Origin: Bradyrhizobium diazoefficiens
Lineage (GTDB): Bacteria > Pseudomonadota > Alphaproteobacteria > Rhizobiales > Xanthobacteraceae
DNA length: 64,000 nt
NCBI RefSeq assembly: GCF_016616235.1
Contig: NZ_CP067100.1
Location: 5,205,001-5,269,000, forward strand
Reading direction: 5' to 3'
Positions 1-64,000 of the stretch are shown here, piece by piece. The translations under genes were made by a program, and so were the position numbers. Below the pieces are notes generated by a model, which made no database searches, had not been told where the DNA came from, and saw only the letters and a program-made list of their open reading frames with translations. Within the stretch, counting starts at the first letter, position 1; every line of letters starts with the position of its first letter.

Positions 1-2
1 AT

Positions 3-1280
3 CTCGCCCAGGCGGACTACAATCCGCGCTTGCAACAGGCGATCGCGACCGGAACGGTCGATTTCGACATTCTGGAAATGGGAGCGCCGTTCGAGGGCGA
101 CGTCTGTGGCAAGGGACTGGCGTCGGAGATGCCGGACTGGGTCAGGAAGCAGATAGATGTTGACGATTATGTCGATTACCTGAAGCCGCCGGTCGGAACG
201 TGGAATGGCAAGACTTATCGGGTCACCATCGACGGCGACTGCCACAACTTCAACTACCGCACCGACGTCTTCTCTGACGCAACCCTTGCCAAAGCCTGGA
301 AAGACGCGGGAAATTCGACCGAGTGGGGCGTGCCAAAAACCTGGCAGCAGGTGCAGGCGGTGACGAAATTCCTCAAGGGCAAGAAGATCAAGACCCAGAA
401 CGCGTTCGGCTATCTCGACGCGCCAAAGCCCTGGGGCGGGTTCGGCTTCTATTTCCTCGGCAGCCGCGCCTCGGCCTATGCCAAGCATCCCGATGACAAG
501 GCCTGGCTGTTCGACATCGATACGATGAAGCCACGCATCAACAATCCGGCCTGGGTCCGCGCGATCCAAGACGTGATCGACGCGTTGCCGTTCGAGCCGG
601 CCGACCAGCTCAATGCCGATCCGAACACGACCGGCTTCCAACAATTCCTTGCCGGCATCGGCTCGATGGTCCCCTGGTGGGGCGACATCGGCCAGGTGGC
701 GAAGGCGAGCGACACCTCCGTAATCGGCGATATCGTCGGCTTCGACATCCTGCCGGGCTCGGACGACGTCTACAACTCCAAGACCGGAAAGTGGGACAAG
801 CTCCCGAGCGGCCCGAACCATGCGCCGAATTGCGCCTATCTCGGCTGGGGCGTTTACGTCATGGCGCGGGTCAATGGCGACGAGAAGAAGCATAAGGCGG
901 CGTGGAGCGCGGCCGCGCATCTCGGCGGCAAGGATCTGTCGCTTTGGATGGTGATGTATCCTTCCGGCTTCCAGGCTCACCGCACCAGCCACTTCCAGTA
1001 CGACGAATGGGTGGCGGCGGGCTACGACCGCAAATACATCACCTCTTACCTGAACTCGCAGCTCGCCTCCTACAATCATCCAAACCGCGCCGTGGAGCCG
1101 CGCATCCCCGGCATCTTCCAGTACTACAGCATCGCGGAAGATGAGCTCACCAAGATATTCGCCGGCAAGGTTGACGCGCAAACCGGCGCCAACAACATCG
1201 CCGCAGCCTGGGAGAAGCTGACCGACCAGATCGGCCGCGAGCGACAGATCGGGCTCTACAAGGCCTCTCTCGGCGTATAG
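3..1280 (+). CDS. CUT1-type sugar ABC transporter substrate-binding protein (5' truncated)
   Basis: The reading frame is open from the first bases of the window, so the start codon and signal peptide lie upstream; 425 residues are visible. It resembles extracellular solute-binding family 1 proteins of carbohydrate importers: rich in aromatic residues, with segments such as WGGFGFYFLGSRA, PWWGDIGQ and YPSGFQAHRTSHF that fit sugar-binding lobes. Two CUT1 permease genes follow on the same strand, which supports its role as the periplasmic receptor of one importer. No ATPase gene lies downstream. The substrate cannot be named from the sequence; a polyol or sugar is likely. Confidence 0.88.
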   Translation, partial: LAQADYNPRLQQAIATGTVDFDILEMGAPFEGDVCGKGLASEMPDWVRKQIDVDDYVDYLKPPVGTWNGKTYRVTIDGDCHNFNYRTDVFSDATLAKAWKDAGNSTEWGVPKTWQQVQAVTKFLKGKKIKTQNAFGYLDAPKPWGGFGFYFLGSRASAYAKHPDDKAWLFDIDTMKPRINNPAWVRAIQDVIDALPFEPADQLNADPNTTGFQQFLAGIGSMVPWWGDIGQVAKASDTSVIGDIVGFDILPGSDDVYNSKTGKWDKLPSGPNHAPNCAYLGWGVYVMARVNGDEKKHKAAWSAAAHLGGKDLSLWMVMYPSGFQAHRTSHFQYDEWVAAGYDRKYITSYLNSQLASYNHPNRAVEPRIPGIFQYYSIAEDELTKIFAGKVDAQTGANNIAAAWEKLTDQIGRERQIGLYKASLGV

Positions 1281-1363
1281 CGGCGCCTGCGCGACGCCAT
1301 CCACCTTCGGCTGGCACCTCCGGCGCCAGCCGAAGACTTGCCGGGCGACAGAGCCGGCATAGA

Positions 1364-2497
1364 ATGCGGCTCATCCCGATGCAGAATTCCGTACCCGTGA
1401 GCGAAGACCTGCACCACCAGCCCGCGGCGAAGCGCGCACGCGGCAGCAGGAAGATCGCCGGTCGCGCCCTCGTCCTGCTCGCTTCTCTCGGCTTCCTGCT
1501 TGTCCTCTTCATTCAGATCTTGCATACGACCGGCGCGCTGACTGCCGGATTTTCCGATTGGCGGCCGATCCTCATCGCCTATCTCGTCTGGGCCGTTGCG
1601 TTTGGCGTCGGACAGGTTCTGACCCGCGGCGAGCGCGGCCAGCGCGCGCTGTTCCTGCTGCCGGCAGTGTTCTTCACCGTCGCCGTCGTGGTCTTCCCGA
1701 CGCTCTTCGGGATCTATATCGCCTCTCTCGACTGGAATCTGAGCTCGATCGAAGGGCCGCGCTTCAGCGGCTTCGACAATGTCAGGGGCATGCTGAACGA
1801 CACCTACTACTGGAATGCGCTCGGCAACATGGTCTTTTACACCGCCGCGGTGCTCGGCGAATACGCGATTGCGTTCGGACTGGCGCTCTTGCTCAGCGGC
1901 GAGATCCGGGCGCGAAAATTCTTCCGCGTGGTCTTCCTGCTGCCGATGATGCTCAGCCCCGTCGCCGTGAGCTGGATGATCGGCAAGTCACTGCTGGAAT
2001 ATCGCTTCGGACCGGCGGCGACGCTGGCGCGCTATCTCGGCTGGGATAACCCTGCATTCTTCGCCTCGCCGTGGATGGCGCGCTTCAGCATCCAGGCAAT
2101 GGACGCGTGGGTGTCGATCCCGTTCATTATGATCATCCTTCTCGCAGGCCTGCAGGCGATGCCGAAGGAGGTGCAGGAGGCCGCCAAGGTCGACGGCGCG
2201 AACAGCTGGCAGTCGTTCTGGCACGTCACGTTTCCGATCATGCTGCCGGTCAGCATCACCGTCCTCATTATCCGCATCATTTTCAAGCTGAAGCTCGCCG
2301 ACCTCGTGATCAACGTCACCGCTGGCGGGCCGGGAGGCGCGACCGACACGGTGTCGAGCTTCATCTACCGCGTCTACCGCGACCGCTCGAACGTCGGATA
2401 TGGCACGGCGCTCGCTATGGTTTACCTGCTTATGATCATCGTGCTCCTGACCGTCCTGTTGCGCCTCTCCAAGCGTTGGACGCAGAAGGTCGTCTAG
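1364..2497 (+). CDS. CUT1 sugar ABC transporter permease, MalF/UgpA type, with N-terminal extension
   Basis: Inner-membrane permease of the importer whose binding protein precedes it by 83 bp. The coupling loop for the ATPase is visible near residues 272-290 (EAAKVDGANSWQSFW followed by PIMLP). At 377 residues it is longer than the usual 290-310 of this family: two extra hydrophobic segments near residues 35-57 and 70-88 precede the canonical helices, as in MalF-like subunits. The start is uncertain: ATG at 1364 and ATG at 1379 are both possible and neither has a strong ribosome binding site. The partner permease follows after 23 bp. Confidence 0.9.
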   Translation: MRLIPMQNSVPVSEDLHHQPAAKRARGSRKIAGRALVLLASLGFLLVLFIQILHTTGALTAGFSDWRPILIAYLVWAVAFGVGQVLTRGERGQRALFLLPAVFFTVAVVVFPTLFGIYIASLDWNLSSIEGPRFSGFDNVRGMLNDTYYWNALGNMVFYTAAVLGEYAIAFGLALLLSGEIRARKFFRVVFLLPMMLSPVAVSWMIGKSLLEYRFGPAATLARYLGWDNPAFFASPWMARFSIQAMDAWVSIPFIMIILLAGLQAMPKEVQEAAKVDGANSWQSFWHVTFPIMLPVSITVLIIRIIFKLKLADLVINVTAGGPGGATDTVSSFIYRVYRDRSNVGYGTALAMVYLLMIIVLLTVLLRLSKRWTQKVV

Positions 2498-2520
2498 GGC
2501 TTCCAAACGGAGTTTCTCGA

Positions 2521-3447
2521 TTGACTAGATCGACCTTGGCATTGAAGTCCGTCCAGAGGCGTCCGGCGGCCCTTCACGCAAAGCGGACGCTAAGCCGCGT
2601 ACTGATCTACGCAGCACTCCTGCTCTGGACGATCATCTGCTTATTCCCGATCTACTGGACCGTCACGACGTCGCTCAAATCGGCGGTCGATGTGACGCAA
2701 GCTCACTTGGTTCCCTGGGTCGATTTTCAGCCGGACTGGAAGGGATGGCGCTCGCTCGGCCTGTCGCCAGATACACTGTTCGTAACTTCGACGGCACGCT
2801 CCGAATTCGTGAACCGCTTCGTCAATAGCATCATCACCTCGGTCGGCGCATCCTTGCTCGCACTGATCCTCGGATCTCTGGCAGCCTACGGCCTGAGCCG
2901 CTTCCGCTACAAGTTCGCCTGGATGCGCAACGATGACATCTTGTTCTTCTTCATGTCCCAGCTGATCCTGCCGCCGGTCGTGCTCGCGCTGCCGTTCCTC
3001 GTCCTCTACAAGGCATTGGCCCTGCTCGACACACGATTTGGCCTTGTCTTGCTTTATACGCTGACGGTGCTTCCGATCGTCATCTGGATCATGCGCGATC
3101 AGTTCAATGCGATTCCAATCGAGCTCGACGAAGCCGCCTTCGTGGACGGCCTGTCGACGTGGGGCGCCTTCCTGCGGATCATTCTGCCGCTCGCCGTCCC
3201 CGGAATGATGGCCGCATTCATTCTCTCCCTGGTGCTGTGCTGGAACGAATATTTCTTCGCGGCGCTGTTGACGAGCACCGACGCGAAGACGCTCCCCGTG
3301 ATGGTGGCGAGCCAGACTGGCTCGCAAGGCATCAATTGGTGGTCGATGGCGGCGCTGTCGACGGCGGCGATCGCACCGCTCGTCCTGGTTGGCATTTTCC
3401 TTGAGCGCTACATCGTCAGCGGCTTGACTACAGGAGCCGGAAAGTAG
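2521..3447 (+). CDS. CUT1 sugar ABC transporter permease, MalG/UgpE type
   Basis: Second membrane subunit, 308 residues. I chose the TTG at 2521 because GGAG at 2509-2512 sits 8 bases upstream and the frame before it does not look like permease. Hydrophobic segments begin near residue 25 (LLLWTIICLFPIYW). The EAA loop is DEAAFVDGLSTWGAF near residue 203, followed by ILPLAVPG, and the family-typical LCWNEYFFAALL follows. It would pair with the preceding permease. It is the last gene of this operon; the next gene converges on it about 300 bp away. The ATPase must come from upstream of the window or from another locus. Confidence 0.9.
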   Translation: MTRSTLALKSVQRRPAALHAKRTLSRVLIYAALLLWTIICLFPIYWTVTTSLKSAVDVTQAHLVPWVDFQPDWKGWRSLGLSPDTLFVTSTARSEFVNRFVNSIITSVGASLLALILGSLAAYGLSRFRYKFAWMRNDDILFFFMSQLILPPVVLALPFLVLYKALALLDTRFGLVLLYTLTVLPIVIWIMRDQFNAIPIELDEAAFVDGLSTWGAFLRIILPLAVPGMMAAFILSLVLCWNEYFFAALLTSTDAKTLPVMVASQTGSQGINWWSMAALSTAAIAPLVLVGIFLERYIVSGLTTGAGK

Positions 3448-3748
3448 CCGGAGATCGTGGTTTTGGTACCCGGGGAGCAATACCGCGCCACACTATATTT
3501 TTCGTTCTGAGTTGGATCGGCTAAGTTCCCCGATTGTGCGGCAATAACGTTCCCGACGTCAAAGAACAGAGGTTGCCGTCGGCGCCTGCGCGCCGTCATC
3601 CGCATGCTCTGAGTTTTGGTCGAGCACCGCACGTCCTTCGCTCTCAACCTGCGCCGGCTCAGTTACATCAAGCGAGCTTGTTGGGGTTCCCACAAATGCG
3701 ACGGAGAGGCGGCGAGCCCCTCCGTCTGCGGCTGCAATGCGAGGGCGT
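3448..3748. other. Convergent intergenic region
   Basis: About 300 bp between the ends of two converging operons. I see no convincing gene: the short open frames here lack ribosome binding sites and recognisable protein. The only structure I see is an imperfect stem near 3700-3726, annotated separately. Confidence 0.6.
3700..3726 (-). terminator. Possible stem-loop terminator of the CUT2 operon
   Basis: GACGGAG at 3700-3706 pairs with CTCCGTC at 3720-3726, 22 bp beyond the stop codon of the minus-strand binding-protein gene. There is no clear T-run, so this may be a processing or rho-dependent site rather than a classic intrinsic terminator. Confidence 0.35.
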
Positions 3749-4696
3749 TCAAAACGGCGAATCCGGGAAGTAAAAATCTTTCGCATTCGCCTTGATGACC
3801 AGTGTCGCGTCGAGAATGTAGCTGCCGCGAACCGGGGCCTGATTGTAAAAGTTCGCGGCCGTCAATTCCATGGCCGTTGCAACCATGGCCGGCGGATAAA
3901 GCACGTCGACCGGAATCAGCTTGTCGCCGTCCATGACCTTCTTGACCATGTCCTTCGAGCCGGCGCCGGCGATGACATATTGAATGTCGGTCCGCTTGGC
4001 CTGATCGATGGCCTGAAGCACGCCGACTGCCATGTCATCATCCTGGCACCACACCACGTCGATCTTGGGGAATTTGGTCAGGTAGTCCTGCATGACCTTG
4101 AAGGCATCGTCGCGATTCCAGTTGCCGAACTGCTTTGCGAGAACCTTCACGTTGGAGCCGGAGATCGCCTTGTCGAAGCCGTCCTGGCGCTGCTGGTCGA
4201 TCGGGATCGGCAGACCGCGAATGACCACGACCTGAGCATTGGGCGTGTTTTTCTTGATGTATTCGCCTGCGGTGGCGCCGAGCGCCGGATTGTTGCCGGC
4301 GACATAGAGATCGCGAACCGAATTGTCGTTGGTGCTGGGTGCCCGGTCCACGAGCGCAACGAAGATGTTCTTGTTCTTCACCTCCTTGATGGCATTGACG
4401 AGGGGATCGGGATCGGAGGGCAGGATGACCAGCGCGTTGATGCCCCGCGTCACCAGATCCTGGACAGAATTCGCCTGCGTTGCCGGATCGGGAGCCGTCT
4501 TCACGATGACGTTCAAGCCCGGATGTTGCGCCATCAGCAGCTTTGCCATCCGCTCGGCATGAAACACCACGCCGGCGGTCCATCCATGGTCGGCGGCGGG
4601 AATCGAAACGCCGATGGTCACCTTCTTGTCTTCGGCGTGAGCTACGCTCATCAAAGCCGCCATGACGACGCCCAAGCACAGTATTCGCTTACGCAT
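3749..4696 (-). CDS. CUT2-type sugar ABC transporter substrate-binding protein (RbsB-like)
   Basis: Periplasmic binding protein of 315 residues with a signal peptide ending near AHA-ED (residues 1-21). The mature start KKVTIGVSIPAADHGW and later segments (NSVQDLVTRGINALVILPSD, WCQDDDMAVGVLQAID) are typical of type-I periplasmic receptors for pentoses, ribose or cyclitols. The start at 4696 is set by the signal peptide and by the purine-rich GGGAGGAAG-like site just upstream. It is the last gene of the five-gene operon 9538 to 3749, behind its permease by 59 bp. The ligand is not predictable; the neighbouring isomerase and dehydrogenase suggest a sugar or sugar derivative. Confidence 0.92.
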   Translation of the reverse strand: MRKRILCLGVVMAALMSVAHAEDKKVTIGVSIPAADHGWTAGVVFHAERMAKLLMAQHPGLNVIVKTAPDPATQANSVQDLVTRGINALVILPSDPDPLVNAIKEVKNKNIFVALVDRAPSTNDNSVRDLYVAGNNPALGATAGEYIKKNTPNAQVVVIRGLPIPIDQQRQDGFDKAISGSNVKVLAKQFGNWNRDDAFKVMQDYLTKFPKIDVVWCQDDDMAVGVLQAIDQAKRTDIQYVIAGAGSKDMVKKVMDGDKLIPVDVLYPPAMVATAMELTAANFYNQAPVRGSYILDATLVIKANAKDFYFPDSPF

Positions 4697-4755
4697 TTCT
4701 TCCTCCCAAGAGCGGGTCTTATGATCAGCGACCGGCGACCCGATAACCCGGCCGT

Positions 4756-5760
4756 TTACGATTTGCGTACCAGGGAGCGTTGGACCAGCATCGCAACGAT
4801 GATGATGGCGCCCTGGATCGCGCCGATCAGATATTCGCTGACGAAATTGGAAAGCAGCATGATGTTGCCGACGATCTCGAGAATGAACGCCCCGCACATC
4901 GTGCCCCAGACGCGACCGACGCCGCCGCGCAGCGCGGTGCCACCGACCACGACTGCGGTAATGGCCTGCAGCTCCCACATCAGCCCGGTGGTTGCGGAGG
5001 TCGATCCCAGCCGCGGCACGTAAAGCAGACATGCCACGGCGACGCACAGGCCCTGGATGACGTAGGTCATCGTGCGCACGCGTTCGACGGAGATGCCCGA
5101 ATAGCGCGCCACATCCTCATTCGATCCCACCGCCAGAACATGGCGGCCATACCGCGTTCTGTGCAGCACGAAGGTGCCGACGGCAGCCGTGACGACGATG
5201 ATGACGATGGGCACCGGAATTCCCAGAACCGAGCCGAAGTAGGCCGGGCGATACAGGGATTGGATATCGGAAGACCGCAGCGTGATGGCGCCACCCTGCG
5301 ACAGCCAGGTCGTAAGACCGCGATAGATCCCCATGGTGCCGAGCGTGGCGATGAAGGGCTCGATGCCGCCTGCCGTTGTGATCAGACCGTTGGCAAGGCC
5401 GCAGGCAGCACCAATGACAATGGCAAGCGCCATCGCGATGGCGAGCATCGTTGCCGGATCGGCGACAAGGCCGCTGTTCAGGAACATGATCGTCAAGCTG
5501 GCGACGAACGCGACCATGGAGCCGACGGACAGATCCAGGCCACCGGCCGATATCACGAAGGTCGCACCGACCGCGATGATGGCGATGAAGGCGCTGCGGG
5601 TGAGGACGTTCAGCAGGTTGTCGATGCTGATGAAGTTGGGATTTGCGATAGCTCCGAGTATCAGAAGGAGGGCCAGCGCCAGGAAGGGGGCGACGGCGCG
5701 CAGGTCAATGTCCTTCCAGGACTTGTGTACTTTTCCAGTATCTGCTGCGAAGTCTGTCAT
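4756..5760 (-). CDS. CUT2-type sugar ABC transporter permease (RbsC-like)
   Basis: Integral membrane protein of 334 residues, the usual length for RbsC/XylH. Family hallmarks are visible: the AGGLDLSVGSMVAF motif after the second helix, FIATLGTMGIYRG, AVGSNEDVARYSGI, and the late GGTALRGGVGRVWGT. The start at 5760 follows the ATPase stop codon by 5 bp, which implies co-translation. It forms the channel for the substrate captured by the product of the following gene. A minor point: the N-terminal 25 residues are hydrophilic and longer than in many homologues. Confidence 0.92.
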   Translation of the reverse strand: MTDFAADTGKVHKSWKDIDLRAVAPFLALALLLILGAIANPNFISIDNLLNVLTRSAFIAIIAVGATFVISAGGLDLSVGSMVAFVASLTIMFLNSGLVADPATMLAIAMALAIVIGAACGLANGLITTAGGIEPFIATLGTMGIYRGLTTWLSQGGAITLRSSDIQSLYRPAYFGSVLGIPVPIVIIVVTAAVGTFVLHRTRYGRHVLAVGSNEDVARYSGISVERVRTMTYVIQGLCVAVACLLYVPRLGSTSATTGLMWELQAITAVVVGGTALRGGVGRVWGTMCGAFILEIVGNIMLLSNFVSEYLIGAIQGAIIIVAMLVQRSLVRKS

Positions 5761-5765
5761 TTCAG

Positions 5766-7301
5766 TTATGCAGCCTCCCCGGATTTGACGCCGGTCGCGA
5801 GCTCGACGATCTCGTTCTCGTTCATGTGCTCGCCTGTCACCGCGCCGACGATCCGCCCGGACCGCATCACCACAATGCGGTCGCAAATGCCGATCAGTTC
5901 CTGCATTTCGGACGACACCACCATGATCGAACGCCCTTGCGTAGCGAGTGCCGCGATGAACTTGTAGATCTGTTCCTTGGTGCCGATGTCGATGCCCCGT
6001 GTCGGCTCGTCGATGATAATGATGGAGGGGTCGGTCATCATCATCTTGGCCAGCAGCAGCTTCTGCTGATTGCCGCCCGAAAGCTGGCCGGCGAGCATGT
6101 CCTTGCGGCTGGCGCGGATGTCGAACTCGCCGATTGCCTTGTCGAGCACGACGCGCTCCTTGGCCCGGTCGATCTGAAGCCCGCGCCGGAATTTGTCCAG
6201 CGAGGCGAGCGTCAGGTTGACGCACAAATCCTCGGCGAGCAGCAGGCCCCTGCCCTTTCTGTCCTCGCTGAGATAGGCGATACCGGCCTTCAGGCTGGCG
6301 TCGACATGCGGAAATTGCACCGGTTTGCCGTTGATGCGGATGACGCCGCGGCCGGGCCGCAGGCCGACGAGACCTTCCATCAGTTCCGTCCGTCCGGCGC
6401 CGACCAGGCCGGCAAAGCCGAGGATTTCGCCTTTCCCCAGCTGGAACGAGGCATGCTGCGCGAAGCCGGGAACGGAAAAATCCTCGACCTCCAGGATGGT
6501 TGTCCGGGCGGCCATTGCGTGGCGATCAGGGTAGAGCTTGGCCACGTCGCGGCCAACCATCAGACGTGCCATATCGACCGGTTGCAATTCGCGCGTCGAA
6601 TGGGTGGCGACAACGCGGCCGTCGCGCAGCACGGTGATTCTGTCGGCGATTTGCTTGACCTCCGGCAGCCGGTGCGAAATGTAGAGGACGCTCACGGCCT
6701 TGGCGCGGATATCGGCGATGACCTTGAGCAATGCCCTGGTTTCGATTGGCGTCAGTGAAGCGGTCGGCTCGTCGAAAATCACCACGCGGTGAGGAACCAG
6801 GAGCACCCTGGCGATCTGCACGAGCTGACGTTGCGCAATCGAAAGACGTCGCACCACGACATCAGGATCGACATCGGCACCGAGATTACGTATGGCCTGG
6901 CGCGCCCCCTCGTTCATAGCGCGATCGTCTACGACGATGCCCTTGGGCAGCTCCCGGCCGAGATACACGTTCTGCGCGACCGTGAGGTCGGGCGCGAGAA
7001 GGATCTCCTGGTGAACCAGGACGATGCCGCGACGCTCCGCGTCAACCGGCCCCGTCAGCGTCGCGGTTTCGCCGTCGATCTGCAATTCGCCGCGGGTCGG
7101 CTGCAAATGGCCGGCAAGCAGCTTCATGAGCGTCGACTTGCCGGCGCCGTTCTCGCCGATAATCGCGTGAACCTCCCCCGGATACACCGTCAGGCTGACA
7201 TCCTTCAGCACCTCGACCGGACCGAATGACTTCGACAGCCCGACCGCCTCCAGCACCGAGGCTCGGGTGGTGACGGACAGATCGGCGTCGAGCGCCTTCA
7301 T
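5766..7301 (-). CDS. CUT2-type sugar ABC transporter ATPase with two nucleotide-binding domains (RbsA-like)
   Basis: A 511-residue tandem ATPase. Domain 1 has Walker [10 protein letters not shown] at residues 49-57, an atypical signature (LSIAQRQLVQIAR) and Walker B FDEPTAS. Domain 2 has the degenerate P-loop GLVGAGRTE, signature LSGGNQQK and DEPTRGID, as in RbsA, where only one site is fully canonical. I chose ATG 7301, which overlaps the preceding stop as ATGA and has AAGG just upstream; ATG 7316 is an alternative. It energises the permease encoded 5 bp downstream. Confidence 0.94.
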   Translation of the reverse strand: MKALDADLSVTTRASVLEAVGLSKSFGPVEVLKDVSLTVYPGEVHAIIGENGAGKSTLMKLLAGHLQPTRGELQIDGETATLTGPVDAERRGIVLVHQEILLAPDLTVAQNVYLGRELPKGIVVDDRAMNEGARQAIRNLGADVDPDVVVRRLSIAQRQLVQIARVLLVPHRVVIFDEPTASLTPIETRALLKVIADIRAKAVSVLYISHRLPEVKQIADRITVLRDGRVVATHSTRELQPVDMARLMVGRDVAKLYPDRHAMAARTTILEVEDFSVPGFAQHASFQLGKGEILGFAGLVGAGRTELMEGLVGLRPGRGVIRINGKPVQFPHVDASLKAGIAYLSEDRKGRGLLLAEDLCVNLTLASLDKFRRGLQIDRAKERVVLDKAIGEFDIRASRKDMLAGQLSGGNQQKLLLAKMMMTDPSIIIIDEPTRGIDIGTKEQIYKFIAALATQGRSIMVVSSEMQELIGICDRIVVMRSGRIVGAVTGEHMNENEIVELATGVKSGEAA

Positions 7302-8473
7302 CCGACCTTGGTCCATACATTGCCGGCTTTCGAAGACGCGACAGCCGCCTCGATGAAGCGCATGCCGGCCAAGCCGTCATGGACGGTGGGATAGATCGTT
7401 CCGGCATCGGGCGCAGCGCCGGTCCGCGCCGCGCGGATGGTCCGCGCAGCTTCGGCATAGATCGTGGCAAAGCCCTCCAGATATCCCTCGGGATGTCCAC
7501 CCGGCAGGCGGGAGACGCGGGCAGCTTCCGGCTGCGCGCCGGCGCCGGCACGGGTGAGCAATTGCTTCGGCTGACCGAAACGGGTGAACCACAGATAGTT
7601 CGGGTCTTCCTGGCTCCATTCCAACCCGCCCTTGGTGCCGTAGATGCGCACCTTGAGGGCGTTTTCGTTGCCGACCGCCACCTGGCTTGCCCACAATAGG
7701 CCGCGCGCACCGCCCTTGTAGCGCAACATGATCTGGACGTGGTCATCGAGCAGGCGGCCAGGCGCGAAAGTGGTGAGCTGCGCCAGGAGCGCTTCCGTCT
7801 CCAGTCCGGTGACGAAGGCAGCGAGATTGTAGGCGTGGGTGCCGATGTCGCCGATGCAGCCGCCGGCTCCCGACCGCTTTGGATCGGTGCGCCATTCGGC
7901 CTGCTTGCTTCCCGAAAGCTCGGCGCGCTCAGTAAGCCAGTCTTGCGGATATTCGACCTGCACGACGCGGACGTCACCCAGCTCGCCTTTGGCGATCATG
8001 GCGCGCGCCTGCCGTATCATCGGATAGCCGGTGTAGTTGTGGGTGAGAACGAACACCTTGCCGCTCCTTTCCACGAGATCGACCAGCCGCTCCGCCTCCG
8101 CCACCGTGGTCGTCATCGGCTTGTCGCAGATCACATGGATGCCGGCCTCGAGGAATGCGCGGGCAGCGGGCGCGTGCACATGGTTCGGCGTCACAATCGA
8201 AACCGCCTCGATGCCGTCGGGGCGTGCGGCCTCGGCCCTCGCCATCTCCTCAAACGATCCGTAGGATCTTTCGGTCGTGATTCCGAGTTCCGCGGCCGAC
8301 GCCTTCGCCCGGGCAGGCTCTGAAGACAGCGCGCCTGCGACCAGTTCGAACTGCCCGTCGATCCGCGCCGCTATGCGATGAACGGCGCCGATGAATGCGC
8401 CTTGGCCGCCGCCCACCATGCCAAGTCTGATGCGGCCGGCTGTGCTGTCGTATCCGCTTGCTTCAATCGCCAT
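7298..8473 (-). CDS. Gfo/Idh/MocA-family NAD(P)-dependent oxidoreductase
   Basis: A 391-residue dehydrogenase with an N-terminal Rossmann fold (GMVGGGQGAF near residue 18) and the CDKP motif, whose lysine is catalytic in this family; the GTHAYNL histidine is also in place. The family oxidises or reduces hydroxyls of sugars, inositols and keto-glycosides. A perfect AGGAGG lies before ATG 8473. It is the second gene of the LacI-linked operon, between a TIM-barrel isomerase and a CUT2 transporter, a grouping used for inositol-like and 3-keto-sugar catabolism. The exact substrate is unknown. Confidence 0.92.
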   Translation of the reverse strand: MAIEASGYDSTAGRIRLGMVGGGQGAFIGAVHRIAARIDGQFELVAGALSSEPARAKASAAELGITTERSYGSFEEMARAEAARPDGIEAVSIVTPNHVHAPAARAFLEAGIHVICDKPMTTTVAEAERLVDLVERSGKVFVLTHNYTGYPMIRQARAMIAKGELGDVRVVQVEYPQDWLTERAELSGSKQAEWRTDPKRSGAGGCIGDIGTHAYNLAAFVTGLETEALLAQLTTFAPGRLLDDHVQIMLRYKGGARGLLWASQVAVGNENALKVRIYGTKGGLEWSQEDPNYLWFTRFGQPKQLLTRAGAGAQPEAARVSRLPGGHPEGYLEGFATIYAEAARTIRAARTGAAPDAGTIYPTVHDGLAGMRFIEAAVASSKAGNVWTKVG

Positions 8474-8482
8474 GCGAACCTC

Positions 8483-9538
8483 CTAGGCCAGGCCGAGCAT
8501 CTTGCGATTGGCTAGCTCGTCGGTGCCGGCCCCGGCAAAATCGTCGAAGGCGCGCTCGGTCACGCGGATGATGTGGTGCTTGATGAACTCCGCGCCTTCG
8601 CGCGCGCCATCCTCGGGATGCTTGAGCGCGCATTCCCACTCCAGCACCGCCCAGCTGGCGAAATCATAGGCGGTCAGCTTGGAAAAGATGCCGCCGAAAT
8701 CCACCTGTCCGTCGCCCAGCGAGCGAAACCGACCTGCCCGATTCACCCAACTCTGGAAACCGCCATAAACGCCCTGTCGGCCAGTGGGATTGAATTCCGC
8801 ATCCTTGACGTGGAAGGCCCTTATGCGCTCGTGATAGATGTCGATGTATTCGAGATAGTCGAGCTGCTGCAGCAGGAGGTGAGACGGATCGTAGAGCAGA
8901 TTCGCCCGCGCGTGGTTCTTCACCCGTTCGAGGAACATCTCATAGCTGACGCCGTCATGCAGATCTTCGCCGGGATGAATCTCGTAGCAGACGTCGACGC
9001 CGCACTCGTCGGCATAGTCGAGCAGCGGCGTCCAACGTCTCGCCAGTTCGTCGAACGCTGCTTGGACAAGGCCGGCCGGCCGCTGCGGCCACGGATAGAC
9101 ATAAGGCCAAGCCAAGGCGCCGGAAAAAGTGGCATGCGCTTTCAGGCCGAGATGTTTCGATGCTCTCAGCGCGCGCTTCACCTGGTCAATCGCCCATTCG
9201 GTACGTGCCGGTGGGTTGCCGCGCACGTCCGGCGCCGCAAAGCCATCGAAGGCAGCGTCATAGGCAGGGTGGACCGCCACGAGTTGTCCCTGCAGATGGG
9301 TGGAGAGTTCGGTGATCTCCAGGCCGTGCCGTGCCGCGACACCGCTGATTTCGTCGCAATAGGTCTTTGAATCGGACGCCTGCTTGAGATCGAACAGGCG
9401 CACATCCCAAGTGGGGATCTGTACGCCCTTGTAGCCGAGCGACGAAGCCCATTCACAGATCGCATCGAACGAGTTGAACGGGGCATCATCCCCGGCGAAC
9501 TGCGCCAGGAAAATGGCTGGGCCCTTGACCGACTTCAT
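8483..9538 (-). CDS. Sugar phosphate isomerase/epimerase family TIM-barrel protein (AP-endonuclease-2 fold)
   Basis: A 351-residue member of the xylose-isomerase-like TIM-barrel family. Metal-ligand positions are recognisable: the Glu of CYEIHPGE, Asp of LLYDPSH, His of AFHVKD and Glu of VLEWEC. Relatives include IolE, IolI, epimerases and 3-keto-glycoside lyases. GGAGG precedes ATG 9538. It is the first gene of the operon running to 3749, and a predicted LacI operator lies 57-72 bp upstream. Together with the next gene (dehydrogenase) it probably processes the sugar imported by the CUT2 system of this operon. Confidence 0.9.
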   Translation of the reverse strand: MKSVKGPAIFLAQFAGDDAPFNSFDAICEWASSLGYKGVQIPTWDVRLFDLKQASDSKTYCDEISGVAARHGLEITELSTHLQGQLVAVHPAYDAAFDGFAAPDVRGNPPARTEWAIDQVKRALRASKHLGLKAHATFSGALAWPYVYPWPQRPAGLVQAAFDELARRWTPLLDYADECGVDVCYEIHPGEDLHDGVSYEMFLERVKNHARANLLYDPSHLLLQQLDYLEYIDIYHERIRAFHVKDAEFNPTGRQGVYGGFQSWVNRAGRFRSLGDGQVDFGGIFSKLTAYDFASWAVLEWECALKHPEDGAREGAEFIKHHIIRVTERAFDDFAGAGTDELANRKMLGLA

Positions 9539-9594
9539 GAGTTTTCCTCCCGGACTCCCGATAGGGTTTTGCTTACGATGTTGTCGAAGTTCTT

Positions 9595-9610
9595 TGAGGT
9601 GCGCAACTCA
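9595..9610. promoter_or_regulatory. Predicted LacI-family operator upstream of the isomerase/CUT2 operon
   Basis: TGAGGTGCGCAACTCA is a 16-bp dyad of form TGAGnTGCGCAnCTCA with a central CG step, the classic layout of LacI-family operators. An AT-rich -10-like element (TAAAAT on the minus strand) lies directly upstream, so binding would block initiation. Nearly the same sequence occurs at 15245-15260, and the lacI-type gene lies next to this site. Confidence 0.7.
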
Positions 9611-9626
9611 TTTTAACAACTTGAAG

Positions 9627-10676
9627 TTAGGGCAGATTGTCCCGCAGAAAAATATCGATCCGGATGCGTTCCTGGTCAGGGCTGATGGGCTCACCCGAAC
9701 AATGCGCGAGCAGGATGCGCGCTGCAGACCGGGCCTCGTGGCCGGGATCCTGGTTGATGATGGCATCGAGTGTACCGCGGACCAGGAAACGCCGTGTGTG
9801 CTGGGTCAGCTCGTGCGCGATCCAGACCACTTCGCGCGCGCGGCCCGAGTCCTCGAGGGCATCGGCGATCCCACGGTTTCCGGCACCGCAGCAATAGATG
9901 CCGCGGAGATCGGCGTGGCGCGCCAGCAGCGCGGCGGTGAGCTCCCGCGTGCGCGCGCTGTCGTCGCGGCCCTCCATCACCGGCAGTGTGCGCAAATGTG
10001 GATATTCGCCGGACAGGATCTGGTGGAAGCCGAACTGCCGCTCGGTGTGATCGCGCAGCGACAACGATCCCGCGATCACGGCAACGGTCCCGGCGCGGCC
10101 GGCGAGGAACCGTCCCATCAGCGTTGCGGCAGTACGCCCCGCGGCCGGGTTGTCGATCCCGACATAATGCAGGCGGCGCGAGCTCGGCGCATCCGACACA
10201 AGGGTCACCACCGCGACCCCGCGCCCCGCGAGTTCGTCGATCGCGGCGCGAACCCTGGGATGATCGAGCGCGACGACCGCGACGCCCTGATAAGCGGGCG
10301 ACAGGTTTTCCAGCGCGCCGGCGAGCACGTCCGGATCGAACACGTCGACATGGAGGATATCGATGAAGCCGCGCTGGCCGGCGAGCCAGCCTGCGGTGCG
10401 CTGGACCTGCTCGGACAGATTGGTCATGAAGCTGTTGCTGCCGGTCGGCATCACGAAGGCGAAGCGGAACGTCTGCCCGCGCGCGAGCCGCGCGGCCGCG
10501 ACGTCGGCACGATAGCCGAGTTTTGCCACCGCGGCCTCGACACGCGCGACGGTCCTGGCGCGCACGCCCTCGCGCCGGTTGACGACGCGGTCGACGGTGG
10601 CGAGCGAAACGCCCGCCGCGCGCGCGACGTCTTCGAGCGTGGCGCGAACCAACGGCTGGGTCGCATCATCCCTCAT
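9627..10676 (-). CDS. LacI-family transcriptional regulator
   Basis: A 349-residue repressor-type protein. The helix-turn-helix is at residues 13-33 (TLEDVARAAGVSLATVDRVV), with the hinge-helix region after it and a periplasmic-binding-protein-like effector domain behind (FAFVMPTGSNSFM, VAVVALDHPRVR, WIAHELTQHTRR). I chose ATG 10676 because it overlaps the preceding stop as ATGA; ATG 10691 is possible. It is the last gene of the 15191 to 9627 operon, and the identical dyads before this operon and the next one are its likely targets. The effector is probably a sugar or sugar intermediate. Confidence 0.93.
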   Translation of the reverse strand: MRDDATQPLVRATLEDVARAAGVSLATVDRVVNRREGVRARTVARVEAAVAKLGYRADVAAARLARGQTFRFAFVMPTGSNSFMTNLSEQVQRTAGWLAGQRGFIDILHVDVFDPDVLAGALENLSPAYQGVAVVALDHPRVRAAIDELAGRGVAVVTLVSDAPSSRRLHYVGIDNPAAGRTAATLMGRFLAGRAGTVAVIAGSLSLRDHTERQFGFHQILSGEYPHLRTLPVMEGRDDSARTRELTAALLARHADLRGIYCCGAGNRGIADALEDSGRAREVVWIAHELTQHTRRFLVRGTLDAIINQDPGHEARSAARILLAHCSGEPISPDQERIRIDIFLRDNLP

Positions 10677-12184
10677 TCGCGTGCGGCCCATAGCATGCCG
10701 CGGGTCATCAGCGTCCGGATCTCCGGTACATCGAGCTCATAGGCACGGTGGCCGAGCGAGGAATAAAACACCCTGCCCGCGCCGTAGCGCTTCTTCCACA
10801 CTAGGGGCATCACCACGCCCTCGATCCAGGGCGCGTGTTCGCCGCTGAAGGTCGTCGTCGCCAATACCTCGATGGCAGGGTCGACGTGCATGTAGTACTG
10901 CTCGGAACGATGCTCGAAGCTCTTCAGACCCTTCATGATGGGATCGTCCGGCTTGGTCAAGTCGACCCTGTAGTCGATGATGTTACCGGGATGGGCGACC
11001 CACTGCCCACCGCACATGAACTGGTAGTCGACGGACTCGCGAAACGCATCGCACATGCCGCCATGATGGCCGGCGAGCCCGACGCCGCTCCGCACCGCCG
11101 CGCAGAGATTGAGCGCTTCCGCCTTCTCGATCGTCGACATCGTGTAGATCGGGACGATCAGCGACAGATCGTGGATCGCGGGATCGGCAAACGCCGCCGT
11201 GGTGGTTTCGATCCGCACTTCGAAACCTTCCGCCTTCAGCCAGCCACGGATCATCGAAGCACAGAGATCAGGATCGACGCCGATCGAACGGAATTCGCCC
11301 TCGACATGGCCGTGCGTCAACGCAACCGGCTCCCATTCGCCGCCGGTCTTCGCCACCTGTACCTCGCCGCCGAAGCGGTTCGGGTCCGGCACCAGCATGC
11401 TGCCCTTGTCGCCGTAGATCTCGATCGGGGCGTGCCGATGCTTGGGCACGTCGAAGCTCATCGCGATCGAGACCACTGCGCCGCTTTCGAACTCCAGCGT
11501 GCCCGCGACATGGGTCGCGACCTCGACCGGAATGAGCGCGCCATTCATCGGCTGGCTGGTGACCAGCCGCTCAGATCTCGCGCGCGCGGTTGAGCCCATC
11601 ACGCTTGCGACCGGACCGAGCAGCTGCACGAGATCAGTGATGTAGTACGGGCCCATGTCGAGCATCGGTCCGCCGCCGCGCAGATAGTAGAAACCCGGCG
11701 CTGGATGCCAGCGCTCATGGCCGGGGCAGCCGAAGAAGGCGCTGCCCGCCACCGGCGTGCCGATCGCGCCGTCGTCGATCAGCTTGCGCGCGGTCTGGTG
11801 CCCACCACCCAGGAACGTGTCGGGCGCGCAGCCGACGCGCAGGTTCTTCTGTGCGGCGAGATCCATCACCTTGCGGGCTTCTGCAACGTTGATGCCGAGC
11901 GGCTTCTCGGAATGAACGTGCTTGCCGGCGTTCAGCACCGCGAGGCTGACGTCGGTGTGGGCGAGCGGCACCGTGAGATTGATGACGATCTCGACGTCAT
12001 CTCGCTTGAGCAATTGGTCGACCCGCATTCCCGGCAGCCCGAACGCAGCGCCCTGCCGCTCCGCCACCTCGCTGCGCATATCGGCGAGCGCCTTGATTTC
12101 CATCACCGGGAAGCGCTGGGCCGCCTTCAGATAGGCGGTGCTGATAGTGCCGCAGCCAATGATTCCGATTCCGACTTTTCTCAT
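10673..12184 (-). CDS. Fused Gfo/Idh/MocA dehydrogenase - ThuA domain protein
   Basis: A single 503-codon frame carries two enzymes usually encoded separately. Residues 1 to about 303 are a Gfo/Idh/MocA dehydrogenase (GIGIIGCGTIS Rossmann motif, HSEKPLG catalytic lysine, GGPMLDMGPYYITDL). From about 304 it changes to a ThuA-family domain (DLIVPIYTMS, GVGLAGHHGGMCDAFR, QFMCGGQWVAHPGN, SEQYYMHVDP, FYSSLGH). At the junction the dehydrogenase lacks roughly its last 50-60 residues and the ThuA part its first 10-15. The codons at the junction lie near 11275. ThuA/ThuB pairs act with ThuEFG transporters in rhizobial 3-keto-disaccharide metabolism, and the same company is present here. GGAG precedes ATG 12184. 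Confidence 0.88.
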   Translation of the reverse strand: MRKVGIGIIGCGTISTAYLKAAQRFPVMEIKALADMRSEVAERQGAAFGLPGMRVDQLLKRDDVEIVINLTVPLAHTDVSLAVLNAGKHVHSEKPLGINVAEARKVMDLAAQKNLRVGCAPDTFLGGGHQTARKLIDDGAIGTPVAGSAFFGCPGHERWHPAPGFYYLRGGGPMLDMGPYYITDLVQLLGPVASVMGSTARARSERLVTSQPMNGALIPVEVATHVAGTLEFESGAVVSIAMSFDVPKHRHAPIEIYGDKGSMLVPDPNRFGGEVQVAKTGGEWEPVALTHGHVEGEFRSIGVDPDLCASMIRGWLKAEGFEVRIETTTAAFADPAIHDLSLIVPIYTMSTIEKAEALNLCAAVRSGVGLAGHHGGMCDAFRESVDYQFMCGGQWVAHPGNIIDYRVDLTKPDDPIMKGLKSFEHRSEQYYMHVDPAIEVLATTTFSGEHAPWIEGVVMPLVWKKRYGAGRVFYSSLGHRAYELDVPEIRTLMTRGMLWAARE

Positions 12185-12206
12185 TGTGGTCTCCGCGAGG
12201 TCCCGT

Positions 12207-12995
12207 TCATCCTTTGACCGCGCCCGCAGTCAGCGTGATGAAGGCCAGGATCAGATGCCACTCGGACGAATATTCGCCCTGATAAACCATGATGCCGAGC
12301 GGCCAGGGATAGAGCGCATCGGTGTTGAGCATCACCAGCGGCAACAGATAGGCATTCCAGCTGTTGACGAAGGTGATGGTGCCGACGGTCGCCAGGATCG
12401 GCCGCGACAACGGCAGCGTCACGTAGCGGAAGAACTTGATATAGCTGCAGCCATCGACCAGCGCGGCCTCCAGCAATTCATACGGGATGTCCTTGAAGAA
12501 GCGCCGCAGCAGCAGCACGCTCATCGCAAGGCTGAAGGCTACCTGCGGCAGTGCAACGCCAAAATACGTATCGAGCAATCCGAGATCGCGCACTTTGATG
12601 AAGAGCGGCAGTACCGCGGTCGCCGCCGGAAACAGCAGGCCGAGCGTCAGGTAACTCAGCAGCATCGAGCTGCCATAGAACCTGATATGGGCGAAGGTGA
12701 ATGCCGCCATCGAGGCGACGAGCAGAGTCAGTGTCACCGTGAGCGTCGAGATGATCAGCGAATTGCGCAAGAGCTGCCAGTAGCGCGCGGAGAACAGGAT
12801 GTCGGCATAATTCTGCCACTCCCATTGACGTGGCAGGCCGAACGGATTGACGCGCAGTTCGCCGAGAGACTTGATTCCTCCAAGCAAAGTTGCGAGCAAC
12901 GGCACCAGCACGAAGACGGCGACGAGCGCGAGGAACAGCGCCTTGAGCAGCACGGCTGGATCGAGCGGCATGTGGCTGGTCTCGATGCTACTCAT
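12207..12995 (-). CDS. CUT1 sugar ABC transporter permease, MalG type
   Basis: A 262-residue permease with about six membrane segments. The EAA loop reads LEAALVDGCSYIKFFRYV, then LPLSRPIL, and the family-typical FVNSWNAYLLPLVML follows. I chose ATG 12995, which overlaps the end of the partner permease gene by 8 bases; a longer N-terminus from 13028 would have no hydrophobic or conserved sequence. It pairs with the permease encoded just upstream and with the binding protein at 13932-15191. The next gene downstream is the fused dehydrogenase-ThuA protein. Confidence 0.92.
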   Translation of the reverse strand: MSSIETSHMPLDPAVLLKALFLALVAVFVLVPLLATLLGGIKSLGELRVNPFGLPRQWEWQNYADILFSARYWQLLRNSLIISTLTVTLTLLVASMAAFTFAHIRFYGSSMLLSYLTLGLLFPAATAVLPLFIKVRDLGLLDTYFGVALPQVAFSLAMSVLLLRRFFKDIPYELLEAALVDGCSYIKFFRYVTLPLSRPILATVGTITFVNSWNAYLLPLVMLNTDALYPWPLGIMVYQGEYSSEWHLILAFITLTAGAVKG

Positions 12996-13929
12996 CGCGC
13001 ATGAACCATCGCTTGTATGTGAACGCAAAAGTCACACAGATCGCAAACAGAATGACACCAATGGCACTCCCATAGCCGACCCGCATGCGGGAGATGCCGT
13101 TGTTGTAGAGGAAGCTCACCATCGTGTTCGAGGAATCCGCGGGGCCCCCACGCGTCAACGGCATGACGAGATCGAACAGCTGCAGCGAGCCGACGATGGC
13201 GAAGAATACGGAGAGGCGGATCGTCGGATAGAGCAACGGGATGACCACATGACGCAGGGCTTGCGACCGCGTCGCACCGTCGATTCGGGCGGCCTCGATC
13301 AGGCTCTTGTCGAGGCCCTGGAGCGCCGCGATGAACAGCATCATGTGGAAGCCGAAGTACTTCCAGACGACCACGATCAACACGGCCAGCATTGCCGTGT
13401 CGGTCGAGGCCAGCAGATGCGGGGGCTCGGCGCCGAAGCTGCGCCAGATCGAAGCAACGAGGCCATAGTCGCCGTCATAGACGAAAGAGAAGATCAGCCC
13501 GGTCGCGATCTCGGCCAGGATGTAGGGCATGAAGAACAGCATGCGCAGCGCCACCGCGCCACGAAAGCGTTCGGCGAGCATCAAGGCCAGCGTGAGTGCG
13601 AGCGGCAGCTGGACGGCAAGCGAAACGGCGATGATTAGCCCGTTGTTGCGCAGCGCGAGCCAGAACGCGCGTGTCTCCAGCACGAAGCGGTAATTGTCGA
13701 AGCCGATCCAGTTGGTCGGCTTGCCGAACCCGTTCCAGTTGAAGCCGGAATACCAGGCGGCCTCGCCGATCGGCAGCACCACGAACAACGTAAACAGCAG
13801 CAGCGCTGGCGGCAGGAACAGGATCAGCACCGTGAAGCGGCCGTCCCAGCTCGGGCCGCGGACCGCGAGCGGCGAGAATGATGTCTTCGCAACCCCCATC
13901 GCCGACACGTTCGCGACCGGTCGTGCCAC
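12988..13929 (-). CDS. CUT1 sugar ABC transporter permease, MalF type
   Basis: A 313-residue inner-membrane protein with six hydrophobic segments, the first near residues 32-55 (VLILFLPPALLLFTLFVVLP). The coupling motif is IEAARIDGATRSQALRHVV followed by IPLLYPTIR, near residues 205-228. Its gene starts 2 bp after the binding-protein stop codon and overlaps the next permease gene by 8 bp. No ATPase gene is in this operon, so the energy-coupling subunit must be supplied in trans. Confidence 0.92.
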   Translation of the reverse strand: MARPVANVSAMGVAKTSFSPLAVRGPSWDGRFTVLILFLPPALLLFTLFVVLPIGEAAWYSGFNWNGFGKPTNWIGFDNYRFVLETRAFWLALRNNGLIIAVSLAVQLPLALTLALMLAERFRGAVALRMLFFMPYILAEIATGLIFSFVYDGDYGLVASIWRSFGAEPPHLLASTDTAMLAVLIVVVWKYFGFHMMLFIAALQGLDKSLIEAARIDGATRSQALRHVVIPLLYPTIRLSVFFAIVGSLQLFDLVMPLTRGGPADSSNTMVSFLYNNGISRMRVGYGSAIGVILFAICVTFAFTYKRWFMRDE

Positions 13930-13931
13930 GG

Positions 13932-15191
13932 TCAGTTACCTTGCTTCCGCGCTGCTTCGATCGCTTTCGCAGCCTCCTGCGGGCTCATGCTGCCGCCGGC
14001 GATTTCCGCGGTGACGTCATTGACAACGCGCCCGACCGAGGGGCCGAGGCTCTGATCATAGAAGTCCTGGTGGTAGTTCGATTTCGCCAGATTGGCCGCG
14101 ATCAACTTCATGAAGGAATTGTTGAGACCCGCGTCGGCCCCCTGCACCACGGGAATGATGAAGTTGCCCGCAGCAAGCCGCGTCTGCACCTCCTTGGAGA
14201 CGAAGTATTTGAGGAAATCGACAGCCTCCTTCGGCGAGCCCTTTGTAGTCAACCAACCGGTGATGCCGCCGAGCGTATCGGTGGGCGCGCCCTTGCCGCC
14301 GGCCACGACGGGGAAGTCGAACCAGCAGATCTTGTCGTCGCTCAACCCGACCTTGTCGGCAGCGAGCGCGCGCTGCAAATGATAAACCGTGCTGATCGCG
14401 AGCGTCATCGCCGCCTTGCCGTCGCCGAAATAACCGACCGCCTGCGGGTTCTTGAAACCCAGGAAGCCGTTCTGGAACGGCTGGAGATCGACCAGTTGCT
14501 TGAACAGCTCGCCGGCCTTCTGGAAGGTCTCGCCGGCGAAACCGCCGTCCTCGCCGCGCAGCGCAGCCTCGAACGCCGCCTTGCCGCCGATACGCACCGC
14601 AAGATGCGTCCAGTAGAAGTGCAGCGGCCACTTGTCGGCGCCGCCGACCACGATCGGGGTCACGCCGGCGGCTTTCAACGCCTTCACGGCAGCAAGCAGA
14701 TCGTCCCAGTTCTTGATCCCGGCGGGATCGACCTTCGCCTTCGCCATTAGCTCCTTGTTGCAGAGGAAGCCAACCTGCGACAGCGCGGTCGGCAGACCAT
14801 AAACGCGGCCATTGCTGGTGAACGCGGCAAGCGCCGCCGGCGTCAGGCTGTCGCTGTAACCCTTCACCTGATCGGTGATGTCATCGAGCACGCCGGCCTC
14901 GATCTGCGCCTTCAGGACGCCGCCGGCCCAGCTGTAGATGATGTTCGGCCGGTCCTTCGATTGCAGGATGGTGGGCAGCTTGGCCTTGTAGGCCTCGTTC
15001 TCGAGGAACTGCATCTCGACCTTGACGCCGGGATGGGACGCCTCATAGGCGCGCGCAACCTCTTCCCAGATTTTCACCTGCGCCGGATTGACTTCGATGT
15101 GCAGCCACTTGACCGTCGTGTCGGCTGCGGCGGCGCTGGCCAAAAGCAGGCATGCGGCAGCGGCGAGCCCCAGCTTCCCGAGGAGTCTCAT
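13932..15191 (-). CDS. CUT1 sugar ABC transporter substrate-binding protein
   Basis: A 419-residue secreted receptor with a signal peptide ending near ASAAAADTT (residues 1-23) and an N-terminal strand VKWLHIEVNPAQV, as in family 1 solute-binding proteins. Segments such as YSWAGGVLK, PIVVGGADKWPLHFYW and GKAAMTLAIS are typical of sugar receptors. GGAGG stands before ATG 15191. It is the first gene of the operon reaching the LacI gene at 9627, and the second copy of the predicted LacI operator lies 54-69 bp upstream. The layout resembles trehalose/maltose thuEFG loci, but the ligand is not proven. Confidence 0.92.
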   Translation of the reverse strand: MRLLGKLGLAAAACLLLASAAAADTTVKWLHIEVNPAQVKIWEEVARAYEASHPGVKVEMQFLENEAYKAKLPTILQSKDRPNIIYSWAGGVLKAQIEAGVLDDITDQVKGYSDSLTPAALAAFTSNGRVYGLPTALSQVGFLCNKELMAKAKVDPAGIKNWDDLLAAVKALKAAGVTPIVVGGADKWPLHFYWTHLAVRIGGKAAFEAALRGEDGGFAGETFQKAGELFKQLVDLQPFQNGFLGFKNPQAVGYFGDGKAAMTLAISTVYHLQRALAADKVGLSDDKICWFDFPVVAGGKGAPTDTLGGITGWLTTKGSPKEAVDFLKYFVSKEVQTRLAAGNFIIPVVQGADAGLNNSFMKLIAANLAKSNYHQDFYDQSLGPSVGRVVNDVTAEIAGGSMSPQEAAKAIEAARKQGN

Positions 15192-15244
15192 ATCTTCCTC
15201 CCAACCGGCTTTTATTCTTTGGCTGCAATCCTGCCCTCGATTTT

Positions 15245-15260
15245 TGAGGTACGCAACTAG
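15245..15260. promoter_or_regulatory. Predicted LacI-family operator upstream of the CUT1/ThuA operon
   Basis: TGAGGTACGCAACTAG matches the perfect dyad at 9595-9610 in 14 of 16 positions. It lies 54 bp before the start codon of the binding-protein gene, a distance almost equal to that in the other operon (57 bp). Its right arm is imperfect (CTAG instead of CTCA). It suggests that the LacI protein encoded at the end of this operon also controls its own operon. Confidence 0.65.
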
Positions 15261-15415
15261 AATTCTGACCTATGGACCTCATGCTGGACCACCACGGTCG
15301 ACGACGAACGAAAAGAGCCTGAAGGCGATGAGCGGCGAGATCGACGATCTCGGCAGCGCGCAGGTCGAGCACTCCGAACCGTCGCCAGAGTGCGCCCGCT
15401 TCCGCCGGAGCGAGT

Positions 15416-16540
15416 CTAGATGCTGCGATAGCGCGCGATAGAGGAGAGATCAGGCACTATCCCGAGCCCGGGCTCCTGATTCAGCTCAACCGCGCCTTCG
15501 CTCACATTGAGGACCGGACCGCAACACAGATCGCGCAAAGGATTGTCGTTGGCATCGACTTCCAGCCAGCCGGCGCCTCCGATGCCGGCGAGCAGATGCG
15601 CCGAGGCAAGCAGTCCGATGCCGCCGCCGAGGTAATGTGGGCAGAAGGTCTTGCCCGATGTCAGAATGTCGCGCGCGAGGCCGGCGCAGGCACTAAGCCC
15701 GCCCCATTTGGCGATGTCGGGCTGAACCACGCTCAGTACGTCTTCGGCCAGGACTTGTTCAAAGTCTTCGGCGCTGGAGATGTTCTCGCCCGCAGCGATC
15801 GGCATCATCGCGTTCGCCCGCAGCCTGCGCCATTCCTCGCGCGGCCGGTCGGCGCGGATCGGCTCTTCCAGCCAACGCAGATCGAACCCGGCAAGCCGCG
15901 GCAGCATCTCCAATGCCTGATCCACCGACCAGCCTTGATTGGCATCGATGGCGAGCATGCCTTCGCCGACGATCGCACGCAGTGCTGAGACGTTGGCGAG
16001 ATCGGTCTCGGCACCGAACCCGACCTTCAGCTTCAACGCACGATGGCCGCGCTTGAGGGCGGCTTCGGCCGTCTGTGCGGCGCCGCCGGGATTGATGCCG
16101 CTGGCATAGACCTTGATCCTGCCCGACTGCCCGCCGAGCAGCCGCCACAGCGGCATGTTCTGGCGTCGGGCGAAGAGATCCCACAGCGCAAGATCGATGC
16201 CCGAGATGGCCTGCGCGAATGGACCCGGCTCGCCACATTGCAGCGCCAGCACCTCGGTGCCCTCAGTCATAGTCTCAAAGGCCTCAGCGGGCCCGTCGAA
16301 CTTGCGTCCGACGAGGCTGGGCGCGAGCACCTCGTTCACAAGCCGGGCGCGATGCTCCGCGCCGGGAGCTGGAAAGTTGGACCAGGCCTCGCCCCACCCC
16401 TCGACGCCGTCCTCGTCAATCACGCGAACGAAGACGGCGGGCCGGTTCAGCATCTTGCCGAACGAGGTCACCACCGGCGTTGCCAGCGGATAGCGATAGC
16501 AGAACGCCTCGATCGCGCGGATGGTGAAGCTGTCAATCAT
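15416..16540 (-). CDS. Mandelate racemase/muconate lactonizing enzyme family protein (enolase superfamily)
   Basis: A 374-residue enzyme of the enolase superfamily, MR subgroup. Catalytic elements are visible: the KxK of LKLKVGFG, the Mg ligands in IDANQGW, LEEPI and AAGENI, the Asp of VVQPDIAKWGG and the His of FCPHYLGGG. Enzymes with this set abstract the alpha-proton of a carboxylate; most bacterial ones dehydrate sugar acids, some racemise. It lies upstream of the CUT1 operon, separated by 224 bp that contain the predicted LacI operator, so it may be transcribed separately. The substrate cannot be assigned, though an aldonate is likely. Confidence 0.9.
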   Translation of the reverse strand: MIDSFTIRAIEAFCYRYPLATPVVTSFGKMLNRPAVFVRVIDEDGVEGWGEAWSNFPAPGAEHRARLVNEVLAPSLVGRKFDGPAEAFETMTEGTEVLALQCGEPGPFAQAISGIDLALWDLFARRQNMPLWRLLGGQSGRIKVYASGINPGGAAQTAEAALKRGHRALKLKVGFGAETDLANVSALRAIVGEGMLAIDANQGWSVDQALEMLPRLAGFDLRWLEEPIRADRPREEWRRLRANAMMPIAAGENISSAEDFEQVLAEDVLSVVQPDIAKWGGLSACAGLARDILTSGKTFCPHYLGGGIGLLASAHLLAGIGGAGWLEVDANDNPLRDLCCGPVLNVSEGAVELNQEPGLGIVPDLSSIARYRSI

Positions 16541-16712
16541 GTTGCAGATCCTGCGAGCTGGATGAGACCTCGCCGGACTGCTACCATTTCAGCAGGCGCG
16601 CGCGAAGCCGCCTGCCCGCGTGATATCGGTGAGCGCCGGAAAGCGCGCCTTCAACGCCGCCGGCCGCACCGCGTTCAAGCGCTAGGTCAGCAGGAGGACA
16701 TTGCCCACCCGT

Positions 16713-17570
16713 TCAGATGAACGGCTTTCCGCCTGTCACCGCGAGGGTGGCGCCCGAGGTGTAGCTCGAGAGCGGGTCGGCCAGCATGACATAGGCCGTT
16801 GCAAGCTCGGCCGGCTGGCCGGCGCGCTGCATCGGCACCTGCTTGCCGAAATTCTTCACTGTTTCCTCTGGCATGGTCGACGGGATCAGCGGCGTCCAGA
16901 TCGGCCCTGGGGCGACCGCGTTGACCCGAATGCCCTTCCCGGCCAGCATCTGGGCGAGCCCGCCCGTAAAGTTCTGGATGGCGCCCTTCGTCGTGGCGTA
17001 GGCGAGCAGGCTCGGATTCGGCATGTCGGAGTTCACCGAGGCCGTATTGATGATCGCAGCTCCCGGGCGCATATGCGGTACGACAGCCTTGGTCAGATAG
17101 AACATGGCGTGAATGTTGGTCTCGAACGTCCGCTGCCACTCCTCGTCGCTGATCTCCTCGACATCCTTGAACGTGGCCTGATGGGCCGCATTGTTGACGA
17201 GGATGTCTATGCCGCCAAGCTCTTCGACTGCGCGGCGCACGATGGACCGGCAGTGATCGGGACTGCGAATGTCGCCGGGGATCAGGACGATTTTGCGGCC
17301 CTCCCGCTCGACCAGCGCCTTGACCTCGGCCGCATCCTCGTCCTCGTTCAGATAGGCGATGAGGATGTCCGCGCCTTCACGGGCATAGGCGATCGCGACC
17401 GCGCGGCCGATCCCGCTGTCGCCACCTGTGATGATCGCCTTCTTGCCGGCGAGGCGTCCGGCACCTTTGTAACTCTCCTCGCCGTGATCCGGTCGAGGGT
17501 CCATCGCGCGCGTCGAACCGGGCATCGCTTGCTGCTGCGAGGGAAAAGGAGGCTTTGGGTATTCAGTCAT
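16713..17570 (-). CDS. SDR-family oxidoreductase, general-stress type (YghA-like)
   Basis: A 285-residue short-chain dehydrogenase. It has the long hydrophilic N-terminus (about 40 residues, MTEYPKPPFPSQQQ) of the YghA/GsiB-like group, then GGDSGIGRAVA for NAD(P), NNAAHQ, the catalytic Ser in NTASVNS and YATTK for Tyr and Lys. I chose ATG 17570, preceded by GGAG at 8 bp. Homologues of this group are often general-stress genes, and a textbook sigma-EcfG promoter lies 29 bp upstream here. The substrate is unknown; small aldehydes or ketones are plausible. Confidence 0.93.
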   Translation of the reverse strand: MTEYPKPPFPSQQQAMPGSTRAMDPRPDHGEESYKGAGRLAGKKAIITGGDSGIGRAVAIAYAREGADILIAYLNEDEDAAEVKALVEREGRKIVLIPGDIRSPDHCRSIVRRAVEELGGIDILVNNAAHQATFKDVEEISDEEWQRTFETNIHAMFYLTKAVVPHMRPGAAIINTASVNSDMPNPSLLAYATTKGAIQNFTGGLAQMLAGKGIRVNAVAPGPIWTPLIPSTMPEETVKNFGKQVPMQRAGQPAELATAYVMLADPLSSYTSGATLAVTGGKPFI

Positions 17571-17598
17571 CGAACCACTCCGAGGATTTACTCCCGCT

Positions 17599-17623
17599 AA
17601 CGGAGGGCTCCTGCAACGGTTCC
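17599..17623 (-). promoter_or_regulatory. Predicted sigma-EcfG (general stress response) promoter for the SDR gene
   Basis: On the minus strand GGAAC (17623-17619) and CGTT (17602-17599) are separated by exactly 16 bases, which is the consensus -35/-10 of EcfG sigma factors of alphaproteobacteria. The start codon is 29 bases downstream with a GGAG site between, so the 5' leader would be short and normal. Confidence 0.75.
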
Positions 17624-17639
17624 TGGCTTTGCAGGAACC
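17618..17639. repeat. Inverted repeat containing two back-to-back GGAAC elements
   Basis: GGTTCCTG at 17618-17625 and CAGGAACC at 17632-17639 form a perfect 8-bp inverted repeat with a 6-bp spacer. Each arm holds a GGAAC -35 element, one for each direction. Confidence 0.75.
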
Positions 17640-17658
17640 TCTCGGCCGCAGAGACATT
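17634..17658 (+). promoter_or_regulatory. Possible sigma-EcfG-like promoter towards the glucose dehydrogenase gene
   Basis: GGAAC at 17634-17638 is followed after 16 bases by CATT (17655-17658), one mismatch from the CGTT -10 consensus. It would give a leader of about 100 bases before the ATG at 17764. The mismatch makes it less certain than the opposite promoter. Confidence 0.4.
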
Positions 17659-17763
17659 GCCGCAACGAAACATCGGCAGTTCGGGATCTGACCATGCCGG
17701 AAGCGCTGCGCGTGCTTGGACGCGCGGCATACCCGCACTCGTCACCACGCTGAAGCAGGCATC

Positions 17764-20166
17764 ATGACTCCAACACATCGTTCAGGGATCTCCTTGCGTG
17801 AGGCGCCATTGCTGGCCGTGACCATCGTGGCCATTGTCATCATGGGATTGACGCTCCTCGCCGGCGGCGCCTGGCTCGCAGCCCTTGGCGGCTCCATCTA
17901 CTATCTCGTCGCCGGGATCATGCTTCTGCTCACGGGCTGGCTGCTCGCGCGCCGTCGTGCCGAGGCGCTCTGGGTCTATGCTGCGCTGCTCGCCGCCACC
18001 ATGGCGTGGGCGATCTGGGAAGCCGGTCTCGATTTCTGGTCGCTGGCACCGCGCGGCGACGTGCTTGCGCCGCTCGGCGTATGGCTGCTGCTGCCCTTCA
18101 TTGCCTCGCGCCTCGGCCCCCGCTCGCGGGCGGCACGATGGGCGCTCGGCCTCGTGCTGGTCGTTGCAGCCGTCGTTCTCGGCATGTCCCTGACCAGCGA
18201 TCGCCACGATCTCGCGGGCACGATCGCCACTGGCGACACGACCGGCGCCATTGCTTCTTCCGCGCCGGCAGGCGCGGCCGAGAACTGGACCGCCTATGGC
18301 GGCAGCGGCTTCGGGACGCGATACTCCTCGCTGAGCGAGATCACCAGGGACAATGTGAAGGATCTGACGCTGGCCTGGGAATTCCGCACCGGCGACCACA
18401 AGGGGCCTGACGATCCCGACGAGATCACCAACCAGGCAACTCCGCTCAAGGTCGGCGACCTCCTCTACACCTGCTCCCCGCATCAGATCGTATTTGCCCT
18501 CGAGGCTGCGACCGGGAAATTGCGCTGGAAGTTCGACCCGCAGGTCCAGCACAACAAGGCCTTCCAGCACATGACCTGCCGCGGCGTGTCCTATCACGCC
18601 ACCAAGCCCGGCGCCGTCACCACCGACGGCGCGCCCGCTCCGGCCGACTGTCCGGCGCGCATTTTCATTCCGACCAATGACGGACGGATGTTCGCGCTGG
18701 ATGCGCAGAGCGGTAAGCCTTGCGAGAGCTTCGGTGATCACGGTCAGATCGATCTCAAGCAAGGCAGCGAGATCCAGACGCTCGGCTTCTACGAGGGCAC
18801 CTCGCCGCCGGTCGTGACGGACAGGATCCTGATCGTCGGCGGCGCTGTCATCGACAATTATTCCGACCGCGTGCCGTCGGGCGTGATCCGCGGATTCGAC
18901 GTCTATTCCGGCAAGCTGATCTGGGCGTTCGATGCCGGCAACCCCGACCCGAACGAGATGCCTTCGCCGTCGCATCATTTCACCCCGGGCTCCCCCAATT
19001 CCTGGAGCATCTCCGCGGTCGACGAGAGCCTCGGCCTTGTTTACGTGCCACTCGGCTCGAGCTCGCCGGATATCTGGGGCGGCGGCCGTTCGCCTGACGA
19101 GGAACGTTATGACTCGGCGCTGGTCGCGCTCGACATCAACACCGGGAAGCTGCGCTGGTCGTTCCAGAACGTGCATCACGATCTCTGGGACATGGACATG
19201 CCGTCGCAGCCGAGCCTGGTCGATCTGCGCTCGAACGAGGGCGTGACGCCGGCGATCTATATCCCGGCCAAGACCGGCGACATCTTCGTGCTCGACCGCC
19301 GCGACGGGCATCAGCTCGTGCCCGCGCCGGAGAAGCCAGTGCCGCAAGGACCCGCGCCCGGCGACCGGCTGTCGCCAACCCAGCCTTTCTCGCAATTGAG
19401 CTTCCGCCCGCCCGGCATGCTCACCGACGCGCAGATGTGGGGCAGCACGATGTTCGACCAGCTGGCCTGCCGCATCAAGTTCAAGCGCCTGCGCTATGAG
19501 GGGCCGTTCACGCCGCCCTCGGAACAGGGCACGCTGGTGTTCCCCGGCGATTTCGGCATGTTCGAGTGGGGCGGCATTGCAGTCGATCCCGAGCGTCAGA
19601 TCGCCATCGCGAACCCGCAATCGATTCCGTTCGTCTCCCGCCTCGTCCCGCGCGGCAAGGACAACCCGGCCGCACCGAACGCGGCGCATCCTCCGGGCAC
19701 CGAGCTCGGCGTACAGCCGATGTACGGCGCCCCCTATGGCGTCGATCTCGGCATCTTCCTTTCACCGCTCGGCATCCCCTGCCTCGCGCCGCCCTGGGGC
19801 AACATCGCAGCCATCGATCTCAAGACGCACAAGCTGGTCTGGCAACATCGCATCGGCACGATCCGCGATCAGGCGCCGCTGCCGCTGCCCTTCAAGCTCG
19901 GCGTCCCCATGCTGGGCGGCCCCATCGTGACCGCGGGCGGCGTCATCTTCATCACGGGAACGATGGATGATTACATCCGCGCGCTCGACGTCCGCGACGG
20001 CCAGCAGCTTTGGCAGGACCGCCTTCCTGCCGGCGGCCAGTCGACGCCGATGACCTATGAAGCGGGCGGCAGGCAATACGTCGTCACGGTCGACGGCGGC
20101 CACGGCTCGTTCGGCACCAAGCTCGGCGACTATGTTCGCGCCTACGCGCTGCCGGAACGGCGTTAG
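17764..20166 (+). CDS. gcd: Membrane-bound PQQ-dependent glucose dehydrogenase (glucose/quinate/shikimate family)
   Basis: An 800-residue quinoprotein, matching the length of Gcd. Residues 15-150 hold about five hydrophobic segments that anchor it in the inner membrane and pass electrons to ubiquinone; the rest is a periplasmic eight-bladed PQQ propeller. Conserved segments are ENWTAYGGSGFGTRYSSL, QATPLKVGD, FEWGGIAVDP, QPMYGAPYGVDL, FLSPLGIPC and APPWGNIAAID, plus HHDLWDMDMPSQP. The last favours glucose or quinate dehydrogenases. It oxidises aldoses to aldonates outside the cytoplasm, which could feed acid-sugar catabolism. I chose ATG 17764; an upstream in-frame start at 17716 overlaps no conserved sequence. 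Quinate dehydrogenase is the main alternative. Confidence 0.9.
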   Translation: MTPTHRSGISLREAPLLAVTIVAIVIMGLTLLAGGAWLAALGGSIYYLVAGIMLLLTGWLLARRRAEALWVYAALLAATMAWAIWEAGLDFWSLAPRGDVLAPLGVWLLLPFIASRLGPRSRAARWALGLVLVVAAVVLGMSLTSDRHDLAGTIATGDTTGAIASSAPAGAAENWTAYGGSGFGTRYSSLSEITRDNVKDLTLAWEFRTGDHKGPDDPDEITNQATPLKVGDLLYTCSPHQIVFALEAATGKLRWKFDPQVQHNKAFQHMTCRGVSYHATKPGAVTTDGAPAPADCPARIFIPTNDGRMFALDAQSGKPCESFGDHGQIDLKQGSEIQTLGFYEGTSPPVVTDRILIVGGAVIDNYSDRVPSGVIRGFDVYSGKLIWAFDAGNPDPNEMPSPSHHFTPGSPNSWSISAVDESLGLVYVPLGSSSPDIWGGGRSPDEERYDSALVALDINTGKLRWSFQNVHHDLWDMDMPSQPSLVDLRSNEGVTPAIYIPAKTGDIFVLDRRDGHQLVPAPEKPVPQGPAPGDRLSPTQPFSQLSFRPPGMLTDAQMWGSTMFDQLACRIKFKRLRYEGPFTPPSEQGTLVFPGDFGMFEWGGIAVDPERQIAIANPQSIPFVSRLVPRGKDNPAAPNAAHPPGTELGVQPMYGAPYGVDLGIFLSPLGIPCLAPPWGNIAAIDLKTHKLVWQHRIGTIRDQAPLPLPFKLGVPMLGGPIVTAGGVIFITGTMDDYIRALDVRDGQQLWQDRLPAGGQSTPMTYEAGGRQYVVTVDGGHGSFGTKLGDYVRAYALPERR

Positions 20167-20229
20167 CTGACGAACTCACCCTCCTGCGGGTACACCGAGG
20201 TGCAGCAGGTGTGTCGATCGCGCTGCGCG

Positions 20230-20360
20230 TTCGCTGAAAATCGGAAAACAACCCCATGCACAGTAGCCATGGGGTTGGACCACAAAGCGTTTTCTGATTT
20301 AGCGAAATTAGCCTTGACCCGTCGGGCAAGACAGTGGCAATATGCCATTATCCCCAAGTG
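20230..20360. repeat. Probable Bradyrhizobium-type dispersed intergenic repeat
   Basis: The stretch from the stem at 20250 through GACCCGTCGGGCAA at about 20317-20330 has an unusual word content compared with its surroundings. From memory I associate these words with many intergenic regions of Bradyrhizobium genomes. That link is recollection and not shown by this window, where it occurs once. Confidence 0.4.
20245..20276 (-). terminator. Rho-independent terminator of the GH5 gene
   Basis: AACCCCATG (20250-20258) and CATGGGGTT (20268-20276) form a perfect 9-bp stem with a 9-base loop. Read on the minus strand, the stem is followed by a T-rich tract (GTTTTCC). It lies about 140 bases beyond the stop codon at 20413. 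Confidence 0.55.
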
Positions 20361-20412
20361 TCCGGACGGCCCAGCCCGGCCTGACGAGGCGCCTTCCCAG
20401 GTCCTGTTCGCC

Positions 20413-21423
20413 TCAATGCGGCGGCGGGATCAGGGCGCGCAGGATGTCCGGCTTCCAGGCCTGGCGCGCGCTGTCGAACGCCGCGAAGTCGTGGTCGAAC
20501 TGCCAATAGGCCCATGACCAGCCGCGCTTCTCGGCGCTTCTCGCCATGAACGACAGATATCTCAGGCGGCTGTCGGACGGCGCACGCTCGTACACGCCGA
20601 ATTCACCGAGATAGACCGGGCGCTTCTCTTTCTCGGCCCAGAGCTTCATCTTGTCGAAGTCGGCGGCAGCCTTGGCTTCGTCGTCCGCGCTGCCCCAATC
20701 GAGCGGCCCGATCCGCGCGAACGTTCGAGACCACGGCGCGCCCTGATGCGTGAATCGGATCGGCGCGTAGTAATGGAACGTGACGATGAGATTCCTGTCG
20801 TCGGCCGGCAGAGCCAGCTGGTCGATGGGGATCTCGTCGATGTTGAGAACGGCGGCAACCACTTGCCGGTCGGGATTGGTGCGACGAATAATGGCGAGAC
20901 ATTCGTTGAGCAGTGAATTCCAGCTGCCCGACGTCATTTGCCCGCCGGGCTCGTTCAGGACCTCGAAGACGAGCGCGGGATATTTGCCGGCATAGCGCTC
21001 GGCGATCTGCCGCCAGAACGCCCTGAGCTTGTCGCCGCATACCGAAACGTCGCGCTGGCAAAGGTGGGTGTCGTGCTCGTCGACGATCGGGATGAGGCCC
21101 CTCGCGAGAATTTCCTCGATGACGGTGTCGAGCCGCCCGAGGATGACCTCGTCCAGGACATTCCCGCTGCCCATGAACTTGAAGCCGAAGAAATTGATCC
21201 TGACATGCGAGAATCCGGCCTTCTTGATCGCCGTCAAATTATCCAGGCGGAACGGCGCGTTCTGACCGCCTTCCCAGATTCCATCATAGCCGAGAATGTT
21301 GATGCCACGCCCCAACCTCGTCATCTCGGCCGCATGGGTGGCGCAAGAGAACAGCGACGCAAGGAAAAGCGCCGTTGCTGCAAGATAGGAACCTCTCGGC
21401 CAGCGCGCATGGGTGGCAATCAT
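20413..21423 (-). CDS. Secreted glycoside hydrolase family 5 (cellulase-type) protein
   Basis: A 336-residue protein with a signal peptide (residues 1-33, ending near CATHAAEM), so it acts in the periplasm or outside. GH5 hallmarks are RGINILGYDG at the start of the barrel, HVRINFF, the acid/base Glu in FEVLNEPGG, HYYAPIRFTHQG and the nucleophile Glu in YLGEFGVYE. It would cleave beta-glucan-like chains. The next gene upstream is a Wzy-like polymerase 20 bp away in the same direction, so it may trim or release the exopolysaccharide made by this locus. ATG 21423 is chosen because the signal peptide begins there. Confidence 0.92.
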   Translation of the reverse strand: MIATHARWPRGSYLAATALFLASLFSCATHAAEMTRLGRGINILGYDGIWEGGQNAPFRLDNLTAIKKAGFSHVRINFFGFKFMGSGNVLDEVILGRLDTVIEEILARGLIPIVDEHDTHLCQRDVSVCGDKLRAFWRQIAERYAGKYPALVFEVLNEPGGQMTSGSWNSLLNECLAIIRRTNPDRQVVAAVLNIDEIPIDQLALPADDRNLIVTFHYYAPIRFTHQGAPWSRTFARIGPLDWGSADDEAKAAADFDKMKLWAEKEKRPVYLGEFGVYERAPSDSRLRYLSFMARSAEKRGWSWAYWQFDHDFAAFDSARQAWKPDILRALIPPPH

Positions 21424-21443
21424 CTTGCTTCCATTTCCAAAGG

Positions 21444-22730
21444 CTAAACGTCCGCCTGCGGCACCGGCCTGCATGTCGCGAAGAAGAACGCCACGAGCAG
21501 CACCGACGTGAACATCGTCGAACGCAGGAACATCGTCTCGGTAAAATTGGACTGAAAACTGAGGACGACAAATCCGATGATCAGCGCGCAATTCGACCGG
21601 TCGATGGATCGCGCGGAAATGAGGTGGAGGACCTTGGTCGAGAACAGGAAGATGCTCGCGGCGAACAGCACGTAGCCCAGAAATCCCGTCTCCATCAGGA
21701 TCGCGATGTAGCCGCTGTGATAATTGTCGAGCACCCACCCGTGGTTCTGCTCGAAATAATCGTAGATCGAGGGGACCGTCCAGAAGCCGTTGATGCCGAA
21801 TCCGAGCAGCGGCGCATCGTCGAGATGGCTGATGGCGTACTGCCAGATGAAAGTGCGCTCGGTGAAATCGATGCTGGCATCGCCGATATGGATGGCATCA
21901 TACCCCGTCACATAGAAGTAGAGGATCAGGGCAGCCGCCAGAATGCACATGACGACCGGCAGGATCGCATAGAGTCTCATGCAGCCGACCGACCACATCG
22001 AGGTCACCAGCAGCGCGCAGGCGGCCAGCGCGACGGCACCGGCGCCCCGCGATTCCGACGCGAGGACGCAAACTGCCGCCAGGAGGAAGACGGCGAGGAA
22101 GGCAATCCATCCCTGTCCGGTCATCTTCCGGTAGCAGGCAAAGAACATCAGATAGGCGCCGACGAAGCCGAGTGTCTGCTTCGATTCATAGATGCCCTGC
22201 CATTGACCGTCGTGCATCCAGCTATGATCGACCCCGATATCGGGCATGGCAAGCGCGAAGAACGCCGATGCGGCGACCGACATGAAAAGCCCCGCGGTGA
22301 CGGCCCCCACGATCTCGTCGATGTCGACACGCGTGATCAGACAGAATGCGCCGAATGTCGTCATCGCCAGCGCCGCACTCTTCATGAAGGCCGCAGCGCT
22401 CAGGCTGGACCAGAGCACCGAGACGACGGCGAAGGTATAGAATGCGAGCAGCGCGATCAGATCGGGATTGAGCTGCAACCGCAGACGCGGGCGCACGAAT
22501 GCGCTTGCGTAAATGAGGACGGCCCACATCAGGATCGCCACCGCCTGTTGCAGATTGCTCAGCTGTTCCGGCAGCAGCGCGGTGTGGAAATTACCCATCG
22601 ACGCGACCACGTTGATGGTGATCGAGCAGAGGATGGCGGCTCGGGCAAGCTTCTCGACGCCGACGCTGCGCGTCTTCCAGTACGCGCTCTCGAGCGCCTC
22701 AGAATCCACCTCGGTCTGCAGGCTGGCCAT
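21444..22730 (-). CDS. O-antigen ligase/ExoQ-like exopolysaccharide polymerase
   Basis: A 428-residue membrane protein with about ten to twelve hydrophobic segments and one large periplasmic loop, the layout of the O-antigen ligase/Wzy family. The loop and the helices after it carry GIYESKQTLG, ASESRGAG, HLDDAPLLGFGINGFW and VLDNYHSGYI, typical of ExoQ-like polymerases. It would join lipid-linked repeat units of the exopolysaccharide in the periplasm. It is cotranscribed with the GH5 gene. WaaL-type ligase activity is an alternative that sequence alone does not exclude. Confidence 0.87.
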   Translation of the reverse strand: MASLQTEVDSEALESAYWKTRSVGVEKLARAAILCSITINVVASMGNFHTALLPEQLSNLQQAVAILMWAVLIYASAFVRPRLRLQLNPDLIALLAFYTFAVVSVLWSSLSAAAFMKSAALAMTTFGAFCLITRVDIDEIVGAVTAGLFMSVAASAFFALAMPDIGVDHSWMHDGQWQGIYESKQTLGFVGAYLMFFACYRKMTGQGWIAFLAVFLLAAVCVLASESRGAGAVALAACALLVTSMWSVGCMRLYAILPVVMCILAAALILYFYVTGYDAIHIGDASIDFTERTFIWQYAISHLDDAPLLGFGINGFWTVPSIYDYFEQNHGWVLDNYHSGYIAILMETGFLGYVLFAASIFLFSTKVLHLISARSIDRSNCALIIGFVVLSFQSNFTETMFLRSTMFTSVLLVAFFFATCRPVPQADV

Positions 22731-22946
22731 GAGACGACTTTCCTAAAGCGCAGTTAATAATCTGCTAGTGCGGCGCGACCACCGCAGCCGCTCGGCCCAA
22801 GCGCTTAAGAGTCCGTTAACGATATGAGCTTTGCCCGGTCTATTAATGCAAATCGCACGCCTTCGGTGTCTCGCCCGTAACTCCCCTGCTATAAAGCGCA
22901 GACCCGGCTCGATCGATCCTGCCGATTATCTGGTTTCTGGTTGCGC

Positions 22947-24083
22947 ATGAACAGGCCTAGCATCCATTTCGATATCGCCGTCGAGCAGGCCTTCGACTTC
23001 CTGTCACCGGAATATGCAGAGCTGTTCGACGGCTCGGCCGCCACCGCCTTCCAGCATCCGCTCTGGCTGCACAGTCTCTACACGAGGCTCGCCTCTCATG
23101 CCGGGGCAGATGCTCTGGTCGTCGTGGTCCGCCATCGCGCGACGCGCGCCCTTGCGATGGTGTTGCCCTTGCTGCGGGTCCGGCATGGACCGATACGGAC
23201 CGTCGAATTCGCCGACCTCCGCGTCTCCGACTATCTGGCGCCGGTTTGCAGTCCCAAGGTATTTTCCCAGCTTCTCGCAGACGAGAGCGCCTGCGCGGAG
23301 ATCCGGTGCCTGGTTGGTCCGTTCGACCTGCTCCGGATGACCAAGCTTCCCGACGGGCGGCTTCCGATCGAAAATCTGCTGGATGCGCCCCGGCGCGTCG
23401 CGATGGACACCAATGCCTATGCGACCGTTCTCGTCGCGCCGTTCGACAAGTGGCGCGCCAGTGCGATGGATCGCTCTTACCAGAAGGAGCTCGCAAAGAA
23501 ATATCGCCAGCTCCAGAAGAAGGGCGCGCTGAGCTTTTCATGCTGCAATGACAGCGCCTCGGTGCTCGAGGCACTGGACGTGATGCGGAAATTCCGCGGT
23601 CCGCGATTCCAGTCGCAGGGCGACGGAGACCTGCTCCAGCGCCCCGAATATTACGGTTTCTATTCCGACGTGGCCGTCCGCGGACTCGGCGATTTCGTCC
23701 GGCTCTACGCCATGAAGATGGACGGCGAGGTGATCGCCGCCGTGCTCGGATTGTGCCATCAGGGCAGCTTCCTCGTCATCATGAGCGCCTTCGACATCGC
23801 CGGATACAAGAGCCAGTCGCTCGGCGCACTGATGTTCGAGCAAGTAGCAAAGGATTGCATCGAGCGCGGCGACCAGATGCTCGACTTCACCATCGGCGAC
23901 GAGCCGTACAAGAAACTGTTCGGCGGGCAGCCTTCGCCGATGTGGACGGTCACGCAGGCCGGCAGCACTGCCGGCGCGATTGCCCTGTTCGCGCTGAAGC
24001 AGGCCCCCTGGCTCAAGCTGGCGGCCAAGCGCGTCTCGGAGTTCAGGCTGTTGCCGACCCGCAGCTCGACGCCGGCGCGCTGA
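22947..24083 (+). CDS. FemAB/CelD-like GNAT acyltransferase of polysaccharide biosynthesis
   Basis: A 378-residue soluble protein of the BioF2-like/CelD acetyltransferase group. Visible features are the N-terminal FQHPLWLHSLYTRLA, the KELAKKYRQLQKKGALSF basic helix, and the C-terminal GNAT half with YAMKMDGEVIAAVLG and DFTIGDEPYKKLFGG, which is characteristic of the family. It probably transfers an acyl group to a sugar or lipid intermediate of the exopolysaccharide. I chose ATG 22947 over TTG 22941. The gene stands alone between divergent and convergent neighbours in the locus. Confidence 0.85.
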   Translation: MNRPSIHFDIAVEQAFDFLSPEYAELFDGSAATAFQHPLWLHSLYTRLASHAGADALVVVVRHRATRALAMVLPLLRVRHGPIRTVEFADLRVSDYLAPVCSPKVFSQLLADESACAEIRCLVGPFDLLRMTKLPDGRLPIENLLDAPRRVAMDTNAYATVLVAPFDKWRASAMDRSYQKELAKKYRQLQKKGALSFSCCNDSASVLEALDVMRKFRGPRFQSQGDGDLLQRPEYYGFYSDVAVRGLGDFVRLYAMKMDGEVIAAVLGLCHQGSFLVIMSAFDIAGYKSQSLGALMFEQVAKDCIERGDQMLDFTIGDEPYKKLFGGQPSPMWTVTQAGSTAGAIALFALKQAPWLKLAAKRVSEFRLLPTRSSTPAR

Positions 24084-24105
24084 GAGGCGCGGCGCTGTCA
24101 ACTGC

Positions 24106-25329
24106 TCAGGCGCGTAGCGCGCTGCGGACCTGCGCGAGCCAGCCCGGCCGCATTTGATCGACCCGATGGGCAATACTTCGCCGCAGAAAATGCAGCCGCC
24201 GCCGCATGTCCCAGCTGATATCGTTGCGGGACGTCAGCGCCTGGCGAAAGCGCGCCATCTTCAGCGATTGCTGGTCTGCCGCGACCTTGTCGCGGTCGAC
24301 ATAGAACTCGGATATCTTCTCCCTGCCCATGCCCGAGGTCGTTATCCAGCGCGGCACATATTCGGTGCAGAGACGCTCGACATCGACCAGCAGACGGGCA
24401 ACGCCGGTGCCGGCGGCCGGACAGTTGGTCTGGAACGCATCGCCGATGAGCACGACACCGCCCTGGAGATACCCTTCGACAACGGAGAGGTCCATCACCC
24501 AGTTCTGCACCCGGTCCGTCACCTGGAAATCGCCGAGATAGGGCTGCAATCCCGGCAGCAGCCGCAGCAGCGTCGCTTCCGTGTCGCGGCGCAGATCGCG
24601 CATCACCGGATCGGTCGGATCGCGGAACATGAAGAGATTCGCCCGCATGCCGGCGCGCACCGGAAACAGGCTGAGATAATCGACGCCGTCGGCGGTGCGC
24701 TCGCCGTAGCAGGTCAGCGCCTTGAAATCGAACGGCGCGCCATCGCGGCGCGCAATCGTGAAGCCGAACGAGACCGAGTGGCGCTCGGCCAGCACGCGCC
24801 GCCTGATGCCGAGCTTATAGCCGAGAGCTCCCGCCATGCCGGTCGCCAGAACGACGAGACGCGCAGTCAGGCGCCGCCCGGAAGCGAGCACGAGATGCTG
24901 GACATCGTCGCTGCAGCTCACTGCCGTGACCTCGTCGACGATCAACGCGGATGGATCGGGAATCTGGCCGCGCGCCATGGCGACGAGATCGGCGTAAGGA
25001 AGCCCATAAGCCTGGCCGACGCTGACATCGACCACCTTGCCTTCCCTGATATTGAGCACGCGGTCGTATGGAGACGCGACGCTCTCGAGACCGTGGAGGA
25101 AGCCCAGCCGGCGGAACATCTCCAGCTGATGGCCGCCAATCTTCTCGACCCGGAATTCCTCGGGATAAACCGCGCGCTTGTCGACCAGCGCAACGCGATG
25201 TCCGGCCCGCGCGAGCACGGCCGCCGCGAGCGACCCCGCAAGGCCGCCGCCGACGATCGCAACGTCGACAGCCGTGGCCGCGGCGCCGGCTGCTGCGTTC
25301 GGCCCGCCCGCGGTTTGATCCGCCGTCAT
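24106..25329 (-). CDS. FAD-dependent monooxygenase/oxidoreductase (UbiH/PHBH fold)
   Basis: A 407-residue flavoprotein. VAIVGGGLAGSLAAAVLARAG (about residues 23-43) binds ADP-ribose of FAD, VLATGM is the second dinucleotide element, and VVLIGDAFQTNCPAAGTG is the GD motif near the flavin ring. This fold hydroxylates aromatics or oxidises or reduces isoprenoids. GGAG precedes ATG 25329. It sits between an acyltransferase and a flippase of the exopolysaccharide locus, which is an unexpected place; it may modify a lipid carrier or pigment, or be unrelated. No substrate can be given. Confidence 0.85.
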   Translation of the reverse strand: MTADQTAGGPNAAAGAAATAVDVAIVGGGLAGSLAAAVLARAGHRVALVDKRAVYPEEFRVEKIGGHQLEMFRRLGFLHGLESVASPYDRVLNIREGKVVDVSVGQAYGLPYADLVAMARGQIPDPSALIVDEVTAVSCSDDVQHLVLASGRRLTARLVVLATGMAGALGYKLGIRRRVLAERHSVSFGFTIARRDGAPFDFKALTCYGERTADGVDYLSLFPVRAGMRANLFMFRDPTDPVMRDLRRDTEATLLRLLPGLQPYLGDFQVTDRVQNWVMDLSVVEGYLQGGVVLIGDAFQTNCPAAGTGVARLLVDVERLCTEYVPRWITTSGMGREKISEFYVDRDKVAADQQSLKMARFRQALTSRNDISWDMRRRLHFLRRSIAHRVDQMRPGWLAQVRSALRA

Positions 25330-25755
25330 GGTTCAGGCTCCCACGGTTAACGGTGGTCCTATTTGCAATTCTCTCGTGCAATTCTCCCGCCTGATCTCGC
25401 ATCGCAGGACCAAACGCGATGATTTCCGCGGATCGAGGTTAACGAACCGCAGGGTCGATCCTGCCCGATGATGTCGCGGCACGCGCTTTGCCCGGGATAT
25501 CGGGCTGACCCCGGACTCTGCCTGGGGCTACCCCCTTCCGGCAACCATTTCGGCATCCAAACGGCCGAGGCTTTGCTTGATCCGGGACGATCGGGACGGC
25601 CGTGTATCACGATGAAGCAGCCAGCGTCGTCGCGACATCGTCGCGGCCAGCAATATCCTGAAGGTCTCGCATTAACACTCGCGGTTTTTCGACATGCTAG
25701 GTTGCCGGCGGTATCGGAGCGTGTCCCTTCAAGGGAGAGTTGTCCCTCGACTTCC
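25330..25755. other. Divergent intergenic region of the EPS locus
   Basis: 426 bp between divergent genes. It holds two GTTAAC hexamers (25346-25351, 25438-25443), ATTAAC at 25671-25676 and a direct repeat of TGCAATTCTC. The frame upstream of 25756 stays open to 25468 but looks like non-coding translation. I see no other gene. Confidence 0.6.
25364..25386. repeat. Direct repeat of TGCAATTCTC
   Basis: Two exact copies of the 10-mer at 25364-25373 and 25377-25386, 13 bp apart, just upstream of the flavoprotein gene. The spacing is short of one and a half helical turns. It may be a regulator site. Confidence 0.5.
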
Positions 25756-27102
25756 ATGATCGAATCCATCGTCCAATTCATGCGGCGCGACGTGACGCGC
25801 GGTGTTGCCGGCACCATCCTGCTCAAGGTTGGCAGCGGCGCGCTGGCGTTCGCGTTGTTCTCGCTGGCGGCGCGGACGATGTCGCCCGACGGGTTCGGCA
25901 TCTTTGCGACCTGGCTGTCGATCGCCCAGATGGCATCGGTGGTGGGCCTGGTCGGCCAGGAATCGCTTCTGGTCCGATTCCTCAACGAGTACCGGGTGGC
26001 AGATCAGCCCGGCCTCACCAAAGGTGTGCTGCTATCGAGCTCGAAGATTTCCGCCGTCGCGATGCTGATCGCGATCGGCGCAATCGCGATCGTCGCGAGC
26101 CTACGGGGCGACGGGTGGCTGCTGATCGTCGCGGTCTCGCTCTACACCGCCGTGAATGCCGGGCTGATGCTCGGCAGCCAGATCGCACGCTCCCTGGTCA
26201 GTATCCTCATGGGCGAAGGAAACCGCGAGTTTTTCTGGCGGGTCAGCGTCGTCCTGTTTCTGATCGCCGTCCTGGCCGGTCATCGCCGGCTCGACCCCGC
26301 CGAATTGATCGCCGTGATGACGATTGCCATGTCGATCGGCCTCGGCGCGCAGATCATTGCGATCACACGCGCGCTGCCGGACTTCCGCGGCACCGCGGCG
26401 CGCTCCGAGACGCCCCGCTGGAGATCGAGCGCGCTTCATTTCTGGGTCGCGTCCATCCTCGAAGCCGCGAACCAGTATTTCGACGTGATCCTGGTCTACT
26501 GGATGCTGGATCCGGCCACCGCCGGAATCTATTTCGCCGCCTCGCGGCTCGCCAACATTTTCGCCATGCTCTCGGCCGCGCTGTACAGCTTCGGCGCGCG
26601 CCGGCTTCCCTCGCTATACTTCAGCAAGAACCATGAGGAGTTCGAGCGCACGTTGCAGCTCATGGCGGAAGTGACCGCGCTCTGCGTGACCAGCGGACTT
26701 CTGCTGATCTGGATTGGCGGCCCTTATCTTCTCAATCTGTTCGGGCCGCACTTCGCCGCGCAGCACTGGGTCCTGATCGTGCTCGGAATCGGAACGGCCT
26801 TCCAGGCGGCGGGCGGTCCAGCTGCGGCGATCCTGCAACTGACCGGCTACGAGCGAGAATATGTGCCGGTGGTCGCCGCCAACGTCGCGTTGCGGCTGGT
26901 CGGATTTCTCATCCTCATTCCCTGGCTCGGCGTGCTCGGCGCTGCGATCTCAGCCACTGTGTCGCTGGCGCTCGCGACCATCGCCCTCAACATCCTGTGC
27001 CGCCGGCGGACCGGAGTCGATCCGTCAATTCTCGCGCTGCTGCGCTTCTCTGCATCCAAGCGCGGCACCTATGCGGTCCGCAGCGTCGATTCCGCCGAAT
27101 AA
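25756..27102 (+). CDS. Polysaccharide flippase, Wzx/ExoT-like
   Basis: A 448-residue membrane protein with about twelve to fourteen hydrophobic segments of the MOP flippase superfamily. The N-terminus GTILLKVGSGALAFALFSLA with GFGIFATWLSIAQM is typical of Wzx, as is AGIYFAASRLANIFAML in the middle. It would flip lipid-linked repeat units across the inner membrane before polymerisation by the ExoQ-like protein. I chose ATG 25756 because conserved sequence starts there, although the best purine-rich site (AGGGAGAG) is about 18 bases upstream, longer than usual; a GTG start further up is possible. Confidence 0.88.
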   Translation: MIESIVQFMRRDVTRGVAGTILLKVGSGALAFALFSLAARTMSPDGFGIFATWLSIAQMASVVGLVGQESLLVRFLNEYRVADQPGLTKGVLLSSSKISAVAMLIAIGAIAIVASLRGDGWLLIVAVSLYTAVNAGLMLGSQIARSLVSILMGEGNREFFWRVSVVLFLIAVLAGHRRLDPAELIAVMTIAMSIGLGAQIIAITRALPDFRGTAARSETPRWRSSALHFWVASILEAANQYFDVILVYWMLDPATAGIYFAASRLANIFAMLSAALYSFGARRLPSLYFSKNHEEFERTLQLMAEVTALCVTSGLLLIWIGGPYLLNLFGPHFAAQHWVLIVLGIGTAFQAAGGPAAAILQLTGYEREYVPVVAANVALRLVGFLILIPWLGVLGAAISATVSLALATIALNILCRRRTGVDPSILALLRFSASKRGTYAVRSVDSAE

Positions 27103-27110
27103 GCGCCGGT

Positions 27111-29198
27111 TCAACCGGCCAGGCCCACCACCTCGCCCCGGCGCGGCGCCGATGGATCAGCCGGGACGTGATTGACGACGATCCCGGTCGGCACGCCGTT
27201 GAACCTGGAGAGCGCAGCCGTTGCCCTGCGCATGGCCGCTGAATCGACGGCGTCCTCGCGCGCGACCAGAATGACAAGATCGGCATGAGCGGCCAGAGCT
27301 GCCGCCTCCGGCTGCAACGCCAGCGACGTCGCGTGAACGACGATCAGATCGAACTCCGAACGAATGTCGTCCGCGGGCGACGGCTCGGGCCGGTTGCCGG
27401 CGCCGAGAAGCTCATCGACGCTGCGAAAATCCGCCGTGGTCATGCCCTCCGCCAGGGCGTTGGCGTGGGCAGCCTGGACACCGCCGAGGTCGGGATCGAC
27501 CCGGATCAGGACGCTCAGCTTCCCCGTGTTCACCGCCCACCGGTTCAGCGAGCGCGCGACGGTGTTGCCGCCAGCGCGCTTGCCGACCGACAGCACGAGG
27601 GCGACCTTGCCGTGGGGGCCCGGCGTTCTCTCCAGCTTCTCAAGCAGCGGGCGAAGATAGGGACCGAGATCGAGCTCGGCCGTCGCGGACACCGGACCTT
27701 GCCAAATGTTTCTGGGACCTTCGCCCGACGTCAGCTCGGGAACGCGGGCCCATACCGGCGGACGTGCCCATGCCCCCGGCTGGCGCTCAGCCGGCTCGGG
27801 CGCGTGAACCTGCGGAACGGGCTTATCCGACCCGCGTCCTGTTGCGGCAACGACCGCCGTTGATGTCAGCAACGAGCAGATCGCGAGCGCGGCGAGCAGC
27901 AAAGGCAGCGGCGGAAGGGTCGAGCGCAGCGGCGGAATCGCGGACGAGGCAATCTTGGTCTGCGAGCTCTGCAACAGGCGCTGCTCGTTCGTGGTCTTGG
28001 ACCGCGACAGGAACTGCTCGTAGATGTTCCTGTTGGCCTCGGCGTCGCGCTGCAGCTCCTGCAGCTTCACCAGGGCCTGACCATCGACCAGGAGCTGCGA
28101 TTCCGCCGCCTTCATCTGGCCTTCCAGAGCCTTCTGCTGATCGCGCTGCGCCTCGTATTCCGATTTCGCGGTGTCGATGCCCTTGCTCCGCTCGACCTCG
28201 ATCTGCCGGTTGAGATCGTTCAGCTGGCTGTACGACATCACGAGGTCGGGGTGGCGATCGCCAAGCACCGCGCGCTTCTGCGCAATCTGATCGTTGAGCG
28301 CCGACCGCTGGGCGCGCAAAGCGCTCAGCAGGTCGTGCTTGACCGGGCTCTCGACGTTCCCCTTCACGTCACGCTGTGCCTGCTCGTAGCGGGCTTTCGC
28401 CTCCTCGGTCCGCGCGCGTGCGGCGGCGACCTGCTGCGACAGCTCGGTCACGCGCAATTGCTGGGTGGTGGAGTCCTTGCCGGCGTTGACGATGCGGTGA
28501 TCGAGCTTGAATGCGGCAACGGCGTCCTCCGACGCCTTCAACCGGTCGTTCAATGTCTTCAGCCGGCTGCTCAGCCAGTCGGCGGCCTCATCGGTCGCCT
28601 CGGTACGGATGCTTCTTTGGCTGGCGACGAACGCCTCGGCGATGGCGTTGGCATAATAGGCTGCCCGGTCCGGCCGGTTTGAGGTGAAGCGGATGGCGAT
28701 GACATAGGTCAGGCCGCGACGGGAAATATCGATGCGGTTGCGGAATCTCTCGAGAACGCGCGCGGGGTCGGTGTGTCCCCCGGAGATGTCCTCGTCGTCT
28801 CTCACCTTGAGCTGCTCGATCAGCGGCTTGAGAAAGCCGTCGGACTTGGCGACTTCGACCAGGCTCTGCAGCGCAGCGCTGTCCTGCCCGATGCCCGGCA
28901 GCACGTCCTGCTCCGTGGTCACGCGCTGCTCGCGCGGATCGACGACGACCAGCGCAGTCGCTGCGTATCGCACCGGAATGACCAGGAGAACGGCGACGCC
29001 GAGCGCGAAGATCGCGAGCGCGAGCGTCAGGATACGGCGAGCATTGTCGCGGATGAAGGCAAGCGCGCCGGCGGTCGTGAGCGCACCGCGCGCGGCGGCT
29101 CCGCGCGCCTCACCATTCGACGCATTCCGGCTCTGCCACGACGCGGAGACACCGGTCGATCCGGAACTGGTCGGGTCTGCGCGGCGACCGAACGTCAT
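27111..29198 (-). CDS. Wzc/ExoP-like polysaccharide co-polymerase with degenerate BY-kinase domain
   Basis: A 695-residue protein. An N-terminal Wzz domain is framed by membrane segments near residues 58-76 and 430-455; between them is a long coiled coil, and the GNVR-type region is at NRNIYEQFLSRSKTTNEQ. It controls chain length and export of exopolysaccharide. The C-terminal kinase-like domain (about 525-695) is eroded: the P-loop reads SVGKRAGGNTVA (537-548) in place of a GEGKS/T loop, the Walker A' region is VLIRVDPD, the Walker B region FDLIVVHA lacks its acidic end, and the tail has no tyrosine cluster. It is convergent with the flippase gene, 8 bp apart. Confidence 0.88.
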   Translation of the reverse strand: MTFGRRADPTSSGSTGVSASWQSRNASNGEARGAAARGALTTAGALAFIRDNARRILTLALAIFALGVAVLLVIPVRYAATALVVVDPREQRVTTEQDVLPGIGQDSAALQSLVEVAKSDGFLKPLIEQLKVRDDEDISGGHTDPARVLERFRNRIDISRRGLTYVIAIRFTSNRPDRAAYYANAIAEAFVASQRSIRTEATDEAADWLSSRLKTLNDRLKASEDAVAAFKLDHRIVNAGKDSTTQQLRVTELSQQVAAARARTEEAKARYEQAQRDVKGNVESPVKHDLLSALRAQRSALNDQIAQKRAVLGDRHPDLVMSYSQLNDLNRQIEVERSKGIDTAKSEYEAQRDQQKALEGQMKAAESQLLVDGQALVKLQELQRDAEANRNIYEQFLSRSKTTNEQRLLQSSQTKIASSAIPPLRSTLPPLPLLLAALAICSLLTSTAVVAATGRGSDKPVPQVHAPEPAERQPGAWARPPVWARVPELTSGEGPRNIWQGPVSATAELDLGPYLRPLLEKLERTPGPHGKVALVLSVGKRAGGNTVARSLNRWAVNTGKLSVLIRVDPDLGGVQAAHANALAEGMTTADFRSVDELLGAGNRPEPSPADDIRSEFDLIVVHATSLALQPEAAALAAHADLVILVAREDAVDSAAMRRATAALSRFNGVPTGIVVNHVPADPSAPRRGEVVGLAG

Positions 29199-29262
29199 GG
29201 AATTTACTCGGATTCAACTGGCGAACACTGTTCAGTGGCCTGCCCCAACGTAAATATCTATG

Positions 29263-29312
29263 GTTAAGCGGCGGTTACCCGCGCCTTGCTCAACTATGAC
29301 CAACTGGTTAAC
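29263..29312. promoter_or_regulatory. GTTAAC-type motifs and CtrA-like site in the divergent promoter region
   Basis: Between the co-polymerase and glycosyltransferase genes, TTAA-N7-TTAC (29264-29278) is one mismatch from the CtrA box TTAA-N7-TTAA, and GTTAAC follows at 29307-29312. GTTAAC or close variants recur before other genes of this locus. Which regulator binds is a guess. Confidence 0.35.
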
Positions 29313-29477
29313 GCGCTCGCATCATTTCTTGCGGAAGGATGCGGAATTCCCTCGGGAATGATGCCCTTCCGGCAAGCCGCGCATTAACTCCGTTTGTTGC
29401 TAGTCGATGTCTGCGCGATGCCCGCATGATAGGTACCGAGTTAAGAAAGTGAAGATTTCCTTACCGGGTCGGGATCC

Positions 29478-30653
29478 GTGCTGCATTACCAGCCAAACAA
29501 GGCGTTGGGCGCGACGACAGCGACAGCACTCACGCAGTCGGACGGCAGCGGACGCAACCTGCATGTCCTTCTCATGCAGACCCAGGCCGAGAACGCGGGC
29601 GCGCAGGAGATCTCCAGGCTGCTCGGCGCCGGGCTGACCGCGCGCGGCTACCGCGTCACCAATCTGTTCTTCTTCCGCAAATCGGAGTCCTTCGACGAGC
29701 CGCCCGAGACGCTCTACTGCGCCCCGCGCCGGCCCGGCAATCCGCTGGCGCTGCTGCGCATGCTGCGGACGCTCGGCGGTCATATCAGGGCGACGAAGCC
29801 CGATGCCGTCCTGACGTTCCAGCATTTCGGCAACGTCATCGGCGCCGGCGTGACGCGTCTCGTCAGCCGCGCGCCCGTCATCGCCAATCAGGTGTCATCC
29901 GCGCTATCGATGAGCTGGCCGGTCCGCACCGCCGATATCGCCATGGGCAGCCTCGGCTTCTTCGACTGCATCACGCTGAACTCGAAGGACATGGAGCGCG
30001 AATATTCGCACTACCCCGCGGCCTACCGCTCGCGCATGGTGCATGTCCCGCACGGCTTCGACGACAAGGCGCTCACCCTGCCGAAGCAAGCTGCGCGGCA
30101 GACATTCAACCTGCCGCCGGACCGCACATTGCTCGGCTGTGCAGCGCGGCTGCACCCGCACAAGCGGCTCGATGCGGCGATACGCCTCCTCCCGGATCAA
30201 CCGTCCTGGCACCTTGCCCTCGCCGGCCGAGGCGGCGACGAAGCGCGGCTGCGACAGCTCGCGGCTGATCTGAAAGTCTCGGACAGATTGCACCTGCTCG
30301 GCGAAATCGCCCCGCGCCGGATGGCGGACTTCCTCGCCTGTCTCGACGTCTTCGTATTTCCGACGCAAGCCGAGACCTTCGGCCTTGCCGCGGTCGAGGC
30401 CGCAAACGCCGGTGTTCCCTCCGTCGTGACCGATCTTCCGGTGCTGCGCGAGGTGTTGTCCGTCGAAGGCAGGCCGACGGCCTTGTTCGTCGACGCCGCC
30501 GATCATGCACAGCTATCGGCCACCGTCTCCAGGCTCCTGACTGACCAGGCATTGCGCGACGAGCTGCGACAAAACGCCAAAGGCCTAAGATTGCGCTATT
30601 CGGTCGATGCAATGGTGGACGAATACGTTCGAATTCTCGGCCAGGTCATCTGA
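29478..30653 (+). CDS. Glycosyltransferase family 4 (GT-B) protein
   Basis: A 391-residue glycosyltransferase with GTG start at 29478 and a GGGTCGGGA purine-rich site before it. GT-B features: an N-terminal domain beginning at HVLLMQTQAENAGAQEISRLL, HVPHGFDD at the domain linker, GCAARLHPHKRLD at the start of the donor domain, and the EX7E-type motif in ETFGLAAVE with DVFVFPT before it. It adds a sugar from an activated donor to the lipid-linked repeat unit in the cytoplasm. It is followed after 28 bp by the GINT1-like gene, probably in one transcript. Confidence 0.92.
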   Translation: MLHYQPNKALGATTATALTQSDGSGRNLHVLLMQTQAENAGAQEISRLLGAGLTARGYRVTNLFFFRKSESFDEPPETLYCAPRRPGNPLALLRMLRTLGGHIRATKPDAVLTFQHFGNVIGAGVTRLVSRAPVIANQVSSALSMSWPVRTADIAMGSLGFFDCITLNSKDMEREYSHYPAAYRSRMVHVPHGFDDKALTLPKQAARQTFNLPPDRTLLGCAARLHPHKRLDAAIRLLPDQPSWHLALAGRGGDEARLRQLAADLKVSDRLHLLGEIAPRRMADFLACLDVFVFPTQAETFGLAAVEAANAGVPSVVTDLPVLREVLSVEGRPTALFVDAADHAQLSATVSRLLTDQALRDELRQNAKGLRLRYSVDAMVDEYVRILGQVI

Positions 30654-30681
30654 CCGGCGCACTGGGCTAGATGGGCTCGAC

Positions 30682-32217
30682 ATGATCATCGAGTTTCGCT
30701 GTGAACGTGACCATGCGCGACAATGGATGGCGCGCGACACGCTGCCGATCGACGGCGGGGATGTCCCGGTCCAGATCGCATGGACGGCAACGGCGGAGCC
30801 GCGGCCCGCAGGGCTCGATGCACTGTTTGAGCTCGAGCGCATGGTGCTGCACAAGGGCAAGCAAAGCGGCGCCGACAGGCTAAAGCTCAGTCCGGAACGG
30901 ACGCAGACGCGCAGCGGCGCGGCCGACGTGATCGTCGATTTCACGGGCGCGGCGCGGGATCCGAACTGTCCGGCCGGGCTGTATCTTCGCCCCCTGTTCA
31001 ATGGCACCGCCGGCGAGAATGCCGCGCTTGCCGCCATTCTCGCCGGCGATCTGCCTGTCATCGAGATCGTCAACGAGGTCGACGGCGCCGTGCTCGATCG
31101 CGGCCATCCGTCCGCAGAGATCGCGGCCGGCCTCAGCGGCGCGCTCGAAACGGTGATGGCGAGAACCCTGACCATGGTGGCGGCCATCCTGTCGGAACGG
31201 CCGCGGATCGTGCCGCAACTCGCGCGTCCTGCCTCAGGCGGTCACAGCAAGCGGCCGGCAGCCTATGTCCTGCGCGGTCTTGCGGTGTCGATCGCCAAGG
31301 AGGTCTACCGCCTCTGCTGTTATGCGCCGCATTGGCACGTCGGATGGCGCTTCAATGACGGTCCCGGCGTCTGGCAGACCGGAGATCTGTCCGGACCGCG
31401 TTGGACCGTGCTCGGCGATCCCGGAAACCATTTCTATGCCGATCCCTTCCCGATCACCTGGCGCGGACGAACCTTCGTCTTCTTCGAGGACCTCGATCAC
31501 CGCGTGGGAAGAGGCATCATCTCGGCGATCGAGTTCGACGATACCGGCCCGATCGGAGAGGTCGTGCCGGTGCTGGAGGAGCCCTGGCACCTCTCCTATC
31601 CGTTCCTGATCGAGGACGACGGCGAATTGTGGATGATTCCGGAGAGCTCGCTCCACGGCGACGTCGCGCTCTACAAATGCGTCCGGTTCCCGGACAAGTG
31701 GGAGCGGCACGCGACGCTGCTGTCGGGCCTCGAGCTCGCCGATTCGACCATTACGCGGCACAACGGTCTGAACTATCTGTTCGGCGCCTGGCGCGACGGC
31801 ACCGGCGGCTATTCGGATTCGCTCGCGATCTATTACGCCGACCACCTGCTCGGGCCATGGCGGCCGCATGCCAGCAACCCGGTCCTGATCGACCGCGCGA
31901 GCACGCGGCCGGCGGGGAATTTCGTCGCCCTCGATGGCAAACTGTGGCGGCCGGTGCAGGACTGCGCCGATGGCTACGGCGCAGCGCTCGGCCTCGCGGA
32001 GATCATCGAGCTGTCGCCGACGACGTACAGGCAGATCGTCCGTCACTCTCTCAAGCCGGGCCCGGCTTGGCCCGGCAGGAAGCTGCACACCCTGAACCGC
32101 TGCGGCCGGCTCGAGGTGATCGACGGATCGCGGGTTCAGCCCAAGGCCCGCGCCTTCACGAGGAATCTCCCGTCGGCGCTTTTGTCTCCGCGGACCAGCG
32201 CCTCTCCCGCCAGCTAG
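30682..32217 (+). CDS. Formyltransferase-like plus GINT1-type propeller domain protein
   Basis: A 511-residue protein with two parts. Residues 1 to about 190 look like a diverged formyltransferase N-terminal fold: DVIVDFTGAARD, then RPLFNGTAGENAALAAIL and VIEIVNEVDGAVLDRG, which line up with the sugar-formyltransferase pattern. From about 215 it resembles the N-terminal domain named after plant glucosamine inositolphosphorylceramide transferase 1, a five-bladed-propeller-like fold: NHFYADPFPI, FVFFEDLD, HLSYPFLIEDDGELWMIPES, LADSTITRHNGLNYLFGAWR and the late GNFVALDGKLWRPVQDC. It may modify or transfer a sugar of the exopolysaccharide. ATG 30682 begins the conserved part. Confidence 0.78.
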   Translation: MIIEFRCERDHARQWMARDTLPIDGGDVPVQIAWTATAEPRPAGLDALFELERMVLHKGKQSGADRLKLSPERTQTRSGAADVIVDFTGAARDPNCPAGLYLRPLFNGTAGENAALAAILAGDLPVIEIVNEVDGAVLDRGHPSAEIAAGLSGALETVMARTLTMVAAILSERPRIVPQLARPASGGHSKRPAAYVLRGLAVSIAKEVYRLCCYAPHWHVGWRFNDGPGVWQTGDLSGPRWTVLGDPGNHFYADPFPITWRGRTFVFFEDLDHRVGRGIISAIEFDDTGPIGEVVPVLEEPWHLSYPFLIEDDGELWMIPESSLHGDVALYKCVRFPDKWERHATLLSGLELADSTITRHNGLNYLFGAWRDGTGGYSDSLAIYYADHLLGPWRPHASNPVLIDRASTRPAGNFVALDGKLWRPVQDCADGYGAALGLAEIIELSPTTYRQIVRHSLKPGPAWPGRKLHTLNRCGRLEVIDGSRVQPKARAFTRNLPSALLSPRTSASPAS

Positions 32218-32233
32218 CCCGGGCGGCCGAACA

Positions 32234-32256
32234 GACGGCGTGGATCAAACGCCGTC
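32234..32256. terminator. Stem-loop between convergent genes
   Basis: GACGGCGT (32234-32241) and ACGCCGTC (32249-32256) form a perfect 8-bp stem with a 7-base loop in the 80-bp gap between converging genes. It is placed to stop transcription from both sides, but no T-run follows on either strand. Confidence 0.45.
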
Positions 32257-32297
32257 CGTCATCTCATCGTCGAAGCGCTCCCGGCAGCTGCGCCGTT

Positions 32298-33245
32298 CTA
32301 CTGAGAACGATCCGAGGTCCAGCCCTTGTACTCGGCGACATTGTCTCTGGTCACGAGCTTGGACGGCAGCAGCTCGACGGTCGAGGCCGGCTTCTGGCCG
32401 TTGAGAATACCGACACCGACCTGCACCGCTCGCCGCGCCATGAAGAACGGATCCTGCGAAGCCGAGGCCTGGATTTGCGCCGACTGCGGATCCTTCAGTG
32501 CGGCCTCGATATCGGGCGCGCCGTCGACCGCGGTGATGATAATGCCCGTGCGGTTCTGCTGGCGCGCCGCAAGGTCGGTGCCGATCGCCTGCGGATCGTT
32601 GATGGCGAAGATGGCGTCGATCTTGGGAAAGCGCGTCAGATAACCCTGCGCGACGGTGAGACCGCCCTCGCGCGAGCCCTTGCCGTCCTGGTCGCTGGAC
32701 AGCACCTTGATGCCGGGATTTTTCGAAAAGACGTTCTTGCAGCCGGTGACGCGGTCGATCACCGCGGAGACCTGCGGCCCGTTCTCGATGATGACGTCGC
32801 CCTTGCCGCCCAGTTTGTCGACAATGTACTGGCACGAGATCTCGCCGGCCTGCACGTTGTTCGTGGTCACGGTGGCGTCGGCGCCTTCGGCCGCGGTGTC
32901 GACGGCCACGACGACGATGCCTGCGCCTTGCGCCTTCTTGATCGCCGGCCCGATCGCTTTGGGATCGCCGGGGTTGAGCAGGATCAGGTCGACGCCGGCG
33001 GCGATGAAATTGTCGATCTGGGTGACCTGCTTGCCGAGGTCGTATTCGAAACCGACGGTGGTGATCTTCACGTTGGGATTGGTCTTCTTCGCCTCGAACT
33101 CGGCGCCCTTCGACAGTGCGACGAAGAACGGATTGCCCATCGATCCCAGCGAGACGCCGATCGATTTGAGCTCCTTGGCAAAGGACGGCGCGGTGCTGAG
33201 GGCAAGCGCCGTCGCGGCGCCGGCGAGCATGATCGTCTTCAACAT
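32298..33245 (-). CDS. CUT2-type sugar ABC transporter substrate-binding protein (RbsB-like)
   Basis: A 315-residue periplasmic receptor, signal peptide 1-23 (ending APSFAKE). Typical type-I features: KSIGVSLGSMGNPFFVALSKG, IDNFIAAGVDLILLNPGDP, IVVVAVDTAAEGAD and FPKIDAIFAINDPQAIGTDL. GGGAGGAAG before ATG 33245 fixes the start. It is the last gene of the xylulokinase/CUT2 operon, 98 bp behind the permease. The kinase suggests a pentose, pentitol or related ketose as cargo. An unusual second Cys pair (EISCQY, VTGCKN) could form a disulfide. Confidence 0.92.
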   Translation of the reverse strand: MLKTIMLAGAATALALSTAPSFAKELKSIGVSLGSMGNPFFVALSKGAEFEAKKTNPNVKITTVGFEYDLGKQVTQIDNFIAAGVDLILLNPGDPKAIGPAIKKAQGAGIVVVAVDTAAEGADATVTTNNVQAGEISCQYIVDKLGGKGDVIIENGPQVSAVIDRVTGCKNVFSKNPGIKVLSSDQDGKGSREGGLTVAQGYLTRFPKIDAIFAINDPQAIGTDLAARQQNRTGIIITAVDGAPDIEAALKDPQSAQIQASASQDPFFMARRAVQVGVGILNGQKPASTVELLPSKLVTRDNVAEYKGWTSDRSQ

Positions 33246-33343
33246 GGACTTCCTCCCTGGTCTGTCTTCATCCCCGGCACGGCAGACCAGTTGCCGCAAC
33301 GGAATCTCGCATTGAGCCGCGCGCACCCGGCTGCGTCGGCCTG

Positions 33344-34384
33344 TCAGGTCCTGGCCGAGCCTTGCAGCCGGTAGCGATCCAGCGCCACGGCGCCGATGAT
33401 CACCAGGCCCTTGATGACATATTGCCAGATGTCGGAGACGCCGATGAGAATGAGGCCGTTCGACAGGACGGCGATGATCAGCGCGCCGACCAGCGTGCCC
33501 CAGATCGAGCCGATGCCGCCGACGAAGGAGGTGCCGCCGAGGATCACGGCGGTGATCGCGTCGAGCTCGTAGGACTGGCCGAGCTGCAGGCCGTTGGCGG
33601 CATAGAGCCGCGCCGCCTGCATGGCGCCGCCGAGCCCGGCGAAAAGTCCGGAGACACCGTAGACGAAGATCAGCACGGCCCAGACCTTGATGCCGGCAAG
33701 CCGCGCCGCGCTTTCATTGCCGCCCACCGCATAGATGTGCACGCCGAGCACGGTCCGGCGCAACACCAGCCACGAGACGAGGATGACCAGCAAGGCGATC
33801 ACCGAGAGCCACGGGATCGACGCGACGCCGGGAACGAGCGTCAGCGAGCCATTGCCGATGAAAGCATAGGGAATCGACGGATTGAACACGGTGGTGTCGG
33901 CCCCGAGCAGTCGCGCCAGACCACGCACCGCGGTGAGCGAGCCAAGCGTGACGATGAAGGGCGGCAGACGGAGCAGCGCGATCAGCGCGCCGTTGACGAT
34001 TCCGAAGCCAAGGCCCGTGAGCAGCGCGGCCGGCAGCCACAGCATCCCGAGCTCCGGCAGCTTGGACAGCGTCAGCCCCGCCATCGCGGAGGCCGCCAGG
34101 ATCGAGCCGACCGAAAGGTCGATGCCGCCGGTAAGGATGACGAAAGTCATGCCCGCGGCGAGCACGGTGTTCACCGCGGCCTGCTGCAACACGATGCCGA
34201 GATTTTGGCCGGTGAAGAAGCGGCCCTCGGACAGCAGGTGGAAGCCGATGCAGAGGATCAGCAGCACCGGCAGCATGCCGAGCGCGCTGATCAGCACCCT
34301 CATCCGCTGACGCTTTGTCTCGGCGGCGGCACCGTTGGTCGTCGTCGCGGCGGGCTGGGCCTTCGAAGCGGCATTGTCAGGCAT
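33344..34384 (-). CDS. CUT2-type sugar ABC transporter permease (RbsC-like)
   Basis: A 346-residue membrane protein. The hallmark [17 protein letters not shown] follows the second hydrophobic segment, and [33 protein letters not shown] and [19 protein letters not shown] follow in the expected order. The first 28 residues are hydrophilic and rich in Ala, Thr and Lys. Its start codon overlaps the end of the ATPase gene by 8 bp, which favours translational coupling. It forms the channel for the importer whose receptor is encoded next. Confidence 0.93.
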
Positions 34385-35900
34385 CGATTTGCTCCATCCC
34401 CGTCGCGAGCGTCATGATGTCTTCCTGGTTCAGCGGCGCCGCCTCGCTTCGCCTGACCTCGCCCGCGATGTGCCCGCTACGCATCACGACGACGCGGTCG
34501 CAGATGCCGATGATCTCGGGCAGGTCGGACGAGATGACGAGAATCGCAGTGCCGGCCTTGGCGAGATTGTCGATGATCGAATAGATCTCGGATTTGGCGC
34601 CGACGTCGACGCCACGCGTCGGCTCGTCGAGGATCAGGACCTTCGGCGCGATGGCGAGAAGCCGCGACAGCAACACCTTCTGCTGGTTGCCGCCGGACAG
34701 GCTACCTGCGGCGACGCCGACATTGGCGGCGCGGATGCTGAGTCCCGCGAAGGCCCTGTCGGCGCGCGCGCGCGCCTTGTCGCGGTCCAGGAACCCGCCG
34801 AACTTCGCGTCCCGGCCAAGCACCGCGAGGTTGATGTTGTCCAGGCACGACATGTCCAGGAACAAGCCGAGCGCCTTCCTGTCTTCGGTCAGGTAGGCGA
34901 TGCCGGCCTCGAGCGCCTCACCCGGCGTGCGGATCTCGACCGGGCGTCCCTCCAGCTCGAGCCGACCCGAGGTTTTGGGCGCCGCCCCGATGATGAGATG
35001 CGCAAGCTCGGTGCGGCCCGCGCCGATCAGGCCGGCGAGGCCGACCACTTCGCCCGCATGCACGGTGAGCGAGCAGCCTTTGACACGCCGGCCGTCGGCC
35101 ATGTCGATCGCTGCGAGCACGGGATGTCCCCGCCCCGCCTCCGGATCGTGATCCTTCTTGTAGAACGAGGAGACGTCACGCCCGACCATCAAGCGGACGA
35201 TGGTGTCGGCGCGGATGTCCTGCTTGTCGAGCGCCCCGACCAGGCGGCCGTCGCGCAGCACCGTGACGCGGTCGCCGAGCGCGTAGACCTCGTCCATGCG
35301 ATGCGAGATGTAGATGATGGCAAGCCCCTCAGAGCGAAGCTGCCGGATCAGCGCGAACAGCCGCTCGCTCTCGGCGGCCGACAACGAGGTGGTCGGCTCG
35401 TCCATGATCAGGATTTTCGATCGCACGTGCAGCGCACGGGCGATCTCGACCAGTTGCCGCTGGCCCATGGAGAGGTGCGCCACCAGGGTCGATGGCAGGA
35501 AGTCCGCGCCCAGTCGCTTCAGGATGGGGCCGACGCCCTCGCGCATGGCGCCGCGCGCCAGCAAGCCCGAGCGCGACATCTCGCGGCCGAGATAGATATT
35601 CTCGGCAACACTGAGATTGGGAGCCAGCGACAATTCCTGATAAATGATGGAGATGCCCGCGGCGCGGCCGCCGAGCGGACCTTCGATCCGCACCGGCCTG
35701 CCCTCGATGCGGATCTCGCCGCCGGGATCGGGCCTGTAGGCGCCGGACAGGATCTTCATCAGCGTCGACTTGCCGGCGCCGTTCTCACCCATCAGGGCAT
35801 GAACTTCACCGGCATAGACGGTGAGGTCGACGGCACGCAGCGCCTTGATGCCAAAGAAGGATTTTGAGACCCCGCGCATCTCGAGGATCGGATCGTTCAT
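34377..35900 (-). CDS. CUT2-type sugar ABC transporter ATPase, tandem domains (RbsA/XylG-like)
   Basis: A 507-residue double ATPase. Domain 1: Walker [10 protein letters not shown] (about residues 40-48), signature [13 protein letters not shown], Walker B MDEPTTS. Domain 2: degenerate P-loop GLIGAGRTE, signature LSGGNQQK, then LDEPTRGVD. The start ATG 35900 has GGGAGG four bases upstream, so a longer N-terminus is unlikely. It lies 129 bp behind the xylulokinase gene, and a promoter of its own seems possible in that gap. Confidence 0.94.
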
Positions 35901-35966
35901 CGTGCCTCCCGGTGCACAATGCGTTTCCCACCCGCGTCTCAATCATTTTGTCAGCGCGGTTCACGC

Positions 35967-35995
35967 ATTAAACAAAAGGCCGCGGCACAGAGCAA
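35967..35995 (-). promoter_or_regulatory. Possible sigma-70-type promoter for the CUT2 transporter genes
   Basis: On the minus strand TTGCTC (35995-35990) and TTTAAT (35972-35967) are 17 bases apart; the -10 matches 5 of 6 consensus positions. It is 67 bases before the ATPase start codon in an AT-richer patch, so the transporter may be expressed apart from the kinase gene. Confidence 0.4.
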
Positions 35996-36029
35996 TACCG
36001 AACAGAGGGAAATGCAGCGTCGAGCGATA

Positions 36030-37475
36030 CTAGTGGCGCGGCCGATACAGTTCGCGCCATGCGGGAAGCCGTTCGGCATAGGCATCGACCAACCTGGCGT
36101 CGGGTTCGAACGTCTCGACGCGCTGCGGCCGGGTGCACACGTCGGCGACCGCCTCACCGGTGACAGCAAGCCGCCCCAATCTCGCCGCACCGAACGCGGC
36201 GCCTGTCTCACCGCCGGCAAAGCGATGGACGGGGACATTCAGCACGTTGGCCAGCACCGAGAGCCAGAACCCCGACCGCGAACCGCCGCCGATGACGTCG
36301 GCTTCCGCAATCGCAATGCCGGCATCCGCGAGCACGTCGCGGCAATCGGCAAGCGCGAAGGCAACGCCCTCGAGCACCGCCTGCACGATCATCCCGCGAT
36401 CGGTGCCGTGGCTCAAACCATCGAGCAGGCCGCGCGCGGCGGGATCGTCGTGCGGCGTCCGCTCACCCGCAAGATAAGGCAGGAAGCTCACCGGCGACGG
36501 CGCCTGCGGGCGAAATCCAAGTGGCGCCAATAGCTCGGCCTCGGTGACGCCGAACAGGCGCGCGGCCCAGGCGAGACAGGAGGCAGCCGAGAGGATCGCA
36601 CCGGCCTGAATCCACATGTCGGGAACGGCGTGACAGAATGTATGCACCGCGCGGTCCGGGTTGGCCGCGATCCTGCTGGTCGGCGCCAGCAAGGCACCCG
36701 AGGTTCCCAGCGACACGAACGCGCTTCCCGGCCGGATCGCGCCGATGCCGACGGCGCCCGCTGGATTGTCGCCGGCGCCGCCCGCGATCACCGGCCGCCT
36801 GGTCATCCCCCAGCGCTGCGCGAGCTCGCCGCGCAGTGTCGTTGCGGGCGCGCATCCCTCGACCAGGCGCGGCATGTGATCGCGCGACAGGCCGGTCGCC
36901 GCCAGCGCCGCATCCGACCAGTCCCGGCGCGCAGCGTCGAGCCACAGCGATCCCGATGCGTCCGAAACATCTTCGACGGCCTCGCCTGACAGCACCAGGC
37001 GCAAATAGGCCTTTGGCATCAGAACGAGTTTTGTCGCTGCAAAGATTTCAGGCTCGTGCGCCGCGATCCAGAGCAGTTTTGGCGCGGTGAATCCCGGCAT
37101 CGCCTTGTTGCCCGTCACCGTACGCAAGGCGGGCCAGCGCTGCTCCAGGATACGGCACTCCGCGGCCGCGCGTCCGTCGTTCCAGAGGATGCAGGGCCGC
37201 AGCGGCTTTGCGCTGGCATCGAGCAGCGTGGCACCGTGCATCTGGCCGGACAGTCCGATGCCTTCGACTGCCGCCAGCGCGCCAGGATGGCTCGCCTTCA
37301 GCGCGTCCAGCGTGGCGAAGGCCGCATCGATCCACTGCGCAGGGTCCTGCTCGGAATGGCCTGATTGCGGCGAGGCGGTCGCGAGCGGCCGGCTCTCGCT
37401 TGCAATCACGCGCTGGGCGCTATCGACAAGAACGGTCTTGACTGCCGAGGTGCCGAGATCGATGCCGAGATACAT
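36030..37475 (-). CDS. xylB: Xylulokinase (FGGY family)
   Basis: A 481-residue FGGY kinase, the usual length of XylB. Co-linear segments with known xylulokinases include MYLGIDLGTSAVKTVL, GIGLSGQMHGATLLD, RPCILWNDGRA, MPGFTAPKLLW, VSDASGSLWLD, FVSLGTSGALLAP, FLPYLAGERTPH and GGGSRSGFW. It phosphorylates D-xylulose to xylulose 5-phosphate for the pentose phosphate pathway. The gene starts 13 bp behind the LysR gene and precedes a CUT2 transporter. No xylose isomerase or pentitol dehydrogenase is in the window, so the substrate could be xylulose formed by enzymes elsewhere. Confidence 0.93.
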   Translation of the reverse strand: MYLGIDLGTSAVKTVLVDSAQRVIASESRPLATASPQSGHSEQDPAQWIDAAFATLDALKASHPGALAAVEGIGLSGQMHGATLLDASAKPLRPCILWNDGRAAAECRILEQRWPALRTVTGNKAMPGFTAPKLLWIAAHEPEIFAATKLVLMPKAYLRLVLSGEAVEDVSDASGSLWLDAARRDWSDAALAATGLSRDHMPRLVEGCAPATTLRGELAQRWGMTRRPVIAGGAGDNPAGAVGIGAIRPGSAFVSLGTSGALLAPTSRIAANPDRAVHTFCHAVPDMWIQAGAILSAASCLAWAARLFGVTEAELLAPLGFRPQAPSPVSFLPYLAGERTPHDDPAARGLLDGLSHGTDRGMIVQAVLEGVAFALADCRDVLADAGIAIAEADVIGGGSRSGFWLSVLANVLNVPVHRFAGGETGAAFGAARLGRLAVTGEAVADVCTRPQRVETFEPDARLVDAYAERLPAWRELYRPRH

Positions 37476-37488
37476 GGATGCGTCCCGC

Positions 37489-38412
37489 TCATTTCGCCGC
37501 GTCGATCCAGATCCCGGGCTCCGAATGCTCGCGGATGTGGGCGACCAGGAAGTCGGAAAAGACCCTGATCTTGGCGGGCAGCCTGACGCGGTTCTGATAG
37601 GCGATGTTCATGGTGAGCAGCGGCAGCTCCCAGCCGCTCAAGACAGGCACCAGCCGGCCGGCCGCGATATCGCTCTGCACGATGTAGAGCGGCTGGATCA
37701 GGATGCCGAGCCCGGCACGCGCCGCGCCGCAGATGATCTGGCCGTCATTGCTGTCGAGTGTCGGCGCGACCCGGATCGTCTGTGTCGTGCTGCCCTGGCT
37801 CAGCCGCAACGAATAGGGATCATTGGCGAGGTTGTAGATCAGCATGTTGTGGCGGGCGAGATCGGCAGGATGCTCGGGACGGCCGTGCTTCTCCAGATAG
37901 GACGGAGCCGCCGCGAGCACGCGGTGCATCTGGCCAATGCGGCGGACGATGATGTTGGAATCCGGCTCGTGCTCCCGCGTGCGGATCGCCACATCGATGC
38001 CGGCCTCGATGAAATCAAGATAGCGATTGGCGCTGATGATCTGCACGCTCAGATCGGGATAAAGCGCGCGGAAGGCCGGCAACATCGGCGCGAGATAGAT
38101 CATCGCGAAGGACAGCGAAGACGTCACGCGCAGCATGCCCTTCGGCGACAGCGCGCGGTCGGAGACCGCGTCCTCAGCTTCGGCGAGCTCGTTGAGCAGC
38201 GTGCTGCAGCGCTGCAACAGCTCCTGGCCTGCCTCGGTCAGCCATTGCCGGCGCGTGTTGCGCTCGATCAGCCGAACCGCAAGCCGCTCCTCCAGCGCGC
38301 TGAGATGGCGGCTGGCGGCCGCATTCGACATCCGCAGGATCTCGGCGGCCTTGGACAGACTGCCGAGCTCGGCGGTTCTGGAGAAGACTTCGAGTTGGAG
38401 CAGCCGGTCCAT
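37489..38412 (-). CDS. LysR-family transcriptional regulator
   Basis: A 307-residue regulator with the N-terminal winged helix-turn-helix (residues 1-60, SLSKAAEILRMSNAAASRHLSAL) and a LysR substrate domain (LRVTSSLSFAMIYLAPML, GAARAGLGILIQP). It is transcribed away from the hydroxyquinol operon, 107 bp apart, and towards xylB, 13 bp apart. By the usual rule for LysR proteins it should control the divergent operon and itself, so it may react to an aromatic intermediate; control of the kinase operon through read-through is also possible. Confidence 0.92.
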   Translation of the reverse strand: MDRLLQLEVFSRTAELGSLSKAAEILRMSNAAASRHLSALEERLAVRLIERNTRRQWLTEAGQELLQRCSTLLNELAEAEDAVSDRALSPKGMLRVTSSLSFAMIYLAPMLPAFRALYPDLSVQIISANRYLDFIEAGIDVAIRTREHEPDSNIIVRRIGQMHRVLAAAPSYLEKHGRPEHPADLARHNMLIYNLANDPYSLRLSQGSTTQTIRVAPTLDSNDGQIICGAARAGLGILIQPLYIVQSDIAAGRLVPVLSGWELPLLTMNIAYQNRVRLPAKIRVFSDFLVAHIREHSEPGIWIDAAK

Positions 38413-38519
38413 TTTTGCATAAACAGGAAAAGAGACTTACAAAGTTTGACCTTTATTTCCGATTTGCGCAAGGCAAAATGGCGCCAACAAAAGACAATGG
38501 CAGGCGAGGAAATAAGGAA
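38413..38519. promoter_or_regulatory. Divergent promoter region between the LysR gene and the hydroxyquinol operon
   Basis: 107 AT-rich bp. The dyad AAAG-TTTGAC-CTTT (38441-38454) is a candidate LysR contact. GAGGAAA at 38506-38512 is the ribosome binding site of the Dabb gene. Confidence 0.4.
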
Positions 38520-38843
38520 ATGTCGGGCCCGATCAGGCACATCGTGATGTGGCGGCTGCGCGGGGAAACCCCAGCGGAGCGCTCCGCCGCCCGGATCAAG
38601 CTCAAGACCCTGTTCGAGGGGCTCAAGGGCCGGATCGACGGCCTGACCCATATTGAGGTCGGCCTCGACGTTAGCGATGTCGATTACGCCTGCGACGTGG
38701 TGTTGTTCTCCGAGTTCACCAGCCAGGCGGCGCTCAGCGCCTATGCCACTCACCCGGAGCACCTGCGCGTCCGCGAGGCACTGGGCGACTTGCGGATCGG
38801 GCGCTTCCAGGTCGATTATCCCATCAAAGAGACCGGCGCATGA
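38520..38843 (+). CDS. Dabb (stress-responsive alpha/beta-barrel) family protein
   Basis: A 107-residue single-domain protein of the dimeric alpha/beta-barrel family. It opens with IRHIVMWRLR, continues with LKTLFEGLKGRIDGLTHIEVGLDV, and ends with the pattern YATHPEHLRVREALG, a Dabb signature. Such proteins act as small enzymes or binding proteins of aromatic metabolism and stress. I chose ATG 38520 with GAGGAAA eight bases upstream. It is the first gene of an eleven-gene operon; its stop overlaps the next start as ATGA. Its role in the pathway is unknown. Confidence 0.88.
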   Translation: MSGPIRHIVMWRLRGETPAERSAARIKLKTLFEGLKGRIDGLTHIEVGLDVSDVDYACDVVLFSEFTSQAALSAYATHPEHLRVREALGDLRIGRFQVDYPIKETGA

Positions 38844-39919
38844 TCGGTTCGTTCACCTTTGAAAACCTGCCCTGCCGCGTCGTGTTCGGCAGCGGAACGC
38901 TGGCTAGCGCCAAGGCCGAGGTCGAGCGGCTCGGCGGCAAGCGCGCGCTGGTGTTGACGACGCCGCAGCAGGAGGCACAGGGCAAGAGCCTTGGTGCCGC
39001 GCTTGGTCCGGTCTATGCAGACATTTTTCCGGGCGCCACGATGCACACGCCGGTCGAGGTCACCGAACGCGCGCTCGCGGCGATGAAGGCGTGCCAAGCC
39101 GACTGCGTTGTCTCGCTCGGCGGCGGCTCCACCACCGGCCTCGGCAAGGCGCTGGCCTTGCGCACCGGCGTCAACCAGCTCTGCATTCCCACCACCTATG
39201 CCGGCTCGGAGATGACCCCGATCGTCGGCCAGACCGAGAACGGCCTGAAGACGACGGTGCGCGACACAGCGGTGCTGCCCGAGACCGTGATCTACGATGT
39301 CGACCTCACCATCAGATTGCCGGTAGGCCTCGCCGCGACATCGGGCATCAACGCGATCGCCCATGCGGCGGAAGCGCTTTACGCCCGCGACACCAATCCG
39401 GTGACATCGCTGATGGCGGAGGAAGGCATCCGCGCCCTCGCACGCGCCCTGCCCGCCATTGCCGCCAGCAGCGACGACCGCGAGGCCCGCACCGAAGCGC
39501 TCTATGGCGCCTGGCTGTGCGGCGTCTGCCTCGGCACCGTCGGCATGGCGCTGCATCACAAGCTCTGCCACACGCTCGGCGGCACCTTCGACCTGCCGCA
39601 TGCGGAGACCCACACCATCGTGCTGCCGCACGCACTGGCCTACAATGCGCCGGCCGTGCCGGATGCGATGGCGCGCATCGCGCGCGCGATCGGCGCGGCC
39701 GATGCATCGCAAGGACTTTTCGACCTTGCAAAGGGACTGGGCGCGAAGCTGGCGCTGCGCGATGTCGGCATGCCCGAGAGCGGCATCGACAAGGCCGCGG
39801 ATCTCGCCGTCACCAACGCCTACTGGAACCCGCGCCCGCTGGACCGCAATGCCATCCGCGACCTGATCGCACGCGCCTGGGCCGGCGAGCCGCCCGGCAC
39901 CGTCACAGCGGCGGCGTGA
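38840..39919 (+). CDS. Maleylacetate reductase (iron-containing alcohol dehydrogenase family)
   Basis: A 359-residue enzyme that reduces maleylacetate to 3-oxoadipate with NAD(P)H, the step after hydroxyquinol ring cleavage. The pattern separates it from ordinary iron alcohol dehydrogenases: VSLGGGSTTGLGKALAL for the nucleotide, then PTTYAGSEMTPIVGQTE, and the metal-site histidines in INAIAHAAEALYA and HHKLCHTLGGTFDLPHAETH. It starts inside the stop of the Dabb gene (ATGA). The matching hydroxyquinol dioxygenase is three genes further on in the operon. Confidence 0.94.
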   Translation: MIGSFTFENLPCRVVFGSGTLASAKAEVERLGGKRALVLTTPQQEAQGKSLGAALGPVYADIFPGATMHTPVEVTERALAAMKACQADCVVSLGGGSTTGLGKALALRTGVNQLCIPTTYAGSEMTPIVGQTENGLKTTVRDTAVLPETVIYDVDLTIRLPVGLAATSGINAIAHAAEALYARDTNPVTSLMAEEGIRALARALPAIAASSDDREARTEALYGAWLCGVCLGTVGMALHHKLCHTLGGTFDLPHAETHTIVLPHALAYNAPAVPDAMARIARAIGAADASQGLFDLAKGLGAKLALRDVGMPESGIDKAADLAVTNAYWNPRPLDRNAIRDLIARAWAGEPPGTVTAAA

Positions 39920-39923
39920 CACG

Positions 39924-41297
39924 ATGCGGCGCACGCTGATCAGATCGGCCACCGTCATCAGCATGGATGACGCGATCGGCGACTTCGAGGCTGGCGACGT
40001 GCTGGTCGAGGGCGACCGCATCGCCGAGGTGCGGCCGTCGATCGAGCTCGGCAGCGGCGCGTCCGACACCGAGATCGTCGATGGCAAAGACCGCATCGTC
40101 ATTCCCGGCCTGATCAACGCCCACATGCACACTTGGCAGACGGGCTTGCGCGGCTATGCCGCGAACTGGACGCTGCTGGAATATTTCCGCCGCATGCATG
40201 CGGGCCTCGCGACCGTGTTCCGGCCCGAGGACATTCACATCGCGACCCTCGTCGGCGCGCTGAACCAGATCAATTACGGCACGACCACCCTGGTGGACTG
40301 GTGCCACAACAACCCGACGCCTGATCACACCGACGCCGCGGTCCGCGGCCTGATCGAGAGCGGCATCCGCGCCGCCTTCTTCCATGGCTCGCCCAAGCCA
40401 GAGCCGAAACCGGGCGAGCCGCATTTCTCGGAAGTGCCGCATCCACGCCGCGAGGTCGAACGGCTGCTGGCGGGACCCCTCGCCGACCGCGACGGCCTCG
40501 TCACACTTGGGCTTGCGATTCTGGGGCCACACTATTCGACGCTCGACGTCGCTATGCACGATTTCCGCCTGGCCCGTGAGCTCAACCTGATCGCCTCGAT
40601 GCATCAGGGCGGAGGTCCGGCCAAGACGCCCGGCGGCTGGGAGAAGCTGATCGAGGCCGGCCTGGTCGGCGCCGGCATCAACATCGTCCATGGCAACGAC
40701 CTGCCCGACGATCTCCTGGACCGGATGGTCGATCTCGGCGTGTCGTTCTCGGTGACGCCGGAGAACGAGATGATCCAGGGCCACGGTTTCCCGATCACTG
40801 GACGGCTGCTCAAGCGCGGCGTGCGGCCGACCATTGGTATCGACCTTGAATCCGTGCTGGCCGGCGATCTTCTCTCCGTCGCGCGCGTCGCGCTGTCGAT
40901 GCAGCGGGCGCTCGACAATGCGGAGCAGCGCAAGACCAATGGCACCATTCCCGCGACGACCACGATCCCCGTGCGCGAGGCGCTGCGCTGGATCACCACG
41001 GAGGGCGCGCGCATGCTCGGCCGCGGACATCAGATCGGCTCGCTGACGCCGGGCAAGCTTGCCGACCTTGTCATCATCAACGCCAGCGATCTCAACCTCT
41101 TTCCGGTGCACGATCCCGTCGCCACCGTGGTGATGCAGACGAGCCTTGCCAATATCGAGGCGGTGATGATCGGCGGCACCTGGAAGAAGCGGAACGGCAG
41201 GCTGCTGGTCGAGGGGCTGGACGCGAAGAAGGAGCTGCTGGCCCAATCCGGCCGGCGGCTGGTGCAGGACATCGAGCGACAGGGACGCGCCGCCTGA
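39924..41297 (+). CDS. Amidohydrolase, ATZ/TRZ (cytosine deaminase-like) family
   Basis: A 457-residue metal-dependent hydrolase. The N-terminal small beta-domain precedes the HxH motif in INAHMHTWQTG (about residue 70), then come the His of SMHQGG, the His of INIVHGNDLP and the Asp of IGIDLES, the usual set of one metal site. Family members deaminate or dechlorinate nitrogen heterocycles such as guanine, cytosine or triazines, or open small lactams. In a hydroxyquinol operon it is unexpected and suggests a nitrogen-bearing or cyclic-amide precursor. It follows the reductase gene by 4 bp. No exact substrate can be named. Confidence 0.9.
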   Translation: MRRTLIRSATVISMDDAIGDFEAGDVLVEGDRIAEVRPSIELGSGASDTEIVDGKDRIVIPGLINAHMHTWQTGLRGYAANWTLLEYFRRMHAGLATVFRPEDIHIATLVGALNQINYGTTTLVDWCHNNPTPDHTDAAVRGLIESGIRAAFFHGSPKPEPKPGEPHFSEVPHPRREVERLLAGPLADRDGLVTLGLAILGPHYSTLDVAMHDFRLARELNLIASMHQGGGPAKTPGGWEKLIEAGLVGAGINIVHGNDLPDDLLDRMVDLGVSFSVTPENEMIQGHGFPITGRLLKRGVRPTIGIDLESVLAGDLLSVARVALSMQRALDNAEQRKTNGTIPATTTIPVREALRWITTEGARMLGRGHQIGSLTPGKLADLVIINASDLNLFPVHDPVATVVMQTSLANIEAVMIGGTWKKRNGRLLVEGLDAKKELLAQSGRRLVQDIERQGRAA

Positions 41298-41317
41298 CGC
41301 GGCCAAGGACAACAACA

Positions 41318-42220
41318 ATGACGGACAGCGCAAAGAACGTTGCTTTCATCGGAATCGGCAAGATGGGCCTGCCGATGTCAATGCTCGTCGCCAAGGCCGG
41401 ATACGCCGTCACCGCGTTCGACCAGAACTCGGCGCGGACCGACGAGGCGCGCGCGCAAGGCATCGCGATTGCCGCTTCGCCGGCCGAGGCGGCGAACGGC
41501 AAGGCCGTTGTCATCACCTCCCTACCCGATGATGTCGCTCTGCGAGGCGCGCTGCTCGGCCCGACCGGCCTCATCGCCGCGATGGCTGTCGGATCTGTGC
41601 TGATCGAAACCAGCACCGTCAGCGTTGAGGCTTCCACCGAGGTTGCGGCCGCCGCACAGGCGCGCGGCATCGCCTATCTGCGTTCGCCGGTCTCCGGCAA
41701 TGCCAGCATCGTCCACACCGGCGCGCTGACCTGCTTCGTCTCGGGGCCGAAGGACGCCTTCGAGACCGCAAAACCGCTGTTCGCTGCCTTCACCCGCGCC
41801 CAGACCTATCTCGGTCCGGCGGAGGAAGCACGCTACGCAAAGCTTTCGGTCAATCTGATGATCGCGGTGTCGGCCGCGATGATGGCGGAGAGCCTGGCGC
41901 TGGCGCGCAAGGGCGGCATCGCCTGGCAGGACATTTTGAAGGTGCTCGACGACAGCGCGGTGGCGTCCCCGATGGTGAAGTACAAGACTGCACCGCTGCG
42001 GACCCGCGACTTCGAGTCGACCTTCTCCTGCAAACAGATGGCCAAGGATCTTGATCTCATCCTCGGTGCCGGCCACGCCGTCGGCGTCCCGCTTCAGCTC
42101 GCCGCGCAAGTGCGCGAGACCTACGGCTCGCTGGTCGCACAGGGCGACGGCGAGGCCGACTTCATCGCGACCGTCAAGCACCTGGAACGTCTGTCCGGAC
42201 TTGGCGAACCCAAACTCTGA
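41318..42220 (+). CDS. NAD(P)-dependent beta-hydroxyacid dehydrogenase (HIBADH family)
   Basis: A 300-residue dehydrogenase. FIGIGKMGLPMS (residues 6-17) is the Rossmann loop, the substrate loop SPVSGNASIVHTGALTC is in its normal place, and KLSVNLMIA carries the catalytic lysine. Relatives act on 3-hydroxyisobutyrate, tartronate semialdehyde or related 3-hydroxy acids. AAGGA lies upstream of ATG 41318. In this operon it may handle a side product of the pathway, for example a C3 or C4 hydroxy acid. Confidence 0.92.
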   Translation: MTDSAKNVAFIGIGKMGLPMSMLVAKAGYAVTAFDQNSARTDEARAQGIAIAASPAEAANGKAVVITSLPDDVALRGALLGPTGLIAAMAVGSVLIETSTVSVEASTEVAAAAQARGIAYLRSPVSGNASIVHTGALTCFVSGPKDAFETAKPLFAAFTRAQTYLGPAEEARYAKLSVNLMIAVSAAMMAESLALARKGGIAWQDILKVLDDSAVASPMVKYKTAPLRTRDFESTFSCKQMAKDLDLILGAGHAVGVPLQLAAQVRETYGSLVAQGDGEADFIATVKHLERLSGLGEPKL

Positions 42221-42234
42221 TCGCGGAGATACAG

Positions 42235-43119
42235 ATGCGTAACTTCAACGAGAACACGATCACCGACGCAGTGCTGGAGCGGATCGCGGGCGCAACCGAT
42301 CCTCGGATCAAGCAGATCAGCGAGGCACTGGTGCGTCACCTGCACGCCTTCGTCCGCGAGGTGCGGCCGACCCAGAAGGAATGGGAGTACGGCATCGATT
42401 TCCTGACCCGCACCGGCCACATGTGCGACGACAAACGCCAGGAGTTTATCCTGCTGTCGGACACGCTCGGCGTCTCCATGCTGGTCGACGCGATCAACCA
42501 TCCAGTGCCGGAGGGCGCGACTGAGACCACCGTGCTCGGCCCGTTCTTCGTCCAAGCCGCACCGGAGAAGGACAGCGGCGCCGATATCTCCGGCCCGATG
42601 GAAGGCGATCCGATGCTGGTCACCGGCTCGGTCTCGACCGTCGACGGCAAGCCGCTCGTCGGCGCGATTGTCGACGTCTGGCACTCCGACGGCAACGGCT
42701 ATTACGACGTGCAGCAGCTCGACGACATCGGCGATCTCGCGATGCGCGCGCGCTTCCACACCGGTGCCGACGGCCGCTTCCATTTCTGGTCGATCAAGCC
42801 GGCCGCCTATCCGATTCCGCATGACGGTCCGGTCGGCGAGATGCTTGAGGCGCAGGGCCGCCATCCCTGGCGCCCGGCGCATGTGCATTTCATGATCTCG
42901 GCGCCCGGCTTCGAGCAGCTGGTGACGCACGTGTTCGTCGCAGGGGACCGGTATCTCGACAGCGACGTGGTGTTCGGCGTCAAGGACAGCCTGATCCGCG
43001 AATTTGTGCGCTGCCCGCCCGGCCGTGCGCCGGATGGTCGCATGGTCGACAGCGAGTATTTTCACCTGAACTACGATTTCGGCCTGAAGCAGCTCGCGAG
43101 TAGCGCAAGAGCCGCCTAA
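42235..43119 (+). CDS. Hydroxyquinol 1,2-dioxygenase (intradiol ring-cleaving dioxygenase)
   Basis: A 294-residue non-heme Fe(III) enzyme that opens hydroxyquinol (1,2,4-trihydroxybenzene) to maleylacetate. The N-terminal helical dimerisation part spans roughly residues 1-105. The catalytic part shows GAIVDVWHSDGNGYYD with a Tyr ligand at 156 or 157, AAYPIP with Tyr192, and HPWRPAHVHFM with His216 and His218. These are the four iron ligands of the family. Maleylacetate reductase in the same operon supports hydroxyquinol instead of catechol as substrate. GGAG precedes ATG 42235. Confidence 0.93.
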   Translation: MRNFNENTITDAVLERIAGATDPRIKQISEALVRHLHAFVREVRPTQKEWEYGIDFLTRTGHMCDDKRQEFILLSDTLGVSMLVDAINHPVPEGATETTVLGPFFVQAAPEKDSGADISGPMEGDPMLVTGSVSTVDGKPLVGAIVDVWHSDGNGYYDVQQLDDIGDLAMRARFHTGADGRFHFWSIKPAAYPIPHDGPVGEMLEAQGRHPWRPAHVHFMISAPGFEQLVTHVFVAGDRYLDSDVVFGVKDSLIREFVRCPPGRAPDGRMVDSEYFHLNYDFGLKQLASSARAA

Positions 43120-43174
43120 GCTTGAGCAGCGGGCCGACAAGAGTCCGCTAACAGGGAGCAGACGGGAGCTAGGG

Positions 43175-44569
43175 ATGGGACCGCGAGTGAGCACCAGCAT
43201 ATTGGCCGATCGCCTCACCGGCATGATCGGCCCGCGCGCGAGCGTCGCGCGCGGCGTGCTCGATCAGCATGGGCAGAGCGAGTCGCACTATCGCAACCTG
43301 CCGCCCGACATCGTGGTCTTCCCAGAAACCACGCAGGAGGTCGCGGAGATCGTCAAGCTCTGCGCGGGCGCGAACATGCCGATCGTCCCGTTCGGCGCCG
43401 GAACCTCGCTCGAAGGCAACGCGGCCGCGGTCGCGGGCGGCGTCTGCTTCGACTTCGCGCGCATGAACAAGGTGCTGTCCGTGCACGACAGCGACATGGA
43501 TGTCGTGGTGCAGCCGGGCATCACCCGCAAGCAGCTCAATGCGGAGCTGCGCAATACCGGCCTGTTCTTTCCGATCGATCCCGGCGCCGACGCCTCGATC
43601 GGCGGCATGACCTCGACGCGCGCCTCCGGCACCATGGCGGTGCGCTACGGCACCATGAAGGACAATGTGATGGCGCTGGAGGTGGTGCTTGCCGACGGCC
43701 GCGTCATCCGCACCGCGAGGCGCGCCCGCAAATCGGCCGCCGGTTATGATTTGACGCGGATGTTCGTCGGTGCGGAAGGAACGCTCGGCATCATCACCGA
43801 GATCACCCTGAAGCTGCATCCGGTGCCACAAGCCATCTCAGCGGCGGTCTGCAGCTTCGACACCCTGCATGATGCCGTCGACACCGCGATCTCCGTGATC
43901 CAGTCCGCGATTCCCGTGGCCCGCATCGAGCTGCTCGATGACGTCATGATGCGCGGCATCAACGCCTACGCCAAGCTCGGCTACCGCGAGGCGCCCACTT
44001 TGTTCTTCGAATTCCATGGCTCCGAGACCTCCGTCGCCGAGCAGGCCGAGGCCGCCGAGGCGATCGCCGCCGACCATGGCGGCCACGGCTTTGCCTGGGC
44101 CAAGGCGCCGGAAGACCGCAGCCGGCTCTGGCACGCACGCGACAACACGCTCTATGCCGGCCTCGGCCTCCGCCCCGGCGCGCGTGCGGTCATCACCGAC
44201 GTCTGCGTGCCGATCTCGCGGCTGGCCGAATGCCTCACCGAGACGCGGCGCGATGCGGACGCGCACGGCTTTACCGCGCCGATCGTCGGCCATGTCGGCG
44301 ACGGCAATTTTCACATGCTGATCCTGATCGATCCTTCGAAGCCAGAGGAGGCCGAAAGCGCCAAGGCGCTGCAAGCCCGCATGGTCGCCCGTGCCATCGC
44401 CATGGACGGCACCTGCACCGGCGAGCACGGCATCGGTCTCGGCAAGATCGACTATCTCGCGGATGAACTCGGCGAGGCCGTCGATGTGATGCGACAGGTC
44501 AAGACCGCGCTCGATCCTGATGGGCTGATGAACCCCGGAAAGATCTTTGCAAAGGGAGCCAAGGCATGA
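43175..44569 (+). CDS. FAD-binding oxidase, GlcD/D-lactate dehydrogenase type
   Basis: A 464-residue flavoprotein of the FAD-linked oxidase family. The PCMH-type FAD domain shows PFGAGTSLEGNAAAVAGGV and DPGADASIGGMTSTRASGT; the C-terminal domain has GHVGDGNFH, GEHGIGLGK and MNPGKIF, all diagnostic of D-2-hydroxyacid dehydrogenases such as GlcD or Dld. It would oxidise a D-2-hydroxy acid to the keto acid. GGGAG stands before ATG 43175, and its stop overlaps the ATPase start (ATGA). It acts alone here: there is no GlcE or GlcF partner gene. Confidence 0.92.
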   Translation: MGPRVSTSILADRLTGMIGPRASVARGVLDQHGQSESHYRNLPPDIVVFPETTQEVAEIVKLCAGANMPIVPFGAGTSLEGNAAAVAGGVCFDFARMNKVLSVHDSDMDVVVQPGITRKQLNAELRNTGLFFPIDPGADASIGGMTSTRASGTMAVRYGTMKDNVMALEVVLADGRVIRTARRARKSAAGYDLTRMFVGAEGTLGIITEITLKLHPVPQAISAAVCSFDTLHDAVDTAISVIQSAIPVARIELLDDVMMRGINAYAKLGYREAPTLFFEFHGSETSVAEQAEAAEAIAADHGGHGFAWAKAPEDRSRLWHARDNTLYAGLGLRPGARAVITDVCVPISRLAECLTETRRDADAHGFTAPIVGHVGDGNFHMLILIDPSKPEEAESAKALQARMVARAIAMDGTCTGEHGIGLGKIDYLADELGEAVDVMRQVKTALDPDGLMNPGKIFAKGAKA

Positions 44570-46089
44570 GCGATGCGCTCCCGATCGAGGTCACCTCGCC
44601 GACGCCGCTGCTGGAACTGCGCGGCATCAGCAAGGAGTTTCCCGGCGTCAAGGCGCTGGACGACGTGTCGTTCGCCGTCTATCCCGGCGAAGTCCACATG
44701 TTGCTCGGCGAGAACGGTGCCGGCAAGTCGAGTCTCATGAAGGTACTGTGCGGCGCCTATAGCGCCGACGCGGGCGAATTCTACTATGAGGGCAACAAGG
44801 TCGCGATCTCCTCGACCGCGGATGCGCAGAAGCTCGGCATTGCCGTGATCTTCCAGGAATTCTCGCTAGTCCCCTATCTCGATATTGCCCAGAACATCTT
44901 CCTCGGCCGGGAGCCGAAGGGCCGCATCCCCGGCACCATCGACCGCCGCAAGATCCTGGCCGACGCCAAGCGCGTGCTCGACACGATCGGCTTCGACATC
45001 GATCCCTCCACCATCGTCGACAAGCTGGGCGTGGCGCAGCAGCAGATGGTCGAGATCGCGAAGGCGATCAGCCAGAACGCCCGCATCCTCGTCATGGACG
45101 AGCCGACCGCGGCGCTGTCCGACCGCGAGACCGAGCTCCTGTTCGCGCTGATCGCGCGGCTGAAGGCCGATGGCGTGTCGATCGTCTATATTTCCCATCG
45201 CATGGCCGAGGTGTTCGCGCTCGGCGACCGCATCACGGTGCTGCGCGACGGCCGCCGCATCGACGGCGTCAAGCCGGCCGATGTCACGCCAGACCAGCTG
45301 GTGCGCATGATGGTCGGCCGCAATGTCGACATGACCTATCCGCGCCATTTTGCCGACAAGCCCGGCGAGCTGCTGCTAGAGGTCAAGGGCCTGACTGCGG
45401 CGACGGGCATCTCCGACATCAACATCGAGGTGCGCCGCGGCGAGATCGTCGGCCTGTGCGGCTTGGTCGGCTCCGGCCGCAGCGAGGTCGCGCGCGCCAT
45501 CTTCGGCGCCGATCCCGTGACATCAGGCGAGATCATCTTCGACGGCAGGACCATGTCCGGCCAGCCTGACCTCGCCGCCCGCCGCGGCATCGCGTTGATC
45601 CCGGAGAGCCGCAAGAGCGAGGGCCTCGCGCTGCTGCGCTCCGTCGGCGACAATCTGGTGGTGTCGGCTCTTCGAAAGCTGTTCCCGAGCGGGCTGTTCG
45701 ACCAGCGCAGCGCGCAGCGCACGTCCGACGGCTTGATCCGGCAGCTCCGGATTGCGACGCCCAGCGCGCGGCAGACCGTCGGCCTGCTCTCGGGCGGCAA
45801 CCAACAGAAGGTCGTGATCGGCAAATGGCTGGCGGCCGGCTCAAAACTCTTCATCTTCGACGAGCCGACGCGGGGCATCGACATCGGGGCCAAGTCCGAG
45901 ATTTTTGCGCTGATCGACCGTCTCGTCGCGGAAGGCGCGGCCGCCCTGATGATCTCGTCCGAGCAGGTCGAGATCTGCCATGTCTGCGACCGCGCTTATG
46001 TGATGCGGGAGGGGCGCATCGCCGGACATTTGACCCGCAGCGAACTGACCGAGGAGAACATCGTGCGACTGGGGATGCATCATGCGTGA
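44566..46089 (+). CDS. CUT2-type ABC transporter ATPase, tandem domains
   Basis: A 507-residue double ATPase of the RbsA type. Domain 1: GENGAGKSS (about residues 48-56), a signature reduced to LGVAQQQMVEIAK, Walker B MDEPTAA. Domain 2: GLVGSGRSE in place of a normal P-loop, [17 protein letters not shown]. Its start overlaps the stop of the oxidase gene (ATGA), which binds the transporter to the catabolic genes in one operon. It energises the two permeases that follow. Sugar-type importers of this kind also carry purines, cyclitols and other small ring compounds in some bacteria. Confidence 0.94.
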   Translation: MSDALPIEVTSPTPLLELRGISKEFPGVKALDDVSFAVYPGEVHMLLGENGAGKSSLMKVLCGAYSADAGEFYYEGNKVAISSTADAQKLGIAVIFQEFSLVPYLDIAQNIFLGREPKGRIPGTIDRRKILADAKRVLDTIGFDIDPSTIVDKLGVAQQQMVEIAKAISQNARILVMDEPTAALSDRETELLFALIARLKADGVSIVYISHRMAEVFALGDRITVLRDGRRIDGVKPADVTPDQLVRMMVGRNVDMTYPRHFADKPGELLLEVKGLTAATGISDINIEVRRGEIVGLCGLVGSGRSEVARAIFGADPVTSGEIIFDGRTMSGQPDLAARRGIALIPESRKSEGLALLRSVGDNLVVSALRKLFPSGLFDQRSAQRTSDGLIRQLRIATPSARQTVGLLSGGNQQKVVIGKWLAAGSKLFIFDEPTRGIDIGAKSEIFALIDRLVAEGAAALMISSEQVEICHVCDRAYVMREGRIAGHLTRSELTEENIVRLGMHHA

Positions 46090-47032
46090 GGCCGCCGTCG
46101 TCGCTCAACCGAATCCGCTGCAACGCATTCCCGGCGTTGCCATCGTGCTGGTGCTGCTGATCGCGCTGTTCAGCGCGATCGCGCCCGGCTTCCTGTCGGT
46201 TGCCAACCTCTCCAACGTGCTGGTGCAGTCGACGATTCTCACCATGCTGGCGCTGCCGATGACCTTGATCATCATGACAGAGGGGCTGGACCTGTCGATG
46301 GGCGCGGTGCTGACGCTGACCTCGCTCTGCGTCGCCATCGTCTCGCTCGCGACCAAGTCGATGCTGCTGGGCCTTGGCGCCGGCCTTGTGGTCGGCGCGG
46401 CCTTCGGCACGGTCAACGGCTGGCTGGTCGCGATCCTTGGCATCCCGCCCTTCGTCGCGACGCTCGGCACGCTCGGCATGGCGCAGGGCCTGTCGCTGAT
46501 CGTCAGCGACGGCCAGAGCGTGGTCGGCATCCCCCACAGCGTGCGCGACATCTATTCGGCGACGCTGCTCGGCGTGCCGGTGCCGATCGTGATGGCGCTG
46601 GTGACTTACGCAGCGTTCCATGGCCTGCTCTATCACACCCGCTTCGGCACCTACATCTTCGCGCTCGGAGGAAATCGTGAGGCGCTGCGCTATGCCGGCC
46701 TGTCGCCGAACAAGCTGCTGATCGCGGTCTACGCCATCGGCGGCGCCATGGCGGGCATCGCGGGCCTATTGATGACTGCGCGGATGAATTCCGGTCATCC
46801 GACTGCCGGCCTTGGCCTCGAATTCGACGCGATCGCCGCCGTCGCCGTCGGCGGCACCTCGTTCGAGCGCGGCAATGGGTGGCTGCTCGGCACGCTGCTC
46901 GGCGTGATCTCCGTCGGCGTGCTGCGCAACGGGCTGAACCTGATCTCGCTGCCGTCCTCGGTGCAAGTCGCAAGCGTCGGCGTCCTCGTCATCGTTGCCC
47001 TGTTCCTCGACGGCCTCAGGAGCCGCGCATGA
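46082..47032 (+). CDS. CUT2-type ABC transporter permease (first of two)
   Basis: A 316-residue membrane protein with about nine hydrophobic segments. Hallmarks: MTEGLDLSMGAVLTLTSL, LGIPPFVATLGTLGMAQG, ALGGNREALRYAGL and GGTSFERGNGWLLGTLLG. It overlaps the ATPase gene by 8 bp and the second permease gene by 4 bp (ATGA). Most CUT2 importers use a homodimer of one permease; here two different genes follow each other, so the channel is probably a heterodimer. Confidence 0.92.
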   Translation: MREAAVVAQPNPLQRIPGVAIVLVLLIALFSAIAPGFLSVANLSNVLVQSTILTMLALPMTLIIMTEGLDLSMGAVLTLTSLCVAIVSLATKSMLLGLGAGLVVGAAFGTVNGWLVAILGIPPFVATLGTLGMAQGLSLIVSDGQSVVGIPHSVRDIYSATLLGVPVPIVMALVTYAAFHGLLYHTRFGTYIFALGGNREALRYAGLSPNKLLIAVYAIGGAMAGIAGLLMTARMNSGHPTAGLGLEFDAIAAVAVGGTSFERGNGWLLGTLLGVISVGVLRNGLNLISLPSSVQVASVGVLVIVALFLDGLRSRA

Positions 47033-48006
47033 CCGACATCACCAAAGAGACGATGATGCCGCCCCGCTCGTTCCTGTCGCAGGACGCGATCCAGCTATTC
47101 TATCGCTTGCTCGCCGCGCTGCTGATCTGCGCGGTGCTCGCCGTGTTCAGCGACTCCTTCCTGAGCCTCGGCAACATTCTTAACGTGCTCCGGCAGGCAA
47201 GCCTGACCTTCTTTATCGCCTCCGGCCTGACGCTGGTGGTGCTCACGGCCGGGCTTGATCTGTCCGTCGGCGCCAATGTCGCGCTGTCGGCCTGTATCGC
47301 CGGCACGGTGATCCACAAGACCGGTTCGCCGGCGCTCGGCATTCTCACCGGGCTCGCCTGTGGCGGCATCGTCGGCCTCCTCAACGGCATCATGGTTACG
47401 GCGCTCCGCATCCCCTCCTTTATCGCCACCTACGGCATGCTCTGGGTGCTGAACGGCCTGACCTATTGGTACATGGCCGGCGAGACGCTGCACGGCTTCC
47501 CGGCAGGCTTCCGCCAGATCGGCAGCGGCTATCTGTTCGGCCTGCCGATCCCGGTCTATCTGCTGCTGGTGTTTCTCGGGATCGGAACACTGTTCGCGCA
47601 GCGCACGATCTGGGGCCAGGAGATCTATGCGATCGGCGCCAATCCGGTCGCCGCCCGCCTCTCCGGCATTCCCGTCGCGCGGCGCCTGCTGCTGGTCTAC
47701 GCGGTCTCAGGCATCATGGCGGGGCTCGCCTCGATCATCTTCCTGTCGCGGCTCAATTCGGCCGAAGCCGATATCGGCGAGAGCCTGACCTTGCCGGCGA
47801 TCGCGGCCGTGCTGATCGGCGGCACCTCGCTGTTCGGCGGCGTCGGCACCGTGTTCGGCACCTTCATCGGCGCGCTGATCCTGACGCTGGTGCTCAACGG
47901 CATGAATCTGTTGTCGGTCAGCGCCAACTGGCAGCCGCTGGTGACAGGCATCATCGTCATTCTCGCGGTCTGGCTCGACATGAAGACCCGCCGCCGCGCG
48001 CAATGA
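47029..48006 (+). CDS. CUT2-type ABC transporter permease (second of two)
   Basis: A 325-residue membrane protein. Hallmarks: VLTAGLDLSVGANVALSA, RIPSFIATYGMLWVLNG, AIGANPVAARLSGIPV and GGTSLFGGVGTVFGTFIGA. I chose ATG 47029, which overlaps the stop of the first permease gene as ATGA; sequence upstream in this frame belongs to the other gene. Its only moderate similarity to the first permease suggests an old duplication rather than a recent one. Confidence 0.92.
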   Translation: MTDITKETMMPPRSFLSQDAIQLFYRLLAALLICAVLAVFSDSFLSLGNILNVLRQASLTFFIASGLTLVVLTAGLDLSVGANVALSACIAGTVIHKTGSPALGILTGLACGGIVGLLNGIMVTALRIPSFIATYGMLWVLNGLTYWYMAGETLHGFPAGFRQIGSGYLFGLPIPVYLLLVFLGIGTLFAQRTIWGQEIYAIGANPVAARLSGIPVARRLLLVYAVSGIMAGLASIIFLSRLNSAEADIGESLTLPAIAAVLIGGTSLFGGVGTVFGTFIGALILTLVLNGMNLLSVSANWQPLVTGIIVILAVWLDMKTRRRAQ

Positions 48007-48047
48007 GTTCTAGAGTTTCAACAAGCAAAATGAGGGATGGAGGCAAC

Positions 48048-49022
48048 ATGAAACAGACACTGGGCTATCTCGCGCTGCCGCTGCTGATGGCGGCCGCGTT
48101 CACCACCGAAGTGCGTGCCGACGGCGAGACCATCGCCGTCTTCACCAAGAACCAGACCAACCCGTTCTTTCAGACGGTGCGGGTCGGCGCCGACAACATG
48201 GCAAAATCGCTGAACGGGAAGACGCTGCAATACATCCCAACCAAGCCGGACTCGATCCCCGAGCAGCTCAGCCAGATCGAGGACGTCGTCGTCAAGAAGC
48301 CGAGCGCGATCGTGTTCACGCCGGTCGATTACAAGGCGATGGTGCCGGGGGTCGAGAAGATCAACGAGGCCAAGATCCCGGTCGTCAACATCACCGACCG
48401 CTCGGCCGGCGGCAAGTTCCTCTCCTTCGTCGGCGCCGACGATTACAGCCTCGGGCTCGAGACCGCGCGCTTCCTGCTCAAGACGCTTGGCGGCAAGGGC
48501 AACATCGTCATCATCGAGGGCGTCAAGGGCTCGCTGACCAATGTCGACCGCGTCCGCGGCTTCAACGACGCGATCAAGGAAAATCCAGGCGCCAAGCTCT
48601 TGGCCTCACAGCCCGGCAACTACCAGCGGCTGCAGGCGCTCCAGGTGATGGAGAACCTGATGCAGTCGAATGCGCAGATCGACGGCGTGCTCGCTGCGAA
48701 CGATGCCATGGCGGTCGGCGCGATCGAGGCGCTCGACGGCGCGAACCGGAAGGCGCAAGTGATCGGCATCAACGGCACCAAGGAGGCGATCGACGCGATC
48801 AAGTCCGGCAAGCTGCTCGCGAGCGGCGACTACAACGGATTTGCCCAAGGCTGCCTCGGCACCATGATGGCGATCCGCGCCTTGCGCAACCAGCCGGTCA
48901 TCAGCGAGATCGTGCTGAAGCCGACCGTCATCACCAAGGACAATTTTGGGCCGTTCGACGTGCCGCTTGAGCAGCGCACCTGCCCGACCTTCGAGGACGC
49001 CGGCAAGCTCGGCGCAAAATAA
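48048..49022 (+). CDS. CUT2-type ABC transporter substrate-binding protein
   Basis: A 324-residue periplasmic receptor with signal peptide 1-23 (ending TEVRADGE). Typical features: IAVFTKNQTNPFFQTVRVGAD, EQLSQIEDVVVKKPSAIVFTP, VVNITDRSAGGKFLSFVGAD and IDGVLAANDAMAVGAIEALD. GGAGG at 48038-48042 fixes ATG 48048. It completes the importer of the hydroxyquinol operon. Its ligand should be the pathway substrate, and binding studies on this protein are the direct way to find it. Confidence 0.93.
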   Translation: MKQTLGYLALPLLMAAAFTTEVRADGETIAVFTKNQTNPFFQTVRVGADNMAKSLNGKTLQYIPTKPDSIPEQLSQIEDVVVKKPSAIVFTPVDYKAMVPGVEKINEAKIPVVNITDRSAGGKFLSFVGADDYSLGLETARFLLKTLGGKGNIVIIEGVKGSLTNVDRVRGFNDAIKENPGAKLLASQPGNYQRLQALQVMENLMQSNAQIDGVLAANDAMAVGAIEALDGANRKAQVIGINGTKEAIDAIKSGKLLASGDYNGFAQGCLGTMMAIRALRNQPVISEIVLKPTVITKDNFGPFDVPLEQRTCPTFEDAGKLGAK

Positions 49023-49086
49023 GTCCTTCCATCACGACAATTACGGACGGCCGTATTAGCGGCCGTCCCAAGAAGACGGAGACACC

Positions 49087-49374
49087 ATGCTGTTCGCCAT
49101 CCATGCCGTCGACCGCGCCGGCGCGCTGCCGACCCGGCTCGCCAGTTACGATGCACATAAAGCCTTCCTGAGCGACACCTCGCCCTTCGGCGTCAAGATC
49201 GTGATGTCGGGGCCGCTCGTCGCCGACGACGGCGCAACCATGATCGGCAGCCTGTTCCTGATTGAGGCGCCCGGCCGCGCCGAGGTGGAAGCTTTCAATC
49301 GCGCCGATCCCTTTGCCGCCGCCGGCATCTGGGACAAGGTCACGATCACCGGCTTCCTGCGCCGCCAGGGCTAA
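49087..49374 (+). CDS. YciI-family protein
   Basis: A 95-residue ferredoxin-like alpha/beta-barrel protein. FAIHAVDR, RLASYDAHKAFL with the conserved His-Asp environment, SGPLVADDG, GSLFLIEA and the closing FNRADPFAAAGIWDKVTI make the family clear. YciI-like proteins are small enzymes or isomerases linked to aromatic catabolism (as in chloromuconolactone chemistry). GGAG stands before ATG 49087. It is the last gene of the operon and may act on the ring-cleavage product, though this is inference. Confidence 0.88.
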   Translation: MLFAIHAVDRAGALPTRLASYDAHKAFLSDTSPFGVKIVMSGPLVADDGATMIGSLFLIEAPGRAEVEAFNRADPFAAAGIWDKVTITGFLRRQG

Positions 49375-49483
49375 GGGCGGCTAAACTAAAAATGCGAAAA
49401 CGCCTCCGTTCCGTGATTGCGAAGCGCGAGGCCGGCGATCTCGGCCCCGCTCACCTCGTGTTCGCCCAAGTGAGGGCCTAGCT

Positions 49484-49717
49484 TCAATCCGCGAACGGAC
49501 CGCTTCTGCATTTCGAATATTGCTGGTCGCATTTCTGCATGCATTTCGTGCCGGTGCATTTTGGGCTGTTGCAGCTCAGCCACTTCCGGTCACACAGGGA
49601 TGCGCGGGCAGAAGCCGGTCCGGTCCACCACGCGAGCAGAACGATCGCGGAGCATGCGAAAGCCATCAGACGAGGGCGCCTGACGCGGATGGTGGTCGTT
49701 GCGGTTGCAATTGTCAC
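49484..49717 (-). CDS. Small secreted six-cysteine protein of unknown function
   Basis: A 77-residue protein starting at GTG 49717 with GAGGAGACC directly upstream. Residues 1-38 are a signal peptide with a basic start (IRVRRPRL), a hydrophobic core (FACSAIVLLAWW) and a cut after ASA or ARA. The mature part of about 39 residues has six cysteines spaced C-x6-C-x4-C-x4-C-x3-C-x6-C, enough for three disulfides. I do not recognise the family. It is flanked by the YciI gene on the opposite strand and the GFA gene on the same strand, with no obvious functional tie. Confidence 0.7.
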   Translation of the reverse strand: MTIATATTTIRVRRPRLMAFACSAIVLLAWWTGPASARASLCDRKWLSCNSPKCTGTKCMQKCDQQYSKCRSGPFAD

Positions 49718-49805
49718 ATTGGTCTCCTCTTGTTGAACAAGCGCATGGCCCAGGCAGCGGCCCGACGGCCGTGTGCCTGGGGTATTCTCGAATCCAATGA
49801 GACAG

Positions 49806-50228
49806 TTACTCCGCAACGGTCTCGCCGGACCCGCCGAGCTCAGCCGGAAAATCGCGGAGCTTCGGCAGGCCGTCGCGCATCGGCAGAACAGTCTCGGCAT
49901 AGTTGACGTGGACCGCGGGCACAAAATCCAGCGTCGGTATCGTCGCGGCGAACACGTCGACGAGTCCAAGCGGCCGATGATTTGTCAGGAGATGACCGCC
50001 GCACTGCCTACAGTACTGCCGCTCACTGAGCGGCGTCTTTTGGTAGGTCGCGACGTTCTCGGCTCCGGATACGATTTCCACCATCCCAGCCTTCCAAAGG
50101 CTGAAGGCATTGACCGGCCCGCCCGACCAGGAGCGGCAAGAACGACAATGGCAGTAACCCATGGCCTCGGGCGCGCCGCTGACGACAAGCGTGACGGCTC
50201 CGCAAAAGCAGCTTCCAGCGTGACTCAT
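49806..50228 (-). CDS. GFA (glutathione-dependent formaldehyde-activating)/CENP-V fold protein
   Basis: A 140-residue zinc protein. The cysteine sets are SCFCGAV, YCHCRSCRSW and YCRQCGGHL, the two zinc sites of the family; the rest is the beta-tent fold. Members include the formaldehyde-glutathione adduct former Gfa, but most have no known substrate. A perfect 14-bp palindrome lies 58-71 bp upstream, and a similar one stands before the HxlR and SRPBCC genes, so the gene should belong to the HxlR regulon. Confidence 0.9.
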   Translation of the reverse strand: MSHAGSCFCGAVTLVVSGAPEAMGYCHCRSCRSWSGGPVNAFSLWKAGMVEIVSGAENVATYQKTPLSERQYCRQCGGHLLTNHRPLGLVDVFAATIPTLDFVPAVHVNYAETVLPMRDGLPKLRDFPAELGGSGETVAE

Positions 50229-50285
50229 TCAAATCCCTTTCGAAGTTGGACAACTCACTTCGACTAGCAGGGAGCTTCGGGTCAC

Positions 50286-50307
50286 TTCCAGTACTGGAAC
50301 TGTACTG
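50286..50307. promoter_or_regulatory. Predicted HxlR-type operator upstream of the GFA gene
   Basis: TTCCAGTACTGGAA (50286-50299) is a perfect 14-bp palindrome; it continues into CTGTACTG. The sequence 50287-50307 matches 51062-51082, before the regulator and SRPBCC genes, in 15 of 21 positions by hand alignment. Confidence 0.6.
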
Positions 50308-50312
50308 CGATC

Positions 50313-51011
50313 TCAGCTCGCCAGCTTGCGCTCTTTCGCGAACGGGCTGAGGCCGAGCCAGGTCTGCATGGCAGACGCGATTTTGCGGTCGCCGGTCAAT
50401 AACATTCGCTGGTTCCCGACCGCCGCCCGCACGGTGTCCAGCCCCATCCAGATCGCCGTCATTGTTCGCAGGTCGACGGAGACGTATAGGTCGACGTCGA
50501 AGCCGGGATCGACCGAGCAGAGATCGACGCCGTCCGCGGGATCGACGATCAGCCACCAGCACCGCTGGGCGGCTGGAAGCTCGGGATACGCGAACTGAAT
50601 CACGTTGCGCCCCTTCGGCATCGGCGTCGTATTCAGATTGCGCCGCATGTCCCACATCAGAAGCTGGACGTCGAGATGCTGGAGCGACAGGTCTGCTTCG
50701 ATCCGACGCTGGCCCCAGATGCCGAAGGCCTCGACGATCGGCCCGAGCTCGCGCCCGGATGCGGTGAGACGATATTCGAATATGCCCGGGTCTGACACCG
50801 AGAGCTCGCGAGCAACGATGCCGGCAGCTTCGAGGTCTCTTAATCGCTGCGACAGCAAGGCGGGCGACATGCGCGGCACTCCGCGCCGCAATTCGTTGAA
50901 GCGAGTGGAGCCAGCGACGAGTTCGCGCAGCAACACCACGGTCCAGCGCGTGCAGAGGACCTCGGCCGCCATCGCGACCGGACAGAACTGCTTATAGCTA
51001 CCGACGGCCAT
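50313..51011 (-). CDS. HxlR-family transcriptional regulator with C-terminal SCP2-like domain
   Basis: A 232-residue regulator. Residues 1-95 are an HxlR winged helix (FCPVAMAAEVLCTRWTVVLLREL, FNELRRGVPRMSPALLSQRL); Cys10 at the start is the position used for redox sensing in some members. The C-terminal half (about 125-225, VDLYVSVDLRTMTAIWMG) resembles SCP2-like sterol-carrier domains seen in a subgroup of long HxlR proteins. I chose ATG 51011; upstream sequence in frame is not conserved-looking. It is divergent from the SRPBCC gene, with two predicted operators between them. Confidence 0.9.
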   Translation of the reverse strand: MAVGSYKQFCPVAMAAEVLCTRWTVVLLRELVAGSTRFNELRRGVPRMSPALLSQRLRDLEAAGIVARELSVSDPGIFEYRLTASGRELGPIVEAFGIWGQRRIEADLSLQHLDVQLLMWDMRRNLNTTPMPKGRNVIQFAYPELPAAQRCWWLIVDPADGVDLCSVDPGFDVDLYVSVDLRTMTAIWMGLDTVRAAVGNQRMLLTGDRKIASAMQTWLGLSPFAKERKLAS

Positions 51012-51061
51012 GTTTCCCTCCTGTACGCGAACGGGAAATCTAACCGTGGCGGGGCGCCGAC

Positions 51062-51104
51062 TCCAGTTCAGATTCTGTACCGGCCTCGATTCAGTTCCTG
51101 AACT
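51062..51104. promoter_or_regulatory. Predicted HxlR operators between the regulator and the SRPBCC gene
   Basis: Two elements are seen: 51062-51082, which shares TCCAGT at its start and CTGTAC near its end with the site before the GFA gene, and AGTTC-CT-GAACT at 51093-51104, a 5-bp inverted repeat. They lie in the divergent gap of 204 bp. Confidence 0.5.
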
Positions 51105-51215
51105 CGTTGCGCATGACGCCGGCTGATACCTGGCTCTCATGCGGGCTTTCCGGGCTCCGCCTCGCTTTCTCCGACAGGAGAGACGTCTCGCCCCCTTAGA
51201 TGAACAGGACTTCCA

Positions 51216-51731
51216 ATGCGTAAACATTTGAGCCATCCCACCCTTCGTTCGATGCTGCTGATGATGCTCAGTATCGCCCTGCTTTCGAGCCTGGGTGTCC
51301 CACCCGCCCTTGCCGAGACAATTTCGCGCAGCGCCGAGGTGAAAGCGTCTGCATCAGCCGTGTGGTCCCTGATCGGCCCGTTCTGCGCCATCAAGGCGTG
51401 GCTGCCGCCGGTCGGCGAATGCATCGAGGATGGAAAGGCACCTTCGACCCGCATTCTCGTCACGAAGGACGGCAAGACCGCCTTCGTGGAAAAGCAAACG
51501 GCGCGAAACGAAGCCGAGCGCAGCTACTCCTACGCATTCCTCGCCAGTCCGCTTCCCGTCACCGATTATGCGTCGACCATCAAGGTCACGGCCAATGCGG
51601 ACGGGACATCAACCGTGACCTGGAGCGGCTCCTACACGCCGGACCAGGGCAAGGAAACGGCTGCAAAGGAAGCGCTGACCGGCGTCTACGAAGCCGGGCT
51701 CTCGGAGATCAAGACGAGGCTTGCCAAGTAA
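51216..51731 (+). CDS. Secreted SRPBCC (polyketide cyclase/dehydrase-like) family protein
   Basis: A 171-residue protein with a signal peptide (residues 1-34, ending near PPALAETI). The mature part is a START/Bet v1-like fold: ISRSAEVKASASAVWSLIGPFCAIKAWLPPVGECI, then TYAFL-like and TSTVTWSGSYTP strands, and a long C-terminal helix ending LSEIKTRLA. Such proteins bind hydrophobic ligands. Divergent transcription from the HxlR gene makes it a likely target of that regulator. Its ligand is unknown. Confidence 0.88.
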   Translation: MRKHLSHPTLRSMLLMMLSIALLSSLGVPPALAETISRSAEVKASASAVWSLIGPFCAIKAWLPPVGECIEDGKAPSTRILVTKDGKTAFVEKQTARNEAERSYSYAFLASPLPVTDYASTIKVTANADGTSTVTWSGSYTPDQGKETAAKEALTGVYEAGLSEIKTRLAK

Positions 51732-51818
51732 GTTCACGGCTGTGGCGCCGTGAAACCGAGAAGTCGGCCGGAGTTCCGTCGTTCCGGCCGGCTGGTCGCG
51801 TGGGCGCTCGGGCAATTG

Positions 51819-52811
51819 CTATCCAGCCGTGGCTGGCGCACCGTCCTCGATATGGCACGCGACCCACTGCTCGGGTCCGGCCGCGCGCAGCACCGGCTCC
51901 TCGCTCCGGCAGCGGTCGAAGACGAGCGGACAGCGGGTGTGGAAGCGGCATCCCTTCGGCGGATTGATCGGGCTCGGCACATCGCCCTTGAGGATGATCG
52001 GATTGCGGTGGGCGCCCGGCTCCGGCAGCGGCACCGCCGAGAGCAGCGCCCTGGTGTAGGGATGTCTTGGCGCGGCGAAGATCTCCCGGCGCGGCGCCAC
52101 TTCGACGATCTTGCCGAGATACATCACCGCGACGCGATGGGTCATATGCTCGACGATGGCGAGGTCATGGCTGATGAACAGCAGCGCGAGGCCGAACTTC
52201 TGCTGAAGGTCCTGCAAGAGGTTGACGATCTGCGCCTTGACCGAGACGTCGAGCGCGGAGACGGCCTCGTCGCAGACGATCAGCTCCGGCTCGGCCGCGA
52301 GCGCCCGCGCGATGCCGATGCGCTGGCGCTGGCCACCGGAGAATTCGTGCGGCCTGCGGTTCAGCGCCTCGCGCGGCAGGCGCACGGTGTCCATCAGCGC
52401 GGTGACGCGGACCTCGAGATCTTCAGCCGATTTGGCGAGGCCGAAATTGCGGATCGGCTCGGCGAGGATGTCGCGCACGCGCATGCGCGGATTGAGGCTG
52501 GAGAACGGATCCTGGAACACGACCTGCACGCGGCGGCGCATCTGGCGCATCGTGCTCGGATGGGCATCGTCGATGCGCTGGCCGTCGAGGATGACCTGGC
52601 CTGCGGTGATGTCGAACAGCCGCAGGATGGCGCGGCCGACCGTCGACTTGCCGCAGCCGGATTCGCCGACCAGCGACAGCGTCTCGCCCTTTGCGATCTC
52701 GAAGGAGACGCCGTCCACCGCATGGACATATTCGGACTTGCGTCCGAACAGGCCCTTGTTGACCGGAAAATGCTTCTTGAGGTCGTTGACCTGGAGCAGC
52801 GGAGGACTCAT
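51819..52811 (-). CDS. Peptide/nickel-type ABC transporter ATPase, OppF/DppF-like
   Basis: A 330-residue ATPase. Walker [10 protein letters not shown] (about residues 49-57), signature [15 protein letters not shown], Walker [14 protein letters not shown], and the C-terminal oligopeptide extension with the Fe-S-type cysteine in GCRFHTRCP. It partners the OppD-like ATPase, overlapping its stop codon by 4 bp (ATGA). It is the last gene of the operon that starts with the nitrilase-fold hydrolase at 58378. Confidence 0.93.
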
Positions 52812-53797
52812 GCCGCGACGGCTCCCTTGGCTGCATAGTGACAGGCCGCGATGTGGCGCGGCCCCTTCTCTTCGAGCCCCGGCGCATATTGCCGGCAGAG
52901 ATCGGTCGCGAGCGCACAGCGCCCTGCGAAGACGCAGCCGGCGATCGGCTTGCGCAGATCAGGCACTTGCCCGGGAATTTCGGCGAGCCGCCGCGCGGTG
53001 CCGGTCAGCGAGGAACCGAGCCGCGGCACCGCGCCGAGCAGGCCTTGCGTATAGGGATGGCGCGGGGAGCGGAACAGCTCGGCCACCGGCGCCTCCTCGA
53101 CCTTGCGGCCGGCATACATCACCATGACGCGTTCGGCGATCTCGGCGACGACGCCGAGATCGTGGGTGATCAGGATGATCGCCGCGCCGACCCGGCGCTT
53201 GAGATCCAGCATCAACTTCAGGATCTGCGCCTGGATGGTGACGTCGAGTGCGGTGGTCGGCTCGTCAGCAATGAGAAGCTTCGGGTTGCAGGCCAGCGCA
53301 ATCGCGATCATGACGCGCTGGCGCATGCCGCCGGAGAGCTGATGCGGATATTCACGCACGCGCCGCTTCGGCTCGGGAATGCCGACCAGAGTCAGCATCT
53401 CGATCGCGTGCGCCTCGGCAGCCTGCTTGTCGAGGCCCTGATGGATCATCAAGGTCTCGCGGATCTGACGGCCGACGGTGAGGACCGGATTGAGGCTTGT
53501 CATCGGCTCCTGGAAGATCATCGAGATGTCGTTGCCGCGGATGGCGCGCATCTCGCGATCGGACAGCTTGAGCAGGTCCTTGCCGGCAAAACGGATGGCG
53601 CCGGCGATCCTGCCCGGCGGCTCCGGAATCAGCCGCATCAGCGACATCGACGTCACCGACTTGCCGCAGCCGGACTCGCCGACGATCGCCAGCGTCTCGC
53701 CCTCATTGACGTGGAAGGACACCCCGTCCACCGCGCGGTTGATGCCGCCGGGGGTGCGGAAGTGGGTCTGCAAGTTCTGGACTTCGAGCAACGCCAT
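52808..53797 (-). CDS. Peptide/nickel-type ABC transporter ATPase, OppD/DppD-like
   Basis: A 329-residue ATPase. It begins [11 protein letters not shown], the usual opening, with Walker [10 protein letters not shown] (about residues 40-48), signature [15 protein letters not shown], Walker [13 protein letters not shown], and the family extension [15 protein letters not shown] with cysteines. I chose ATG 53797, where conserved sequence starts. Together with the following gene it drives import through the DppB/DppC permeases. Confidence 0.93.
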
Positions 53798-53831
53798 CGC
53801 GATCAGCCTTGGAAGATCAGCCTTGGGACAT

Positions 53832-54755
53832 CTAAAGACGCTTGGCCATGCGCGGGTCGAGCGCATCGCGAAGGCCGTCGCCGAGCAGATTCACGGCGAG
53901 CACGGTGACGGAGAGGAACGCTGCCGGGAAGAACACGATGTAGGGCTTGACCTGCCACAGCGCGCGGCCCTCGGCCATGATGTTGCCCCAGGACGGAATG
54001 GTGGGCGGCGTGCCGGCGCCGATGAAGGACAGGATCGCCTCGGTGATCATGGCGCTGGCGCAGATATAGGTCGCCTGCACCAGCATGGGCGCGAGCGTGT
54101 TGGGCAGGATGTGGCGCAGGATGATCATCGGCGTGCGCGTGCCGCACGCAATCGCGGCATCCACATAGGGCTGCTCGCGCAGCGACAGCACGACGCTGCG
54201 CACAAGGCGCGAGACGCGCGGGATCTCGGCGATGGTGATGGCCAGGATGACGTTGCCGACGCTGCCGCGCGTCAGCGCCATCAGCGCGATTGCCAGCAGG
54301 ATCGGCGGGATCGACATCAATCCGTCCATGAAGCGCATCAGGATGCCGTCGGCCCACCGGATGAAGCCGGAGACCATGCCGATGGCGAGCCCCGCCGCGG
54401 ATGCGAGTATGGCAACCGACAGTCCGACCGTGAGCGAGACCCGCGCGCCGAACAGCACGCGCGAGTAGATGTCGCGGCCCAGCACGTCGGTGCCGAACCA
54501 GTAAAGCGCGGACGGCGCGCGGGTGCGCTTGGCGGGCGCGAGTGCCGTCGGATCGACCGTCCAGAGATACGGCGCAAAGATCGCGATCAGGACCAGCGTC
54601 AGCAGCAGCGCGCCGCCAATCGCAACGGTGGGATGGCCGCGCAAGAAGCCGACGAAGCCACGCCGGATCGTGACCGGCCGCAGGATCTCAGGCAGTTGCG
54701 GCGCGAGCACGAGGCCGGCCGGCAGCACTTGCGGATTGACGGTCGTGTCGGTCAA
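53832..54755 (-). CDS. Peptide-type ABC transporter permease, DppC-like
   Basis: A 307-residue permease. An N-terminal cytoplasmic part of about 45 residues is followed by a first hydrophobic segment near residues 47-66 ([20 protein letters not shown]), then [21 protein letters not shown], a DppC hallmark, and the coupling loop [21 protein letters not shown] chose TTG 54755, which overlaps the preceding stop (TTGA), the only start consistent with the family length. Confidence 0.9.
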
Positions 54756-55693
54756 TAGCGGATCCTCGGGTCGACGAGCGTATAAATGACGTCGATCATC
54801 AGGTTGACGAGGACGTAGACGAAGCTGAACAGCAGCACGATGCCCTGGATCACCGGATAGTCGCGGCGCAGGATCGCGTCGATGGTGAGCCGGCCAAGGC
54901 CGGGGATCGCGAACACGCTTTCCGTGACGACCGCGCCGCCGATCAAGAGCGCGATGCCGATCCCGATCACGGTCACGATCGGCACCGCCGCGTTCTTCAG
55001 CGCATGGATGAACAGGATGCCGCCCTGCCCGAGGCCTTTTGCGCGCGCGGTGCGGATGTAATCCTGCTGCAAGACTTCGAGCATGGCCGCGCGGGTGATG
55101 CGCGCGACCAGCGCGATATAGACGCAGCCGAGCGCGACCGACGGCAGGATCAAATTCTCCAGCCACGGCCAGAACCCTTGGTTAAGCGGCGTGTAACCCT
55201 GCACCGGCAGCCATTCGAGCTCCAGCGCGAAAATGTAGGCGAGCATGTAGCCGACCACGAAGACCGGCAGCGAGAATCCGAACACGGCGAAGGCCATGAT
55301 GGCGCGGTCGATCAGGCTGCCAGCCTTCCACGCCGCCACGACACCGAGCGGCACCGCGACCACGATGGTGAGCAGCAGCGTGACCATCATCAGCGACAGC
55401 GTCGGTCCGAGCCGCTGCCCGATCATGGCCGAGACCGGCAGATTGGTGAAGATCGAGGTGCCCAAATCACCGTGCAGGATGCGCCAGACCCAGCTTCCGA
55501 ACTGGATCAGGAACGGACGGTCGAGGCCGAGGCTCTGGCGGATGCGCTCCACATCCTCCGGGCTCGCCTGGTCGCCCGCGATCACCACCGCGGGATCACC
55601 CGGGGCGATGTAGAGCAGGCTGAACACGAACAGCGCGACAATCGCCATCACCGGCAAGGTCGCGACGATGCGCCGGAGGATAAAGGACAGCAT
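54752..55693 (-). CDS. Peptide-type ABC transporter permease, DppB-like
   Basis: A 313-residue permease with six hydrophobic segments. The opening [23 protein letters not shown], then [13 protein letters not shown] in the loop, and the coupling motif [18 protein letters not shown] are typical of DppB. It forms a heterodimer with the DppC-like protein encoded next. It follows the receptor gene by 17 bp. Confidence 0.93.
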
Positions 55694-55710
55694 CTGGCTC
55701 TACCGCACCG

Positions 55711-57312
55711 TCACGCGGACTTCGACACGCCCCAGAAGAACGGCAATGGTCCCTTGGCGATGCCGGAGACATTCTTGCGCCAGGCCGTGTAGGTCAGGAA
55801 GAAGCCGGTCGGCGCGTAGACGACGTCGTCGAGCGCCGCCTTGTTGACCCGTCCGATTGCGGCCTTCTCCTCGTCGAGGCTCTTGGCCTCGAACCAGGCG
55901 GTAATCTCCTTCTCGGTGTTCGGGCTGTTGGGCCAGCCGAACCACGCCTTGTCGCCATTGGCGCGGATGGCGGTGTAGGCAGCCGGCGTGATGCAATCGG
56001 CGCCGGCATGCCAGCTGTGGAACATGTTCCAGCCGCCCTGCCCCGGCGGCGTCTTGGCGGCGCGGCGGGAGCCGACCGTGCCCCAATCGGTGGCAACGAA
56101 ATCGACATTCATGCCGAGCTGCTTGAGCAGGTCCGCCGTGACGTCGCCTTGCGCCTTGGTGATCGGCTGATCCTGCGCGACGAGGCAGGTCACCGGCTGG
56201 CCGGAATAGCCGCTCTCGGCGAGCAGCTTCTTGGCAGCATCGAGATCGCGCTTGCCCTTGAGGATCTCGCCGCCCAATTCGCTGTAGAGCGGCGTATCAG
56301 GCGTGAAGAAGCCGGGCAGCGGCTTCCACAGCTTGTCGTCGTCACCGACGATCGCGCGCATGTAATCTTCCTGGCTCAGCGCCATCAGCACCGCGCGCCG
56401 CGCCCGCACGTCGTTGAACGGCGCGAACAGATGGTTCATGCGGAACGAGCCGATATTGCCGAGGGGATCGCCGATATCGACGCTGATGTTCTTGTTCTTC
56501 TTCAGCACGGGGACGAGATCGGCGATCGGGTTCTCCCACCAGTCAACCTCGCCGTTCTGCAAGGCCGCGGCCGCGGTGGCGGGATCCGGCATCACCAGCC
56601 ACTCGACGCGATCGACCAGGATCTGCTTGCCGCCGGCGAGCCACGACGCCTTCTCCTGCCGCGGCACGTAATCGGCGAACTTCTCGAACACAGACTTGGC
56701 GCCGGGCACCCATTCGCTCTTGGCGAACTTCATCGGCCCCGAGCCGACATATTCGGTGATCTGCTTGAACGGATCGGTCTTGGCGATGCGCTCGGGCATG
56801 ATGAAGGAGCACGGCGCGTTGTTCTTGGCGAGCGCGTAGAGCATTTTCGGGAAGGGCTGCTTCAGGACCCATTTGAAGGTGCGGTCGTCGACCGCGGTCA
56901 ATTCCTGCTGGATCGCGATGATCATCAGGCCCATCGGATCGCGCGCGGCCCAGCGCGAAAGGCTTGCGACGACATCCTTGCTCAGCACCGGCTCGCCGTC
57001 ATGGAATTTGAGGCCCGGGCGCAATTTGAAGGTCCAGATCTTGCCGTCGTCGCTGGTCTCCTCGGACTCGATCATCTGGCGCTGCGGCTGAAGCTGCGCG
57101 TCGATGCCGTAGAGCGTATCCCAGACCAGCGCGGCGGCATTGCGCACGACATATTGCGTGCCCCAGATCGGATCGAAATTCGCGAGATTGGCCTGCGGTA
57201 CGAAGCGGAGGGTGCGGGCTGCTGCGCCTTGGGCGATCGCCGGAGCCGAGAGGCCGGTCAATGCCAGACCGCCCGCGCCGGCCAGTCCCTTCAATACGGT
57301 CCTGCGATCCAT
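55711..57312 (-). CDS. Peptide-type ABC transporter substrate-binding protein (family 5), Tat signal
   Basis: A 533-residue receptor. The signal DRRTVLKGLAGAGG followed by a hydrophobic stretch ending SAPAIAQG carries the twin arginine motif, so it is probably exported folded by the Tat system. FDPIWGTQYVVRNAAALVWDTLYGI and LRPGLKFHDGEPV are family 5 hallmarks. The ligand may be a peptide or an amino-acid derivative; the N-carbamoyl hydrolase gene just upstream (133 bp) points to a carbamoylated or amide-bearing compound. Confidence 0.92.
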   Translation of the reverse strand: MDRRTVLKGLAGAGGLALTGLSAPAIAQGAAARTLRFVPQANLANFDPIWGTQYVVRNAAALVWDTLYGIDAQLQPQRQMIESEETSDDGKIWTFKLRPGLKFHDGEPVLSKDVVASLSRWAARDPMGLMIIAIQQELTAVDDRTFKWVLKQPFPKMLYALAKNNAPCSFIMPERIAKTDPFKQITEYVGSGPMKFAKSEWVPGAKSVFEKFADYVPRQEKASWLAGGKQILVDRVEWLVMPDPATAAAALQNGEVDWWENPIADLVPVLKKNKNISVDIGDPLGNIGSFRMNHLFAPFNDVRARRAVLMALSQEDYMRAIVGDDDKLWKPLPGFFTPDTPLYSELGGEILKGKRDLDAAKKLLAESGYSGQPVTCLVAQDQPITKAQGDVTADLLKQLGMNVDFVATDWGTVGSRRAAKTPPGQGGWNMFHSWHAGADCITPAAYTAIRANGDKAWFGWPNSPNTEKEITAWFEAKSLDEEKAAIGRVNKAALDDVVYAPTGFFLTYTAWRKNVSGIAKGPLPFFWGVSKSA

Positions 57313-57445
57313 GACGTCCTCCCGCTAATGCCGTGATGCCAGGTTTTCGTTGGCCAAGGGCAAGTGAAACCGAGCCCATTTGCAAGCAAATGGTATGCCA
57401 CTATCCCGGCCTTCGCCAGCGGGATCTCACGGGAAGACCGGGGCG

Positions 57446-58378
57446 TCACTTCTCCGGTGGCGGCACCGCGCCGGTCTGGCTGGTGATCAGACCGTAATGC
57501 TCGATGCGGCGGTGCTGCGCGAAATTGAAGATGGTGGTCTTGCCAAAGCTCGTGGCATCGAGATCGCAGCGGTGGACAAGGAGCTCGTCGCCTTCGGTTT
57601 TGGCCTCGGCGACGATCTCGCCGTCGGGATCGACGATGAGACTGCCGCCAAACAGGGCGTGACCGTCCTCGACGCCGGCCTTGGCCACCGCGACCACCCA
57701 GGTCGCATTCTGATAAGCGCCGGCCTGCACGGAGAGGCGGTTGTGAAACATGCGCTTCTCGATGCCCTCCTCGCGTCGCTCCGCGTTCTCCGAGGGCGTA
57801 TTGTAGCCGATCAGCACCATCTCGACGCCTTGCAAGCCCATGACGCGATAGGTCTCGGGCCAGCGGCGATCGTTGCAGATGGCCATGCCAATGATGCCGC
57901 CCAGTTCGCGCCAGACGTTGAAACCGAGATCGCCCGGCTCGAAATAGCGCTTCTCCAGATGCTGGTGCGACCGATTGGTGTCGTAGTCCGCATGGCCCGG
58001 CAAATGGACCTTGCGATATTTGCCAACAATCTTGCCGGACTTGTCGGTCAGGATCGCCGTGTTGAAGTGATGGCCGTCGGGTGTCAGCTCGGCATAGCCA
58101 AAATTCATCGCGATCCGATGCTGCGCCGCACGTTCGAACAGCGGCCTCGTCGCAACATTCGGCATTTCGCGTTCGAACCAGCCGTCGAACTCGGCCCGGT
58201 CCTCGACGTACCAGCGCGGGAAGAACGTGGTCAGCGCCAGCTCCGGATAGACGATGAGGTCGGCGCCTCTGGCGCTGGCCTCATCCATCAGCGCGATCAT
58301 GCGCTTGACCACGACCTCGCGGCTGTCGGCTTTCTGGATCGGGCCCATCTGGGCGGCAGCAACGTTAACGATACGCAT
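57446..58378 (-). CDS. Carbon-nitrogen hydrolase, N-carbamoyl-D-amino acid hydrolase-like
   Basis: A 310-residue nitrilase-superfamily enzyme. The catalytic triad is visible: Glu in LIVYPELALTTF, Lys in YRKVHLPG and Cys in AICNDRRWPETY, and the last form is characteristic of N-carbamoyl-D-amino acid amidohydrolases. These split N-carbamoyl amino acids into amino acid, CO2 and ammonia. It heads the operon with the peptide-type importer. N-carbamoylputrescine and omega-amidase types are less likely because of the RRWPE motif. Confidence 0.9.
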   Translation of the reverse strand: MRIVNVAAAQMGPIQKADSREVVVKRMIALMDEASARGADLIVYPELALTTFFPRWYVEDRAEFDGWFEREMPNVATRPLFERAAQHRIAMNFGYAELTPDGHHFNTAILTDKSGKIVGKYRKVHLPGHADYDTNRSHQHLEKRYFEPGDLGFNVWRELGGIIGMAICNDRRWPETYRVMGLQGVEMVLIGYNTPSENAERREEGIEKRMFHNRLSVQAGAYQNATWVVAVAKAGVEDGHALFGGSLIVDPDGEIVAEAKTEGDELLVHRCDLDATSFGKTTIFNFAQHRRIEHYGLITSQTGAVPPPEK

Positions 58379-58554
58379 TGGCGACTTTCCGGATTTCTTG
58401 ACGAGGCTGGGGATCGCAAGCTCAAGGGCCTACCGGCGCGCGCAGCATAACGCAGTCTCGCGCCGTTTCCACCCAAGCAGCTTTCATGCCGTTCGCCCCT
58501 ACTCGGTATCCCTCGGTTCGAACCTTTGGCGTTGTTCCGGCGCGGCACTGTGCC

Positions 58555-58597
58555 CGCAAAATAAAGAAAGGCGCGTCACGGCCTGCCGTGACGCGCC
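58555..58597 (-). terminator. Rho-independent terminator of the aldehyde dehydrogenase gene
   Basis: GGCGCGTCACGG (58570-58581) pairs perfectly with CCGTGACGCGCC (58586-58597), a 12-bp stem with a 4-base loop. On the minus strand it is followed by TTTCTTTATTTT. It lies 25 bases beyond the stop of the aldehyde dehydrogenase gene. Confidence 0.85.
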
Positions 58598-58621
58598 CTG
58601 CTAAGGACATCGCGCGCGGTT

Positions 58622-60055
58622 TTATGCGCTCGCCTGCGTGACGAACTTGGTGTTGAGGTACCCCTCGATCGCCTCGAGGCCGCCTTCGGAGCCGTAGCCG
58701 GAATCCTTGACGCCGCCGAACGGCACTTCCGGCAGCGCGAGGCCGTGATGGTTGATGGAGACCATGCCGCTCTCGATGTCGGCGCCGATCGCCTGCATCG
58801 TCTTGGTCGAGGTGGTGTAGGCATAGGCCGCAAGCCCGTAAGGCAGACGGTTTGCTTCCGCCACGACTTCATCGTAGCTGCGGAATGCGGTGATTGGCGC
58901 CAAGGGGCCGAACGGCTCCTCGTTCATGATGCGGGCATCGCGCGGCACGTCGGTCAGCACCGTCGGCTCGAAGAAGAAGCCCTCATTGCCGATACGCTTG
59001 CCGCCAGCCTGGATCTTGGCGCCGCGCTGAACCGCGTCGGAGACGAAGCCTTCCATGGCATCGACGCGTCGCGGGTTCGCCAGCGGGCCCATGCGGGTAT
59101 CCTTGTCGAGACCGTTGCCGACCTTGAGGCTCTTGGCTGCGGCGACGAACTTGTCGACGAAGGGCTGGTAGACGCTTTCATGCACCAGGAAGCGCGTCGG
59201 CGAGACGCAGACCTGGCCGGCGTTACGGAACTTGTTGGCGGAGAGGATCTTTGCGGCGTTGTCGAGATCGGCGTCCGCGAACACGATCGCCGGCGCATGG
59301 CCGCCGAGCTCCATGGTGACGCGCTTCATGTGCAGGCCGGCGAGCGCGGCCAGGTGCTTGCCCACCGCGGTCGAGCCCGTAAAACTGATCTTGCGGATGA
59401 TCGGATGCGGAATGAGATATTCCGACACTTCCGACGGCACGCCGAACACCAGCTGGACGACGCCGGGCGGAATGCCGGCGTCGGCATAGGCCCGAACCAG
59501 CTCCATGCAGCTTGCAGGCGTCTCCTCCGGACCCTTGACGATGATCGAGCAGCCGGCGGCGAGCGCGGCCGAGATCTTGCGCACGGCCTGGTTGATCGGG
59601 AAATTCCAGGGCGTGAAGGCCGCGACCGGGCCAACCGGCTCCTTGGTCACGAGCTGGGTGACGTTGCCCATCCGCGGCGGCACGATGCGGCCATAGGCGC
59701 GGCGGGCTTCTTCGGAGAACCAGTCGATGAGGTCGCCGGCGAGCATGGTCTCGCCTTGCGCTTCGACGACCGGCTTGCCCTGCTCCATGGTCATCACGGG
59801 CGCGATCTCGGCGGCGCGGGAGCGGATGATGTCCGCAGCCTTGCGCATCAGCTTGTAGCGGTCGAATGGCGAGGTCTTGCGCCAGACCTCAAAGCCGGCC
59901 CTCGCGGCCTCCAGCGCACGATCGAGGTCCGCCTTTGAGGCATGCGGGGTCCTGCCGATCGGCTGGCCGGTGGCGGGATTGAGGATGTCCTCCGACTTGC
60001 CGGAGCTGCCGTCGGTCCACTCGCCGGCGATGAACATCTGAACTTTCGGATACAT
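58622..60055 (-). CDS. NAD(P)-dependent aldehyde dehydrogenase, succinate-semialdehyde dehydrogenase-like
   Basis: A 477-residue aldehyde dehydrogenase. Motifs: [20 protein letters not shown], the catalytic Glu in [13 protein letters not shown], and the catalytic Cys in [24 protein letters not shown] near the C-terminus. The pattern is closest to GabD-like succinate-semialdehyde dehydrogenases that oxidise semialdehydes to acids. I chose ATG 60055, which begins [13 protein letters not shown], the usual opening. It is a single transcription unit with a strong terminator behind it. Confidence 0.9.
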
Positions 60056-60198
60056 CCGTGGCTCTCCTGCGTGATTTCGGCGGCATGGGCATTGCCGCCT
60101 GCCCAATAAGTGGGCGCAGAGCTACACCGAAAGGCAGCCCGCGAGAAGGGATCAATCGGCATTGCACATGCGTTTCGGCCGAGGCCTCGCTCCATCGC

Positions 60199-61614
60199 TC
60201 AGGCCGAGAACGAGAGCCGCAAGCGGCGCCAGCCGATCACGATACCCGTGATGGAGAATACCAGCCCCAGCGTGCAGAGCCCGACGATCAGGACATCCCG
60301 CCATAACGGGTGCGCCAGGAGGATCGGAAAGTCCAGCGTGTGGAGCGCGCTGTAGAACCAGCGATAGGCCCGCCGGGAAGCGTCAAGCCTTTGCAGCACG
60401 CGCCCATCGGCACCGTCTATGTCGAACCAGAGTTCGCCGCAGCGCGCGCGGTACACGGGCGCACCGGGGACGCTGGATCGCGCGGGGTAATCGTCATTGC
60501 CGGCAAGGACGGACGGCGTGTCGCACCCGGACGCGAGACGCGTCACCAAGCCCTGAAGATCTTGCGCGCCAAGATATTCCTGCGTACCGCCACCGGCCCT
60601 GGCCAACGACTGTTGACCGAGCCCCGTCCTTTCGCGACGGTAGACGCGGCCGTCGAAGGCGAACCATTCGATTTCTCGGGCCGAGGGGGATATCGGGTCC
60701 AACGACGGTGCCGCCCGCCAGTCCGGCGACGCATCCACCATGCCGGCCTCGGCCGCGCTCAACTGCCCGCGCGAAAACAACCGGCCATGATCCATCGAGA
60801 GCCAGCCGCTGAAAGTCCAGCTCAGCACGAAAACGGTCACGACGAGTCCGATGATGTGATGCAGGGCGTGCCAGCCGCGATAGGGCGAGCCGACGAACCG
60901 CCCTCGTTGCCTGATCCGAACAACGCCAAGCACCGCGCCCAGCAGAGCTGCGATCGAGGCCAGCAGCGACAGCGTCCAGACCAGGCGATCCCACAGCGCC
61001 CAGTTGCTTCTGAGAACCGTCGGATAAATCCAGTGCAGCACGCTGCCGGCGAGGTTCCAGCCACGTTCTCTACGCGTCGTATCCAAGACGATCTCACCGG
61101 TACGCGACGAGACGTAAACCTCCGTCCCGGCGGCGTCGCCGAGGGCGACGCGAAACAACGGCCGGTAGCGATCGAATCCGTTGGGCACGCTCCATTGGTC
61201 ATAGTCCGAGCGCGCGACAATCGCAGCCCGCGCGGCATCGATCCCGCGCTGGCGCGCATGCGCCTGAGCGGTGGCGAGCGCGACGTCCGCAGAGATCACC
61301 GCCGCGTCGCTTCCGCCGGAGGCGCGGACCGCGCCGACATGCGATGGCCCTGACACAATATAGACCGCTCCATCGCTCCGCTGGATCAGTCGCGCGCGCG
61401 TGGCATCCTCGATCCCGCTTGCGGCCACGGCATCGGCAACCGCGATCCTCACCTCCCCAGGCTCCACTGGCGTCAATCCGGCAAAACGCTCCGATTCCGT
61501 CAACGACGGAAACGGGACGAAGTGCATCACGATGCCGCTCGCGAACCACATCGCGAACAGCAGGCCAAACGCGATCCCGAGCCAGCGGTGCGTGAGGACG
61601 ATCGCGCCCATCAT
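60199..61614 (-). CDS. PepSY-domain membrane protein linked to siderophore uptake (PiuB-like)
   Basis: A 471-residue membrane protein with hydrophobic segments near residues 8-30, about 205-230, 245-270 and 435-460, and PepSY-type domains between (the stretches around TESERFAGLTPVEPGEVRIA and TGEIVLDTTRRERGWN). Members of this family reduce or release iron from siderophores in the periplasm or inner membrane. Its gene lies 12 bp behind the TonB receptor gene and is probably in the same transcript. The heme- or metal-binding histidines (LTHRWLG, HHIIG) fit an electron-carrying role. Confidence 0.88.
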   Translation of the reverse strand: MMGAIVLTHRWLGIAFGLLFAMWFASGIVMHFVPFPSLTESERFAGLTPVEPGEVRIAVADAVAASGIEDATRARLIQRSDGAVYIVSGPSHVGAVRASGGSDAAVISADVALATAQAHARQRGIDAARAAIVARSDYDQWSVPNGFDRYRPLFRVALGDAAGTEVYVSSRTGEIVLDTTRRERGWNLAGSVLHWIYPTVLRSNWALWDRLVWTLSLLASIAALLGAVLGVVRIRQRGRFVGSPYRGWHALHHIIGLVVTVFVLSWTFSGWLSMDHGRLFSRGQLSAAEAGMVDASPDWRAAPSLDPISPSAREIEWFAFDGRVYRRERTGLGQQSLARAGGGTQEYLGAQDLQGLVTRLASGCDTPSVLAGNDDYPARSSVPGAPVYRARCGELWFDIDGADGRVLQRLDASRRAYRWFYSALHTLDFPILLAHPLWRDVLIVGLCTLGLVFSITGIVIGWRRLRLSFSA

Positions 61615-61626
61615 GTGGTCAGCGCC

Positions 61627-63975
61627 CTACCATTTGAACGCGGCCGAGAGCTCATAGGTGCGCGGCGCACCGAGGAGGATCTGGTCGGGATAGAACGGAT
61701 CTCCCCAGATCGCGTAGCGCCTGTCGGCGATGTTGCGCACCCGGAAGCTCAGGCGGGCCTGGTCGACCGCGTTGAACACCGTCTTGGGGATGTCGACGAA
61801 GGCATAGACGTCGGCGACGGTGTAGGCCTTCATGGTTACCGTGTTGGCGTCGGTGTTGTAGCGGTCGCCGACATGGCGGCCGGTGATGCCGAACTCCACC
61901 GGCCAGGACGTGAAGAAACGCCAGGACGCGCCGCCATTGGCGACGATGCGCGGCACGTTCGGCGGGGTGTTGCCGGAGAACGAGCCGCCGACAAAATTGT
62001 AGTCGGCGTAGCGCGCATCGACATAGGCGATGTTGCCCCAGAGACGCAAAGGCTCGATCGGGCGCACGGACGCCGCAAGCTCTACGCCTTTCGACTCCTG
62101 CCGTCCGGCGATATTGAGCGCCATGCCGCCGGCGGCGGCATAGACGTTCTTGCGCAGGATGTCGTAGGCGGAGAACGACCATTCCGCCCGGTTGTCCCAG
62201 AACAGATGCTTGACGCCGGTCTCATAGGTGCGCGTGGTGGTCAGGTCGAGCGGTTGGGTCGGCAAAAGCAGGAAAATGTTACTGGCGGAAACGTCGGCGC
62301 CGGTGGCGTACTGGCTGAACAAGGTCAGGCCGGGGACGGCCTCCCAGGTGTAGCCGATGCGGCCGGTGACCGGTGCCCAGTCGTTCGTGAACGGGAAGCC
62401 CGCGTTCTCCAAACCGAACTGGTCGGTTGAGTTGCGGTCGAGCCCGATATGCTCGACGCGCAGGCCGCCGATCAGCGCGAAGGTTCGCGTCAGCTTCAGC
62501 CGATCCTCGAACGACAGCGCCTCGTTATCGATACGCGCGGTCTGCTGTTTGGTCGTGAGCACGCCGTAATAGCCGCGCGGAGAATCGACCAGAGGGATAT
62601 GATCGAACGGGAAGTTCGCCGCGCCCGGCCTGACAAAGTCGAGATAGCTTGACGACAATGTCGTAACCAGGCGGTTGTCGAAGCCTGCGATGTCAGTGTC
62701 CCAGACCAAGTCGGTGATGTTGCCGACGAGGCGCTGGCTGTGCGCGACGTAAAAGCGCTCGCGATACACATCGTTCGTCGTGGAATCGAACGCCTCGATC
62801 TCGTTGTTGAACCAGCTGCGCTCCGCGCCGTAGCCATAGGCCTGGCTTTTCAGCGTCAGGTCGGGCGCCAGCTTCAACTCGAATCCGCCGCGCAGCCACA
62901 CCTCCTGCGCAACGTTGCGATTGTCGAGAACGTTGTAGTTGGTGTTGAAGGTGCGGTCGTCGATCGTGACTGCGCCAAGATCAGTCCGGTTGGAATAGTT
63001 GCCCGAGACGATGCCGCTCGTAGCATGCGAGCCGCTGAAAGCGACCGGCACCAATGGCGCGCCCCAATAGGCCTCCGAGCGATCCTCGCGGTACTCGATC
63101 GCGCCCCAGACCTTGAGGCTGTCTGAGATCCGGTAGTTGAGCTGGCCGGAGACGTCCAGCGTCCTGGTATTGGTATCGTCGGCAAAGCCGTTGAGCGAGG
63201 AGCGGCTGATGTCGAAGCGATAGTCGAGTCCCTCTACATTGGTGCTGCCGCCGGAGCCGTAATGCGCGCGGAAGGAGTTCAATGAATCCCAGGAGAAATT
63301 GGCCTCATTCCGGATCGGGCCGGTGTGCGGCTGCTTGGTGGCGAAATTGATGGCGCCGCCGGCCGCGCCCTCGCCCGACATCAGCGAGGCCGGGCCTTTC
63401 AGGATTTCCACGGCCTCCAGATTGGCGGTGTCCATGATCCGCGACGTCATGTTCTGCGGACCGATCTTGATGCCGTGGTAGAGCGTGTTGATCTGGCTGT
63501 TGGTGAAGCCGCGCATCGAGAAGGCAGCGGGCTCGGCGGGATTGTCGCCGGAGGTGAGACCGACCGCGCCTTGCGCCACCTCGGACACGGTGCGGTAGCC
63601 CTGCTCGCCGATAGTCTCGGCCGAGATCACCTCGATGGTCGCGGGCGTCTGACGCACCGTCAGGCCGAGGCGCGAGGCGCTTTCCGCGACTGCATTGCTG
63701 TTGAGCGGTGTTTGCGCCGCTGCCGTCGGCACTGCGGGCTTGGGCGCGGTCGGTGCGGCCGCTGGCCTGCGCGCTGCCGCGCGGCGCGGGCCTCGCGCTT
63801 CGCGGGCGGCTAGCCTTGCCGGCTTGCGCGATTGGGCGGGCGAGACCTCGACGGGCGGCAGCGGCTCGCGCGCCTGCTGCGCCAGCGCGGCAGGGATATC
63901 GGCCGCCGCAAGCGACGTGAGCGCGGCGGATGCGAGCAGGAATGTGCGCGGTCGTACGATACGGATGCAAGACAC
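61627..63975 (-). CDS. TonB-dependent siderophore receptor
   Basis: A 782-residue outer membrane receptor. The signal peptide ends near residue 32 (AALAQQ). A 60-residue stretch very rich in Ala, Pro and Arg follows (about 34-95), then the plug domain (ATIEVISAETIGEQGYRTV, SMRGFTNSQINTLYHG, ILKGPASLMSGEGAAGGAINF) and a beta-barrel that ends in YELSAAFKW, with the usual terminal aromatic residue. It imports ferric siderophore with energy from TonB. The adjacent PepSY gene supports iron. The start codon is 25 bp from the window edge, so the promoter is outside. Confidence 0.93.
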   Translation of the reverse strand: MSCIRIVRPRTFLLASAALTSLAAADIPAALAQQAREPLPPVEVSPAQSRKPARLAAREARGPRRAAARRPAAAPTAPKPAVPTAAAQTPLNSNAVAESASRLGLTVRQTPATIEVISAETIGEQGYRTVSEVAQGAVGLTSGDNPAEPAAFSMRGFTNSQINTLYHGIKIGPQNMTSRIMDTANLEAVEILKGPASLMSGEGAAGGAINFATKQPHTGPIRNEANFSWDSLNSFRAHYGSGGSTNVEGLDYRFDISRSSLNGFADDTNTRTLDVSGQLNYRISDSLKVWGAIEYREDRSEAYWGAPLVPVAFSGSHATSGIVSGNYSNRTDLGAVTIDDRTFNTNYNVLDNRNVAQEVWLRGGFELKLAPDLTLKSQAYGYGAERSWFNNEIEAFDSTTNDVYRERFYVAHSQRLVGNITDLVWDTDIAGFDNRLVTTLSSSYLDFVRPGAANFPFDHIPLVDSPRGYYGVLTTKQQTARIDNEALSFEDRLKLTRTFALIGGLRVEHIGLDRNSTDQFGLENAGFPFTNDWAPVTGRIGYTWEAVPGLTLFSQYATGADVSASNIFLLLPTQPLDLTTTRTYETGVKHLFWDNRAEWSFSAYDILRKNVYAAAGGMALNIAGRQESKGVELAASVRPIEPLRLWGNIAYVDARYADYNFVGGSFSGNTPPNVPRIVANGGASWRFFTSWPVEFGITGRHVGDRYNTDANTVTMKAYTVADVYAFVDIPKTVFNAVDQARLSFRVRNIADRRYAIWGDPFYPDQILLGAPRTYELSAAFKW

Positions 63976-64000
63976 GGCGTTGGACCTCGGTATGACGTCA

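Follow-up and report, generated by a model that had tools for sequence, protein, structure and literature searches.

A putative LysR-linked operon of Bradyrhizobium diazoefficiens that joins a hydroxyquinol lower route to a sugar-type importer and may serve a cyclitol-like substrate

The window, a 64,000-nucleotide stretch of Bradyrhizobium diazoefficiens DNA, contains a putative operon of eleven genes that lie on the plus strand between 38520 and 49374, every one beginning with ATG and ending in a stop codon. All eleven proteins were assigned to families by Pfam or NCBIfam, most of them below the NCBIfam equivalog cutoffs. The features are as follows.

37489..38412, minus strand, LysR-type regulator, divergent from the operon (LysR-family NCBIfam matches)
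38413..38519, no strand, divergent promoter region of 107 bp with a conserved GGAAAAGAGACTTAC ... CTTTATTTCC element
38520..38843, plus strand, Dabb (stress-responsive A/B barrel) protein (PF07876, 84 bits)
38840..39919, plus strand, maleylacetate reductase (MAR), iron-type alcohol dehydrogenase family (PF25137/PF00465)
39924..41297, plus strand, ATZ/TRZ-fold amidohydrolase (AMH), PRK08204 subfamily, HxxE glutamate absent
41318..42220, plus strand, beta-hydroxyacid dehydrogenase, HIBADH-like (HIB; PF03446/PF14833, top PDB match 3pdu)
42235..43119, plus strand, hydroxyquinol 1,2-dioxygenase (HQD; PF00775/PF04444)
43175..44569, plus strand, FAD-linked D-2-hydroxyacid dehydrogenase, D-lactate dehydrogenase-like (PF01565/PF02913)
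44566..46089, plus strand, CUT2 importer ATPase (PF00005; AraG/RbsA-type NCBIfam matches below equivalog cutoffs)
46082..47032, plus strand, CUT2 permease 1 (PF02653; ribose-permease-type matches below cutoffs)
47029..48006, plus strand, CUT2 permease 2 (NCBIfam only; ribose-permease-type matches below cutoffs)
48048..49022, plus strand, CUT2 periplasmic receptor (PF13407; top PDB match 2ioy)
49023..49086, plus strand, strong hairpin between the receptor and YCII genes
49087..49374, plus strand, YCII protein, TftG-like (PF03795)

The junction gaps, taken in order from the Dabb gene to the YCII gene, are -4, 4, 20, 14, 55, -4, -8, -4, 41, and 64 bp; four of the ten are overlaps, 4 bases long in three cases, which bears out the tight packing given in the preliminary description. 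Conservation was assessed in the best 80 relatives found in genome contigs, a gene being counted at 50% identity or more. The LysR gene was found in 70 of these loci, and LysR together with all eleven genes in 67, where the eleven also kept their order on a single strand (the order test covered the eleven genes and not the position of LysR). The FAD gene was missing from two otherwise complete relatives. The conserved order spans several genera and includes soil and root-nodule bacteria. Because the set is kept in 67 of the 80 loci, the absence of joint conservation that the preliminary description had named as an argument against itself does not apply.

The LysR-family matches of the regulator include YafC, at 197.6 bits against an equivalog cutoff of 470. 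An alignment of 71 intergenic regions resolved the GGAAAAGAGACTTAC ... CTTTATTTCC element as an imperfect GGAAA/TTTCC dyad, and this element is probably the LysR operator. A scan of 38300-49700 gave a single sigma-70-like match, on the minus strand, and two terminator-like ones, numbers not above those in shuffled sequence. The hairpin preceding the YCII gene has a folding energy of -23.9 kcal/mol (z -4.2), and none of 200 shuffles was equally stable.

In the hydroxyquinol lower pathway, the dioxygenase acts first and maleylacetate reductase then yields 3-oxoadipate. The top PDB match of HQD was 1tmx, a hydroxyquinol 1,2-dioxygenase (310.9 bits), and both 1tmx and 8r2x, another hydroxyquinol-type dioxygenase, ranked above the catechol types. 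The name of MAR is based on its family and on relatives in the same kind of locus that are annotated as maleylacetate reductase, since a model for this enzyme was absent among its NCBIfam matches. Family assignments and nearest structures thereby agree with the two enzymes named in the preliminary description, and the view that HQD and MAR would form the same lower route to 3-oxoadipate is well supported. A pcaF-like thiolase, 66% identical, is encoded elsewhere in the genome. Unlike the canonical hydroxyquinol pathway, the operon has neither a hydroxylase that makes hydroxyquinol nor an aromatic importer, and it adds a CUT2 importer, AMH, YCII, Dabb, and two dehydrogenases. No flavin or other hydroxylase of this kind was detected among the eleven genes with Pfam and NCBIfam, so that its absence, also proposed earlier, holds within the operon.

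The CUT2 importer is complete, as the preliminary description had it, with a double-domain ATPase, two BPD_transp_2 permeases (the second identified by NCBIfam only), and a Peripla_BP_4 receptor. In an alignment using residue numbers that we take to be those of the ribose pocket, the receptor retains several pocket residues. A rhizopine receptor was rejected as its identity (54.6 bits, where the cutoff is 420), and its predicted structure was set aside because the mean pLDDT of 37.6 was too poor. Receptor homologues at E 1e-60 or better occurred in only three plasmid records, namely two Bosea operons of the type in the window and one Rhizobium stretch without HQD.

The top PDB match of the Dabb protein was 3fmb, a protein of unknown function. 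The FAD protein had been described as a GlcD-like oxidase, a label that had to be withdrawn: the GlcD glycolate oxidase model scored 347.5 bits against an NCBIfam cutoff of 567.9, and the nearest structure was 8jdc, a D-lactate dehydrogenase (540.8 bits). With an E-value limit of 0.001, YCII had a sole PDB match, TftG (4lbh, E 9.6e-10), which dechlorinates a hydroxyquinol. Residues D9, H24, and D74 of YCII align with TftG and were retained in all 95 hits from the loci fetched by then. A His-Asp dyad is described as required by the TftG-type YCII dehydrochlorinase (PMC7641849).

AMH has the ATZ/TRZ fold of its earlier description and the metal ligands HxH, H, H, and D. The deaminase-like part of that description is not supported, and a deaminase role is doubted: HQGG replaces HxxE, and the residue aligned with the glutamate is G230, which was kept in 94 of 95 hits at 60% identity or more, the remaining hit not being covered there. 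A predicted model of AMH (mean pLDDT 74.6) matched only structures from the ATZ/TRZ family and the wider group of related amidohydrolases, the nearest being deaminases and triazine hydrolases. The PRK08204 subfamily is named only ‘hypothetical protein’ by NCBI. With the own genome counted, 2 of 385 genomes of the class and 8 of 398 of the phylum gave an AMH hit at E 1e-150, while 27 of 297 genomes of the order did so at E 1e-100. AMH relatives also occur in stretches without HQD (L121, L123, L124, L085, L161-L166, L169, and L170), of which L161, where AMH adjoins a CUT2 importer related to the one studied here, is the most telling as a hint to the substrate.

Eight plasmid loci (L126-L130 and L132-L134) were opened from YCII or HIB hits. 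Six of them (L126, L128, L129, L130, L133, and L134), on plasmids of Rhizobium, Sinorhizobium, Loktanella, and Paraburkholderia, share HQD, MAR, YCII, and a sugar-type importer with the operon; HIB is also present in L126, L129, L130, and L133. The importer type was inferred from L133 for L126 and L130, the latter showing only a permease at the stretch edge. These loci carry Gfo/Idh, zinc-type, SDR, or butanediol-type dehydrogenases or a sugar-phosphate isomerase/epimerase, and no match to an AMH of the studied kind was found in them. No flavin or Rieske ring hydroxylase appears in their gene tables, which are incomplete; the entries include a small putative quinol monooxygenase in L133 and, at the edge of the L129 stretch, an FAD-dependent oxidoreductase. 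In an HQD tree of 46 rows, seven of the eight rows of the polyol group (here including L132 and L155) fell on one branch (94/85) apart from the studied HQD, and the eighth, L129, paired with L122; the AMH-type label required five changes. A single common origin for all CUT2/HQD loci finds no support in this tree, and the polyol-linked loci are treated as analogues because their dioxygenases lie mostly on the other branch.

These relatives strengthen the cyclitol-like part of the earlier guess at the substrate, because in them Gfo/Idh/MocA and other dehydrogenases of polyol type accompany the same lower half and an importer of sugar type; the nitrogen-bearing part of that guess is weakened by the absence of the deaminase glutamate from AMH. 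The preferred reading, to which slightly less than an even chance is given, is a catabolic operon under LysR control whose substrate would be a polyhydroxylated, probably cyclitol-like ring compound, oxidized and dehydrated to hydroxyquinol. The CUT2 system would import this compound, oxidation of one or more ring hydroxyls would produce ketones, and elimination of water (or of a different leaving group) would continue until the ring was aromatic, giving hydroxyquinol directly or via hydroxybenzoquinone. HIB and the FAD protein are candidates for the redox steps, and AMH, YCII, and Dabb for hydrolysis, elimination, and tautomerization. HQD would then open the ring to maleylacetate, MAR would convert this to 3-oxoadipate, and a thiolase encoded outside the operon would complete the route. 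The arithmetic would suit a deoxyinosose, C6H10O5, which less two waters gives C6H6O3, hydroxyquinol; an inosose would give a tetrahydroxybenzene, and one more elimination and a reduction would then be needed.

Besides the retained ribose-pocket residues and the TftG match, the cyclitol-like reading is favored by L144, an operon of the window type without the FAD gene, in which YCII is followed by a Gfo/Idh/MocA gene, and by Skermanella locus L120, where AMH, HIB, HQD, and MAR accompany a more distant CUT2-type importer (30-45%). Counted against it are the mostly separate branch of the polyol-linked dioxygenases, the scarcity of receptor homologues on plasmids, the lack of HQD in three (L121, L123, and L124) of the eight plasmid AMH loci opened, and the absence of an inositol-type or SDR dehydrogenase from the operon, whose FAD protein resembles D-lactate dehydrogenase. 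A full CUT2 importer was present in only 1 of 20 further HQD regions, L144 itself; only isolated CUT2-like components were seen in L151 and L160, and the stretches of L143, L155, and L160 are short. The catabolism of myo-inositol (iol) would in principle share with the scheme both import by a CUT2-type system and the oxidation of a ring hydroxyl, whereas the iol ring is opened hydrolytically without an aromatic intermediate, and none of the eleven genes is of iol type. Acid-catalyzed dehydration of an inosose to a tetrahydroxybenzene is known chemistry (PMC11467972), although its product is the 1,2,3,4 isomer, which has no simple path to hydroxyquinol.

The aromatic ring may instead already be present in the substrate, for example in a glycoside or conjugate with a hydroxyquinol-type ring that is imported via its sugar part, with any hydroxylase or glycosidase encoded elsewhere. 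Two more hydroxyquinol dioxygenase genes are present in the genome, and an FAD aromatic hydroxylase gene adjoins one of them; the small genes recur in HQD loci with importers common for acids and aromatics: YCII, HIB, and MAR with a Liv-type importer in L142, and YCII in L148, a locus that has a TRAP importer plus a molybdenum-hydroxylase-type subunit and in which some 8 kb separate YCII from HQD. These three genes are therefore not specific to cyclitols. The explanation is nevertheless judged unlikely, as glycosidase, demethylase, and hydroxylase are absent from the operon and the conserved set, and the scanned neighbours were another CUT2 importer plus a xylulokinase on the upstream side and, downstream, an ORF without match and an oligopeptide-type ATPase.

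An alternative in which the ring bears nitrogen, for example in an aminocyclitol or sugar-like alkaloid, and AMH removes it is suggested by the fold and nearest structures of AMH and by L167 and L168, in which three tandem AMH relatives precede HQD. This arrangement is reminiscent of AtzA, AtzB, and AtzC, which strip the triazine ring stepwise. Such a substrate is judged unlikely: G230 is conserved in place of the deaminase glutamate, and calystegines, with their seven-membered carbon ring, would offer no simple route to hydroxyquinol. In its favor, plasmid pRme41a of S. meliloti Rm41 has a related dioxygenase (64%) near inositol-type dehydrogenases, an aminotransferase, and formamidase-type genes; calystegine use is attributed to this plasmid in PMC3556828, the consulted part of which does not locate the genes.

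A composite operon, in which the importer handles some ordinary sugar or a polyol while the hydroxyquinol genes act on a different substrate, would fit the occurrence of the lower module with several importer types and the CUT2 importer and xylulokinase immediately upstream, but it is quite unlikely given the tight packing, the order kept across several genera, and the related importer that adjoins AMH without HQD in L161. The 2,4,5-T pathway has a TftG branch with the same combination of a YCII protein, hydroxyquinol dioxygenase, and maleylacetate reductase, yet a halogenated hydroxyquinol precursor is very improbable here, since the operon has a sugar-type importer and no chlorophenol hydroxylase or monooxygenase, and an operon of this kind that is frequent in the genus would better suit a natural compound. 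No pathway with this gene set was found among the matches listed, which were drawn from open-licence literature and are weak evidence of absence.

A more specific form of the cyclitol-like reading is put forward tentatively and is held to be possible, if somewhat doubtful: an imported non-aromatic ring polyol would be aromatized by stepwise oxidation and elimination, the glutamate-less AMH stripping substituents in the manner of AtzA-C and YCII performing the last elimination. If this route is true, cyclitols would be degraded through an aromatic intermediate, and a common genus of soil and nodule bacteria would make a sugar-like ring aromatic first, the reverse of what the importer hints at. 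Functions would then be assigned to the PRK08204 amidohydrolase subfamily and to the YCII and Dabb proteins, and the question is narrowed to one operon, one receptor, and one regulator.

The operon was checked directly for reading frames, starts, stops, and spacing, and overlaps were found at four of its ten junctions. The LysR gene is divergent from it, 107 bases off. The features concerned are as follows.

38520-49374, plus strand: eleven genes encoding Dabb, maleylacetate reductase (MAR), ATZ/TRZ-fold amidohydrolase, HIBADH-like dehydrogenase, hydroxyquinol 1,2-dioxygenase, FAD-linked D-lactate dehydrogenase-like protein, ATPase, two permeases, receptor, and TftG-like YCII protein
49023-49086: very stable hairpin in the gap from the receptor gene to the YCII gene (z -4.2; none of 200 shuffles equally stable)
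32298-37475, minus strand: second CUT2 (sugar-type ABC) importer and xylulokinase, upstream of the LysR gene

A possible role for the hairpin is to adjust how abundant the YCII mRNA is in relative terms. The xylulokinase scores above the TIGR01312 cutoff and, among the matches listed, adjoins the second importer in many Bradyrhizobium relatives. The gene families named in the preliminary description were borne out by Pfam and NCBIfam except for the FAD protein and the amidohydrolase; most NCBIfam matches of the operon proteins do not reach equivalog cutoffs.

The dioxygenase and MAR very probably form the lower half of a route through hydroxyquinol to 3-oxoadipate. The nearest solved relatives of the dioxygenase are hydroxyquinol 1,2-dioxygenase (1tmx, 310.9 bits) and 6-chlorohydroxyquinol dioxygenase (8r2x, 308.8 bits), with catechol enzymes far lower (132 bits and less), and MAR is named from its family and annotated relatives. 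Elsewhere in the genome are genes resembling pcaF thiolase (66% identity) and CoA-transferase A (51%), together with two more hydroxyquinol dioxygenase genes (52% and 51%). One of these two dioxygenase genes (L140) has a Liv-type receptor gene and one for an FAD aromatic hydroxylase beside it, an arrangement which the operon lacks, whereas the other (L139) has no such hydroxylase and no MAR within 20 kb, so that the contrast holds for one of the two.

Conservation was assessed by scanning genome contigs with the amidohydrolase, which gave 423 relatives, the best 80 of which were kept. At an identity threshold of 50%, 67 of these loci have LysR and all eleven genes, and in them the eleven, to which the comparison of order applied, keep the same order on one strand. 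Singly, the amidohydrolase was found in 80 of the best 80, the HIBADH-like protein, ATPase, and YCII in 78 each, the dioxygenase, receptor, and each permease in 77, MAR and the FAD protein in 76, Dabb in 71, and LysR in 70. Contig ends explain some missing genes, namely those of L083 and, in L082, the downstream ones. Otherwise, L071 and L075 are without the FAD gene, L048 is without the dioxygenase, L076-L081 are without LysR and Dabb (L076 and L077 having a stop codon within the aligned dioxygenase stretch), L074 has only Dabb, MAR, amidohydrolase, and YCII, and L085 has the amidohydrolase alone. The 80 loci are not independent, because they are best matches and mostly from a single genus; in a spread sample, seven of ten listed same-genus genomes have an amidohydrolase match with E 1e-150 or better. 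In the consensus of 71 aligned LysR-operon intergenic regions, GGAAAAGAGACTTAC, followed about ten bases on by CTTTATTTCC, is well conserved and looks like a putative LysR operator.

The FAD protein, earlier called a GlcD-like oxidase, falls below the GlcD cutoff of NCBIfam and is nearest to mitochondrial D-lactate dehydrogenase (8jdc, 540.8 bits), so that name was dropped. The HIBADH-like protein is nearest to 3pdu and 3pef and is under every listed NCBIfam cutoff. For the amidohydrolase, described as deaminase-like, the ATZ/TRZ fold and conserved metal ligands stand, but HQGG replaces the HxxE of deaminases, and its subfamily is titled merely 'hypothetical protein' (NF006056, 614.7 bits). 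The single PDB match of YCII is TftG, 5-chlorohydroxyquinol dehydrochlorinase, which, according to PMC7641849, requires a conserved His-Asp dyad; D9, H24, and D74 of YCII are retained in all 95 matches among the loci fetched by then. An FMN-reductase gene follows YCII in three loci with window-type operons (by annotation in L118 and L119, both Bosea, and by similarity in L084), and would suit hydroxybenzoquinone reduction.

Amidohydrolase matches on plasmids comprised 29 records, from which seven loci (L118-L124) were opened in addition to L127. Hydroxyquinol dioxygenase was found in five of these eight: L118, L119, L120 (Skermanella, with a more distant CUT2-type importer, 30-45%), and L122 and L127 (Paraburkholderia D15 and Cupriavidus, both with a porin and GMC oxidoreductase). 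L167 (7878-12993) and L168 each have a tandem run of three amidohydrolase paralogues, with identities of 46, 42, and 40% in L167, ahead of genes for hydroxyquinol dioxygenase, SDR, and beta-keto acid cleavage enzymes. At L161:2094-12148, a 54% identical amidohydrolase adjoins both an adenine-deaminase-like gene and a CUT2 importer (41-50% to that of the window); hydroxyquinol dioxygenase gave no match in 17 kb. The amidohydrolase is therefore linked to the dioxygenase and to the importer separately. An Acidobacteria metagenome bin (L085:4032-6327) has a 69% identical amidohydrolase beside another HIBADH-like gene and genes resembling, by eye from N-termini, those for sugar or polysaccharide synthesis.

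Plasmid matches of YCII (44 records) and the HIBADH-like protein (13 records) led to eight loci (L126-L130, L132-L134, thus with L127 again), which were picked by hand and therefore give no frequency estimate. Six of the eight combine dioxygenase, MAR, YCII, a sugar-type importer, and polyol-type enzymes. These are Gfo/Idh, zinc-type, butanediol-type, and other dehydrogenases in L126 (Sinorhizobium), L130 (Rhizobium), and L133 (Loktanella), the importer type in L126 and L130 being inferred from L133 and the importer of L130 visible as just a permease at the stretch edge; butanediol-type and SDR enzymes in L129 (Paraburkholderia); and, in L128 and L134 (R. leguminosarum), SDRs together with one TIM-barrel protein and one sugar-phosphate isomerase/epimerase. 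The set in L132 (Agrobacterium) is similar and includes 3-oxoadipate genes, with no CUT2 importer within the stretch, and L127 is of the amidohydrolase type. S. meliloti Rm41 plasmid pRM41A (L135, 90975-125844) carries a hydroxyquinol dioxygenase with 64% identity to that of the window. The surrounding region encodes inositol-type dehydrogenases, 3-dehydroquinate dehydratase, and sugar-phosphate isomerase/epimerases, and also has formamidase-type and 3-oxoadipate genes; PMC3556828 credits this plasmid with calystegine use.

Other loci count against one shared origin or cyclitol specificity. In the dioxygenase tree, the window clusters with Bosea, Xanthobacter, and L142, adjoining the Rm41 type; seven of the eight polyol-group rows share a separate branch (94/85), the eighth, L129, being paired with L122. 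These loci thus resemble one another by analogy and not as one lineage. Twenty dioxygenase regions, mostly higher-scoring ones from outside the window's genus, were hand-picked from matches in 91 genomes of the order. Only L144 showed a complete CUT2 importer (L143, L155, and L160 being short stretches), and L151 and L160 have single CUT2-like components. The operon of L144 is of the window type; it lacks the FAD gene, and its YCII gene is followed by one of the Gfo/Idh/MocA family. YCII, HIBADH-like, or MAR genes also occur with Liv-type (L142) or TRAP (L148) importers.

The closest solved relatives of the receptor are sugar receptors, including ribose- and allose-type. Of the residues taken to form the ribose pocket, N13, F16, R141, and N190 are identical (N38, F41, R168, and N218), F15 is F or Y, F164 is Y192, D215 is N242, Q235 is opposite Y262, and D89 and R90 align with D117 and R118 provided that a one-residue gap is allowed. 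As judged from these residues, the pocket would fit a polyhydroxylated ligand other than ribose. Plasmid receptors at E 1e-60 or better comprised three records, two being Bosea window-type operons and the third from Rhizobium, with no hydroxyquinol dioxygenase within its stretch.

Among the matches listed in searches of open-licence papers, no described pathway with this gene set was found. Acid-catalysed dehydration of inosose to 1,2,3,4-tetrahydroxybenzene is known chemistry (PMC11467972); that isomer has no simple path to hydroxyquinol, and the arithmetic from deoxyinosose to hydroxyquinol is our own. For the upper half of the route, the favoured reading, at somewhat less than even chances, is that the substrate is cyclitol-like and would be aromatised to hydroxyquinol by ring oxidation and elimination.
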